Below, in pieces: positions 1-42,242 of a stretch of 42,242 bases of DNA. The stretch is from assembly GCA_000747625.2 (NCBI GenBank), contig JQDQ01000203.1, positions 1 through 42,242 of the forward strand. The letters are read 5' to 3'. The position numbers and the translations under genes are program-made. Each line of letters begins with the position of its first letter. Positions within the stretch are counted from its first letter, which is position 1. Source of the DNA: Smithella sp. SCADC (lineage in GTDB: Bacteria; Desulfobacterota; Syntrophia; Syntrophales; Smithellaceae). A model generated the notes under the pieces. It saw only the letters and a list, made by a program, of their open reading frames with translations, had not been told where the DNA came from and searched no databases.

Positions 1-963
1 AAAGCCTACGATGCTTTCGGTTCCGGACGTCACACTTTAAAAACGGCCAACATTCCTCTGCTGACTAAAGTTTTATCTCTACCCTGGGGAATGACCAGTC
101 CTTTGCGCGCGGAAGTTTATTTCGTCAACATGAAAACCTTCCCCAATTTAAAATGGGGCACGCGCGATCCTGTCGCCTTCCGCGACAAGGAACTGGGGTT
201 GATTCGCCTGCGCGCTTTCGGCGTTTTCAATATTCGCGTTATCCAGCCGCTCCTGCTGATCAATTCCCTTGTCGGAACGCAGGGAATTTTCACCACTGAA
301 GAAATTGAAGAATATCTGAACCGCGTCATTGTTTCCCGGTTTAACGATTACATGGGGGAAAAGGTGGACACCATTTTTAATCTTCCGGGGAAATACAATG
401 AATTCTCCGACGGATTAAAACTGCTCCTGCAGAACGATTTAAGCAAATTCGGACTGGCGCTCACCGAATTATACATCAATTCCATCACCCCGCCGCCGGA
501 AGTGCAAAAAGCAATAGACGATAAGAGCCGGCTGGGCGTTTTTGACGATCTCAATAAACTTCTGAAAATGAAAACGGCGATGGCTGTGGAAACGGCTTCC
601 CGGAATCAGTCAGCAGCAGGTGCAGGACTGGGAATGGGAGCGGGAATGGGCATGGGCTTTATGGTACCGGGTATGCTGGCGGACACATTCAAAGGTTCGG
701 CGGCTGCGGCGGAAACTTACGCCTGTCCTGATTGCAGGCAGGCTATCCCTAAAGAATCACGCTTTTGTCCCGCCTGCGGGCATCAAATTTTAGTTATCAA
801 CAAGTGCGCCCATTGCGGGAGAAATTTACCGGTTAACGCCAATTTCTGCGTAAACTGCGGCACGGCAGTCAACGTAAAGCCAGCGGTCAAAAAATGTTCC
901 AAGTGCGGCTTCGAAAATTTACCGGAATCTATTTATTGTAATAAATGTGGTGAACGGCTCTAA
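1..963 (+). CDS. SPFH-domain protein with C-terminal zinc ribbons (5' end missing)
   Basis: The reading frame is open from the first base of the window, so the N-terminus lies outside; the ATG at 91 is internal. The visible part (about 320 residues) begins in an SPFH/band-7 core of the YdjI or 'virion core protein' type, with GSGRHTLKTANIP followed by a strand-rich segment. A Gly/Met-rich linker comes next, around codons 200-220. Three zinc ribbons close the protein, each made of two CxxC knuckles (CPDC/CPAC, CAHC/CVNC, CSKC/CNKC). Such proteins are thought to form membrane-associated scaffolds; no enzymatic role can be read from the sequence. The 3' end overlaps the next gene by 17 bp, which implies translational coupling. 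The family call is fairly secure; the cellular role is unknown. Confidence 0.8.
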   Translation, partial: KAYDAFGSGRHTLKTANIPLLTKVLSLPWGMTSPLRAEVYFVNMKTFPNLKWGTRDPVAFRDKELGLIRLRAFGVFNIRVIQPLLLINSLVGTQGIFTTEEIEEYLNRVIVSRFNDYMGEKVDTIFNLPGKYNEFSDGLKLLLQNDLSKFGLALTELYINSITPPPEVQKAIDDKSRLGVFDDLNKLLKMKTAMAVETASRNQSAAGAGLGMGAGMGMGFMVPGMLADTFKGSAAAAETYACPDCRQAIPKESRFCPACGHQILVINKCAHCGRNLPVNANFCVNCGTAVNVKPAVKKCSKCGFENLPESIYCNKCGERL

Positions 964-2251
964 CTTTCAGATTGAACAGCAATGTCCTCAATGCGGCGCA
1001 CCGATAATTCTCGACGAAGCCGACCGCATCCTTTCGTGTAAATTCTGCCGCACGCGTGTGTATCTGGCTGCGGAAGATATTTTCCGTTTTTATATTCCAC
1101 CCGCGGAAGGACTTTCCGAAACCATTTACTTCATTCCATACTGGCGCATCAAAGGTCTTTCGTACACAATTAAAGAAAAGGATATGAATAGAGAACGTCA
1201 AAATTCATTATTTTCTTACAGCATTTCTTCCACAATCAGAACCATTGATATTTCCAATAAGTATTTTGACATTAATTTTCTGTCTTTAGATTCCAAATTG
1301 CTTCCGCATTCTTTAGGACTACGGCCTCAGGCAATGAAATTAAAATTTATGGGAAGCAATGAAAGTGAGGGTAAATTTCTAAAATTTTCTCCCACTTTGC
1401 GTGATAATTTTATAAACGATTATCAAACACGCACCGGCGGCATTCATAAGGAAATATTTATCGGTGAAACGGCCAGTGTCATTTATTCTCCCGTTTACTG
1501 CGCCAATAATCGCGTTTACGATGCCCTTTTGAAAAAACCGCTTGATCTCCAGAAAAGGGACGTGGAAATCGAACAGACGCTTATCTCCGCTACGGATGAA
1601 AAATGGCATGTGGAATTTCTTCCCCTGCTTTGCCCTGATTGTGGCGCGGATCTGCCCGGAGAAAAAGACGCCTTGATAGTTTTTTGTGATAATTGCCACA
1701 CCGCCTGGAATCCGTCTAATAAAAATTTTATCAGAGTTAAATATTGTGCGTGGCGGGAAACAAAAGATGACAATATTACGTACCTTCCTTTCTGGCAGTT
1801 AAAGGTAAAGATCGCTGGATTTCCATTGGAAACTTACGCCGATTTAATTAAAGTGGCCAACTTACCCAAAGCTCCTGCAGAAGTTTGGACGAAAACACCT
1901 TTTTACTTTTTCGCCCCGGCATTCAAACTTAATCCCGCTTTATTTTTGCGCTGGTGCAGACAATTAACCTCGGCGCCTCCGCCCAATGATTTAATCGCGG
2001 ATTTTCCGGTAAAGAAAATTCATCCTGTAACCCTTCCCGTAAATGAAGCGTTGGAAAGTTCTCTCCTTACTCTAGTCAGTTTAACAGCCGATAAAAGAAA
2101 CATCGCGGAGCTGTTGCCTTCACTGAATTTTACGCTGGAAGATTCTTCTTTGGTTCTTCATCCTTTCAAGGTCAGCACAGGAGAATTGGTTCACACAAAG
2201 CTCGGGTTTCCTATGGACATGAATGCGCTGAATATGGGAACATACCTGTAA
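947..2251 (+). CDS. Zinc-ribbon protein coupled to the SPFH gene
   Basis: 434 residues, starting at GTG 947 (a second GTG follows at 950) inside the end of the SPFH gene. It has an N-terminal zinc ribbon (CPQC near residue 14, CKFC near 31) and a second ribbon in the middle (CPDC and CDNC, around residues 229-250). Between and after them are aromatic-rich segments containing the repeated pattern Y[FL]P[YF]W (YFIPYW near 60, YLPFWQL near 280). No transmembrane helix or catalytic motif is evident. Overlap with the SPFH gene suggests the two products work together, perhaps with this one as a client or adaptor of the SPFH assembly. I recognise no named family and assign no function. Confidence 0.75.
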   Translation: MVNGSNFQIEQQCPQCGAPIILDEADRILSCKFCRTRVYLAAEDIFRFYIPPAEGLSETIYFIPYWRIKGLSYTIKEKDMNRERQNSLFSYSISSTIRTIDISNKYFDINFLSLDSKLLPHSLGLRPQAMKLKFMGSNESEGKFLKFSPTLRDNFINDYQTRTGGIHKEIFIGETASVIYSPVYCANNRVYDALLKKPLDLQKRDVEIEQTLISATDEKWHVEFLPLLCPDCGADLPGEKDALIVFCDNCHTAWNPSNKNFIRVKYCAWRETKDDNITYLPFWQLKVKIAGFPLETYADLIKVANLPKAPAEVWTKTPFYFFAPAFKLNPALFLRWCRQLTSAPPPNDLIADFPVKKIHPVTLPVNEALESSLLTLVSLTADKRNIAELLPSLNFTLEDSSLVLHPFKVSTGELVHTKLGFPMDMNALNMGTYL

Positions 2252-2263
2252 AACATCATAGTT

Positions 2264-2325
2264 AGTCAGTATCTTCTGTTAGTCAAATTGTCTTGACATA
2301 CAAGAAAGTCGCCCTTATACTGACT
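2264..2325. repeat. 9-bp inverted repeat around the diguanylate cyclase promoter
   Basis: AGTCAGTAT (2264-2272) is the perfect inverted complement of ATACTGACT (2317-2325), with 44 bp between the arms. The right arm covers the -10 box of the promoter at 2293-2321. It could bind a regulator or be chance; the spacing is wide for a single operator. Confidence 0.4.
2293..2321 (+). promoter_or_regulatory. Sigma-70-type promoter of the GGDEF gene
   Basis: TTGACA (2293-2298), a 17-bp spacer and TATACT (2316-2321). The -35 is a perfect consensus match and the -10 matches five of six. The implied leader is about 75 nt, ending in an AAAGGA ribosome site before the ATG at 2403. The gene is therefore probably transcribed on its own. 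Confidence 0.7.
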
Positions 2326-2402
2326 TGCCCAAAAATGATTTTTGTATCTGACGGGTCAAGGCTACCATTGGTGGAGGCTCATTTTCCGGAAAGGATGCAA
2401 TC

Positions 2403-3659
2403 ATGAAAGCTGCCGAACTAAATACCTTACAACAGTTACTAAATGATAGTGGCTGGCGTCTGCGCTTCAACGAGGAACTGGAGCGCGAATTTCAGCAGGA
2501 TTATGCGCGCCGCTATCTCGCGCACATGCAGATCGCCGGAATCATGGGATTGGTTCTCTTCATGACCTGCGGTCTACTCGACATGATCTGGATGCCCGAG
2601 ATGGCTGGCCGGACGTGGTTCATCCGGCTGGTGGCGGGAGTGCCCATGCTGGGTCTGCTGCTGCTCAGCTTCAGACGAAGCATTAGCGAGCACTACTTGC
2701 AACTCCTTACCATGATCTTCTTCTGCCTTTTCGCAGGCGGGCTAATTGCAATCTCACTGAATTCCCTCAACCCTTACAATTACTACTACTACAATGCTAT
2801 TACTGTGGCGTTGGTGATATTTTTTGTGCTGTCCCGCGTACAGTTCAAATGGGCAATTCTCTCCGCAATTATTATGTGGCTCTCTCTCAATGTGGGACTG
2901 ATCGCCTTCGGTCCGGCAATCAATAAACTGGCCATTGTAATCATAACCAATTATGTATTTATCGGTTCTGCCGGCAGCGCCCTGATGGGCACTTTCCTGA
3001 TAGAACGCAGTTTACGACAGAATTATCTGCAATCGCGCATGCTTTCCCTTGAAAATCGTGATCTCGAGGAATCGAATCTGACATTGCAATATCTATCTGC
3101 TATCGACGGCCTCACCCAGATTGCCAACCGCCGCAGCCTGGACAGGAGCCTGACCATTGAATGGCAGCGCGCCCTGCGTAAACGCGAACCACTCGGTTTC
3201 ATTATGGCTGATATCGATCACTTCAAGGTGTTTAATGATACCTATGGTCATCAGGCCGGCGACGAGTGCCTGCGTGTTGTGGCCTCATTGCTCAAAGATT
3301 ACGCGCGCCGTCCGGGAGATTTGGCGGCACGTTACGGCGGCGAGGAGTTCGCGCTGGTGCTCACCGACTCCTCTGCGGAACAGGCCGGGATTATTGCCGA
3401 GCAGATGCGTGACAAAATTATGAATGTGATAATTAAGTATAAGAAAAATTCCCCAACCCATGTCACGGCCAGTTTTGGAGTGGCGAGCATGGTGCCCGGC
3501 AGTGGGCAGGCCAGCCCGGAAGCATTGATACTGGCGGCTGATCAGGCAATGTACCAGGCTAAAAGATCGGGCCGCAACCGTGTGGTCATTTACGGCCAAC
3601 CTGAAGATGATCAGAAAGAACAGAACACGCAACAAGAAATTAACCGTAAAACCGGTTGA
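2403..3659 (+). CDS. Membrane-bound diguanylate cyclase (GGDEF)
   Basis: 418 residues. The N-terminal half carries about six hydrophobic segments between residues 40 and 200. It is followed by a short helical linker (205-230) and a complete GGDEF domain starting near 'AIDGLTQIANRR' (233-244). The active-site loop is YGGEEF (311-316), a functional variant. RPGD (303-306) sits exactly five residues upstream and forms the RxxD product-inhibition I-site. MADIDHFK (268-275) supplies metal and substrate contacts. It should convert two GTP to cyclic di-GMP at the inner membrane, with feedback inhibition. The input domain is not a sensor family I recognise. Base composition looks richer in GC than the flanking genes, it has its own promoter, and a MITE-like element begins 7 bp after the stop, all pointing to acquisition. 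A PilZ protein encoded at 5279 could be an effector. Confidence 0.92.
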   Translation: MKAAELNTLQQLLNDSGWRLRFNEELEREFQQDYARRYLAHMQIAGIMGLVLFMTCGLLDMIWMPEMAGRTWFIRLVAGVPMLGLLLLSFRRSISEHYLQLLTMIFFCLFAGGLIAISLNSLNPYNYYYYNAITVALVIFFVLSRVQFKWAILSAIIMWLSLNVGLIAFGPAINKLAIVIITNYVFIGSAGSALMGTFLIERSLRQNYLQSRMLSLENRDLEESNLTLQYLSAIDGLTQIANRRSLDRSLTIEWQRALRKREPLGFIMADIDHFKVFNDTYGHQAGDECLRVVASLLKDYARRPGDLAARYGGEEFALVLTDSSAEQAGIIAEQMRDKIMNVIIKYKKNSPTHVTASFGVASMVPGSGQASPEALILAADQAMYQAKRSGRNRVVIYGQPEDDQKEQNTQQEINRKTG

Positions 3660-3665
3660 TGTCCG

Positions 3666-3791
3666 CTAGGAGGCTGTCCGAGAATAGCAAAGTCAAATTT
3701 ATTACCACAATATATAGTGTGTTATTATGTTAACAAATACAATATAATGTGGTCGAGAAATCATTTTTTGAGTTCTCGGACAGCCTCCTAG
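3666..3791. mobile_element. 126-bp MITE-like element
   Basis: CTAGGAGGCTGTCCGAGAA (3666-3684) is a perfect 19-bp inverted complement of 3773-3791. The 88-bp interior is AT-rich with no coding potential. The outermost CTAG at each end may be a 4-bp target duplication (CTAG is itself palindromic), leaving 15-bp terminal repeats starting GAGGCTGTCC. That structure fits a non-autonomous miniature element mobilised by a transposase elsewhere. As RNA it would also fold into a long hairpin, so it may terminate the diguanylate cyclase transcript. Confidence 0.75.
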
Positions 3792-3813
3792 TGATCATTT
3801 ACTGAATTTCTTT

Positions 3814-4738
3814 ATGACAGATAAAACATCCGACATAACCCTTGAGGGAAACAGTGGTTTCGATAACTACTACATCATGTACGATCCCTCAACAGTCAAC
3901 CCGAACCTGCTCAGAAAAGGTATGCTGGAGCAGATGGCAATAGAGCCGTATAGTTCTTATTACATAGCTAATCAGAACAGATTTTACTTTATCTCGCCGG
4001 ATAATCTTCTTGTCGGCGGGAAGAAATTGTACAATGTTCTGGACAAAATGATTGAAAGCCCTCTAATTAAAAAAGAAGGGAAAACGGTTGAAGAATACTA
4101 TTCATCACGTATCAAAAAAGATTCAAGATAACGGCATTTCGGTTCACGGAGCTTTCATGTTCGGTATGCCTTATGATTATTTCAATTCATTAGAGGATCA
4201 CTCCGGGAAAAAAATCATTGATTTTTGCAAGAAAACCCATATAGGAATCCAGCCTACATGCCTGAGCAATTTACCCGGATCACTGGATTTTATTGAAGGC
4301 TTGAAAACGAATGAATTAATTTACGGCAATCCGGGATCAATGGATTATTTTTGTTCTCTCACCATTGCCGACCTAACGGAACCTAATCGAAAAATACCTG
4401 ATTCTTTATTTAATAGTCCGCTTGTTACTTTCTATATGCTGTACGATACGATGGAAAATATAGGGTCGTATCACAACGCTTTGAGTCTTGGTTATTTTAT
4501 GGCCCGAAAAGCATGGGATATGCCCACCGCAAACGGTCTTCGAAGCCTTAAGGAACGGGCGATAGGCTCTTTCGCCGGTGTTGGTTTTCAGCTGGGCTGC
4601 AGCGCTTATTTTGAACTTTACAAAGAGCTTGCCTATTCAACTAAATGGATAAAGGGAACGTTCGAAAGATTATACGACTTCGAAAAAAATCCCGATGCAA
4701 AAAAACTCTTCGATAAACACATAAAGTCTTTTATATAA
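3814..4738 (+). pseudogene. Radical SAM-type gene remnant with frameshift
   Basis: Two frames together look like one protein. Frame one (3814-4131) ends ...EEYYSSRIKK; frame two, entered near 4120, continues IQDNGISVHGAFMFGMP and runs to the stop at 4738. Removing one A from the A6 run at about 4117-4122 restores RIKKIQDNGISVHGAF, which fits the part of B12-binding-type radical SAM proteins just before the late barrel strands. The remainder (GIQPTCLSNLPGS, later ERAIGSFAGVGFQLG) is typical of the C-terminal region of such proteins. No CxxxCxxC cluster motif is present, and there is no ribosome site at 3814, so the N-terminal half seems lost, perhaps with insertion of the adjacent MITE. The first 80 residues are not recognised. 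Confidence 0.55.
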
Positions 4739-4774
4739 AATATTAGGGATAGCTGGATTCAGGCATTCCCACCA

Positions 4775-5131
4775 CTATGCCACGGCTGTGTTAATTTGGA
4801 GCACCTTATTGAACGCATCCAGCGGCAAAGGTCCTTTCCTGCCTATTAGTTTCCCCGGGTTTACAACTCCCGCGCAATTAACCACCACATTTATTGTTCC
4901 AAAAGCATCCACAGCCTTTTGTATGGTCTGCCGGACATCAGTCTTGCTGGTCACATCTGTTTTTACAAATATCGCGTTTGCCCCGATATTCGCCGCCAGT
5001 TTTTCTCCCTTATCCGCGTCAACATCAATGACAACTACTTTTGCTCCCTTTTTAACCAATTCCAGAATACCGGCTTCACCCAAACCCGAAGCGCCGCCTG
5101 TAACTAATGCCACAACATCCTTATGATTCAT
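4775..5131 (-). pseudogene. Truncated short-chain dehydrogenase
   Basis: The start is taken at ATG 5131, which has AAGAGGGA just upstream. The N-terminal Rossmann half is intact: TGGASGLGEA nucleotide loop, VVVIDVDADKG, NCAGVVNPGK. It resembles type-2 3-hydroxyacyl-CoA dehydrogenases (HSD17B10-like). The frame stops after LQIN, exactly where the family continues into the second half, so the catalytic Ser and YxxxK are missing. At about 118 residues instead of about 255 it is very likely inactive. It converges with the radical SAM remnant, inside the same decayed patch. Confidence 0.7.
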
Positions 5132-5278
5132 ATTCCCTCTTGGAATTATCAAAATATATCCGCACCTATTTTCCGCAAACCGCTCCAAACAGCTTTTTTT
5201 ATAATAATCACATGTTATTTTATATTTAATTTGATGGTTTTTCTATCACAAGAAAATCATCCCAAGAAGAGATAAAAA

Positions 5279-5647
5279 TCACGGTATATTACTCTTACAC
5301 TTCAGTTTCCATGAGATGTAATCCGATAACTTCCGGATCGCTTCTTTTGGTGTATTAACGAACACTACACCAGCATCATAACATTCATCTTCATAGATTA
5401 TCTTGATCCACTTAACTTTGCCCATGGCGGTTATCATCTGCTGAAGATTTTTTAATTTGAAATCTATTTTCAAAAGAGTATCAACAGGCAGAAAAATATT
5501 GGACTGAATTTTAGCGCCGGAAGCAGAGAGATCCTTGCTGATATTATAGATAACCTTTTCCTTTGAATGCTTTTTCCCTCCGGCAATAACGGTTATGATA
5601 ATCTCGCTTTCCTCTTTAAGCCGTTTTTCCCTTCGTTCTTCTTTCAT
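5279..5647 (-). CDS. PilZ-domain protein
   Basis: About 122 residues. It has an N-terminal Arg-rich motif (EERREKR) and, near residue 45, DLSASGAK, matching the D/NxSxxG signature of PilZ cyclic-di-GMP receptors. Strand-rich sequence and a late GVVFVN element complete the barrel. The ATG at 5647 is preferred over 5656 because AAAGGGA lies about 9 nt before 5647 but abuts the upstream ATG. It starts 27 bp after the phosphopantetheinyl transferase stop, so it is probably the last gene of the lipid operon. That suggests c-di-GMP may influence the pathway or its product. Domain call good; partner unknown. Confidence 0.8.
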   Translation of the reverse strand: MKEERREKRLKEESEIIITVIAGGKKHSKEKVIYNISKDLSASGAKIQSNIFLPVDTLLKIDFKLKNLQQMITAMGKVKWIKIIYEDECYDAGVVFVNTPKEAIRKLSDYISWKLKCKSNIP

Positions 5648-5673
5648 GAAATTCATTCCCTTTAAAACAAGAA

Positions 5674-6312
5674 TTAAAGGATACTATTTTTTTTATTAAG
5701 AAAGGTAACCGCATAGGCAACAAAGCGACCGTCATGGCTCAGGCTGATATCAATATCCGTTTTTCTACCGTCAATGTAAACGCGTGGCGGCTGAAGCTCG
5801 CCTTTTGTTCTTGTTCTCTTGATTTTTATTTGATGGAAATTCAGTGAAAAACGTTCGGCTAAACTCTGCGCAAGGCAAAAACGTGAAAAAAGTGACGGAT
5901 CAGTTTCTTCGTCCGGCAGATTTTCAACGCCACAGATTATTTTATCCGGCACCGCTAATTTATCAGTACCTACGCAATGAATATAGTCGGGATTGGAGAA
6001 AAGACGAATGTAAACATCGCCCGTATCCGGAACCTTAACCAGGCCATCCGATTTTTTTGATTTGGTCTTGCCAAAAGTCACCTGCCACTGCCTCGGCAGG
6101 AAAGCAATACCAGGAAAAGTTTTTTTTATCACTTTATACGCGGTTTCCTTGCAAGCCCAGAACGACCAGAGCGCCTCATCGGAATTTTCCGCGTTTTTGA
6201 CAAAATCTATTTCAACATCTGTGAGGATTTTTTTTAGAAAGCGCGAATCCTGACTTTTCCCCGTGTTCGCCGGTTCCCTTAAATCCACCACATCGTTCCC
6301 GACGCAGGGCAA
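5674..6312 (-). CDS. 4'-phosphopantetheinyl transferase (Sfp/AcpS superfamily)
   Basis: About 212 residues. The VGNDVVDL motif at the N-terminus and FWACKETAYKV in the middle are the Mg- and CoA-binding signatures of the superfamily, and DISLSHDGRFVAYA lies near the C-terminus. It transfers phosphopantetheine from CoA to a carrier-protein serine, most likely Ser41 of the ACP encoded at 7041. The TTG at 6312 is chosen because GGAGG lies 8 nt upstream and VGNDVVDL follows immediately. An ATG at 6345 is in frame but lacks such a site. Even so the gene overlaps plsC by 101 bp in another frame. Its presence in the operon implies the carrier is not left to a distant housekeeping AcpS. Confidence 0.85.
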   Translation of the reverse strand: MPCVGNDVVDLREPANTGKSQDSRFLKKILTDVEIDFVKNAENSDEALWSFWACKETAYKVIKKTFPGIAFLPRQWQVTFGKTKSKKSDGLVKVPDTGDVYIRLFSNPDYIHCVGTDKLAVPDKIICGVENLPDEETDPSLFSRFCLAQSLAERFSLNFHQIKIKRTRTKGELQPPRVYIDGRKTDIDISLSHDGRFVAYAVTFLNKKNSIL

Positions 6313-7036
6313 AATAATTTTCCTCCATTTGCGCAAGCTTTTCAATTATCTGCGTGGCGTATTCCCTCTGCGCTCTTAGTTCGCTTCCCTCTACAAGCTT
6401 TGGCGTAAAAACTTCCATCTGTACTGAAAATTTATCGCCCCAGGCAGGAATGGCGCTGTAATTATCCTGTTTGTCTCCCCGCAGGTACATGCACATTATT
6501 TTGCAATTTTCTATTTTTTTTATAAAACGTCCCACGCCGTAAGAATAGCCTTCCTTATCCACACGTCCGGTGCGGGAACGCTTGCCTTCGGGAAAAATCA
6601 TGATGGTCCCGCCGTTGTTCAGAAGATAGATGCATTTTTCCATAGATTCTTTCATCTTCTCGCGGGACCCGCCGCGATTGATGGGAATACACTTGGACAG
6701 ATAACACAGTATCGTCAGAAAAATATTGTCTTTATAGTTGTTTCTTTCCGGCAGATTCCAGGGCACTTTTTTATAATTGATTATATGCTTGCCTAAACTG
6801 AACATTGCGTAGCTTAAAATAAAAGAATCAATCATCGTCAAATGATTGGAGCAGATAATCCATCCGCCTTTATGCTTTTTGAATTCAACTGCGCAACGGC
6901 GGCGGGTTTCTTTTAAATCTCTTACCCGGTAAAAGAAAATTCGGGATACAAAAAAATATAAAGGCGCGACAACCAATACTGTAATTCGCCCTATAAAATT
7001 TTGCAGATTCAGAAATATTTTAGATTTTCTATCCAT
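6212..7036 (-). CDS. 1-acylglycerol-3-phosphate acyltransferase-like (PlsC family)
   Basis: 274 residues from ATG 7036; a TTG at 7048 is also in frame but lacks a ribosome site. A hydrophobic N-terminal anchor (about residues 15-40) precedes the acyltransferase block I NHLTMID (catalytic His and Asp in HxxxxD) and block III IFPEGKRSR. These are the hallmarks of LPLAT enzymes that move an acyl chain from ACP or CoA to a hydroxyl. It follows the ACP gene directly and overlaps the phosphopantetheinyl transferase gene. It probably offloads the chain made by this operon onto a glycerol or other acceptor at the inner membrane. The acceptor cannot be read from sequence. Confidence 0.85.
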   Translation of the reverse strand: MDRKSKIFLNLQNFIGRITVLVVAPLYFFVSRIFFYRVRDLKETRRRCAVEFKKHKGGWIICSNHLTMIDSFILSYAMFSLGKHIINYKKVPWNLPERNNYKDNIFLTILCYLSKCIPINRGGSREKMKESMEKCIYLLNNGGTIMIFPEGKRSRTGRVDKEGYSYGVGRFIKKIENCKIMCMYLRGDKQDNYSAIPAWGDKFSVQMEVFTPKLVEGSELRAQREYATQIIEKLAQMEENYFALRRERCGGFKGTGEHGEKSGFALSKKNPHRC

Positions 7037-7040
7037 TATT

Positions 7041-7289
7041 TTATCCAAGTTTTTGTTTGATAACCTTTACAGCATCGCCGATTGTTCTAATTATATCAGC
7101 TTCCTCATCATCAATGCTGATACCATAAACATCTTCACACCTGATGATTACATCAACCAAACGAGCCGAATTTACTTTTAAGTCATTTAAAATGTGTGTC
7201 TCCATCGTGGCCTTGGCCAATACATCCTGATTCTTGGCATAGTCTTTTAAAATGTTAACCATTTCTTCAAATATTTTCTTTTCATCCAT
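7041..7289 (-). CDS. Acyl carrier protein, divergent
   Basis: 82 residues, acidic, four-helix ACP pattern. The phosphopantetheine serine is Ser41 in LKVNSARLVD, where the usual motif is DSL: here the preceding Asp is Asn and the following Leu is Ala. The C-terminal part (DDEEADIIRTIGDAVKVI) is typical. It should carry the growing acyl chain between the ketosynthase, ketoreductase and dehydratase encoded upstream. It lies between the ketosynthase and plsC genes with short gaps. The altered motif suggests a specialised carrier, matched to the transferase in the same operon, not the general AcpP. Confidence 0.88.
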   Translation of the reverse strand: MDEKKIFEEMVNILKDYAKNQDVLAKATMETHILNDLKVNSARLVDVIIRCEDVYGISIDDEEADIIRTIGDAVKVIKQKLG

Positions 7290-7313
7290 AAAAATAACTC
7301 TCCTTATAATATA

Positions 7314-8594
7314 TTAATTTTCGTCCCACTTTTTAAAAATAATGCAGCTATTGACATCGCCAAAACCAAAACCCGCTTTAGCGATAATTTTCAGTTCAGG
7401 AAATTCCAGACATTTTTGCGGAATCTTCGGCGCGAATTTTTCTATATCGGGGTGCACATCCTCACTGTTAATTGACGGATGCAGAAATCCCTTGTAAAGT
7501 TGTAAAATGACGCCCACACATTCTATTGCGCCCGCAGCGCCAAGACAATGACCGATCATTGATTTTGTGGACTGAATGTAAGGAAAGTTCTCCGCAGTTC
7601 GCTCCAGGGCCTCCGCCCAGTTTTTTACTTCATAAGGATCGGCGTAAGTCGCCGTTAAGTGTCCGTTAATGGCATCCACTTCCGCCGGATTAATACCTGC
7701 ATCGGCCACTGCGCCGCGAATGCATCTCTTTACTCCTTCAGAATTAGGCGCGGTCATGGAGCCGCCCATTCTCTGCCCTCCGCAGTTAACATAACCGCCG
7801 ATTATTTCCGCATAGATTCTGGCGCCTCTATTCATCGCTGTTTCCAACTCTTCCAGAACAATCATGCCGCCACCCGAACCGGGCACAAAGCCGCCGGCCG
7901 TAGCGCTTAAGGGACGTGACCCTGACGTGGGATTATCGTTAAATTTGCGGCAAAGCACGCGCATGGCATCAAAACCGCCCCAAATGTAAGGAGTAGCTCC
8001 TTCGGAACCGCCAGCCACCATGCGTTTGGCCAGACCCATTCTTATTCTCCAGACAGCGTCAATAATTGCTTCGTTGCCAGTAGAGCAAGCCGCGGAATTC
8101 GAGGTCACCTGATTGCCTAACCCCAACAAACCGGAAATACGCGCGCTGGTTCCGCTGCTCATAACCTGTTCAACAACACGACTGCCTAAACGCCTTACCC
8201 GTCCTTCATTAATCGTGGGAACTAGAGTATGGGCTATCGTGTCCATGCCGCCGATTCCGGAACCGGCAATGACTCCGGTATCCCAATCCACAGTATCATC
8301 ATCGTCGCTATTAAGATTAAGTCCGGCGTCTTTCCAGGCATCCACCGCCGAAACAGAGGCATAGCCAATGTTATCGTTTATCGATAGAAGTTTTTCACGG
8401 TCAAAGTAACTTTTACGGATTTCATCGAAATTTTCCGGAACACCGGCAATTTGACAGCCGAAATTCAATTCCTGCAATTGAGGAATAAAACGAATACCTG
8501 AAACACCTCCTCTCAGCGCCTTTTCATAATCATCCAGACCGTGAGCGTTGGGAGCTACCACTCCCATTCCCGTAACAACAATTCTCTTTTTCAT
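7314..8594 (-). CDS. Beta-ketoacyl-ACP synthase (FabF-like)
   Basis: 426 residues, the length of KAS II enzymes. Nucleophile Cys170 lies in SNSAACSTGNEA, the first histidine is His312 in NGHLTATYADP, and Lys344/His349 lie in KSMIGHCLGAAG, giving a full Cys-His-His triad. It condenses malonyl-ACP with an acyl primer and extends the chain by two carbons. NGHLTAT replaces the common EAHGTST, so it is a divergent subfamily rather than housekeeping FabF. Its ATG overlaps the dehydratase stop (ATGA), showing tight coupling. Chain length and primer preference are unknown. Confidence 0.9.
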   Translation of the reverse strand: MKKRIVVTGMGVVAPNAHGLDDYEKALRGGVSGIRFIPQLQELNFGCQIAGVPENFDEIRKSYFDREKLLSINDNIGYASVSAVDAWKDAGLNLNSDDDDTVDWDTGVIAGSGIGGMDTIAHTLVPTINEGRVRRLGSRVVEQVMSSGTSARISGLLGLGNQVTSNSAACSTGNEAIIDAVWRIRMGLAKRMVAGGSEGATPYIWGGFDAMRVLCRKFNDNPTSGSRPLSATAGGFVPGSGGGMIVLEELETAMNRGARIYAEIIGGYVNCGGQRMGGSMTAPNSEGVKRCIRGAVADAGINPAEVDAINGHLTATYADPYEVKNWAEALERTAENFPYIQSTKSMIGHCLGAAGAIECVGVILQLYKGFLHPSINSEDVHPDIEKFAPKIPQKCLEFPELKIIAKAGFGFGDVNSCIIFKKWDEN

Positions 8595-9061
8595 TTATCA
8601 ACTCCTACTCCTGATAATTCCGCAACACAAATTATTTCGCCGTTTTCCTTTTCCATGGAAACATTTGCTTTTATAGTATTTTTACGAAAATAGATTTTTT
8701 TCGCTTTAACTATAACTCTTTCGCCCGGCGACACAATTTTTTTAAACTCCACACCATCCGCCAGTGAAAACAAACTAATGGGCAACCTCATCTGACCAGG
8801 CCGCATATTTTTCTGGCGCGACAGAAGGTAAATCCCGAAAGCAACGACACCGGTTTGCGCCATCGCCTCGATAAGAATCACCCCCGGTGTAATGGGATTG
8901 CCGGGGAAATGCCCGCGATAAAAATATTCATCCTCGCGAAAGCGGTAAGCCCCGACTATCTGTTCATCATCAAGGCTGATAATTTCGTCAATAAAACGAA
9001 AAGGTTCCTTCTGCGGAACAAGCTTCAGAACTTCCTGCCTCAAACTGTCATCAGCCTCCAT
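8591..9061 (-). CDS. 3-hydroxyacyl-ACP dehydratase (FabZ-like hot-dog)
   Basis: 156 residues, single hot-dog fold. RGHFPGNPITPGVILIEAMAQ-type signature with catalytic His51 and Glu65. It removes water from 3-hydroxyacyl-ACP to give trans-2-enoyl-ACP. The start at 9061 has GGAGG five bases upstream, lying inside the end of fabG. The 3' end overlaps the ketosynthase start by 4 bp. The neighbours on both sides supply its substrate and use its product. Confidence 0.88.
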   Translation of the reverse strand: MEADDSLRQEVLKLVPQKEPFRFIDEIISLDDEQIVGAYRFREDEYFYRGHFPGNPITPGVILIEAMAQTGVVAFGIYLLSRQKNMRPGQMRLPISLFSLADGVEFKKIVSPGERVIVKAKKIYFRKNTIKANVSMEKENGEIICVAELSGVGVDK

Positions 9062-9779
9062 AAAGTCCTCCGTTGACGTGAATTACCGAACCGGTAATGT
9101 AACTTCCTTTCTTGGCCAGAAAGGCGACAACTTCCGCAACTTCTTCAGGCTTTCCGATACGTCCCAGAATAATTTCATCCATGATTTTATTTTTTACTTC
9201 CTGGGGCAGTTCTTTGGTCATCTCCGTGTCAATGAAACCGGGAGCGACGGAATTAACCAGAATATTTCTTCCCCTGAGTTCCCGCGCCAGAGATCTGGTA
9301 AAGGCATCAAGCGCCGCTTTTTCCATCGTGTAGGGAATCTGGCCGGCGTTTCCTGTATGGCCGACAACACTGGAAATGTTGATTATGCGTCCGGTCGAAG
9401 ACCGAATCATAAATTGGCGTAAAATTCTTTTTGTTAAATACCAGACGCCGCGAGTCAGAGCACGCTGCGCATCAAATTGTTCCACTTTCATCGAAATTAT
9501 ATCGGCATTAATTGATTGTCCGGCGTTGTTAACCAGAACATCAACGCGCCCTACTGTGCCTTTAAGCATACCGATTAGCGCATCCACCTGTTGAATATCG
9601 TACAGATCAGCCTGAATTAAAAATCCATCCTTTATTTCGGCGAGCAGTCTTTGCGCTTTTTCCGCGCTCTTATTGTAATGAATGCCCACATGAAAACCTT
9701 CCGCAGCCAAAGCACGACAGCACGCGGCTCCTATTCCTGTTGCACCACCTGTTACTAAAACAACCGGTTTTTCGATCAT
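9051..9779 (-). CDS. 3-oxoacyl-ACP reductase-like SDR (FabG family)
   Basis: 242 residues from ATG 9779, which has GAGGGG just upstream; a GTG at 9800 is in frame but lies inside the heptad repeats. TGGATGIG binds NAD(P), NNAG follows, and the catalytic Ser/Tyr/Lys are at about 137/150/154 (NISSV, YTMEK). HVNGGLYGG ends the protein in FabG style. It should reduce 3-oxoacyl-ACP to 3-hydroxyacyl-ACP. The helix-4 segment where FabG enzymes carry a conserved active-site Asn reads QRALTRGVWYLTK, with no Asn, so proton relay may differ. It overlaps the dehydratase gene by 11 bp. Confidence 0.86.
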   Translation of the reverse strand: MIEKPVVLVTGGATGIGAACCRALAAEGFHVGIHYNKSAEKAQRLLAEIKDGFLIQADLYDIQQVDALIGMLKGTVGRVDVLVNNAGQSINADIISMKVEQFDAQRALTRGVWYLTKRILRQFMIRSSTGRIINISSVVGHTGNAGQIPYTMEKAALDAFTRSLARELRGRNILVNSVAPGFIDTEMTKELPQEVKNKIMDEIILGRIGKPEEVAEVVAFLAKKGSYITGSVIHVNGGLYGG

Positions 9780-9786
9780 TGTCCCC

Positions 9787-9814
9787 TCTTCACTCTTCAC
9801 TATTCACTTTTCAC
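9787..9814 (-). repeat. Four tandem 7-bp repeats before fabG
   Basis: On the plus strand TCTTCAC, TCTTCAC, TATTCAC, TTTTCAC in tandem; on the coding strand GTGAANA-type units. They fill most of the 43-bp gap between the acyl-CoA dehydrogenase stop and the fabG start and touch the ribosome site. Each unit contains GTG, a potential start codon. Seven-base units can slip and change frame or spacing. Confidence 0.8.
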
Positions 9815-9822
9815 TTTTTTGA

Positions 9823-11022
9823 TTAAACAATTTCCCGTCCAATGATCATGTTTTGCACTTCCCGGACACCTTCGTAAATGTCGATAATATGAGCGTCACG
9901 CGCAAGTTTGGATATTTCATAATCTGCCGTAAAACCATAGCCGCCGTGCAGATGAAGACCTTCAGTTGAACAAAAGATTGCGGCTTCTGCCGCCGTGTTT
10001 TTAGCGAGAGATGCGTAGATACCGGCATCACTTGCTTTTTCCCTAATTTTACAAACTGCTTTAAGAAGAGCCAGTTCCGCCAGTTCCACTTTTTTCCACA
10101 TGGTTGTCAGCATTTCTCTGGCTACAGGAAGATCGCAAAGTCTGTGACCAAATTGTTTGCGCTCCCTTGTATATTCCAAAGTAACCGTAAATGCCCTTTT
10201 GGCTAAACCCAATCCAATTGCCGCAACCATCGGTCGGGCAAAATCCAAAACGTCAACGACATATTTAAAACCAAGCCGCCTGTCTCCAATAACCTGATTC
10301 GGAGGGATAATAACATCTTCAAAAGTTACGCTGGCGGTATTGGATAGTCTTTGTCCCAGCTTATCCTCCGGTTTGCCGATTATTATCTTCCCGCCTGCCG
10401 GCACTTTGATTTCCCTGGTGGCATTTCCGATATCGGGAATATCGGCGGATGTAACCTGCTCTACCGGAACAATAACACAAGCTATAAAATTACCTGTCGG
10501 CTTCCCCACTTTACAAAGAACAGTAAACTGAGAGGCATAGGAAGCATTGGTAATAAAACATTTGGAGCCGTTTAAAACATAATTACCATCGTCATTCTTG
10601 CTGATAAAACTGGTCATCATCGCATTATCGGAACCGGCGTTAGGCTCTGTTAAACAAAAAGAAGCTAAAACAGGTTTATTGACAAAAGGCTTGAGAAATA
10701 ATTCTTTTTGTTCATCCGTGCCATGCAGACTAATTACAACATTAGCTAAATCATTGCACATCGCCGAAGTGGAGATACCTGTATCGCCATAGGAAAGTTC
10801 TTTAATAATCAAGGCCGAAGTAATTGCATCAATCTCATAACCCTGGACAGATTCCGGAATACATAAATTGAGAATGCCCGTTTCCCAGGCTTTGTTAATG
10901 ATATCCCAGGGGAAAACATGACCTTTTTCCAGTTCTAAAATATGCGGTGTTATTTCATTTTTTACAAACTTTCGTACAGTATCCAGGTACGTTAATTGGC
11001 TTTCATTAAGACTCAAATCCAT
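9823..11022 (-). CDS. Acyl-CoA (or acyl-ACP) dehydrogenase
   Basis: 399 residues with the full family architecture. It has a helical N-terminal domain, then CLTEPNAGSDN and FITNASYASQ of the FAD and substrate-binding middle domain. The C-terminal helical domain contains RKQFGHRL and the catalytic base Glu384 in IYEGVREVQ. It is a flavoenzyme that interconverts acyl and 2,3-enoyl thioesters, using electron-transfer flavoprotein as partner. It sits inside an acyl-synthesis operon that lacks a recognisable enoyl reductase (FabI/K/L/V), just upstream of fabG. It may therefore act as the reductase, or introduce a double bond into the ACP-bound chain. Ordinary beta-oxidation is the alternative. Confidence 0.9.
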   Translation of the reverse strand: MDLSLNESQLTYLDTVRKFVKNEITPHILELEKGHVFPWDIINKAWETGILNLCIPESVQGYEIDAITSALIIKELSYGDTGISTSAMCNDLANVVISLHGTDEQKELFLKPFVNKPVLASFCLTEPNAGSDNAMMTSFISKNDDGNYVLNGSKCFITNASYASQFTVLCKVGKPTGNFIACVIVPVEQVTSADIPDIGNATREIKVPAGGKIIIGKPEDKLGQRLSNTASVTFEDVIIPPNQVIGDRRLGFKYVVDVLDFARPMVAAIGLGLAKRAFTVTLEYTRERKQFGHRLCDLPVAREMLTTMWKKVELAELALLKAVCKIREKASDAGIYASLAKNTAAEAAIFCSTEGLHLHGGYGFTADYEISKLARDAHIIDIYEGVREVQNMIIGREIV

Positions 11023-11073
11023 AAATCAACCCCTTCTCCTCCATTATTTTTTTATAGACGAGCGTATAAAACA

Positions 11074-11109
11074 ACTCCTTTAATGAACGATATTTCTTCA
11101 AAAAAGGAG
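11074..11109 (-). terminator. Possible weak terminator or processing hairpin
   Basis: ACTCCTTT and AAAGGAGT form an 8-bp stem around a 20-base loop, followed on the minus strand by TGTTTTATA. It lies 22 bp past the stop of the carboxyltransferase gene and before the dehydrogenase gene. The loop is long and the U tract poor, so it may only reduce read-through. Confidence 0.3.
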
Positions 11110-11130
11110 TCTTATTTTCTTACTGTTACT

Positions 11131-12573
11131 TTATGCGGCAACTTTTTTTTTAGGAATATTTTCCACTCCCGCACTTTTCGGCGAATCTATTCCATATTTC
11201 GATCGTAAAAATTTTTCCATAGTCGTGGGATATAGAATATATGCCAGCACATCTTCATCGTTGCGGGCAAGATCACCAATCTTTTTTTTTGCCGCTTCAA
11301 TTTCCGGTTCCAGATAATCAGCCGGCCTTCCGGATACCGGTTCTTGTCCGCGTTTGTAGTTTTTCAATATTTTTTTGGTTAATTCAGCGTCAATCGGCAT
11401 CGGAGTTTTACCGTAAAGACCAAGAACCAAATCCTTGAGCTGATTGGAAACCCGCACATAGCGTCCGAAAAGGACATTCAGCACAGCCTGTGCTCCGATA
11501 ATCTGCGATACCGGAGTAACCAGAGGAGGAGAACCCATATCTTTGCGAGTCTCCGCCACTTCCATGTAAATTTCTCCCAGCTTGTCGAGCGCGTTCATTT
11601 CTTTGAGCTGGCCGGTTAAATTGGAAATCATGCCGCCGGGAACCTGATGAGCCAAAACTCCGTTATCAATGATTGATAGTTTATGAGTCGCTAAATGGCT
11701 GCTGTATTTCGGGGCAATTTTTTCCAAATGCTCGCCCAGCTCAAGTAATTTGTGTAAATCAATTCCTGTTTCGCGTTCTGTCCCGCGCAGAGCCGCAACA
11801 ATCGGTTCAATGGCCGGCATAGAAGTTCTCAGCGCGAATGGCGCAAGGCACGTATCCACAACATCAATTCCGGCTTCTATAGCTTTTAAGTAAGTCATCG
11901 AAGCCATTCCACTGGTGTAATGTGAATGCAGATGCAAGGGAACTTTTATTTCTTTTTTAATGGCGGAAACCAGATCATAGGCATCAAAGGGAGAAAGAAT
12001 GCCGCTCATGTCTTTGATACAAATGGCATCCGCACCCATCTGCTCCAGTTCTTTAGCTTTCTTCACAAAATATTCCAGGTTATAAATTTCTCCACCCATA
12101 CAAACATCGGTCAATGAATAACAAAAGGCCCCCTGAAACTGCTTGCCGTTGGCCTTGATTCTTTCCGCGCAGGATTCCATATTGCGGAAATCGTTTAAAG
12201 CATCAAAGCAACGGAAAATATCAATGCCGATTTCGCAGGCCTTATCCACAAAAGCACGTACAACATCGTCGGCATAATGACGATAACCAACAAGATTTTG
12301 CCCGCGTATGAGCATGGCAAAAGGAGTTTTTGTGATATATTTTTTCAAAATTTTCGGCCGCATCCAAGGATCTTCAGCCAAAAACCTGTGCATAGTATCA
12401 AAAGTTGCGCCACCCCACACTTCCATAGCGTGAAAGCCGCAGCTATCCATCTCCTCAGCGATAGGAATCATATCCTCCGTCCGCATCCGTGTCGCGTAAA
12501 TCGACTGATGCCCGTCGCGGAAAGTATTATCCTGAATCTTCAGAGGATTCATTTTATTTCCTGCTTTGTCCAA
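11131..12573 (-). CDS. Carboxyltransferase subunit (5S / oxaloacetate decarboxylase alpha type)
   Basis: 480 residues from TTG 12573, which has AAGGAG 8 nt upstream; ATG 12552 with AGGA is nearly as good. The TIM-barrel carboxyltransferase has Asp20 in NTFRDGHQS, Lys187 in ICIKDMSG (the lysine carbamylated in homologues) and the metal-binding HxH at 216-218 (LHLHSH). A C-terminal PYC-OADA domain follows. No biotinyl domain (AMKM) is present, so biotin must come from a separate carrier. Possible roles are methylmalonyl-CoA:pyruvate transcarboxylase 5S, oxaloacetate decarboxylase alpha, or pyruvate carboxylase B. A 12S-type partner is encoded at 23936. Its position between fabD and the dehydrogenase may reflect supply of malonyl or methylmalonyl units. 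Confidence 0.88.
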   Translation of the reverse strand: MDKAGNKMNPLKIQDNTFRDGHQSIYATRMRTEDMIPIAEEMDSCGFHAMEVWGGATFDTMHRFLAEDPWMRPKILKKYITKTPFAMLIRGQNLVGYRHYADDVVRAFVDKACEIGIDIFRCFDALNDFRNMESCAERIKANGKQFQGAFCYSLTDVCMGGEIYNLEYFVKKAKELEQMGADAICIKDMSGILSPFDAYDLVSAIKKEIKVPLHLHSHYTSGMASMTYLKAIEAGIDVVDTCLAPFALRTSMPAIEPIVAALRGTERETGIDLHKLLELGEHLEKIAPKYSSHLATHKLSIIDNGVLAHQVPGGMISNLTGQLKEMNALDKLGEIYMEVAETRKDMGSPPLVTPVSQIIGAQAVLNVLFGRYVRVSNQLKDLVLGLYGKTPMPIDAELTKKILKNYKRGQEPVSGRPADYLEPEIEAAKKKIGDLARNDEDVLAYILYPTTMEKFLRSKYGIDSPKSAGVENIPKKKVAA

Positions 12574-12629
12574 AGTGTTTTCTCCTTCACGAAATTAAAT
12601 CGCTTAGGTTATGCATACAAAAAACTAAT

Positions 12630-13574
12630 TCACGTCTTAAAAATTTTTTCTGCCGCGTTTAATCCGGTAATCGATTGACAGGTTATACCTATCGTTTTAA
12701 AAAATTCGCGCAAGGGACGTGCCGGACCGATTTCATAGATGGATTCAGCCTTTGCCGCCAAACTCTGCATATTTTTTCGCCAATGTACGGTATTGCTGAG
12801 TTGATTTACAAGTTTTTCTCTTATTGCTTGAATATCATCCGAATGGAAACCTCCGGTGAAATTAGAAGTTACTTTAATGGCATTGCGAGGATTCAAGTCT
12901 TTGCCTATTTTTTCCAAAGTATCGGCAAAGCGATCTTCTATCGATTTCATCAAATAACTATGAAACGGAGCACTTACATTCAATCGAATAAACCGGAACG
13001 ATTTTCCAGCCGGGAAATTTTGTTCCAGTCTTTTTTCCGCTTCGTCAATCGCCGCCAATTCTCCGCTGATAACGACCTGGTTGGCCGAATTAATGTTGGC
13101 TATGCCGCCATTCAGACCATCCATAATTTTCTTAAGCATTTCTATATCTATCTCTTCGGAAATCACCGCCGCCATGCCACCAACACCAACAGGCACAGCC
13201 TCCTGCATTAACTTGCCACGCATCTGAACTATTTTTAAAGTATCAGCCAGAGGCATTACCTCTGCCGCAACAAGAGCCGTAAATTCTCCTAAAGAATGAC
13301 CGCCGAAATAATCAGACGCAAAGCCATAATTTTTAGACAAGCCTCTAAGCATGGCTATTTCTGTCGTCACAATACAGGGTTGTGTATATTCGGTAAGATT
13401 CAGCCTTTCATCTTCGCCAAAGCACATGGCAGAAACATCCCAACCCAGAGCATCGGCAGCTTCTTCGTATGTTTGACGGCTTACAGGAATCTGTTCATAA
13501 AAATCTTTGCCCATGCCGGGTTTTTGCGAACCCTGCCCGGGGAAAACAACAGCTATATTTTTGTTATCCTTCAT
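12630..13574 (-). CDS. fabD: Malonyl-CoA:ACP transacylase
   Basis: 314 residues. GQGSQ at the N-terminus, nucleophile Ser94 in GGHSLGEF, Arg119 in QMRGKLMQ (binds the malonyl carboxylate) and His205 in SAPFHS form the complete active site. It loads malonyl groups onto the ACP. It is the first gene of the minus-strand operon, with AAGGAAG upstream of the ATG and a candidate promoter further up. Whether it also serves general fatty-acid synthesis cannot be told; no second fabD is in the window. Confidence 0.9.
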   Translation of the reverse strand: MKDNKNIAVVFPGQGSQKPGMGKDFYEQIPVSRQTYEEAADALGWDVSAMCFGEDERLNLTEYTQPCIVTTEIAMLRGLSKNYGFASDYFGGHSLGEFTALVAAEVMPLADTLKIVQMRGKLMQEAVPVGVGGMAAVISEEIDIEMLKKIMDGLNGGIANINSANQVVISGELAAIDEAEKRLEQNFPAGKSFRFIRLNVSAPFHSYLMKSIEDRFADTLEKIGKDLNPRNAIKVTSNFTGGFHSDDIQAIREKLVNQLSNTVHWRKNMQSLAAKAESIYEIGPARPLREFFKTIGITCQSITGLNAAEKIFKT

Positions 13575-13635
13575 GCAAAAAAAAACTTCCTTATTATGTG
13601 TTCGGTGAATCTACTCTAAAATGCATATAATAACA

Positions 13636-13671
13636 ATTATAAATTACTTAAATTTAAAGCACAATATGTGC
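13636..13671 (-). promoter_or_regulatory. Candidate promoter and operator of the fabD operon
   Basis: On the minus strand, a perfect TATAAT (13636-13641) lies 17 bp after TTGTGC (13659-13664), which matches the -35 consensus only at TTG. The -35 is covered by the inverted repeat GCACA-ATA-TGTGC (13659-13671), suited to a dimeric regulator. The implied leader to fabD is about 55 nt. Confidence 0.4.
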
Positions 13672-14117
13672 CATTAGCAGATATTATATCATGACATTAA
13701 AGTAATTTGTATTTATTGCATTTTTAAAAATATCATCAGGGAATAGTATCAACGGAATGCTGCCGTCATGTGTAAAATATTTCGCACTGTGAATAATGTT
13801 TTACTCAACAAACAGGTATCTGGTTTATGTTATTGCCGGCATCAGAGATTAAACAACTCCGCCGCCTTAATTTTACATAAATCTTGATAAATAAAAAATC
13901 TATCTAAATGGAGAACAAGAGTCATTTTTTTGTTAAAAAAATCTTTTGCCGGTATTTGAGCAACTATCAAAATGCTAACGTTTTTTAGCAAAATTTTTCT
14001 TCAGGCATTCGGGACTTTGTCAATATATCATTATTTTCAGGGATGCCGCAGGTGTTTATTGACCTCACGAAAGGTATCTGCTAAAGCACATTTGAATCAA
14101 ATTAACGGGACTAAAGT
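13672..14117. other. AT-rich intergenic region between divergent units
   Basis: No plausible gene on either strand. It separates the fabD operon (leftward) from lpxH (rightward) and should hold the lpxH promoter; only a poor candidate, TTGACC near 14059, was seen. A 6-bp inverted repeat TGCTAA/TTAGCA lies near 13974-13991 without terminator character. Confidence 0.5.
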
Positions 14118-14891
14118 ATGAAAGCCATTTTCATTTCCGATGCTCATTTACGAAAATACAGCGATGACAGATACAAGAAACTGATGGATTTCTTCGATGC
14201 TGTTAAGAAAGGGAATATCACGTCCCAAATTAATCATAACGTAACGGACTCATCACCAAAAAGCATTAACGATCTTTATATTGCCGGCGATTTATTTGAC
14301 TTCTGGTTCTGTCGTAAGGAGAAAATCAATCCGGAGTTTAAGCCGGCGATTAATAAATTAATCGAACTAAAGGAAGCGGGAATCAATATTCACTTAAGCG
14401 AAGGCAATCATGATTTCTTTATGGGAGAATATTTCAGCGATGTTCTGGGAATGGAAGTATTCGAAGAAATGATCAATGCCAAACTGGATAATTTGAATGT
14501 TCTTATCGCCCACGGCGACACAACGGATGGAGCCAATATCAGATATCTTTTATTCCGCAAGGCTTTGCGCAGCCGGACTTTCTATAACATTCAGCGTTTA
14601 ATTCCGGCTCCCATCAGTTGGACTCTGGCCGCGCTTGCCTCCTCTACCAGTAAAGAACTGACTGTGGAAGACGTCGACGCACTGGTAAAAAAAATGGCTT
14701 CTTTTGCTCTAGCCAGATTCCAGGAAAACTATGACGCAGTTATTCTGGGTCATTGTCATGTGCCAAGTTTACACAATTATACTATAGAGGAAAAGAAAAA
14801 GACTTTTGTTACACTGGGTGATTGGATAAATTATTACTCTTTCTTATACTATGAGGACGGTAACTTTTTTCTGAGGTATTACCGGCCTTGA
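14118..14891 (+). CDS. lpxH: UDP-2,3-diacylglucosamine hydrolase-like phosphoesterase
   Basis: 257 residues. Calcineurin-type metal centre: SDAH (Asp8, His10), GDLFDFW (Asp58), GNHD (96-99), AHGD (131-134) and GHCH (211-214). The GDLFDFW form and the overall length match LpxH, which cleaves UDP-2,3-diacylglucosamine to lipid X in lipid A synthesis at the inner membrane. An insertion of about 15 residues (codons 33-48) precedes the second metal motif. The start has only a weak GGGA ribosome site. It is followed 42 bp later by the agmatinase-like gene. The gene implies a lipopolysaccharide outer membrane. Confidence 0.82.
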   Translation: MKAIFISDAHLRKYSDDRYKKLMDFFDAVKKGNITSQINHNVTDSSPKSINDLYIAGDLFDFWFCRKEKINPEFKPAINKLIELKEAGINIHLSEGNHDFFMGEYFSDVLGMEVFEEMINAKLDNLNVLIAHGDTTDGANIRYLLFRKALRSRTFYNIQRLIPAPISWTLAALASSTSKELTVEDVDALVKKMASFALARFQENYDAVILGHCHVPSLHNYTIEEKKKTFVTLGDWINYYSFLYYEDGNFFLRYYRP

Positions 14892-14933
14892 TTTAAAGAT
14901 ATACTGAATTTAACCATTAGTGAGGATGAACTT

Positions 14934-15779
14934 ATGAATTTTGGAGGAATTTATCCGGCGCATTCACTGCGCGATGCTTTATTTGTCGTCGTTCCTGTTG
15001 GGTATGATCTGACTTCCACATACCAGCCGGGAAGTCGCCGGGGACCGGCAGCTATTATCGAAGCTTCAACCAATATGGAACTCTATGATGAAGAATTAAG
15101 AAAGGAAACATATCTGGCCGGCATTCATACGACCCTGCCACTTAGCATTGATTCGCGCGGGCCGAAGAATATGATTAATATTGTGCGTAAGAAAATTGCC
15201 AAAGTTGCCGCTCTTAATAAAATACCGGTAATGTTAGGAGGAGAACACAGTATCAGTTTCGGAGCTGTGCAGGCACTGAAAGAGAAATATCCCAAACTAA
15301 AAGTACTGCAATTGGATGCCCACGCCGACCTGCGCGAAAACTATCAGGGAAGTCCTTATAGCCATGCTTCCGTTGCCAGAAGGATTTCTGAAATTTGCCC
15401 GTTGATTCAAGTGGGTATCAGAAGTATGAGCAAAGAAGAAGCCGATTTTTTACCTCAAAACAAAGTTAAATCCTATAGTGCCGATTTCGCTTTAGAAAAG
15501 AAAGACTGGTATACAACAGTTTGTAAAGACCTGAGCGGTGATGTATTTGTCACTATTGATTTGGATGTTTTTGATCCTTCCATAATGCCTTCAACGGGCA
15601 CCCCCGAGCCGGGTGGTCTTTATTGGAGGGACGTTTTACGCCTGCTCAAGTCAGTTTCAAGTTCCTGTAAGATTCGTGGCTTTGACGTGGTAGAGCTGGC
15701 GCCGATTCCCGGCATTGTTGCTCCGGATTTCATGGCAGCTAAACTTATTTATCGCTTTATGGGTTATATAACTAAATAG
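14934..15779 (+). CDS. speB: Agmatinase / ureohydrolase family
   Basis: 281 residues. All manganese ligands of the arginase fold are present: GGEHS (His105), DAHADLR (Asp128, His130, Asp132) and TIDLDVFDP (Asp209, Asp211). The N-terminal YQPGSRRGPAAI and PEPGGLYW segments are typical of agmatinase. The reaction is probably agmatine to putrescine plus urea, in polyamine synthesis. GAGG lies 8 nt before the ATG. Other guanidino substrates are possible, because substrate residues cannot be assigned with certainty. Confidence 0.83.
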   Translation: MNFGGIYPAHSLRDALFVVVPVGYDLTSTYQPGSRRGPAAIIEASTNMELYDEELRKETYLAGIHTTLPLSIDSRGPKNMINIVRKKIAKVAALNKIPVMLGGEHSISFGAVQALKEKYPKLKVLQLDAHADLRENYQGSPYSHASVARRISEICPLIQVGIRSMSKEEADFLPQNKVKSYSADFALEKKDWYTTVCKDLSGDVFVTIDLDVFDPSIMPSTGTPEPGGLYWRDVLRLLKSVSSSCKIRGFDVVELAPIPGIVAPDFMAAKLIYRFMGYITK

Positions 15780-15852
15780 TGACTTTCCGCCCAATATACT
15801 TCGAGTCATTACGAGTGAGTGTGATTTTGAAAGTCTTTATCAAAATAACTCC

Positions 15853-15881
15853 TTGACAAAAATTGGAGATAATGGTGTAAA
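15853..15881 (+). promoter_or_regulatory. Promoter of tRNA-fMet
   Basis: Perfect TTGACA (15853-15858), 17-bp spacer, TGTAAA (15876-15881, four of six matches). Transcription would start near 15888, about 20 nt before the mature tRNA. Confidence 0.65.
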
Positions 15882-15907
15882 GTCCACGATTTCAAATATA
15901 ACCATAT

Positions 15908-15984
<77 letters not shown>

Positions 15985-15992
15985 ATCAAATC

Positions 15993-16029
15993 AAGGGGTT
16001 AACGAGTATCGTTAATTCCTTATTTTTTT
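15993..16029 (+). terminator. Rho-independent terminator of tRNA-fMet
   Basis: AAGGGGTTAACGA (15993-16005) pairs with TCGTTAATTCCTT (16009-16021), 13 bp with two G-U pairs and a 3-base loop. It is followed by A and seven T, 9 nt after the tRNA 3' end. Confidence 0.8.
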
Positions 16030-16052
16030 GTATGCTACCCTGTATGCTACCC
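16029..16052 (+). repeat. 12-bp tandem duplication next to tRNA-fMet
   Basis: TGTATGCTACCC occurs twice in direct succession (16029-16040, 16041-16052). GCTACC is also the 3' end of the adjacent tRNA (GCTACCA). This could mark past integration at the tRNA, but no integrase is nearby. Confidence 0.65.
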
Positions 16053-16421
16053 CATAAACAATAAATAACGGCTATTTTTTGTCACAATTGTTTACAACTT
16101 TTCCATACTGTATTGTCATAACTTTTCAATAAAACTACCTGAATCAACAAGTACTCATTAATCAAATTTCATTCGTTTTTTGTTAATTAATATTGGATGA
16201 TTATATAGTTATAATATATGGTTATAGCTATTAAATTGGGATCAATAAAACCTTGATTTAGGGGCTACGGGTGACTCCTTGCGCGCAAAGCGCCAGGTTC
16301 GTGGAAATATGGGAAATGTTTACTCATGAAATACGGCTTTGCACTTTACAAACATGTCCTTCCGACTGTGAATAAAATTCTTAGCGAAGCATTCTCATAG
16401 AGAAGTAAGTAAAATCTGAGA
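16053..16421. other. Non-coding stretch after tRNA-fMet
   Basis: AT-rich DNA without a convincing gene. The only thing seen is a 24-codon frame from ATG 16327 to the stop just after 16398, without a good ribosome site. It may be leftover DNA from an old insertion at the tRNA; nothing specific supports that. Confidence 0.4.
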
Positions 16422-17354
16422 TTAAACCATTTTACTTTCCTTCAAGAAATTTCTCACATTTTCCCTGATTTCGCCCAGTGAATTAGGATTATACCATTTG
16501 ATTTCTTCGTCGGCGGCAAACCATGTCATCTGACGCCGGGCATATTGCCAGGTATCGCGTTTGATTAAATCTACGCAACTTTCCCAACTATACTTGTTGT
16601 GTAAAAATTCGATTATTTGTTTATACCCAAGCGATTGCAGTGGTTTGATATTTTCGTTGTAGCCCATATCCAGGATGCTTTTAATTTCACCCAGTAATCC
16701 AGCGGTAATCATTTCATCAGTTCGCATTTCAATTCTCTGCTTTAATTCTTGACGATCAACCTGCAGACCGATTTTATAGGTCTTGTATGGAGTATCAGCA
16801 AAGGAATGCTTTTTTTGTTTAACTGTAATTGACTCTCCGGTTTGTTCCAATACTTCCAGCGCCCGGATTACCCTAACCGAATCGTTGGGATTTATTTGAG
16901 CGGCAGCAGCGTTATCTTTTTGCAACAATAAATCATATAGATATTTCTTCCCGTGCGTGTCTCGCAAACGGCGATAATGATTTCTGATATTTTCATCCAC
17001 GTCCGGAGTGTCGATAATCCCCTTAAGGAGCGCTCTGATGTAAAGCCCAGTCCCCCCCACAACAAAAACGGTCTTCCCCTTCCCTGCCAATTCAGGAATA
17101 ATAGCCCGCGTTTGTTCGGAAAACAAAGCGGCGTTAAATTCTTCATCCGGATTAACAACGTCTATCAAGTGATGTTTGATTCCCTTGCGCTCATCCATTG
17201 TCGGTTTTGCCGTTCCGATATCCAGATACCGGTAAACCTGCATAGAATCGGCGCTGATGATTTCGCCGCCGAACTCCAGCGCCAGATTGACGGCCAATTT
17301 GGTTTTTCCCGTAGCGGTCGGCGAATTGATTATAACCAGCGGCAACTTTTCCAT
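16422..17354 (-). CDS. miaA: tRNA dimethylallyltransferase
   Basis: 310 residues. P-loop SPTATGKT (about 11-18), SADSMQVYR, DIGTAKPT and GGTGLYIRAL are classic MiaA motifs. The C-terminal SLGYKQIIEFL and TWQYARRQMTWF segments follow. It puts an isoprenyl group on A37 of tRNAs that read UNN codons, using dimethylallyl diphosphate, which IspDF-dependent synthesis supplies. It starts 9 bp after mutL ends, so the two are probably co-transcribed. Confidence 0.95.
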   Translation of the reverse strand: MEKLPLVIINSPTATGKTKLAVNLALEFGGEIISADSMQVYRYLDIGTAKPTMDERKGIKHHLIDVVNPDEEFNAALFSEQTRAIIPELAGKGKTVFVVGGTGLYIRALLKGIIDTPDVDENIRNHYRRLRDTHGKKYLYDLLLQKDNAAAAQINPNDSVRVIRALEVLEQTGESITVKQKKHSFADTPYKTYKIGLQVDRQELKQRIEMRTDEMITAGLLGEIKSILDMGYNENIKPLQSLGYKQIIEFLHNKYSWESCVDLIKRDTWQYARRQMTWFAADEEIKWYNPNSLGEIRENVRNFLKESKMV

Positions 17355-17363
17355 TATTAATTT

Positions 17364-19157
17364 TTACTTCCTTTTAAACATTCTTTCGATTTCGCTTAAG
17401 GAAAAGTTGATAGTGATGGGACGTCCGTGAGGACAGGTCAGATTAAAAGGCGTTGCTTCGAGTTCGCGGCATAAAGCTGCTATTTCCTCATTAGAAAGAA
17501 CTCTGTTAGCTTTAATAGCCGCACGGCAGGCCAGGGAGGCAAGTATTTTTTCTCTTTTTTCCTGCAAAGAAGGCATCCGATTTTGATCGCTCAATTGATC
17601 AGCTATATCGGAAATCATCTCGCTGATTTTGACCTGTGCAAGAGTTGCCGGAACAGCTTTGACCGCAATCGTGTCGCGACCGAATATTTCGATTTCCAAA
17701 CCGATTTCCCGCAAGAAATCAATGTAATCGGAAAACAATGTTATTTGCGCCGAAGTCAAGTTGATGATTTCCGGGATCAGCAGTGACTGGCATACAACTT
17801 TTTCTCCCGATGTCTTTTTCAATTTCTCCAGAATTATCCTTTCATGCGCCGCGTGTTGATCGATCAGAACAAGGTTTTCATCATTTTCAAAAATAAGATA
17901 CGTATTGGCAAACTGCCCCACATATTTCATGCCGGTAAATGATATTGTTTCTTTTGCCCTGACATCATCGCTTTCAACAGTGCTTATTGATTTCTGTGCG
18001 ACGGGACGCTTCAAAAAATCGTCGTTGATGGCTTGCTGTAAATTTTGTCTGGAAAACATACCGAAAGGTATAGTCGGAGATTTCTCCCTGATAGTTAGAG
18101 AACTGTAAGAAAATTTATCTTTATCTTTGGATGCCAGACGATAAATGAAGTTGCCCTTCGATGTTTCGGCTCCGGCAAGATTCTGCGAAATTGTTTTGGA
18201 TACCAGTTCGTAAACACCATGCGCGTTTTTAAAGCGAACTTCCAACTTAGCGGGATGAACATTCACATCAACATTTTCGGGCGGCATATCCAGAAAAAGC
18301 ACAGCCGCAGGATAGCGTCTGGGCTCTATAATCTGTCTATATGCCGATAAAACGGCATGGGTCACGCTGTTGTCGCGGATAAATCGCTTATTGACATACA
18401 AATAAATGCTTTTGGAATTGGATTTGGTAAATTCCGGACGTGAAATAAATCCCGTTAAACTTACGTTGTCTTTTTGCATGTCCACGAAAATGCAATGCGC
18501 GGAAAAATCATCGCCCATAATCATCGAAATCCGTTTGGAGATGTCACTAACTTCCGGCGCGGTGAAGACTTCTTTGCCATTAGCCGACACTTTAAAGCGA
18601 ATTTCAGGATGAGCCAACGCAAGACGTGTTACAACATCCAGACACGCACCCTGCTCTGTGGCCTCCGTCTTTAAAAATTTTCTGCGAGCGGGAACATTGG
18701 CAAATATTTTTGTTACGGATATCTGTGTGCCTTCAGGAGAGCCCGCGGGCGCTACTTCCTTTATTGCACCCGCCTCCAGTATAGCTTTCGTGCCGGATAT
18801 ATCATTTTTACGCCGAGTTAACAATTCCACACAAGCCACGGAAGCAATGCTGGGCATGGCCTCACCACGGAAACCGAATGATAAAACATTGAAGATATCA
18901 TCAAATTTATAAATCTTGCTTGTGGCGTGTCTTTCAAAAACCAGAGGAACGTCTTCGTGTTCTATTCCAGAACCATTATCAATTACCTTAATGGACTGAC
19001 AACCGCCCTTTTCCAACTCCACCCGGATATCGGTCGCTCCGGCATCAATGGAATTTTCCAGCAATTCCTTGACGATGGAAGCCGGGCGTTCCACTACTTC
19101 CCCGGCGGCAATCTTATTGGCTATTTCTGTGGATAATACGACGATGCGTTTGGACAA
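17364..19157 (-). CDS. mutL: DNA mismatch repair protein MutL, endonuclease type
   Basis: 597 residues. The N-terminal GHKL ATPase has ENSIDAG, DNGSGI and GFRGEAM. The C-terminal domain contains DQHAAHE..E starting at Asp433, ACR at 543 and CPHGRP at 575. These three metal-binding motifs mark a MutL with intrinsic nicking activity, as in bacteria lacking MutH. It links mismatch recognition by MutS to strand incision. It is the first gene of a mutL-miaA pair on the minus strand. Confidence 0.96.
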   Translation of the reverse strand: MSKRIVVLSTEIANKIAAGEVVERPASIVKELLENSIDAGATDIRVELEKGGCQSIKVIDNGSGIEHEDVPLVFERHATSKIYKFDDIFNVLSFGFRGEAMPSIASVACVELLTRRKNDISGTKAILEAGAIKEVAPAGSPEGTQISVTKIFANVPARRKFLKTEATEQGACLDVVTRLALAHPEIRFKVSANGKEVFTAPEVSDISKRISMIMGDDFSAHCIFVDMQKDNVSLTGFISRPEFTKSNSKSIYLYVNKRFIRDNSVTHAVLSAYRQIIEPRRYPAAVLFLDMPPENVDVNVHPAKLEVRFKNAHGVYELVSKTISQNLAGAETSKGNFIYRLASKDKDKFSYSSLTIREKSPTIPFGMFSRQNLQQAINDDFLKRPVAQKSISTVESDDVRAKETISFTGMKYVGQFANTYLIFENDENLVLIDQHAAHERIILEKLKKTSGEKVVCQSLLIPEIINLTSAQITLFSDYIDFLREIGLEIEIFGRDTIAVKAVPATLAQVKISEMISDIADQLSDQNRMPSLQEKREKILASLACRAAIKANRVLSNEEIAALCRELEATPFNLTCPHGRPITINFSLSEIERMFKRK

Positions 19158-19220
19158 CTTTTTCTCCTAAATCAATTAAAGAACTTCTTTTCAGTTACAT
19201 TATAATACATATATGACAAT

Positions 19221-20039
19221 TTATAGTTCAGTTAATCTGTAAGCATCCGCATAAGGAATAAATTGTCCTGTAGACTTTTCTTTCCACACAACTTCGCGAT
19301 GGGATGCATCATAAACGTGTTTTGTACTGGGAAACGCGCAGGCTACTTTCTCAATGATTAGCTTCTCTTCCTCAGTTAGTGGTTCTGCCTGTTTCTCTGG
19401 AGCTTTGATGATTGCTGCCACCAAATCCTTATAGTTGTTTAACTGAGGCCCCATAGGCAGCGCGGCATATGTTGCCCCGGTAACACTTTGTCCGGTTTCT
19501 CTGTAGGCTTCCATATCAATGTACCACATATATTTCGCGGCATACAACATCCTGTCATTTTCTTTAAGGATTTTCATCTCCATGACTTTTTCAAGGTAGC
19601 GCAGGGCCAATTTGATTCGGGCAATGGATAATGATCTATTGCCGGTCAATAAATCCCCACACGATTCTCCTGACAATGCCTGAAGAAGCATTTTATTCAT
19701 GGATTGGCTCTGAATGATACCGGTTTCCCAGCGCTTGATGCTTGCAATTCCAATCTTCATCAACTTTGCCAACCTTTCCTGGCTTAAATTTTTCCTTTTT
19801 CGTCCCTCATTGATTTCACTTCCGGTCATCAATCCTACTTTTTTCCGGTAGGCGTCGGCCATGCTTCTTTGTATATCCGCGGCCTGGGTTAATGATGATG
19901 CTTCCAAACCACAAGTTGGACAAACAAAACAATCCACGGGGTAGTCAATGTCCACGCCTTTAAAGGTCATGTGTTTCTTTTTATGGGTTAATTTCATTGC
20001 CCCATGACCTGCCGGACAACTTAATTTTTTCTTTTCCAT
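19221..20039 (-). CDS. Antitoxin: MqsA-like zinc finger, HTH and Panacea (SocA/DUF4065) domain
   Basis: 272 residues from ATG 20039, with AAGGAA upstream and 1 nt after the toxin stop. A zinc finger of MqsA/YgiT type uses Cys8 with C37, C40 and C43 (CFVCPTCG). A helix-turn-helix spans about residues 76-122 (EINEGRKRKNLSQERLAKLM...SIKRWETG). The C-terminal Panacea domain spans about 145-270 (LYAAKYMWYIDMEAYRETGQSVTGATYAALPMGP). The HTH should bind the palindrome upstream of the toxin and repress the operon, while the Panacea or zinc part neutralises the toxin. Gene order toxin-antitoxin matches mqsRA. The domain combination is known in outline for Panacea antitoxins; activity here is inferred. 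Confidence 0.85.
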   Translation of the reverse strand: MEKKKLSCPAGHGAMKLTHKKKHMTFKGVDIDYPVDCFVCPTCGLEASSLTQAADIQRSMADAYRKKVGLMTGSEINEGRKRKNLSQERLAKLMKIGIASIKRWETGIIQSQSMNKMLLQALSGESCGDLLTGNRSLSIARIKLALRYLEKVMEMKILKENDRMLYAAKYMWYIDMEAYRETGQSVTGATYAALPMGPQLNNYKDLVAAIIKAPEKQAEPLTEEEKLIIEKVACAFPSTKHVYDASHREVVWKEKSTGQFIPYADAYRLTEL

Positions 20040-20040
20040 A

Positions 20041-20406
20041 TTACTTTCCTTTTTTTTCTGGCCGATCCCTATGCAGAGATACCAACCATAATTTATCATC
20101 TTTTATTGTAAATTTATAATAAACTGTACACCCTATTTTTTTACTTGTTGTTTTAAACGCAAACAACTCACAACCTGAAATAACCGTCTCATAAGACCTT
20201 TGAGGTGGGTGCGTACCCACATAATCATCAGGCCTTGTATTTTCCAAAAGCTCGCAGAGGATTTGCGGTATTTCCTCCACACTGCGGCCAAGTTCCATCA
20301 GATCCGCAATAATGACATCAGGCGTCACCAGAACGATATCACCTTTCTCACTGGCTTTTTGAGCAAGCAAGACTTTGCCTGTAATTGTCTTTCGAGAAGG
20401 TAGCAT
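20041..20406 (-). CDS. Putative MqsR-like toxin
   Basis: About 121 residues. Two helices in the first half (VIIADLMELGRSVEEIPQIL) are followed by a strand-rich end, YYKFTIKDDKLWLVSLHRD. This fits the RelE/MqsR fold, where MqsR ends with a VYLKITVIHDVLIVSF-like strand pair. MqsR homologues cleave mRNA. An ATG at 20415 is also in frame, but it lies under the -10 box. The predicted transcript begins next to ATG 20406 with no ribosome site, so translation may be leaderless. The assignment rests on secondary-structure pattern and on the MqsA-like partner; catalytic residues are not proven. Confidence 0.65.
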   Translation of the reverse strand: MLPSRKTITGKVLLAQKASEKGDIVLVTPDVIIADLMELGRSVEEIPQILCELLENTRPDDYVGTHPPQRSYETVISGCELFAFKTTSKKIGCTVYYKFTIKDDKLWLVSLHRDRPEKKGK

Positions 20407-20413
20407 TGGCCGC

Positions 20414-20442
20414 ATGGTATCAATTGATACTATTTATGTCAA
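20414..20442 (-). promoter_or_regulatory. Promoter and palindromic operator of the toxin-antitoxin pair
   Basis: On the minus strand TTGACA (20437-20442), 17-bp spacer, TACCAT (20414-20419). The perfect 14-bp palindrome GTATCAATTGATAC (20417-20430) fills the spacer and overlaps the -10. That is the expected place for autorepression by the HTH antitoxin. The predicted start of RNA is about 20407, at the toxin ATG. Confidence 0.72.
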
Positions 20443-20594
20443 TCTTTTTTTACATCTGAAATTTGTTTGATAAAAGAGACACAAAGAGTTAAATACTGGA
20501 AACGATAATATTGCATTAATTTTAAAATTGCACCACAGCCATCTTTGCCTCATTAAGCGCTGTTTTAAGTTTAGTATCTGTTCCCTGTAATTGA

Positions 20595-20805
20595 ATAGTG
20601 CCAGTATGATGGCATCATCAAGTGCAATGCTCCAAGCCCCCACCTTCGTACCAGCCGTCCGATGAGCTTCGTCGAAAATGCCGATATCGAATTTTGCCCC
20701 TGACTTACTCACAGCTTTGGACAAAACTTTGGATGACTGATAAGTGGAAAAAATGATGCTACTCTTTGCGTGGTAAAAACTAACAAAACATTTCTCATGT
20801 TGCAA
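20595..20805 (-). pseudogene. Fragment of a DEAD/DEAH-type helicase
   Basis: The frame encodes IIFSTYQSSKVLSKAV followed by FDIGIFDEAHRTAG, which is motif II (DEAH) and its flank from superfamily-2 helicases of restriction or defence type. The similarity ends soon after ALDDA. Motifs I, III, V and VI are absent, and downstream sequence in this frame is not helicase-like. A different frame after about 20600 gives a protein-like C-terminus (TGTIQLQGTDTKLKTALNEAK). It is a relic, possibly of a defence island that also brought the toxin-antitoxin genes. Confidence 0.6.
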
Positions 20806-20952
20806 TAAGAATTAATATCTGTTTTTTACTAAATCCAGAAGAAAGATATTTTAAATAGCTGATAATTTATATTGTTTATTCTTATTGTTTTCTATAAAAT
20901 TTATAGTAGTCGCTGATTAAAACTCCGGGATGGTATTTATATTAGTGAGAAC

Positions 20953-22052
20953 ATGAAAAAATTATATGTGTTTGCATTACTGATATTGTCGGCGATACTG
21001 CTTTTTACCGCCGCTTTTTTACACAATGCCCACGGTCCATACTGGTTGAGTTACAATTCCGACCCCGAATATCTTTATCTGATAAGTTCTCTTACGCTGG
21101 CTGAATCCAAACAAACAGGAAGTCCCGGCCATCCTGGTTCAACTCTTCAGATACTGGGAGCAGCCACGCTGAAAATTTCGCATGCTCTTGATTTTTCTGA
21201 AAAAGACAGTCTGGAATTTGCAGTTCTCAAGAATCCTGAATTTTATTTAACTATCATAAACACAGTACTTGTAACCCTTAATACACTTCTGCTGTTCATT
21301 ATTGGCCTGACAGCATTTATATTGAGTAAAAATATCTGGCTTAGTCTGCTTCTGCAACTTTCACCTTTTCTTTCTAATAATATAATAACCCATACCGGCT
21401 TTTATGGAAACGGTGTCCCAGAGATATTATACCTTCCAAACTATTTCAATAATATTATTAATCTATGTTTATTGAACCCGTTGCTATTTCTTGTTTGGTT
21501 TTTTTCCGCTGGTTTTATTCTGAGATTCGGATGCTTTTCAGCGGGTGTTGATAAGGCGGCGAGAAAGGTCGTTTGGCAGGATACTTCTTTTAGAACTTTA
21601 TCGGCGGTAGCAACCGCACAAATGTTTGCGGTTTTAATTGTTGCCAAACATCCCGCTGGTTGGTATCTGGCACCAGTTTTTAGCCTTTCAGGATTCATGT
21701 TATTTTTAACATTTCTGTATTTACAGAAAATTAACTATTTTAATAATTTTAACCTTAAAAAAGGTGTTTTCTTTATCGTTATAATTTTACTTTTCACCTG
21801 TGCCTGGAGAATCGTTGAAATTAGAAATTTGTTTATGCAAAAATCACAAATAAAACAGGAATCATTAGCGGTTTATCAGAAAATGGAAACTCTTATTTTT
21901 ATAATGCACTGGACAAAACATTTTATGTCTGGGCGGAGGAGTTTTCGATTGAAAAGATTATTTTACGGGGAAATGGCAACAGGATAGTTTTTCATCTCCC
22001 TTCTCTTCTTGAAAATGAAAACGCCTCAAAGATAGATGAATTAATTTTATAA
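20953..22052 (+). pseudogene. Polytopic membrane protein, frameshifted near the C-terminus
   Basis: The frame from ATG 20953 gives about 8 hydrophobic segments, a first loop with SYNSDPEYLYL (acidic residues after the first helix, as in GT-C-type glycosyltransferases) and GHPGSTLQILG. After QKM (about 21880) the frame degenerates and ends at 21987. The next frame reads NGNSYFYNALDKTFYVWAEE... to a stop at 22050-22052. One extra A in the A4 run at 21880-21883 joins them into a protein of about 366 residues. The repaired gene converges tail to tail with rfbD. It could encode a lipid-linked sugar transferase; that is a fold-level guess. A sequencing error is possible. Confidence 0.6.
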
Positions 22053-22943
22053 TTTGCAGCTTTTCAGATAATCCTGTAGAGCCAGTTGCCACGGTTGCAT
22101 TGCCTTTCCGGTTGTTTGAACAAATTTTTGCATATCCATGACACTGTAAGCCGGGCGTTTCGCCGGTCTTTGAAGCTGACTGGATTTAATAGGCTTCACT
22201 TCAATTTTATCAAAACCGGATTCCTGCAATATTTTTACAGCGAACTGATACCAACTGCAACTTCCCCTGTTGGTTACATGAAAAATTCCCTGAGCGTTTT
22301 TTTCAATGAGCAGGGCTACCGCAGCAGCCAGGTCTTTGGTATAAGTTGGCGAGCCGGCCTGATCATTAACTACCGACAGTATAGATGGTTTATCTGCTTT
22401 TGCATTTGTCCTGGCCATAGTATCATCAATAAAGTTTTTAGCCTTTGCTTTTTCCAAGATAGTCTGAACAAAGTTTTTACCCTTTACCCCATATAACCAG
22501 GAAGTACGAATCAGCACATAATTGTTGGAAAGAGCTTGCAGATACTTCTCTCCTGCCAATTTCGATTGGCCATAAACGTTAATCGGATTACATTTATCAT
22601 CTTCTTTGTAAGGTTGTTTTGCTTTTCCGTTAAAAACATAATCGGTGCTGAAATGAATTACGCGGATATTTCTATCACGGCAGTTCCCGGCAATATTCTT
22701 CACCGCTTCGGCATTGACGGCAAAGCATTCTTCTTTTGCCGTTTCACAGCCGTCAACATTGGTGAAAGCTGCGGCATTGATAACGATATCCGGCTTTGTT
22801 TCTTTTATAGCCTTTTTACATTCGTCTGTGGAAACAATATTAATTTCTTCCTTATCCATTCCAACGACTTCATGTTCCTTTGATAGTTTTGAAAGAAGAT
22901 CATTCCCCAGCATTCCTTTATGTCCCAGCAATAATATCTTCAC
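22047..22943 (-). CDS. rfbD: dTDP-4-dehydrorhamnose reductase
   Basis: 298 residues. N-terminal nucleotide-binding LLGHKGMLGNDL, VINAAAFTNVDGCE, STDYVFNG and the catalytic YGQSKLAGE (Tyr and Lys of the SDR pair). The C-terminal substrate region includes RTSWLYG. It reduces dTDP-4-keto-L-rhamnose to dTDP-L-rhamnose, a precursor of surface polysaccharide. The other rml genes are not in the window. It begins 2 bp after truA ends, so it is likely co-transcribed with it. The glycosyltransferases at 27451-34186 are possible users. Confidence 0.9.
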   Translation of the reverse strand: MKILLLGHKGMLGNDLLSKLSKEHEVVGMDKEEINIVSTDECKKAIKETKPDIVINAAAFTNVDGCETAKEECFAVNAEAVKNIAGNCRDRNIRVIHFSTDYVFNGKAKQPYKEDDKCNPINVYGQSKLAGEKYLQALSNNYVLIRTSWLYGVKGKNFVQTILEKAKAKNFIDDTMARTNAKADKPSILSVVNDQAGSPTYTKDLAAAVALLIEKNAQGIFHVTNRGSCSWYQFAVKILQESGFDKIEVKPIKSSQLQRPAKRPAYSVMDMQKFVQTTGKAMQPWQLALQDYLKSCKL

Positions 22944-22945
22944 CT

Positions 22946-23683
22946 TTAGTACTTGACCTCCTTTAAAAACAGTCCGCAGGCCGGCGCTGTAACTCCGGCA
23001 ATATTTCTGTCTTTAGATTCGATAATCGCTTTCATTTCTTCCGGTTCTCGTTTACCTCTGCCAACGTCAACAAGAGTTCCAACAATATTTCGTACCATGT
23101 ATTTTAAAAAGCCGTGAGCTACCACTTTAATCTCGATTATTCCCTCATCGTTCTTTTTTATGTCTATATCCAAAATCGTCCGCACACGATCTTTGACTTG
23201 AGTGTTTGTTGCGCAAAAGCAGGAAAAATCATGCGTACCGATTAAGTATTGAGTTGCCTCCCTCATTAATTCCATATTGAGAGGATAACGAACATGCCAG
23301 AAATAGTTTCTTCCCAGCGCCGGACGTAAACGCTGATTGCATATTTTATAAACATATATTTTGCTCTTAACGTCATGCTGGGCATGAAATGTTTCAGGAA
23401 CCTCTTCCATTTCCTTAATCACAATGTCCTTGGGCAATACGCTGTTCAATCCCCGATATATGTTGTCTAAAGGCAAACTGCTGTTGCTCTTAAAATGGGC
23501 GGCCTGATTTAAGGCATGCACTCCGGCATCCGTTCTGCCGGAGCCGATAACGGAAACCTTTTCTCCGGTTATGAGCTGTATTGATTCCTCCAGCACCTGC
23601 TGGATACTCAACCCGTTCTCCTGTCTTTGCCATCCACAATAAGCTGTGCCGTCATATTCCACAATCATTTTAAAATTGCGCAT
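22946..23683 (-). CDS. truA: tRNA pseudouridine synthase A
   Basis: 245 residues, the usual length. Catalytic Asp52 lies in GSGRTDAGVHALNQ; the start EYDGTAYCGWQRQ and late HGFLKYMVRNIVGTLVDVGRG are diagnostic. It converts uridines 38-40 of tRNA anticodon stems to pseudouridine. Upstream (23684-23935) is AT-rich DNA separating it from the divergent carboxylase gene. Confidence 0.96.
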   Translation of the reverse strand: MRNFKMIVEYDGTAYCGWQRQENGLSIQQVLEESIQLITGEKVSVIGSGRTDAGVHALNQAAHFKSNSSLPLDNIYRGLNSVLPKDIVIKEMEEVPETFHAQHDVKSKIYVYKICNQRLRPALGRNYFWHVRYPLNMELMREATQYLIGTHDFSCFCATNTQVKDRVRTILDIDIKKNDEGIIEIKVVAHGFLKYMVRNIVGTLVDVGRGKREPEEMKAIIESKDRNIAGVTAPACGLFLKEVKY

Positions 23684-23935
23684 AATTCTTCCTGAACTTT
23701 TTCTCCCAAAGAATTTATTCTGTTTATTAAAAAAAAGAAAGAAGAAGTTTCAAAATTTATTTTCTCCAAAAATAATTCCCTGATAATTTTAATCATTTTC
23801 CCTTGCCAGTTTTTCTCAAACGAGTTAGTATTACGCCATGTAAAAATATTTCTATTTAATTTTGAAGACTTATTAATTATCGCTGTTAAATTCACATGAT
23901 CCGATGAAAAAAGATTAAGGAGAAGTAGAGAATTT

Positions 23936-25507
23936 ATGAGTGACGACTTACAAAAAGACACAACTCAAGGCAAAATCAAAGAGTTTGAGCAAAAAAGTCA
24001 ATCCATAAAAATGATGGGCGGAGAAAAACAAATTAAGAAACAGCACGACTTAAAGAAACTTACCGCCCGCGAACGGCTGGATTTGTTTTTTGATAAAGAT
24101 ACTTTTCAGGAAGTTCAACTTTTTGTCAAGCACCGCTCTACCCTCTTTGGTCTGGATAAAAAAGAAATTCCTTCTGACGGCGTTATTACCGGATTTGGTA
24201 AAGTTAACGGACGCACAGTATTTACGGCGGCCCAGGATTTCACCAGCTCCGGCGGCTCTCTGGGTGAAATGCATGCGAAGAAAATATGGAAAATAATGGA
24301 TATGGCAATTGCCGCCCAAAAACCTTTTGTGGCTCTTAATGATTCCGGCGGTGCACGCATTCAGGAAGGAGTTCCCTCTCTGGAGGGCTATGGCGGAATT
24401 TTTTACCGCAACACGATAGGCTCAGGTTATATTCCGCAGATTACTGCCATTTTGGGACCGACAGCCGGGGGCGCCGTTTATTCACCGGCTCTTGCCGACT
24501 GGGTTTTTATGGTTAAAGACAGCAGCTATATGTATATCACCGGGCCGGACGTCATAAAAGCCGCCATCGATGAAGAAGTGACCCATGATGAACTGGGCGG
24601 AGCTATAGCCCACGCTACAAAAAGCGGCGTCTGTCATTTTGTTACGGAAAACGATACTGAATGCATCGAGAAAATAAAAACACTCCTTTCCTATCTGCCG
24701 GATAGTTGCCACTCTCCCCTGCCTCTGGCTGATTCCACAGATAGCGCTCAACGAATTTGCACGGAACTGGATACGATTATTCCCGATAAGACCAATCGCG
24801 TATACGATATGAAGAAAATTATCAAATCTGTTGCCGATAATAATGAAATGTTTGAACCGTTTGAACTCTGGGCGAAAAATATCATCGTCGCTTTTATCCG
24901 CATTATGGGCAAGCCGGTCGGTGTCATTGCCAATAATCCCCGGTTTGCCGCCGGTGTTTTGGATATAAACGCGTCCGATAAAGCTTCCCGCTTTATCCGC
25001 TTTTGCGATGCTTTTAATATTCCGCTTTTGACTTTTACCGACGTTCCCGGATATATGCCGGGCACGATTCAGGAATGGGCAGGGATAATCCGCCACGGCG
25101 CCAAGCTTCTCCACGCTTATTCGGAAGCAACTGTGCCGAAAATAACCGTCATCACCCGCAAAGCATACGGCGGAGCATATATCGGCATGTGCAGCAAACA
25201 ATTAGGCGCTGATTATGTCATGGCATGGCCAACAGCTGAAATTGCCGTTTTGGGCGGAGAAGGCGCCTGCAATATAATTTACCGCAGTGAAATTTCCGCC
25301 GCCGCTGATCCTGCTGCCAGAAAAGCTGAACTTGTCGCCTCCTATGAAGATCAATTCAGCAATCCTTATTTTGCTGCATCTCTGGGTATTATCGAAGAAA
25401 TCATCGTTCCCCACGATACTCGCAAAAGAATTGTGGCTCTGCTGGATGCGCTGAAAGATAAAAAAGAAACACGGCTATCCAAGAAACACAACAACATTCC
25501 TCTTTAA
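23936..25507 (+). CDS. Acyl-CoA carboxyltransferase (12S / PccB / MmdA type)
   Basis: 523 residues with two crotonase-like halves. LNDSGGARIQEG and GPTAGGAVYSPALADW form the acyl-CoA site; FTDVPGYMPGT and ITRKAYGGAYIGMCSK form the biotin site. Members carry carboxyl groups between biotin and propionyl-CoA/methylmalonyl-CoA (transcarboxylase 12S, decarboxylase alpha, PccB). No biotin carrier or biotin carboxylase is adjacent. With the 5S-like subunit at 11131 it could make methylmalonyl-CoA:pyruvate transcarboxylase, as used in propionate metabolism. It starts at ATG 23936, with AAGGAG about 13 nt upstream. Confidence 0.9.
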   Translation: MSDDLQKDTTQGKIKEFEQKSQSIKMMGGEKQIKKQHDLKKLTARERLDLFFDKDTFQEVQLFVKHRSTLFGLDKKEIPSDGVITGFGKVNGRTVFTAAQDFTSSGGSLGEMHAKKIWKIMDMAIAAQKPFVALNDSGGARIQEGVPSLEGYGGIFYRNTIGSGYIPQITAILGPTAGGAVYSPALADWVFMVKDSSYMYITGPDVIKAAIDEEVTHDELGGAIAHATKSGVCHFVTENDTECIEKIKTLLSYLPDSCHSPLPLADSTDSAQRICTELDTIIPDKTNRVYDMKKIIKSVADNNEMFEPFELWAKNIIVAFIRIMGKPVGVIANNPRFAAGVLDINASDKASRFIRFCDAFNIPLLTFTDVPGYMPGTIQEWAGIIRHGAKLLHAYSEATVPKITVITRKAYGGAYIGMCSKQLGADYVMAWPTAEIAVLGGEGACNIIYRSEISAAADPAARKAELVASYEDQFSNPYFAASLGIIEEIIVPHDTRKRIVALLDALKDKKETRLSKKHNNIPL

Positions 25508-25522
25508 TATTCGGGAGTGGAT

Positions 25523-25888
25523 GTGTACAGCTTACTTACCGACTTAATAGTCCTGGCACATTTCTCATTTATTGTTTTTATTATTTGTGGTGGTTTGTTA
25601 GTTATTCGCTGGCCTAAAATTGCTTTTATACATTTACCTGCGGTAGTTTGGGGAGCAATTGTGGAATTTTTCGGATGGATTTGCCCGTTAACACCTCTGG
25701 AAAATTATTTTCGTAATCTGGCTGGTGCTAATCAATACAGCGGTGATTTTGTTATGCGATACCTTGTTCCGATAATCTACCCGGAAACTTTGACATCTAC
25801 GATACAAACAGTTCTGGGTATTGCGGTTATCGTAATAAATGTTTTTGCCTACACCATTGCATTACGTAAACATATGCACAGTTGGTAA
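25523..25888 (+). CDS. DUF2784 membrane protein
   Basis: About 121 residues with three or four hydrophobic segments. LIVLAHFSFIVFIICGGLLVIRWP-type start, AFIHLPAVVWGAIVEFFGW and CPLTPLENYFR match the DUF2784 family of small inner-membrane proteins. GTG 25523 is preferred because GGGAG lies five bases upstream; GTG 25517 lies right at that site. No biochemical role is known. It is 15 bp after the carboxylase and overlaps the next gene by 7 bp, which ties it to the downstream cluster. Confidence 0.82.
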   Translation: MYSLLTDLIVLAHFSFIVFIICGGLLVIRWPKIAFIHLPAVVWGAIVEFFGWICPLTPLENYFRNLAGANQYSGDFVMRYLVPIIYPETLTSTIQTVLGIAVIVINVFAYTIALRKHMHSW

Positions 25889-26223
25889 TAAAAAAATTGA
25901 TCCATTCGATATTTCTACAGATTTCTCGTTTAAACAACTCACACAATAAAAACTATGAATGCCCCCAAGGAAACGAAGAAAACGCGGTTAATTTATTTCT
26001 CAATCAGCTCCAGCAGGAAGAACTTGTTATTGTCATAGATGACAAATTGACCGATTCGCCCCTGCCGCAGAACTGGAAAAATCAAATTATGACAAATGGA
26101 AGCAAAACAGTTTTTAATGCCCCCGTTTTGAATAAATATACTGATATGCAGGATTTGTTGATTTTGGATCCGATTCATGAAGTGGATGCTACAGGATGGC
26201 CTTCAACCAAACCTTCAGAATGA
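25882..26223 (+). CDS. Shortened PqqD-like (RRE) protein with C-terminal tail
   Basis: 113 residues from TTG 25882; no better start is visible. The stretch EENAVNLFLNQLQQEELVIVID matches the last helix of PqqD-type peptide-recognition domains, which usually read like veeFLeqLeeegLi. The N-terminal hairpin and first helices of the fold are not recognisable, so it is short or truncated. The C-terminus, APVLNKYTDMQDLLILDPIH then EVDATGWP, is an acidic, hydrophobic tail with a look of its own. I have the impression that similar tails occur on PqqD-like proteins next to HPr-kinase-related genes, but cannot verify this. It overlaps the DUF2784 stop and precedes the nucleotidyltransferase by 27 bp. 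Likely role: binding or presenting a peptide. Confidence 0.6.
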   Translation: MVIKKLIHSIFLQISRLNNSHNKNYECPQGNEENAVNLFLNQLQQEELVIVIDDKLTDSPLPQNWKNQIMTNGSKTVFNAPVLNKYTDMQDLLILDPIHEVDATGWPSTKPSE

Positions 26224-26250
26224 TCGGAGTGAACCAATTTTTCAAACTGT

Positions 26251-27411
26251 ATGAATAATACGATAAACTCCGGAAATTTTGATTTAGTGACACCCCCTCA
26301 GGAACTACTCTTAAAAGCAGCTCTGCTTTCAGGCGAAGAAGCGCTTGAATCTTGGAGAAAATGGCAGGATGCGATTGACTGGAACGAATTTCTCGATCAT
26401 GGTTCTTTCCGTTTACTCCCTCTACTTTATACTAATCTGTATAATCATGGTGTTGATGATCCCGCCATGGGAAAACTTAAAGGAATTTATCGTCAGGCCT
26501 GGAGTAAAAATCAAACACTCTTCCATGAGATGGCCAAGGTTGTCAAATATCTGCAACATGCAGGCATTAAGACAATGCTTCTCAAAGGAGCTTCTTTATC
26601 GCTGCTTTATTATAAAAATAACGGCGCCCGGCCAATGGCCGATATAGATGTTCTTGTACCTTTTAAACAAGTGCGCCAAGCCTGTGAATTACTGCAAAAA
26701 GCTGGATGGACATCACCTCTACCGTTATCTGAACTGGATTTGACTTTTGGCCATGCCGTTCAGTTGAATAACAGCGTTAATCAGGAATTTGATCTTCACT
26801 GGCACCCATTTAATAGTTGCTGTGACGAGTATGAAAAAGATTTCTGGGATGGAGCAATCCCTGTAAAGATGGCAAACGTTAATTCTTTGGCGCCCAACCC
26901 CACAAATATGTTATTTCATGTGATCATTCATGGGATGGCCTGGAATCCGGTTCCGTCAATCCGCTGGGTCGCTGACGCGATAACCCTGATTAACTCGGAT
27001 AACTTCGCCATAGATTGGCAACAATTAGTCGATATGGCTCGGAAACAATATTTATCGCTGCGGTTAAATAATGGACTGCAATATTTGTATGATAATTTTC
27101 ATCCTTCAATCCCTCCATCTGTAATGGCGTCAGCATTAAATCTTCCCGCATCTTATCTCGAAAAGATTGAATATCGTTTTATGATACGTAACCGGGATGA
27201 AGAAAGCTCCGGGCCTTACAATGCGTTCTTTTGCCATCTTTGCCGTTTTCGCAGATTAAATTCAGGAAAAGTTATTTTCCCCATTGGTAAATTTTTCAGG
27301 TCTTTGCAGTGGAGAATGAATGCAAGTAATAACTATGAACTCTTTTACAAAGGTTTAAGACTTTCTGCGAATATGTTTCTTTCCAGACCGTTTCAAGTTC
27401 GTCGCCGTTGA
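26251..27411 (+). CDS. Nucleotidyltransferase family protein (NTP_transf_5)
   Basis: 386 residues. The nucleotidyltransferase core is seen as MLLKGASLSLLYY (109-121) followed by ARPMADIDVLV with paired aspartates at 131 and 133, then EFDLHWHP (about 180). This is the pattern of the NTP_transf_5 family often found next to PqqD-like and HPr-kinase-like proteins. It may move a nucleotide to a peptide, sugar or protein hydroxyl; the target is unknown. A helical C-terminal half follows. No clear ribosome site precedes the ATG. Confidence 0.8.
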   Translation: MNNTINSGNFDLVTPPQELLLKAALLSGEEALESWRKWQDAIDWNEFLDHGSFRLLPLLYTNLYNHGVDDPAMGKLKGIYRQAWSKNQTLFHEMAKVVKYLQHAGIKTMLLKGASLSLLYYKNNGARPMADIDVLVPFKQVRQACELLQKAGWTSPLPLSELDLTFGHAVQLNNSVNQEFDLHWHPFNSCCDEYEKDFWDGAIPVKMANVNSLAPNPTNMLFHVIIHGMAWNPVPSIRWVADAITLINSDNFAIDWQQLVDMARKQYLSLRLNNGLQYLYDNFHPSIPPSVMASALNLPASYLEKIEYRFMIRNRDEESSGPYNAFFCHLCRFRRLNSGKVIFPIGKFFRSLQWRMNASNNYELFYKGLRLSANMFLSRPFQVRRR

Positions 27412-27450
27412 TTTTTTAATTCTTAACTAAAGAAACAGGATATTTGATTT

Positions 27451-29247
27451 ATGTACAAACCACAGAAAAGCGAAGCCGAACAACATGATTTTTTTAACAA
27501 GAGCTATGATAAGTTTCTCCAGGCAAAGTCCGCCGCCGGTGAAATCAATTTCTATTATCGTATAGCCGATACGACCGTATGTTTGAAATTCGCCGGGGAG
27601 CGGCTTGTTCCCTACCTTACACCGGCACTGGATCATCTCCGTTTGACTGATGATTGCGTCCCCGACTTTACAATCTGCATTTGGGACAGCGACTCTACAA
27701 AAGTGGAAATGGTTCCTCCGCCCTGTACAAAAGATTGCTTTACCGACCGGGGTGACATTTGGGGTTTTAATAGTCATCGTATAAAAGCGGCTTTTCATTG
27801 GATTGAATGTTCCGTAAATCTCATGGATCTTGATAAAAAAACGGGGATTTATTGGGTGCAAACAGCCGAGACATTACCTTACTGGGTGGTAGCTTCTCCT
27901 TTGCGAACAATTTTCCATTGGTGGATGGAGAATAACGGATGCCAGCTTCTGCACGCAGCGGCAGTGGGCAATGAAAATGGTGCGGTGTTAATCACAGGAA
28001 AAGGAGGAGTTGGTAAATCAACAACAGCCTTATCCTGCCTTCAGGATGGTCTTTTCTATATTGCTGATGATTATGTGATAACCAAACTTAAACCTGCTCC
28101 CGCTGTTGTAAGTCTATACTGCACAGCGAAGTTAAATGCCGATCACGTTATTAATTTTCCTGATTTATCCAGACTTATTAATAATACTGAAAAACTCGAT
28201 CAGGAAAAGGCTGTGCTTTTTCTAAATCACAACCTTGATCAAAAGTTAGTTACGGAAATGCCTCTCAAGGCAATCTTAACACCTCAAATTGCTGATGAAC
28301 ATGATTCCCATATTAAACCTGTTTCCCGTTGGGACATTCAAAGGGCAATGTCATTTACAACCATGTCTCAATTGCCGTATGTCGGTGATCATACTCATAA
28401 TTATATAAGCCAATTAGCTTCATCACTGCCGCATTATATTCTGGAGATCGGAAAAGATTTTACCAGAATACCGGTAGCTATATCTGATTTCTTATCTGAT
28501 CCCGATAATTTTCCAGTCATTAAAGATACTGAACCCTGGAGTTTATGTCGCAAAGATGAAAGACCTTTGGTCAGTGTGATCATCCCTGTTTATAATGGAG
28601 AGAATTTTATCAGAGAAGCGGTTGAGAACGTATTGTCACAAAAATATCCGGCACTGGAAATAATAATTATTAATGATGGTTCCACGGATGGGACAGAGGC
28701 AATAATCACACAGCTTCCTGTCGATGTCCGCTATTTAACCCAGACCAACAGCGGACCCGCTGCGGCGCGAAATAAAGGTATCCGTGACGCTTCGGGAGAA
28801 TTTATCACTTTTCTCGATGCTGATGACCTGTGGCCTGAGAATAATTTGAATATCATGGTTGATGAAATGCTTAGAAACCCTGAAATGGATGTTATTCGCG
28901 GATATGCGCAACTCATGGAATTTGACAAAACAGGCGGAGGCTTTAAATACGTCGGTAATCCCAAGGAATCATTTCCGGATTATATCGGTGCGGCCATATA
29001 CCGTAAATCGGCGTTCGGAAAAGTGGGACTTTTTGATCCCATGCTCAGATTCGGTGAAGACGCGGACTGGTATATCCGTGCCCGTGAAAAGCAGTTAAAT
29101 ATAAAACGCTTGGAAGAAACCTCCTTATTTGTTCGAAGACATGGGGGAAATATGACGGAAGGGAAAAATATGGTCGAATTGAATGCTTTGAAAGTATTCA
29201 AGAAATCTATCGAACGAAGAAGAATGCAAGGACAAACTCAAAATTGA
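27451..29247 (+). CDS. HPr-kinase-like domain fused to GT2 glycosyltransferase
   Basis: 598 residues in one frame. Residues 1-350 resemble HPr serine kinase-related proteins: LLHAAAVGNENGAVLITGKGGVGKSTTA-type P-loop (Gly183-Thr191) followed by FYIADDYVIT (about 203-211). Residues 371-598 are a family-2 glycosyltransferase: LVSVIIPVYNGENF, IINDGSTDGT, the DADD metal motif at 456-459 and GEDADWYIRA. The kinase-like part probably phosphorylates a Ser/Thr or a small molecule; the GT part uses a nucleotide sugar. The fusion links the two steps physically. The stop overlaps the next GT2 start (TTGA). No sign of a frame error at the junction. Confidence 0.85.
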   Translation: MYKPQKSEAEQHDFFNKSYDKFLQAKSAAGEINFYYRIADTTVCLKFAGERLVPYLTPALDHLRLTDDCVPDFTICIWDSDSTKVEMVPPPCTKDCFTDRGDIWGFNSHRIKAAFHWIECSVNLMDLDKKTGIYWVQTAETLPYWVVASPLRTIFHWWMENNGCQLLHAAAVGNENGAVLITGKGGVGKSTTALSCLQDGLFYIADDYVITKLKPAPAVVSLYCTAKLNADHVINFPDLSRLINNTEKLDQEKAVLFLNHNLDQKLVTEMPLKAILTPQIADEHDSHIKPVSRWDIQRAMSFTTMSQLPYVGDHTHNYISQLASSLPHYILEIGKDFTRIPVAISDFLSDPDNFPVIKDTEPWSLCRKDERPLVSVIIPVYNGENFIREAVENVLSQKYPALEIIIINDGSTDGTEAIITQLPVDVRYLTQTNSGPAAARNKGIRDASGEFITFLDADDLWPENNLNIMVDEMLRNPEMDVIRGYAQLMEFDKTGGGFKYVGNPKESFPDYIGAAIYRKSAFGKVGLFDPMLRFGEDADWYIRAREKQLNIKRLEETSLFVRRHGGNMTEGKNMVELNALKVFKKSIERRRMQGQTQN

Positions 29248-29921
29248 AACCATTGATAAGTGTTATCCTGCCTGTTTTTAACGGAGAGAAATATCTCGCC
29301 GAAGCGATTGAAAGCGTGCTGGCTCAATCTTATTGTCCGCTGGAATTAATAATCGTAGACGACGGTTCAACTGATGGAAGTGCGGCAATCGCTCAAAGCT
29401 ATAAGGAGACGCGATATATTTACCAGAGTAACATGGGCGTTGCGGTTGCACGTAACACCGGCCTCGCTGCTGTTAAAGGAGATTTTATCGCTTTCCTGGA
29501 TGCTGATGATATATGGCATCCACTCAAGCTACAAATACAAATTGATTATCTGCAGGAACATCCTTCCGTTATGTACACATTATCGAAAATAAATAATTTT
29601 GTAGAACCAGGATGCAATATACATCCCGATAAATTACAATCCATTTTAAAAAACGAACAAATAAACCTGGCGTCACTGGTTGCCCATAAAGCAGTTTTTG
29701 ACCAGATAGGCGGATTTAATCCCCGTTATCATGTCAGTGAAGATTTTGACTGGATTACGCGGGCTAAAGACGCAGGCATACCCATGGTGATTCTCCCTGA
29801 AGTTCTTTTGCAAAGACGCATTCATAATTTTAATATATCATTCACGCAACTACAGGCTTGTATAGCCAACAGGTTTCACATATTAAAAGAGTCCATAGAT
29901 CGTCAGCGCATAAAAAAATGA
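29244..29921 (+). CDS. Family-2 glycosyltransferase
   Basis: 225 residues, start TTG 29244 overlapping the previous stop by 4 bp. GT-A fold: LISVILPVFNGEKYL, VDDGSTDGS, AVARNTGL, FLDADDIW (metal site) and SEDFDWITRA (acceptor and base region). It transfers a sugar from a nucleotide donor; no transmembrane anchor. It is close in sequence to the GT2 part of the upstream fusion and to the next gene, suggesting tandem duplication. Confidence 0.88.
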   Translation: MKPLISVILPVFNGEKYLAEAIESVLAQSYCPLELIIVDDGSTDGSAAIAQSYKETRYIYQSNMGVAVARNTGLAAVKGDFIAFLDADDIWHPLKLQIQIDYLQEHPSVMYTLSKINNFVEPGCNIHPDKLQSILKNEQINLASLVAHKAVFDQIGGFNPRYHVSEDFDWITRAKDAGIPMVILPEVLLQRRIHNFNISFTQLQACIANRFHILKESIDRQRIKK

Positions 29922-29930
29922 TGGCAAACA

Positions 29931-30620
29931 ATGAATTATAATCCTCTGATCAGTGTCATTATCCCTGTTTACAATGGTGATAAATATCTTGCCGAAGCCA
30001 TTGAAAGCGTACTTACCCAAACCGGTTTCAGACTTGATTTAATCGTTGTGGATGATGGATCTATCGACAATACAGCAAAGGTCGCCGAAAGTTTTGGTTC
30101 TTTAATCCGGTATAATTATCAAATTAACGCGGGAATTGGTGCTGCCCGTAATAGGGGCATCGCATTAGCAAAGGGAGATTTTTTTGCCTTTCTTGATGCG
30201 GACGATCTCTGGACGGAAAACAAAATAAAACGACAATTGATGGCATTTGAAGCGGATCCTCATCTGGATATAGCCTTTGGTCACATCCAGCAATTTTATA
30301 GCCCGGATTTGACTCAGTCGGAGAAAGACCGGATAAACATTCCCGTAGAAATCATGCAGGGACATCATACAGGTACAATGCTCATTAAAAAAAAATCTTT
30401 TTTACATGTCGGTTTATTCAATGAAGAATTAAGAATCGGCGAATTTATTGACTGGTATGCCAGAGCTATGGAATTAAACATCAAGAGTATCATGCTGACG
30501 GATGTTCTTTTGAAGCGACGTATCCACAATACTAATCAAGGAATTTCTCAGCGTGATCAAAGATCAGGATATGTTCATGCATTAAAAGCAGCTTTGGACC
30601 GCCGACGTGGCGGGAGGTAA
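29931..30620 (+). CDS. Family-2 glycosyltransferase
   Basis: 229 residues. LISVIIPVYNGDKYL, VDDGSIDNT, GAARNRGIALAKGD, FLDADDLW, and a late IGEFIDWYARA in which the ED pair of its neighbours is replaced by EF. So the catalytic-base position may be altered. It is the third GT2 domain in a row and lies 9 bp after the second. Soluble, likely acting at the cytoplasmic face. Confidence 0.87.
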   Translation: MNYNPLISVIIPVYNGDKYLAEAIESVLTQTGFRLDLIVVDDGSIDNTAKVAESFGSLIRYNYQINAGIGAARNRGIALAKGDFFAFLDADDLWTENKIKRQLMAFEADPHLDIAFGHIQQFYSPDLTQSEKDRINIPVEIMQGHHTGTMLIKKKSFLHVGLFNEELRIGEFIDWYARAMELNIKSIMLTDVLLKRRIHNTNQGISQRDQRSGYVHALKAALDRRRGGR

Positions 30621-30656
30621 TTTTTCAAATCTCGTTTTCTTAGTCAAGGATTTACC

Positions 30657-31712
30657 ATGTTACATCAAATAAGCAATAACAGACGCGATCTTCTATGGGA
30701 AAGACCATTGGAGTCAATTGCCATTGTGCTTACAATGCGATGTAATCTCCGCTGTAAAATGTGTGGTGTATGGGGAAGTCATATTAAAGATATACCTTAT
30801 GAAAAGGTTTTATCCCTACTGGATAACGCATATGAATTGGGAGCTCGTCACTTTGATCCCTTTGGTACGGAACTCTTCGTGCGGAATGATATGCCGGATA
30901 TCCTTGCCTATGCAGAACAAATCGGATTTCGTGAAATATATGTTGTGTCCAATGGACTTTTATTAAATCGGTCTTCATTGCTCGATCTCCTGTCAAAGTT
31001 GAAGAGTCTGGTAATGATTATATCCATAGATGGTCCCAAAGCTATCCATGACGAACCGCGAGGTAATGGCGTATATAACAGGGCTGTTTCTTCACTTCGC
31101 GAACTTATTTGCAAGGGAATAAAAACCAGTATTGCTTCAATTATTATGCGCCCGACCCTCAACCATTTGGACAAAATTGTCGATCTGGCTGCTGATCTGA
31201 ATATTCCTGTCATTTCCATGCAACCTTATAATCGTGATCTGGCAGGTCCTGATTGCGATCATTTAATGTTTGAATTCAGAATTGATGAAAAGAAAATGCT
31301 CGCCAATAAAATAAATAATCTTTTAAAATACGCACGACAAAAAAACGTAATTTATACGGAAAACATGTTGAAATATGTGGCACCTTATCTTGCCGAAGGT
31401 GTAAACCCTTTTCCTACCAAAGATTGTCAGATTCCGTCTAAAACGTTGGTTGTTGACATTGAGGGCAATACTAATCCATGTTTTGTGATCAAGAGAAACA
31501 TGGGCAACATAAACGAAACGAATCTCTCTTCGATCTGGCACAGTGATATACGCAAAGAGTTCGTCACATCGGCCCTCGCCAAAAAATGCTCCAGATGTCT
31601 TAGAGCCTGTAGTGATGTGGATGGTTATAATAGCAAGGGAATAAAGAACAGCAAATTCTTCAATGTTATGGATTGGCGATTAGTACGTTATTTAAAAAAG
31701 ATTTCAAATTAA
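30657..31712 (+). CDS. Radical SAM/SPASM enzyme
   Basis: 351 residues. CNLRCKMC places the 4Fe-4S ligands at Cys29, Cys33 and Cys36. The barrel continues through YVVSNGLLL and ISIDGPKAIHDEPRG. The C-terminal SPASM-like region has Cys257, Cys275 and CSRCLRAC (311, 314, 318) for auxiliary clusters. Relatives modify ribosomal peptides or proteins (PqqE and anSME-like), though some act on sugars. AAGGA precedes the ATG by about 7 nt. It sits between GT2 genes and a membrane protein and downstream of a PqqD-like gene, which favours a peptide substrate. The substrate is not identified. Confidence 0.87.
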   Translation: MLHQISNNRRDLLWERPLESIAIVLTMRCNLRCKMCGVWGSHIKDIPYEKVLSLLDNAYELGARHFDPFGTELFVRNDMPDILAYAEQIGFREIYVVSNGLLLNRSSLLDLLSKLKSLVMIISIDGPKAIHDEPRGNGVYNRAVSSLRELICKGIKTSIASIIMRPTLNHLDKIVDLAADLNIPVISMQPYNRDLAGPDCDHLMFEFRIDEKKMLANKINNLLKYARQKNVIYTENMLKYVAPYLAEGVNPFPTKDCQIPSKTLVVDIEGNTNPCFVIKRNMGNINETNLSSIWHSDIRKEFVTSALAKKCSRCLRACSDVDGYNSKGIKNSKFFNVMDWRLVRYLKKISN

Positions 31713-31737
31713 TGAAAAGAAATTTAAAGGCAGCGCA

Positions 31738-33120
31738 ATGTGTCAAAATCTGACCAGATTAAAAAAATTGGGCGTGTTTCTTACGGCTGCACTTATTTTG
31801 TCCTGCGTAGCATTTTACAACGGTTATCCTCTGGTTTATCCTGACACAGGCGGCTATATCGGTTTACAGGATAATTTGATACGCAGTCTCTTTTACAATC
31901 TTTTTATTTTCCCCTCTTTATGGTTTAAATCTCTTTGGCCTGTTGTTTTTCTGCAATCCCTTATCATTGCTCATCTTCTTCAGCTTGTTCTGCGCGTCGT
32001 CTTCAAAACAACTTCTCTATTCTTCTATCTCCTGATAATAACGCTTCTTTGCGCTCTCACAAATCTGCCTTGGTTTACAGGCTTTATCATGCCGGACATA
32101 TTTACAGGAACAATGATTCTTTCACTTTATCTCTTAATCTTTTGCACCGATCACTTAAGTCTTGGTGAAAAAATATATCTTTTCCTGCTTACAGTATTAT
32201 CCGCCACTGTTCATTTAACTCATATTCCTCTCGCCGTGGGTGTTATTGCTATTTCCTGGTTTTTCCGGATGTTCATCAAAAATAAAGAATTTCTTCCCAT
32301 GCCGCGTTTATTAATCTCATGTTGCGCAATATCTCTCGCTTTTATACTTATTATTGCCAATAACTACCGTCTCTATGGCGCATTTACAATGTCTCGCGGA
32401 GGATACGCTTTTCTTCTGTCAATGTTGATTTGCGATGGCCCGGCAGTGAATTATCTCGAAGAGAGCTGTCCTTCGAAAAGATATAAACTTTGTGATTATA
32501 TCGATGAATTGCCTTCCCAGCCCGATCAGTTTCTCTGGTCTGTAGAAAGCCCGTTTCGCAAAGTTGGTTGGATAAGCGGCTATCGTATAGAGGGAAACGA
32601 AATCATTAAAGAAACAATAATACGTTTTCCTTTTTTAATAATCAAGAATTCCCTCTTAAATACAATTCGTCAGTTACCCATGATTAACAATTGGTATGGT
32701 ATATGTTCCTATATTAAGTTTCCATATCCCACTGAAATAATCAGGGATTATTACCCGAGCGATTTCCATGCCTATGCAACATCCAGGCAAAGTTTAAATT
32801 CATTATCCCTGAATTTTTTCAATCGTCTTCACCGTACGGTAATTTGTTTTAGCTTGCTACTTGCACCTTTTATGTTCATCATCTTTCTGAAGTATCGACA
32901 ATATCTGCCGTCACTTCTGCTGATTTCGATAGCTTGTGCTTATGTCATTAGTTCGTTCATTACCGGCACATTAAATCCACATAATCGATATGGAAGCCGT
33001 ATTATCTGGCTACTGCCTTTCTTCAGCATGGCATCGTTGATGCATGTTATTGATAACTGGAAAGAGTATTTACGGACAAGGATTGACAATAGTGTTCATA
33101 CGTCTGGGATTAGAAAATAA
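31738..33120 (+). CDS. Polytopic membrane protein, GT-C-like
   Basis: 460 residues with about 9-11 hydrophobic segments. The first extracytoplasmic loop reads NGYPLVYPDTGGYI, with an Asp after helix 1, as in GT-C glycosyltransferases, and a soluble insert lies at about 235-330. AAAGG lies 7 nt before the ATG. No motif fixes the reaction. It could transfer a lipid-linked sugar on the periplasmic side. It resembles in style the frameshifted membrane protein at 20953. The gene overlaps the next one by 29 bp. Confidence 0.75.
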   Translation: MCQNLTRLKKLGVFLTAALILSCVAFYNGYPLVYPDTGGYIGLQDNLIRSLFYNLFIFPSLWFKSLWPVVFLQSLIIAHLLQLVLRVVFKTTSLFFYLLIITLLCALTNLPWFTGFIMPDIFTGTMILSLYLLIFCTDHLSLGEKIYLFLLTVLSATVHLTHIPLAVGVIAISWFFRMFIKNKEFLPMPRLLISCCAISLAFILIIANNYRLYGAFTMSRGGYAFLLSMLICDGPAVNYLEESCPSKRYKLCDYIDELPSQPDQFLWSVESPFRKVGWISGYRIEGNEIIKETIIRFPFLIIKNSLLNTIRQLPMINNWYGICSYIKFPYPTEIIRDYYPSDFHAYATSRQSLNSLSLNFFNRLHRTVICFSLLLAPFMFIIFLKYRQYLPSLLLISIACAYVISSFITGTLNPHNRYGSRIIWLLPFFSMASLMHVIDNWKEYLRTRIDNSVHTSGIRK

Positions 33121-34186
33121 ATTAAGGACCTGGGCTGCAACAGCATTGCCCATCCGATGGTTAGAACCATACATGCGTGGCGGCGATTGCATAGTCTTTT
33201 CGTCAAATCCTCTCATTATCTACGTCACAGACTGGATTATACGCAGTAGGGCTGCCGCACTGCTTTCGGCTCTCCGAATATTCAAACAACAGACTGTCTA
33301 CTTGCTAATTCATCTTTCCTGGGTTCACGACATTCCCCGGCGGATCAAACAACTAAAACTTCCGCAGTCTCGTCATTTGCGACGGTACCCACGTCACAGG
33401 ATGATATTTATGTCCAACAGTGAACAGGAATACCGAATGCTGGCCGCTGCCGGTTTGGAGACTACCTGGGTTAGCCACAACGCTTTTGTCAGTCCGGCAA
33501 TTTTCAGAATTCTGCCATTGTCCGAGAAAATCTTTGACGCAGTATACGATGCCCGAATAAGTCCCTTCAAACGACATAACTTGGCAAATAGAATACAAAG
33601 CCTCGCTCTGATCACGGCACGCGCCCCTTATCTTCACGATGAATCTTACACCCGCTCGATTAAAAATGTCCTGCCGCAGGCACACTGGTTCAACGATCCG
33701 CTCGCGACCGATTACCGGTGGATGAGTTTTTCCGACATTAACACTGCGCTCAATCAATGCCGCGTCGGCCTTTGTCTCTCCGCCGAGGAAGGGGCTATGT
33801 TAGCGAGCATGCAGTATCTACTGGCAGGACTGCCCATTGTCTCTACACAGAGCCGAGGTGGCCGTGATGAATTTTTTGCCCCGGATTATGTGCAAATTGT
33901 TGGTGATAATGCTGAGGATGTCGCTGCCGGCGTCAGTAAGATGCGCGAATGTTCAGTTCCTCCCGATGAAATCAGACGTCTCACACTTGAAAAGATCGAG
34001 CAGCACAAGTTACGGCTTTTTGAGTTACTCGATGCCATTTGTTCTGCTGAAGGTTTACACGTGGATTTGCGCCAACGCTGGGACTCTTGGAATGTAAGGC
34101 TGTTCGCCAATGTCACGCCTGACGTCATCCGTAAACATATCGAGGACGCGGCAATCTCTCAATATATTTCCCCGCGTGAAATGTAA
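33092..34186 (+). CDS. GT4-like glycosyltransferase
   Basis: About 364 residues. The start is placed at GTG 33092 (AAGGA nine bases before); the frame is open further upstream inside the membrane protein gene. The C-terminal Rossmann part has CLSAEEGAMLASMQYLLAGLP-type sequence with the E..G..P pattern of GT-B retaining enzymes, then ETS-like STQSRGGRDEFF. The N-terminal half has TWVSHNAF. It probably adds a sugar to the product of the preceding cluster. Base composition looks richer in GC than the two genes before it, so it may be a later addition. It is the last gene of the plus-strand cluster. Confidence 0.75.
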   Translation: MFIRLGLENKLRTWAATALPIRWLEPYMRGGDCIVFSSNPLIIYVTDWIIRSRAAALLSALRIFKQQTVYLLIHLSWVHDIPRRIKQLKLPQSRHLRRYPRHRMIFMSNSEQEYRMLAAAGLETTWVSHNAFVSPAIFRILPLSEKIFDAVYDARISPFKRHNLANRIQSLALITARAPYLHDESYTRSIKNVLPQAHWFNDPLATDYRWMSFSDINTALNQCRVGLCLSAEEGAMLASMQYLLAGLPIVSTQSRGGRDEFFAPDYVQIVGDNAEDVAAGVSKMRECSVPPDEIRRLTLEKIEQHKLRLFELLDAICSAEGLHVDLRQRWDSWNVRLFANVTPDVIRKHIEDAAISQYISPREM

Positions 34187-34281
34187 AAACTGCGGCTACG
34201 AATAATTCGTCAGCATTTTCCTTCAAATGTTGAAACTTATTTCTATCCTGCTATGAGCAGAAAGTGATGGAATAGAGTATA

Positions 34282-35718
34282 TCAACTGATAAAAGGTTTA
34301 AGTCTTCTTAAAGCAACATCCTTACCCAAAACAGCAAAGACTTTGTCCAGTTCCGGACCGTGGACTTTTCCCGTAATTGCCGCGCGAATGGGCATAAAAA
34401 GTTCCTTGCCTTTAGTACCTGCTTTTTCTTTGGTGTATTTAATAGCGGCTAAATAGATTTCCTGCGGATTTCCTGCGGCAGTTTTTAAATATTCGCTAAA
34501 GGCTTTAACTACCTGAGCTGCATTTTCTTTCTCTAATATTTGTTTTGCCTCGGCAGTAATTTCGTACTTATCATCGAAAAATATATCTATGTGACTGCCG
34601 ATTTCGGCAAGTGAAGTCAACTCGGTTTTTACCAATTCAATTACTTCGCTGAGCCATTTCGCATCTATATTGTCGATTATATAACCTGCCTGTTCTAAAA
34701 ATGGTTTAAGCCGCTCGACTAAATCTTCCGTCTTGCAATTTCTGATATAAATCGCGTTGAGCCAGTGGAGTTTTTCTTCATCAAATATTGCGCCGCTTTT
34801 GGAGGCACGCTCCAACGCGAAGCCGGTGATCATTTCGTCACGGGACAGCACTTCCCGGCCATCCGTAAAAGAACTTCCCAAAAGCCCCAGATAATTAATC
34901 AGCGCTTCCGGCAAAATCCCCTGCTTACGGAATTCACCGGCAGATACGGAACCATGACGTTTGCTGAGTTTGGCGCGGTCTTTACCAAGAATCAGGCAAT
35001 GATGTGCAAAGGTTGGCGGCGCGAAACCAAACGCACGATAAAGCATCATCTGCAGGGCCGTATTGGAAAGATGATCCTCACCGCGGATGACATGCGTAAT
35101 GCCCATGAGATGATCGTCAATAACCACGGCAAAATTATATGCGGGCATGCCATTGGAGCGGACAATGATGAAATCTCCTATAGACTCTCCTTCAAATTTC
35201 ATCTCTCCACGGATTAAATCTTCAAATTCAATAGTTTGCGGATGAACTTTAAAGCGAAATGAAGGTTTTCTGCCCTCCTCTTCGCACTTTTTTCTTTCAT
35301 CCGCAGTAAGATTTCTACATTTGCCCATGTAACGCGGCATTCGTTTGCCAAGAATCAACGCCTGACGTTCTTCTTCCAATTCTTCTTCCGTGCAGTAACA
35401 CGGATAAACCAAATTCGCGTCAATAAGTTTCTGCAAATGGTTTTTGTATATCTCCAGACGTTCACTCTGTTTGTATGGTCCGTAAGAGCCTTTTTTCTGC
35501 GGACCCTCGTCCCAATCCAGTCCCAGCCAATTCAAGTCATTAAAGAGACTTATCTGATAGGACAGGTCGCTACGTGACTCGTCAGTGTCTTCAATACGCA
35601 AGATAAAAGAACCGCCATGATGACGGGCAAACATCCAGTTAAAGAGCGCCGTACGCGCGTTACCCACGTGAAGTTCTCCGGTTGGAGAAGGCGCAAATCT
35701 TACCCTGTATTTTTCCAT
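34282..35718 (-). CDS. gltX: Glutamyl-tRNA synthetase
   Basis: 478 residues. FAPSPTGELHVGNART holds the HIGH-type motif; KLSKRHG is the KMSKS-type motif. CYCTEEELEEE and MGKCRN supply the Cys-containing zinc-region residues. It charges tRNA-Glu (and possibly tRNA-Gln, to be amidated). It begins 6 bp after ispDF ends on the same strand. Confidence 0.96.
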   Translation of the reverse strand: MEKYRVRFAPSPTGELHVGNARTALFNWMFARHHGGSFILRIEDTDESRSDLSYQISLFNDLNWLGLDWDEGPQKKGSYGPYKQSERLEIYKNHLQKLIDANLVYPCYCTEEELEEERQALILGKRMPRYMGKCRNLTADERKKCEEEGRKPSFRFKVHPQTIEFEDLIRGEMKFEGESIGDFIIVRSNGMPAYNFAVVIDDHLMGITHVIRGEDHLSNTALQMMLYRAFGFAPPTFAHHCLILGKDRAKLSKRHGSVSAGEFRKQGILPEALINYLGLLGSSFTDGREVLSRDEMITGFALERASKSGAIFDEEKLHWLNAIYIRNCKTEDLVERLKPFLEQAGYIIDNIDAKWLSEVIELVKTELTSLAEIGSHIDIFFDDKYEITAEAKQILEKENAAQVVKAFSEYLKTAAGNPQEIYLAAIKYTKEKAGTKGKELFMPIRAAITGKVHGPELDKVFAVLGKDVALRRLKPFIS

Positions 35719-35724
35719 TTTGTA

Positions 35725-36900
35725 TTATTCCTTGTTTAATGTAGCGACTGCCGTTGCAGCTATACCTTCACCTCTGCCTACAAACCCCATACCTTCGTTC
35801 GTCTTGGCTTTGATGTTTATGTCAGCCGCCGGTATTTTTAATACTTTAGCGATATTGGCAATCATCTTGTCAACAAAAGAAGTGATTTTAGGCTTTTCCA
35901 TAATGATTGTTGCATCAATATTGTTGATAGTAAAACCTTTTGCGGCAACAACATTCCTAACTCGTCCAAGAAGTACCCTGCTGGAAATATCTTTATATTG
36001 CGGATCAGTATCCGGGAAATGCCGGCCAATATCACCTGAACCTGCCGCACCTAACAGGGCATCGCAAATAGCGTGAATCAACGCATCGGCATCGGAATGA
36101 CCCTTTAGCCCATGCTTAAAGGGAATTTCCACTCCACCCAATATAAGCTTTCTACCGGTTACAAAACTGTGGCTGTCATAGCCACATCCGATGCGTGTTT
36201 GCATTTTGCCTCCTGATTTGTTTTTCAGCAAAGCTCTCACCATTACCAGGTCTTCAGGTGTTGTAATTTTAATATTGTCATATGAACCGGCAATCATCTT
36301 TACTTTTACGCCAATACGTTCGACCAGAGATGCGTCGTCAGTACCATAAAATTTTTCATCATAGGCTTTCTTGTATGCCTTTTTAAAAATTTCAAATTTA
36401 AAGGCTTGAGGCGTTTGCGTTAGCCACAAATTGTGCCGAGGAATTGTAACGGACACGATGTCATCTTTTCCGGTTTCTTTTATTGTATCTTTCGCTTTAA
36501 CTCCGAGTGAGGCCGCACCTGTTGCTTTCGCTGCCGCAGCAACTTGTCTGATCAATTTCCCGGTAATAAGTGGCCTTACCGCATCATGGACAAGGATAAG
36601 GTCACAGTTACCCTCCAAAACAGCAAGAGCATTTCTGACAGAATCCTGCCTTTCCATTCCCCCGGCAACAATAAATTTCACTTTTGTTAATTCGTATTTA
36701 TCTATTAACTCTTCCCGGACTGAAGCCAAATCATCCGGTGGCAAAACTAAAACAATATCATCTATCATTTTTGATTTCTGAAATACCTGTAGAGTATGGA
36801 TCAGTACCGGTAATTGATTTAATAGCAGATACTGTTTGGCCACATGAGCCTTTAATCTTTTCCCGGCTCCACCGGCAGGAATTATAGCTACTGTTTTCAT
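35725..36900 (-). CDS. ispDF: Bifunctional IspD/IspF
   Basis: 391 residues. Residues 1-230 are the cytidylyltransferase IspD (IIPAGGAGKRL, LVHDAVRPLI, TQTPQAFK). Residues 233-391, from MQTRIGCGYDSHSF, are the cyclodiphosphate synthase IspF (GYDSHSF, HSDADALIHAICDALLGA, MGFVGRGEGIAA). The two carry out steps three and five of the MEP isoprenoid pathway. Such fusions are common in alpha- and deltaproteobacteria. The order PIN/TRAM-ispDF-gltX is typical of the latter group. Confidence 0.96.
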   Translation of the reverse strand: MKTVAIIPAGGAGKRLKAHVAKQYLLLNQLPVLIHTLQVFQKSKMIDDIVLVLPPDDLASVREELIDKYELTKVKFIVAGGMERQDSVRNALAVLEGNCDLILVHDAVRPLITGKLIRQVAAAAKATGAASLGVKAKDTIKETGKDDIVSVTIPRHNLWLTQTPQAFKFEIFKKAYKKAYDEKFYGTDDASLVERIGVKVKMIAGSYDNIKITTPEDLVMVRALLKNKSGGKMQTRIGCGYDSHSFVTGRKLILGGVEIPFKHGLKGHSDADALIHAICDALLGAAGSGDIGRHFPDTDPQYKDISSRVLLGRVRNVVAAKGFTINNIDATIIMEKPKITSFVDKMIANIAKVLKIPAADINIKAKTNEGMGFVGRGEGIAATAVATLNKE

Positions 36901-37024
36901 AAATTAATCCAAACTTTAAATCAATGCATGATCTCTTTAGTTAACAATAGGCCGGCTAATGCCTTGTTGCCTCCTATTTTCTCTATTTCGATATCACCTT
37001 TCATTTGAAAATGGAATAGCGCAT

Positions 37025-37060
37025 AAAAAAGCCCGGGAAATTATTTCCCCGGGCTTTTTT
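37025..37060 (-). terminator. Intrinsic terminator after the PIN/TRAM gene
   Basis: GCCCGGG (37031-37037) pairs with CCCGGGC (37048-37054) around a 10-base loop, flanked by A6 and T6, so it can work in both directions. It begins about 22 bp past the PIN/TRAM stop and isolates ispDF-gltX from that gene. Confidence 0.85.
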
Positions 37061-37082
37061 ATATTTTATTTCTTTTTATCTA

Positions 37083-38081
37083 CTACTTCTTTAATTCTGA
37101 AAAAATCATTCGGCCGGCAGTCGTCTGCAGCACGCTGGTTACAGTAACGTCCACATTCATATTGAGCATTTTCTGTCCGCTATCCACAATAATCATTGTG
37201 CCATCATCCAAATAACCGACACCCTGCCCCGACTCCTTGCCTTCCCGGATAATTTTCACAGTCATTTGCTCTCCGGGCAATACAACGGGTTTCATGGCAT
37301 TGGCTAATTCATTGACGTTAAGAACACGAACCCCCTGCAATTGTGCTACTTTATTAAGATTGTAATCATTGGTTAAAAGCTTGGCGCCCAGTTGTTTGGC
37401 TAAGGCCACCAGTTTGCCATCTACGCCTTTTATTTTGGGGAAATCCTGTTCAACTATTTCGATGTTTATATTCGAACTCTTTTGCATGTGATTCAGGACA
37501 TCCAGCCCTCGTCTTCCACGCAATCGTTTCATCGAATCGGAAGAATCGGCTAGAAACTGCAATTCATTCAAAACAAAACGTGGAACAATCAATTCACCTT
37601 CAATAAATCCACTGTCGCAAATATCAGCTATTCTTCCTTCAATAATTACACTTGTATCCAGAACCCGATAATCATGATTACTCTTTGGTTCGGAAGACAA
37701 AAAGTTAAATTCTTCTACTTTTTTCGATCCAAGAATAAGGCCGAGGTAACCAAAGATGCCCGTTATCAGCAAATAAATCCAGGGGATTACCTGCTGATTC
37801 TCCCTGATTTTACTTACGAAGTTGAGACCAAATCCGAATATTAAGGCAATCAGGAGACCAATAATCATCCCCGCTACGCCACCGATAATAACCTTTAAAG
37901 ATAATTTACGAATTTCTTTTTCAATTCCTATAACCGATAATGCTGTTAATAATCCAATTATAAAACCGCCAATTGATTTAAAAATTAAATGAGAATTGGA
38001 TTCAGATGTATAATATAAAATAGCGTAGCCGCTTATAGAACATGCCAAAATTAAGATAATCCTAACGATCAACCGCTTCAC
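37083..38081 (-). CDS. Membrane PIN/TRAM protein (YacL-like)
   Basis: 332 residues. Four hydrophobic segments in residues 1-120, then a PIN nuclease domain (YRVLDTSVIIEGRI with Asp142, VLNELQFLADS, LLTNDYNLN) and a C-terminal TRAM RNA-binding domain (GEQMTVKIIREGKESGQGVGYLDDGTMIIV). Homologues are inner-membrane proteins of the YacL family and probable RNases. It is followed by a strong terminator. Confidence 0.88.
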   Translation of the reverse strand: MKRLIVRIILILACSISGYAILYYTSESNSHLIFKSIGGFIIGLLTALSVIGIEKEIRKLSLKVIIGGVAGMIIGLLIALIFGFGLNFVSKIRENQQVIPWIYLLITGIFGYLGLILGSKKVEEFNFLSSEPKSNHDYRVLDTSVIIEGRIADICDSGFIEGELIVPRFVLNELQFLADSSDSMKRLRGRRGLDVLNHMQKSSNINIEIVEQDFPKIKGVDGKLVALAKQLGAKLLTNDYNLNKVAQLQGVRVLNVNELANAMKPVVLPGEQMTVKIIREGKESGQGVGYLDDGTMIIVDSGQKMLNMNVDVTVTSVLQTTAGRMIFSELKK

Positions 38082-38238
38082 CTCCTTTATATTGGTATTT
38101 TATATTAGTATCGAAACTGATCATTTATAAAAAAATATGGAATGGAGGCAACTTTTACGGTTTCCCTTAAATAAGAAAAGGTAATCTGCCCATATTAAAT
38201 TTTCAAAGAACTGTTGACAGGAATTAAATAAGCCGGCG

Positions 38239-38724
38239 TTATTGGACCGTGAAGATCATTTGAAGGTTGTGTTCAACCTCAGATTCTTGCGCATTAGTAG
38301 CTACGGATATTTCCTTAACCAGCAAATTTTTTGCCGTATCCATCATTTTTCTTTCCCCGAAAGAAAGGTTTTTATCGCTCTTTAAGATAAACAAGTCACG
38401 CAAAACACTGGCAATCTCAAACACTGAACCGGTTTTTATTCTTTCGAGGTACTCCTTATAGCGCTTATTCCAGGTCTGTTTATCGATCGTAACATCTTTA
38501 TTGCGCAGAATTTCATATACTTTGGGTATTTCTTTTTCCAAAATAATTTCACGTAATCCGACGGCTTTAACGCTCATCATCGGAATCATTATTTTCATTC
38601 CATTACCCATAATTTTCATAACATAGAATGGTTGCTTTTTACCCATTACTTCCCTGTTTTCAATAGCTTCAATGACTCCTACGCCATGAGCCGGATATAC
38701 AGCCAAATCCCCTACTTTAAACAT
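38239..38724 (-). CDS. carD: CarD-family transcriptional regulator
   Basis: About 161 residues from ATG 38724, the usual MFKVGDLAVYPAHGVG start; ATGs at 38748 and 38769 are in frame. The N-terminal RNA-polymerase-interaction Tudor-like domain (AVYPAHGVGVIEAIE, YVMKIMGNGMKIMIPM) is followed by a helical C-terminal domain (TWNKRYKEYLERIKTGSVFEIASVLRDL). CarD binds the RNA polymerase beta subunit and stabilises open complexes, especially at rRNA promoters. It lies between the tRNA pair and the PIN/TRAM gene. Confidence 0.92.
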   Translation of the reverse strand: MFKVGDLAVYPAHGVGVIEAIENREVMGKKQPFYVMKIMGNGMKIMIPMMSVKAVGLREIILEKEIPKVYEILRNKDVTIDKQTWNKRYKEYLERIKTGSVFEIASVLRDLFILKSDKNLSFGERKMMDTAKNLLVKEISVATNAQESEVEHNLQMIFTVQ

Positions 38725-38900
38725 TTTTTTCTTCGCCTGCCTTTCCATAACAATAAAGTAGTTTATCATTATTTATACTATTAGTCAATGACCAATCCAT
38801 ATTAAATGATTAATCATAGAGATGAATAGCAAACTCTTTAAAGAAATACTTCCAAGTATTAATGCTAAGTTATTGATATTTAAGTATCTTTTAAATAGAA

Positions 38901-38933
38901 AAGGAGTTACTCCCGGCAAGAAGTAAACTCCTT
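38901..38933 (-). terminator. Terminator of the tRNA-Gly/tRNA-Cys unit
   Basis: On the minus strand AAGGAGTTTACT pairs with AGTAACTCCTT (one bulged base), then TTCTATTT. It begins 9 nt past the tRNA-Cys 3' end. Confidence 0.55.
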
Positions 38934-38941
38934 CATTTCAC

Positions 38942-39017
38942 TGGAGGCGGCACCCGGACTTGAACCGGGGAATAACGGTTTTGCAGACCGCTGCCTTAGC
39001 CACTTGGCTATGCCGCC
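38942..39017 (-). tRNA. tRNA-Cys (GCA)
   Basis: 76 nt with encoded CCA. Acceptor GGCGGCA/TGCCGCC, anticodon stem-loop CGGTCTGCAAAACCG with GCA, T-loop TTCAAGT. Discriminator U73 is the identity base of tRNA-Cys. It is 8 bp after tRNA-Gly in the same transcript. Confidence 0.95.
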
Positions 39018-39025
39018 TAAAAAAA

Positions 39026-39100
39026 TGGAGCGGGCGAACGGATTTGAACCGTCGACGTCTACCTTGGCAAGGTAGCACTCTACCACTGAGTTACGCCCGC
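39026..39100 (-). tRNA. tRNA-Gly (GCC)
   Basis: 75 nt with encoded CCA. Acceptor GCGGGCG/CGCCCGC, anticodon stem-loop CTACCTTGCCAAGGTAG with GCC, T-loop TTCAAAT. Discriminator U73. First gene of a two-tRNA unit. Confidence 0.95.
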
Positions 39101-39117
39101 TCATGGAAACGGCGCTG

Positions 39118-39145
39118 AATATAACAAATAGATATCTATTGTCAA
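39118..39145 (-). promoter_or_regulatory. Promoter of the tRNA-Gly/tRNA-Cys unit
   Basis: On the minus strand TTGACA (39140-39145), 16-bp spacer, TATATT (39118-39123). The -35 is perfect and the -10 matches five of six. It is placed 17 bp before the tRNA-Gly 5' end. Confidence 0.75.
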
Positions 39146-39231
39146 CAAAAATAATAAAAAAATTGATAATTGATTACAGATCTTCATATTAATTTCTAAT
39201 TTAGTAATGCCTGCCGGAAGAGTAACAGAAT

Positions 39232-39789
39232 TTAATTCACTACGCTCTTGTACAGCTTTATAAAATAATCAATCCCTGAATAAATCGTGAGGAATAAAGC
39301 GATATAAAGAACCACCGTTCCAACAATGTGAGCATTAATGCCAAAAATCGAATAATGTATCATTAAAGCGGTAACAGCTATTATTTGCGTTACAGTTTTT
39401 TGTTTTCCCAGAATGCTTGCCTGTATGTAAATTCCTTCAGAAGACGCTATGCTTCTTATCACATCAACAATTAAATCCCGAATAATTGTTATGGCAACTA
39501 TCCAGGCCGGTATACGGCCAATAGGAATCATCAGAATCATTGCTGTATTGACTATGATTTTATCGGCAATGGGATCGAGGAATTTTCCCATTGTGGTTAT
39601 CATGTGATATTTTCTGGCGATATAACCATCAAAGAAATCTGTAATGGAAGCCACAACAAACAATCCTGCTATAACCAAACTCCAGAATTCGCCTGGATCA
39701 GAAAGCAGGATAAAAAGAAAAGGAACAACACTGATTCTCATCAATGTTATGGTGTTGGGCAAATTGAAAGTTTCGCGCCTTGAAATCAT
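39232..39789 (-). CDS. pgsA: CDP-diacylglycerol-glycerol-3-phosphate phosphatidyltransferase
   Basis: 185 residues with about five hydrophobic segments. The CDP-alcohol phosphotransferase motif is intact: Asp51, Asp54-Gly55, Ala58-Arg59, Gly68, Asp72, Asp76 (DFFDGYIARK...GKFLDPIAD). It makes phosphatidylglycerol phosphate at the inner membrane. It is the last gene of the run from dapA. Confidence 0.93.
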   Translation of the reverse strand: MISRRETFNLPNTITLMRISVVPFLFILLSDPGEFWSLVIAGLFVVASITDFFDGYIARKYHMITTMGKFLDPIADKIIVNTAMILMIPIGRIPAWIVAITIIRDLIVDVIRSIASSEGIYIQASILGKQKTVTQIIAVTALMIHYSIFGINAHIVGTVVLYIALFLTIYSGIDYFIKLYKSVVN

Positions 39790-39824
39790 TATTTTATTCC
39801 TGCAGTAAATTTAGCTTGCCTAAT

Positions 39825-40472
39825 CTATTTTTTAGGCACTTTTTTCCAGTCTTCCAAAAACGCTGCTATTCCTTTTTCCGTTAATGGATGTTTTACCAAC
39901 TGGGCTATTACTTTAAAAGGAATTGTAGCTATATCCGCACCCATTAAAGCCGCATCCAAAACATGACGAGGATGGCGAATACTGGCAACGATAACTTCTG
40001 TTTCATAACAATAATTCTCATAGATTGTAATGATTTGATCAACTATTTCCATACCGTCGTGAGCAATATCATCCAAACGGCCGACAAACGGGCTGACATA
40101 ACGGGCTCCCGCCTTTGCCGCCATTAACGCCTGAAGCGGAGAAAATATCAAGGTCTGATTTACATCGATACCGGCATCGGCGAACATCCTTGTCGCTTTC
40201 AATCCTTCCGTGGATAGAGGAACTTTAATCACAACATTAGTTCCCAGGCGTGCCAGCTTTTTACCCTCGGAAAACATCGCTTTTGCCTCCAGAGCCATAA
40301 CTTCCAGACTTACCGGTCCTTTTACAATTTTTAATATATCTTTAACAACAGAGTCAAAATCTTTTTTTTCTTTGGCAATCAGCGATGGATTGGTTGTAAC
40401 GCCGTCTACCATCCCTAAATCAATTCCTTCTTTTATTTCTTCTACATTAGCAGTATCAATAAAAAATTTCAT
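39825..40472 (-). CDS. tal: Transaldolase, small (TalC/FSA-like) type
   Basis: 215 residues. [13 protein letters not shown] start, GVTTNPSLI, Schiff-base lysine Lys83 in [19 protein letters not shown] and [10 protein letters not shown] are signatures of the small decameric transaldolase subfamily. It shuttles dihydroxyacetone units between sugar phosphates. Fructose-6-phosphate aldolases share these motifs, so the exact reaction is not certain. Confidence 0.92.
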
Positions 40473-40489
40473 GAATTCTCCTGTTGAGT

Positions 40490-40753
40490 TTACATATTTT
40501 TTTCTACTTTATATTTATCACTGCATTCTTTGCTACAAAAGTAATAATCCCTGCCGGATATTTCTTTCTTAAAGGCCTGGCTAATCGGAACATAGATATG
40601 GCAAACAGGGTCTTCGATCAAATCTTCTCCCTTTTTAACCTCTGTTTTATATTTATCATACTCATTTCCGGGAGACTTTAACTGTCGAAGGGATTTGAAT
40701 ATCTTATACATTAAATAACTCAATAAGAAAAATAAAAGAAGCCGAAAAAACAT
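40490..40753 (-). CDS. Small membrane-anchored metal-binding protein (YHS/TRASH-like)
   Basis: 87 residues. One N-terminal membrane helix (about 3-18), a charged linker, then [10 protein letters not shown] and [13 protein letters not shown], giving three cysteines in the pattern of YHS/TRASH metal-binding domains. Probably an inner-membrane protein with a cytoplasmic metal-binding tail. No specific function is known. It fits tightly between transaldolase (17 bp) and folK (7 bp). Confidence 0.8.
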
Positions 40754-40760
40754 AATATTC

Positions 40761-41270
40761 CTAAAAAGTTTGATTTTTATCCTTGATTATTTTGACCATT
40801 TTATTATCAGTTAATCTGTCTTTCAATCCGCGAATGGAAATACAAAAAACAGGGTGAATTAAATAAGATGCTAATTCACATAACGGCTCCAAAACAAAGC
40901 GCCTTCTATGCATTTCCGGATGCGGCACTATCAAATCAGCTTCCGGAACCAGATCCTGACCATAAAAAAGAAGATCGAGATCTATAATCCTCGGACCACC
41001 TTTCACTTCCTGCTTCCGTCCCATATCCTTTTCGATATTTTGCAATTTTTCGAATAGATTATGAGCAGAAAGAACCGTCTTAACTTCTGCAACTGCATTT
41101 ATAAAAAAATCCTGATTTTCAATACCTACCGGTTCCGTTTCATAAAAAGACGAAACCCTCGTTACCTGTATTTCCTTGTTTTGGGAAAGACTTTCAACGG
41201 CATACTGGCAGTTTTTTAAAGCGTTGCCTAAATTAGAACCAATCCCGATATAGCATATTACGCCCTTCAA
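40761..41270 (-). CDS. folK: Hydroxymethyldihydropterin pyrophosphokinase
   Basis: 169 residues. YIGIGSNLGN at the start, SSFYETEPVG, NAVAEV and the ATP-site GPRIIDLDLLFYG followed by VPHPEMHRRRFVL. It pyrophosphorylates 6-hydroxymethyl-7,8-dihydropterin in folate synthesis. 16 bp after dapB. Confidence 0.94.
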   Translation of the reverse strand: MKGVICYIGIGSNLGNALKNCQYAVESLSQNKEIQVTRVSSFYETEPVGIENQDFFINAVAEVKTVLSAHNLFEKLQNIEKDMGRKQEVKGGPRIIDLDLLFYGQDLVPEADLIVPHPEMHRRRFVLEPLCELASYLIHPVFCISIRGLKDRLTDNKMVKIIKDKNQTF

Positions 41271-41286
41271 ATTTTTAAATGCCTTT

Positions 41287-42099
41287 TTAAGTCTTTTCCC
41301 TTAATTCCAGAACATCCTGCATATCATACAGGCCGTTTTGCTGATTGACAATCCACTGTGCCGCACGAATCGCTCCTTTGGCAAAATTATCGCGGTTATG
41401 GGCACGGTGAATAAATTCCAGTCTTTCTCCAATTCCACCAAAAATAACTGTATGATCGCCGACAATATCCCCGGCACGAATAGTTTGTATACCTATTTCT
41501 TTTTTAGTTCTCTCACCGATCAAACCTTGCCGGGAGTAAACTAATGATTCTTCCATATTACGCCCCAGTTTGTCAGATATAACCTTTGCCATTTGCAGTG
41601 CCGTCCCACTGGGAGCGTCTTTTTTTAGATGATGGTGAGCTTCAATAATTTCGACATCATAATCGTCTTTGAGTATCCCTGCGCAGTATTCCAGAATTTT
41701 TAACATCACATTTACGCCGACGCTCATGTTGGGGGTTAATACACAACGCGTATTTTTTGCCAAGTCCCTGATTTCCCGCATTTCACCGTCAGTAAATCCG
41801 GTAGAACCTATAACGATGGCGCGATTTTTTTGGTTGGCTATTTTAAAATAATTAAGAGATGTTTCATGATTGGTAAAGTCGATAACAACGTCAGCCTGAT
41901 CAATACAATCAGTTAATTTGTCGCAAGCTAAAATACCCGTATTGCCCAATCCCAACCCTTGACCTATATCACGGCCGATAATGGGGTGCCTTGCTACCTC
42001 TACCGCTGCGACAACATTGATACCTTCAGTAGTGGAAATGAGGCTGATAATTTTGCCGCCCATTCTTCCAGCTGCTCCTGTAACGACAGCTTTAACCAT
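41287..42099 (-). CDS. dapB: 4-hydroxy-tetrahydrodipicolinate reductase
   Basis: 270 residues. VTGAAGRMGG nucleotide loop, VIDFTNHE, GSTGF, and the active-site EAHHHLKKDAPSGTA with catalytic His and Lys. It makes tetrahydrodipicolinate in lysine and diaminopimelate synthesis. It lies 37 bp after dapA. Confidence 0.96.
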   Translation of the reverse strand: MVKAVVTGAAGRMGGKIISLISTTEGINVVAAVEVARHPIIGRDIGQGLGLGNTGILACDKLTDCIDQADVVIDFTNHETSLNYFKIANQKNRAIVIGSTGFTDGEMREIRDLAKNTRCVLTPNMSVGVNVMLKILEYCAGILKDDYDVEIIEAHHHLKKDAPSGTALQMAKVISDKLGRNMEESLVYSRQGLIGERTKKEIGIQTIRAGDIVGDHTVIFGGIGERLEFIHRAHNRDNFAKGAIRAAQWIVNQQNGLYDMQDVLELREKT

Positions 42100-42136
42100 A
42101 AATTATATCCCTAAGCATCAGTTCCCGGCTAAATAA

Positions 42137-42242
42137 TTATATCAAGCCGTAATTGATCATAACTTTTTTTAACTTTTCAAAATTAGCCTCAGCCATTTTA
42201 CAAAGCGGCAGCCTGTACTCATACTCTATTTTACCCATGAGC
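42137..42242 (-). CDS. dapA: 4-hydroxy-tetrahydrodipicolinate synthase, 3' end only
   Basis: The last 34 codons read ...YRLPLCKMAEANFEKLKKVM and end NYGLI, the usual DapA C-terminus (RLPLxxMxEANxxKLxxVLxxYGLI). The rest is beyond the window edge. The dapA-dapB order supports it. Confidence 0.85.
   Translation of the reverse strand, partial: LMGKIEYEYRLPLCKMAEANFEKLKKVMINYGLI

Follow-up and report, generated by a model that had tools for sequence, protein, structure and literature searches.

A possible self-guided RRE-precursor gene set with HPr-kinase-like, nucleotidyltransferase and glycosyltransferase genes, present as an incomplete copy in Smithella sp. SCADC

The closest described relatives of the gene set considered here are the linear polyphosphorylated peptides (LPPs; Popov et al. 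2026, PMC13381572). In that account, LPPs come from Bacillota, and their loci combine a discrete, lasso-type RRE with a separate precursor that has a variable core, an HprK-like kinase, an NTP transferase, a SpI peptidase and an MsbA-like transporter; a macrolactam cyclase is not part of them, and they lie among glycosyltransferase genes. According to the same source, the LPP precursor consensus is YxxPxVLxHQxIxFETxxS, lasso/LPP-type RREs bind [Y/W]xxPx[L/V/I/F/A], and residues right after PxL extend the RRE sheet in crystal structures. The phosphorylated and phosphoglycosylated lasso peptides of the paeninodin/pseudomycoidin type (PMC8498205) are associated with a B1-type RRE fold, an HprK homologue, a nucleotidyltransferase and a leader motif. 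A Ser is the residue phosphorylated by LppK and by the paeninodin kinase. In vivo, an NTase adds hexoses to a phosphorylated lasso peptide.

The stretch of DNA analysed (the window: 42,242 nucleotides of Smithella sp. SCADC, contig JQDQ01000203.1) contains a run of nine plus-strand ORFs, from 25517 (DUF2784) to 34186 (GT4-like), which overlap or are separated by gaps of at most 39 bp. The gene order, strand and spacing given in a preliminary description of this DNA are thereby borne out. The features are as follows.

25517..25888, plus strand: DUF2784 small membrane protein (PF10861, 130.1 bits)
25882..26223, plus strand: remnant of the RRE-tail protein, comprising the end of a PqqD domain and the tail (alignment to relatives)
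26113..26130, plus strand: FNAPVL, an aromatic-xxPxL leader-type RRE-binding motif (conservation and AF2 models of relatives)
26167..26202, plus strand: tail core DPIHEVDATGWP, the proposed modified segment (conservation, 80 loci)
26251..27411, plus strand: NTP_transf_5 nucleotidyltransferase, D-x-D kept (PF14907, 137.4 bits, cut-off 31.2)
27451..29247, plus strand: HprK-like kinase fused to a GT2 (PF07475 and PF00535)
27997..28023, plus strand: kinase P-loop GKGGVGKST (conserved in homologues)
29244..29921, plus strand: GT2 glycosyltransferase b (PF00535, 125.6 bits; TTG start, overlapping the stop of the fusion gene)
29931..30620, plus strand: GT2 glycosyltransferase c (PF00535, 113.0 bits)
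30657..31712, plus strand: radical SAM/SPASM enzyme (PF04055, 46.1 bits, cut-off 29.5; PF13186, 41.6 bits, cut-off 21.5)
31738..33120, plus strand: polytopic membrane protein, labelled 'GT-C-like' in the preliminary description (8 hydrophobic segments)
33092..34186, plus strand: GT4-like glycosyltransferase (weak PF13692/PF00534, under cut-off)

The kinase part of the fusion protein matches PF07475 at its P-loop with an E-value of 4.6e-6 and 26.7 bits, below the cut-off of 33.3, and the HprK structure 1jb1 aligns at residues 167-211 (E 0.0043); the GT2 part scores 124.1 bits against PF00535. The P-loop, H168 and D206-D207 of the kinase are conserved among homologues, and D131 and D133 of the NTP_transf_5 enzyme are present in 25 of 28; these are presumably the catalytic residues. 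The HprK-related kinases A and B share the HprK-like kinase domain, but the window kinase reaches only 40.3 bits against TIGR04355 (kinase B) and its relatives 22-30 bits against TIGR04352 (kinase A), where both cut-offs are 200. A Pfam scan gave no match for the membrane protein at 31738..33120. The GT4-like gene probably starts at the GTG at 33092 and not at 33044, since the homologue in G002 aligns from residue 17. DUF2784 is probably a neighbour rather than a member of the set, because a BLAST relative was found at only one of 80 loci (L135).

In relatives, the counterpart of the run's second gene encodes a 153-residue protein consisting of a full PqqD domain (a peptide-binding RRE) and a C-terminal tail with the consensus [F/Y/W]xxPxLxK[YF][TS]DM..LLLLDPIH[ED]V[DS]xxGWP. 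This consensus derives from 80 loci, the best 80 of 204 relatives by similarity to a tailed protein; D-P-x-H and the final P are invariant in all 80, the G is present in 79 and the W in 78, and this conservation is inflated by the choice of loci by tail likeness. The aromatic position of the motif is F in 64 loci, Y in 14 and W in 2, and its P is kept in 77. The most conserved part of the tail (M, DPxH and GWP) lies beyond the RRE-binding motif. No Ser or Thr is invariant: T or S occupies the KY[TS]DM position in 68 of the 80, and two tails lack Ser and Thr altogether from the aromatic residue onward. The tail core occurs in 80 of 5457 ORFs, each time preceded by at least 70 residues. No description of this tail family was found in the one open-access library searched.

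The 80 loci are spread over about 18 phyla, a figure that follows record labels and is approximate, as L087, labelled Myxococcota, matches G010 of the window's genus. Six loci (L056, L057, L087, L092, L098 and L135) look identical to contigs of the relative set, with which they agree in length. The loci were found by two peptide patterns, one of them within the tail, so that tail-less kin are under-counted. In a phylum census, a match turned up in 41 of 395 genomes; seven matches (G000, G002, G008, G149, G270, G333 and G405) reach model position 138 or beyond, that of G077 reaches position 125, and the remainder cover the RRE only. The set also sits on a mobilizable cyanobacterial plasmid, L138 being a plasmid set of Crinalium epipsammum PCC 9333, and import-type transporter genes adjoin the tail in Chloroflexota.

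The RRE fold is found in relatives, and binding of the motif to it is predicted in two AF2 models. Residues 111-120, the motif block, have a mean pLDDT of 97 in L135 (Smithella clade) and of 94 in L112 (Oscillatoria), with a predicted strand at 118-120 and 116-119, respectively; this is the site at which residues after PxL extend the RRE sheet in the described crystal structures. The placement may have been learned from known RRE-leader complexes. The tail core is predicted with low confidence (pLDDT 53-61). In a Foldseek search with the L135 model, the six top-ranked matches were structures of lasso RREs determined together with leader peptides (5v1v, 5v1u, 6jx3).

The neighbourhood of the tailed gene is also conserved, as counted over all ORFs within 8 kb of it. 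An HprK-like kinase gene is found at 71 of the 80 loci (42 of the 45 with long flanks), on the same strand in 70 of the 71 cases and at a median gap of 24 bp. GT2 genes accompany 74 loci, including all 45 with long flanks, and NTP_transf_5 genes 53 (35 of 45), 12 of the 53 on the opposite strand. A position control used the 36 loci whose tailed gene is flanked by 9.5 kb in each direction: 30 of 35 HprK genes fall 0-2 kb downstream and three in the whole 10 kb upstream, while 75 of 92 GT2 genes fall 0-6 kb downstream and 11 upstream. All 11 relative loci have HprK and GT2 genes, and 10 have NTP_transf_5, the eleventh being a 3-kb contig. The HprK and GT2 genes in 11 of 11 relatives and most of the 80 loci, together with the sharp downstream peak, mean that the grouping exceeds chance. 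That PqqD-like, HprK and NTP_transf_5 genes belong together, as in the preliminary description, is supported. The same description saw the GT2 genes as belonging to a second world joined to this trio. Their presence at every long-flank locus, their downstream peak and the HprK-GT2 fusions in the window and in G002, G005, G009 and G014 do not support this division; the genes are real and mostly form one recurring cassette, not a hybrid.

ABC transporter genes lie within 8 kb at 26 of the 80 loci and show no positional peak in the 36-locus control; position thus lends export no support, and an ABC exporter was dropped as a core part. 'Cluster 9', seen at 48 of the 80 loci and on the opposite strand in 46, was discarded as a presumed artefact of antisense ORFs. 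An HprK tree made by a quick method was set aside for its numerous long branches and weak forks. Pfam scanning covered 76 of 99 unlabelled operon ORFs, the other 23 being mostly short or overlapping.

The radical SAM/SPASM enzyme, in the middle of the cluster according to the preliminary description, is not core to the set: such genes lie near the tailed gene at only 7 of 80 loci (six plus L071 by a CxxxCxxC count, in agreement with seven proteins in the Pfam scan; that of L057 is on the other strand), and a core role was rejected. When homologues were sought among 60 relatives including the window's own genome, the radical SAM enzyme (E<=1e-25) was found in three and the GT-C-like protein (E<=1e-15) in four, all at this locus; at these thresholds neither occurs apart from the set within the order, and to that extent the grouping withstands the refutation test proposed in the preliminary description. 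Both genes are lineage-specific local additions. The radical SAM and SPASM domains both score over cut-off, as in peptide maturases, and the enzyme is of maturase type by its domains, with a putative peptide substrate; no NCBIfam model was over cut-off among the 25 of 66 matches listed. Mycofactocin and PQQ combine a PqqD-like RRE with a radical SAM/SPASM enzyme and a near-invariant peptide, and mycofactocin also has a GT2. The RRE-tail set differs from both in that radical SAM is not core, and neither is known to include HprK or NTP_transf_5.

With moderate confidence, the operon is read as a RiPP-like pathway that joins the RRE and its substrate peptide in one polypeptide, whose tail is modified by the neighbouring enzymes. 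The aromatic-xxPxL segment would dock in the RRE groove of its own chain, as the lasso/LPP leader does in trans. Docking would thereby offer K[YF][TS]DM..LLLLDPIHEVDxxGWP to NTP_transf_5, the HprK-like kinase and one or more GT2 enzymes, which would phosphorylate this tail, the putative acceptor, and attach sugar or nucleotide groups. The resulting peptide or protein tail would be linear and probably phosphoglycosylated. The Smithella-like window genome has gained radical SAM, GT-C-like and GT4-like genes in addition, and the RRE part is absent from the assembled copy. The preliminary description had envisaged a phosphorylated or nucleotidylated, glycosylated and radical-modified product; the PqqD-like/HprK/NTP_transf_5 set indicates peptide phosphorylation, nucleotidylation or glycosylation. 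The acceptor residue is uncertain, as the tail has no invariant Ser/Thr and LppK and the paeninodin kinase use Ser. More tentatively, these loci may represent a class of self-guided RRE-precursors, with a near-invariant phosphorylated and glycosylated peptide that serves the same role across some 18 phyla. The invariance of the tail would fit a cofactor, signal or surface anchor held in common better than a weapon under diversification.

The tail might instead mimic a leader within the same chain or act as a handle for docking, filling the RRE groove or binding a shared partner, with the true substrate being a precursor encoded elsewhere or another protein. The lack of an invariant Ser/Thr fits such a role, as does the LPP rule of conserved leaders and variable cores (PMC13381572). 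The tail is also kept without a nearby HprK gene at nine of the 80 loci (eight Chloroflexota and one gammaproteobacterial, some near contig ends), so it may serve something besides the kinase. However, a groove plug would not need M, DPxH and GWP, the most conserved residues. Nor did a scan of small plus-strand ORFs for the pattern aromatic-xxPx[LVIFMA] yield a common precursor in 70 operons (at the other ten loci, the automatic operon call had not delimited the tailed protein as a clean ORF): pattern-bearing ORFs were found at 10 of the 70 loci, none alike by eye, and were taken as chance matches, so that a separate precursor was rejected. On the plus strand of the window cluster, the motif is carried solely by the RRE-tail remnant. 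This alternative is considered rather unlikely. Still less probable is a surface-polysaccharide or glycolipid cluster in which HprK, NTP_transf_5 and the GT2s have a glycan or lipid carrier as their substrate, the RRE-tail protein doing no more than organising them. The many glycosyltransferases, the GT-C-like membrane protein and the GT4-like enzyme would suit it, as would sulfotransferases and SGL/SDR enzymes in relatives, and LPP loci likewise lie among capsule genes (PMC13381572). Yet RREs bind peptides, the tail bears a leader motif, and those HprK and NTP_transf_5 homologues whose activity is known have peptide substrates. An anti-phage defence system was thought unlikely after a PADLOC scan of five proteins: HprK-GT2 matched mad8 at E 0.0093, the radical SAM enzyme matched pVip at E 1e-9 and 36.3 bits, which may be superfamily likeness, and the RRE-tail, NTP_transf_5 and GT4-like proteins had no match.

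The state of the window copy is a separate matter. The preliminary description named a PqqD-like protein, which holds for the full PqqD domain of relatives, but a Pfam scan found no PqqD match among the window proteins; neither the conserved tail nor this loss had been noticed. The protein encoded at 25882-26223 is homologous to its relatives only from their residue 63 onward, the gene lacks the first 62 codons in alignment with them, and a promoter-like site upstream in relatives is missing. A search with the full-length protein did not find the N-terminal half elsewhere in the same assembly, and no direct repeat was found at the junction. The missing 5' part reflects either decay or misassembly. 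As the window copy is without most of the RRE, the pathway may be dead here, and it is quite possible, if not the expectation, that the set in this window has lost its function and is decaying, which would be compatible with the preferred self-guided reading of the intact family. The loss of both the domain and the promoter-like site speaks for such a remnant. On the other hand, the junction may stem from faulty assembly of a metagenome bin, and the downstream genes are intact. Seven of the nine window genes were compared with relatives, and all seven show purifying selection, with dN/dS of about 0.06-0.22; for one pair no value could be computed.

If the self-guided reading is true, it would assign one function and one testable substrate to PqqD-family, HPr-kinase-like and NTP_transf_5 genes that are uncharacterised across many phyla. 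Peptide, binding domain and enzymes could be co-expressed from one operon, making the peptide chemistry of NTP_transf_5 and GT2 enzymes measurable. HprK-type peptide phosphorylation would extend far beyond the Bacillota of the LPPs and paeninodins.

The set resembles the paeninodin/pseudomycoidin type in RRE fold, kinase, nucleotidyltransferase and leader motif, but by Pfam the window cluster has neither a B2 transglutaminase-like peptidase (PF13471) nor an asparagine-synthase-like cyclase (PF00733). In 36 of the 80 hosts, mostly those with longer contigs, PF13471 occurs anywhere in the genome in 15 and is absent from 21, and PF00733 occurs in 35, housekeeping kin included. In Oscillatoria PCC 10802, the tailed gene of L112 has a PF13471 match (G470:C3) at a distance of about 10 kb and one PF00733 match at about 13 kb. 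With B2 and cyclase lacking in the window cluster and PF13471 absent from 21 hosts, lasso peptide membership was set aside. With the LPPs (PMC13381572), the set shares the lasso-type RRE, the joint presence of an HprK-like kinase and an NTP transferase, the aromatic-xxPx[L] motif, the lack of a macrolactam cyclase and the setting among glycosyltransferase genes. It differs in that the RRE is fused, in relatives, to a near-invariant tail instead of being discrete and paired with a separate, variable precursor, in its GT2 core and in its range of many phyla. No SpI-like leader peptidase was seen among the 10 window proteins or in the 25 families that rank highest by frequency out of the 103 found in 76 operon neighbours. 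The window operon has no MsbA-like transporter either, and the ABC transporters of the other loci are those without a positional peak. The best reading of the RRE-tail set is as a self-guided relative of the linear polyphosphorylated peptides.

Nine plus-strand genes with intergenic gaps of at most 39 bp form one run in the window:

25517-34186, plus strand, 5' to 3': DUF2784; PqqD-like remnant; NTP_transf_5 nucleotidyltransferase; HprK-like/GT2 fusion; GT2; GT2; radical SAM/SPASM; polytopic membrane protein; GT4-like

The PqqD-like gene of this run is truncated. Its 113-residue product gave no PqqD domain match. The full-length gene in the related genomes G002, G009 and G014 encodes 153 residues (the G005 copy is truncated at a contig end), and those of the relatives' proteins that were scanned have a PqqD domain with a C-terminal extension behind it. 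The remnant is 67-81% identical to these four proteins, starting at residue 22 or 23. According to the nucleotide alignment with the relatives, codons 1-62 and the upstream region are absent from the window. At the junction (window 25840-25960), about 0.35 kb of G002 sequence is missing, including the 62 codons and a promoter-like TTGACA-17-TATATT, which lies about 160 bases 5' of the start in G002, G009 and G014 and occurs nowhere in the window. No direct repeat was found at the junction. The missing part may be a real deletion or an assembly error. The window is the whole of contig C200 (42242 bases), which belongs to a 3.19-Mb assembly of 244 contigs with an estimated completeness of 94.7% and contamination of 8.2%. 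Purifying selection acts on what survives of the gene (dN/dS about 0.16-0.22). In the own genome, the full protein matched only the remnant and one PqqD protein without a tail, encoded on contig C173. There, at 7026-10898 (L055 = G000:C173:8000-25456), a second NTP_transf_5 gene stands beside the 88-residue tail-less PqqD and a 330-residue HprK-like protein, with an ATP-grasp-like protein, judged by eye, immediately 5' of the set.

Elsewhere in the window, three short minus-strand ORFs lie at 19221-20805. The first encodes an HTH protein with a Panacea (SocA-like) match and a sub-cut-off MqsA-like match; of the other two, one had no match and one is a sub-cut-off ResIII fragment. They may be what is left of a toxin-antitoxin or restriction locus.

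Eleven of the 60 genomes, counting the own one, encode the tailed protein, a PqqD-like RRE domain with a C-terminal tail. The ten other genomes carry 11 loci, all with HprK-like and GT2 genes nearby and ten with NTP_transf_5, the exception being a 3-kb contig. One species-genome scan gave 204 relatives, of which the best 80 were used; by record title, 74 of these loci fall into 18 phyla and 6 are without assignment. With profiles built from the neighbourhoods of these same 80 loci, HprK was found within 8 kb of the tailed gene in 71, GT2 in 74, NTP_transf_5 in 53 and an ABC transporter in 26. Among the 45 loci whose flanks extend at least 5 kb upstream and 8 kb downstream, the counts were 42, 45, 35 and 17. 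Most of these genes share the strand of the tailed gene (HprK 70/71, GT2 68/74, NTP_transf_5 41/53), and the median distance to HprK is 24 bp. As a position control, matches were counted in 2-kb bins at 36 loci with 9.5 kb on each side. HprK concentrates at 0-2 kb downstream (30 of 35 matches, 3 across all upstream bins) and GT2 at 0-6 kb downstream (75 of 92, 11 upstream). NTP_transf_5 is scattered through 0-10 kb downstream (30 of 37). The ABC transporter has no peak at these loci (10 downstream versus 7 upstream).

The locus L127 has the order RRE-tail, HprK, three GT2, ABC, NTP_transf_5, with a 4-bp overlap at most junctions; this order recurs in L062 (five GT2), L112 and L125. In Crinalium epipsammum (L138), the cassette is carried by the 44-kb mobilizable plasmid pCRI9333.04, annotated as follows:

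pCRI9333.04: PqqD family; nucleotidyltransferase family; HPr kinase; FkbM methyltransferase; glycosyltransferases; ABC transporter further along

An SMP-30 protein also accompanies the set on this plasmid, and the tail of the L138 protein has one additional residue ahead of GWP. Contigs C20 and C25 of G002 carry two differing cassette types within one genome. By identity, there are about five types inside the genus.

Alignment of the 80 tails, anchored on DPxH, revealed two conserved segments. In the first, an aromatic residue 18 positions upstream of DPxH is invariant (F 64, Y 14, W 2), the xxP position is P in 77 of 80, and two residues on L, I, F, M or V is always found. In the second, M, D, P, H and the final P of GWP occur in 80/80, G in 79 and W in 78; the two search patterns included DP..H, so its conservation is partly a product of selection; the aromatic-xxPxL motif formed no part of them. 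Beyond GWP, 3 to 20 residues follow without shared sequence. The tail core occurs in 80 of the 5457 ORFs of these loci, each time preceded by at least 70 residues. No Ser or Thr is invariant in the 80 tails.

For the proteins of L135 (Smithella clade) and L112 (Oscillatoria), AlphaFold2 confidently positions the segment around the motif (mean pLDDT 97 and 94, respectively, for residues 111-120) and predicts a short strand directly after PxL. Residues 88-98 of the L112 linker stay below 50, and the DPIH...GWP end reaches 53-61. From this strand assignment and from published complexes, in which the strand occupies the same position, we infer that it pairs with the sheet of the RRE inside the leader groove. 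The first six Foldseek matches of the L135 model were lasso RREs crystallised with leader peptides.

The putative enzymes retain key residues. The kinase P-loop (G183, G185, G186, G188, K189), H168 and D206-D207 are each kept in 46 to 54 of 54 homologues, and D131 and D133 of NTP_transf_5 in 25 of 28. The kinase has weak sequence likeness to known HprK (PDB 1jb1, E 0.0043) and scores 40.3 bits against TIGR04355 (cut-off 200). Its fusion to GT2, found in the window and four of the 60 relatives, and among the 80 loci in L135 only (the same record as G002), suggests that both domains act on one substrate.

Three of 60 genomes (own, G002, G014) encode homologues of the radical SAM protein (E<=1e-25) and four (own, G002, G005, G009) encode homologues of the GT-C-like protein (E<=1e-15), always at this locus. 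The G008, G009 and G010 loci have radical SAM genes of other types, and a radical SAM gene lies near the tailed gene in 7 of the 80 loci. Sulfotransferases account for at least 6 of 76 operon neighbours scanned. These genes are lineage-specific additions to the core. Nine tailed loci have no HprK within 8 kb; in six of these, ABC and AMP-ligase/carrier-type genes lie nearby. In five Chloroflexota loci without a nearby HprK (L064, L066, L075, L089, L120), the tailed PqqD gene accompanies ABC transporter and AMP-ligase/carrier-type genes. In four of the five, genes for import permeases and NMT1-like binding proteins lie in between, and sulfotransferases are nearby in L075 and L120.

Most simply, the RRE would hold its own tail and present it to the kinase, GT2 and NTP_transf_5. 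Candidate acceptors are the T/S that is common in KY[TS]DM, some other residue (for example the invariant H) and a site outside the tail. Two known activities offer comparison: LppK polyphosphorylates one Ser in the core of linear polyphosphorylated peptides (LPP; PMC13381572), and in pseudomycoidin the NTase puts one or two hexoses on a phosphorylated lasso peptide in vivo (PMC8498205). The lack of an invariant Ser/Thr and the nine loci without HprK argue against a simple copy of LPP. Within one open-access library, the literature covered (PMC7533575, PMC8498205, PMC12710340 and PMC13381572 among it) yielded LPP and lasso papers and no description of the tailed family. Neither the discrete RRE and separate precursor of LPP nor the lasso B2/cyclase pair was found in the cluster, and the family is therefore kept outside both groups. 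Oscillatoria PCC 10802 (L112; G470:C3:4235464-4240170) has B2-like and cyclase-like lasso matches at a distance of about 10-13 kb from its tailed gene, an echo of the LPP/lasso neighbourhood reported for Bacilli. The first tail segment is the same motif as in LPP and lasso leaders, [Y/W]xxPx[L/V/I/F/A], which is recognised by discrete lasso RREs and common to LPP precursors (PMC13381572). The tailed family is filed as a variant of RRE/HprK/NTP-transferase peptide modification.
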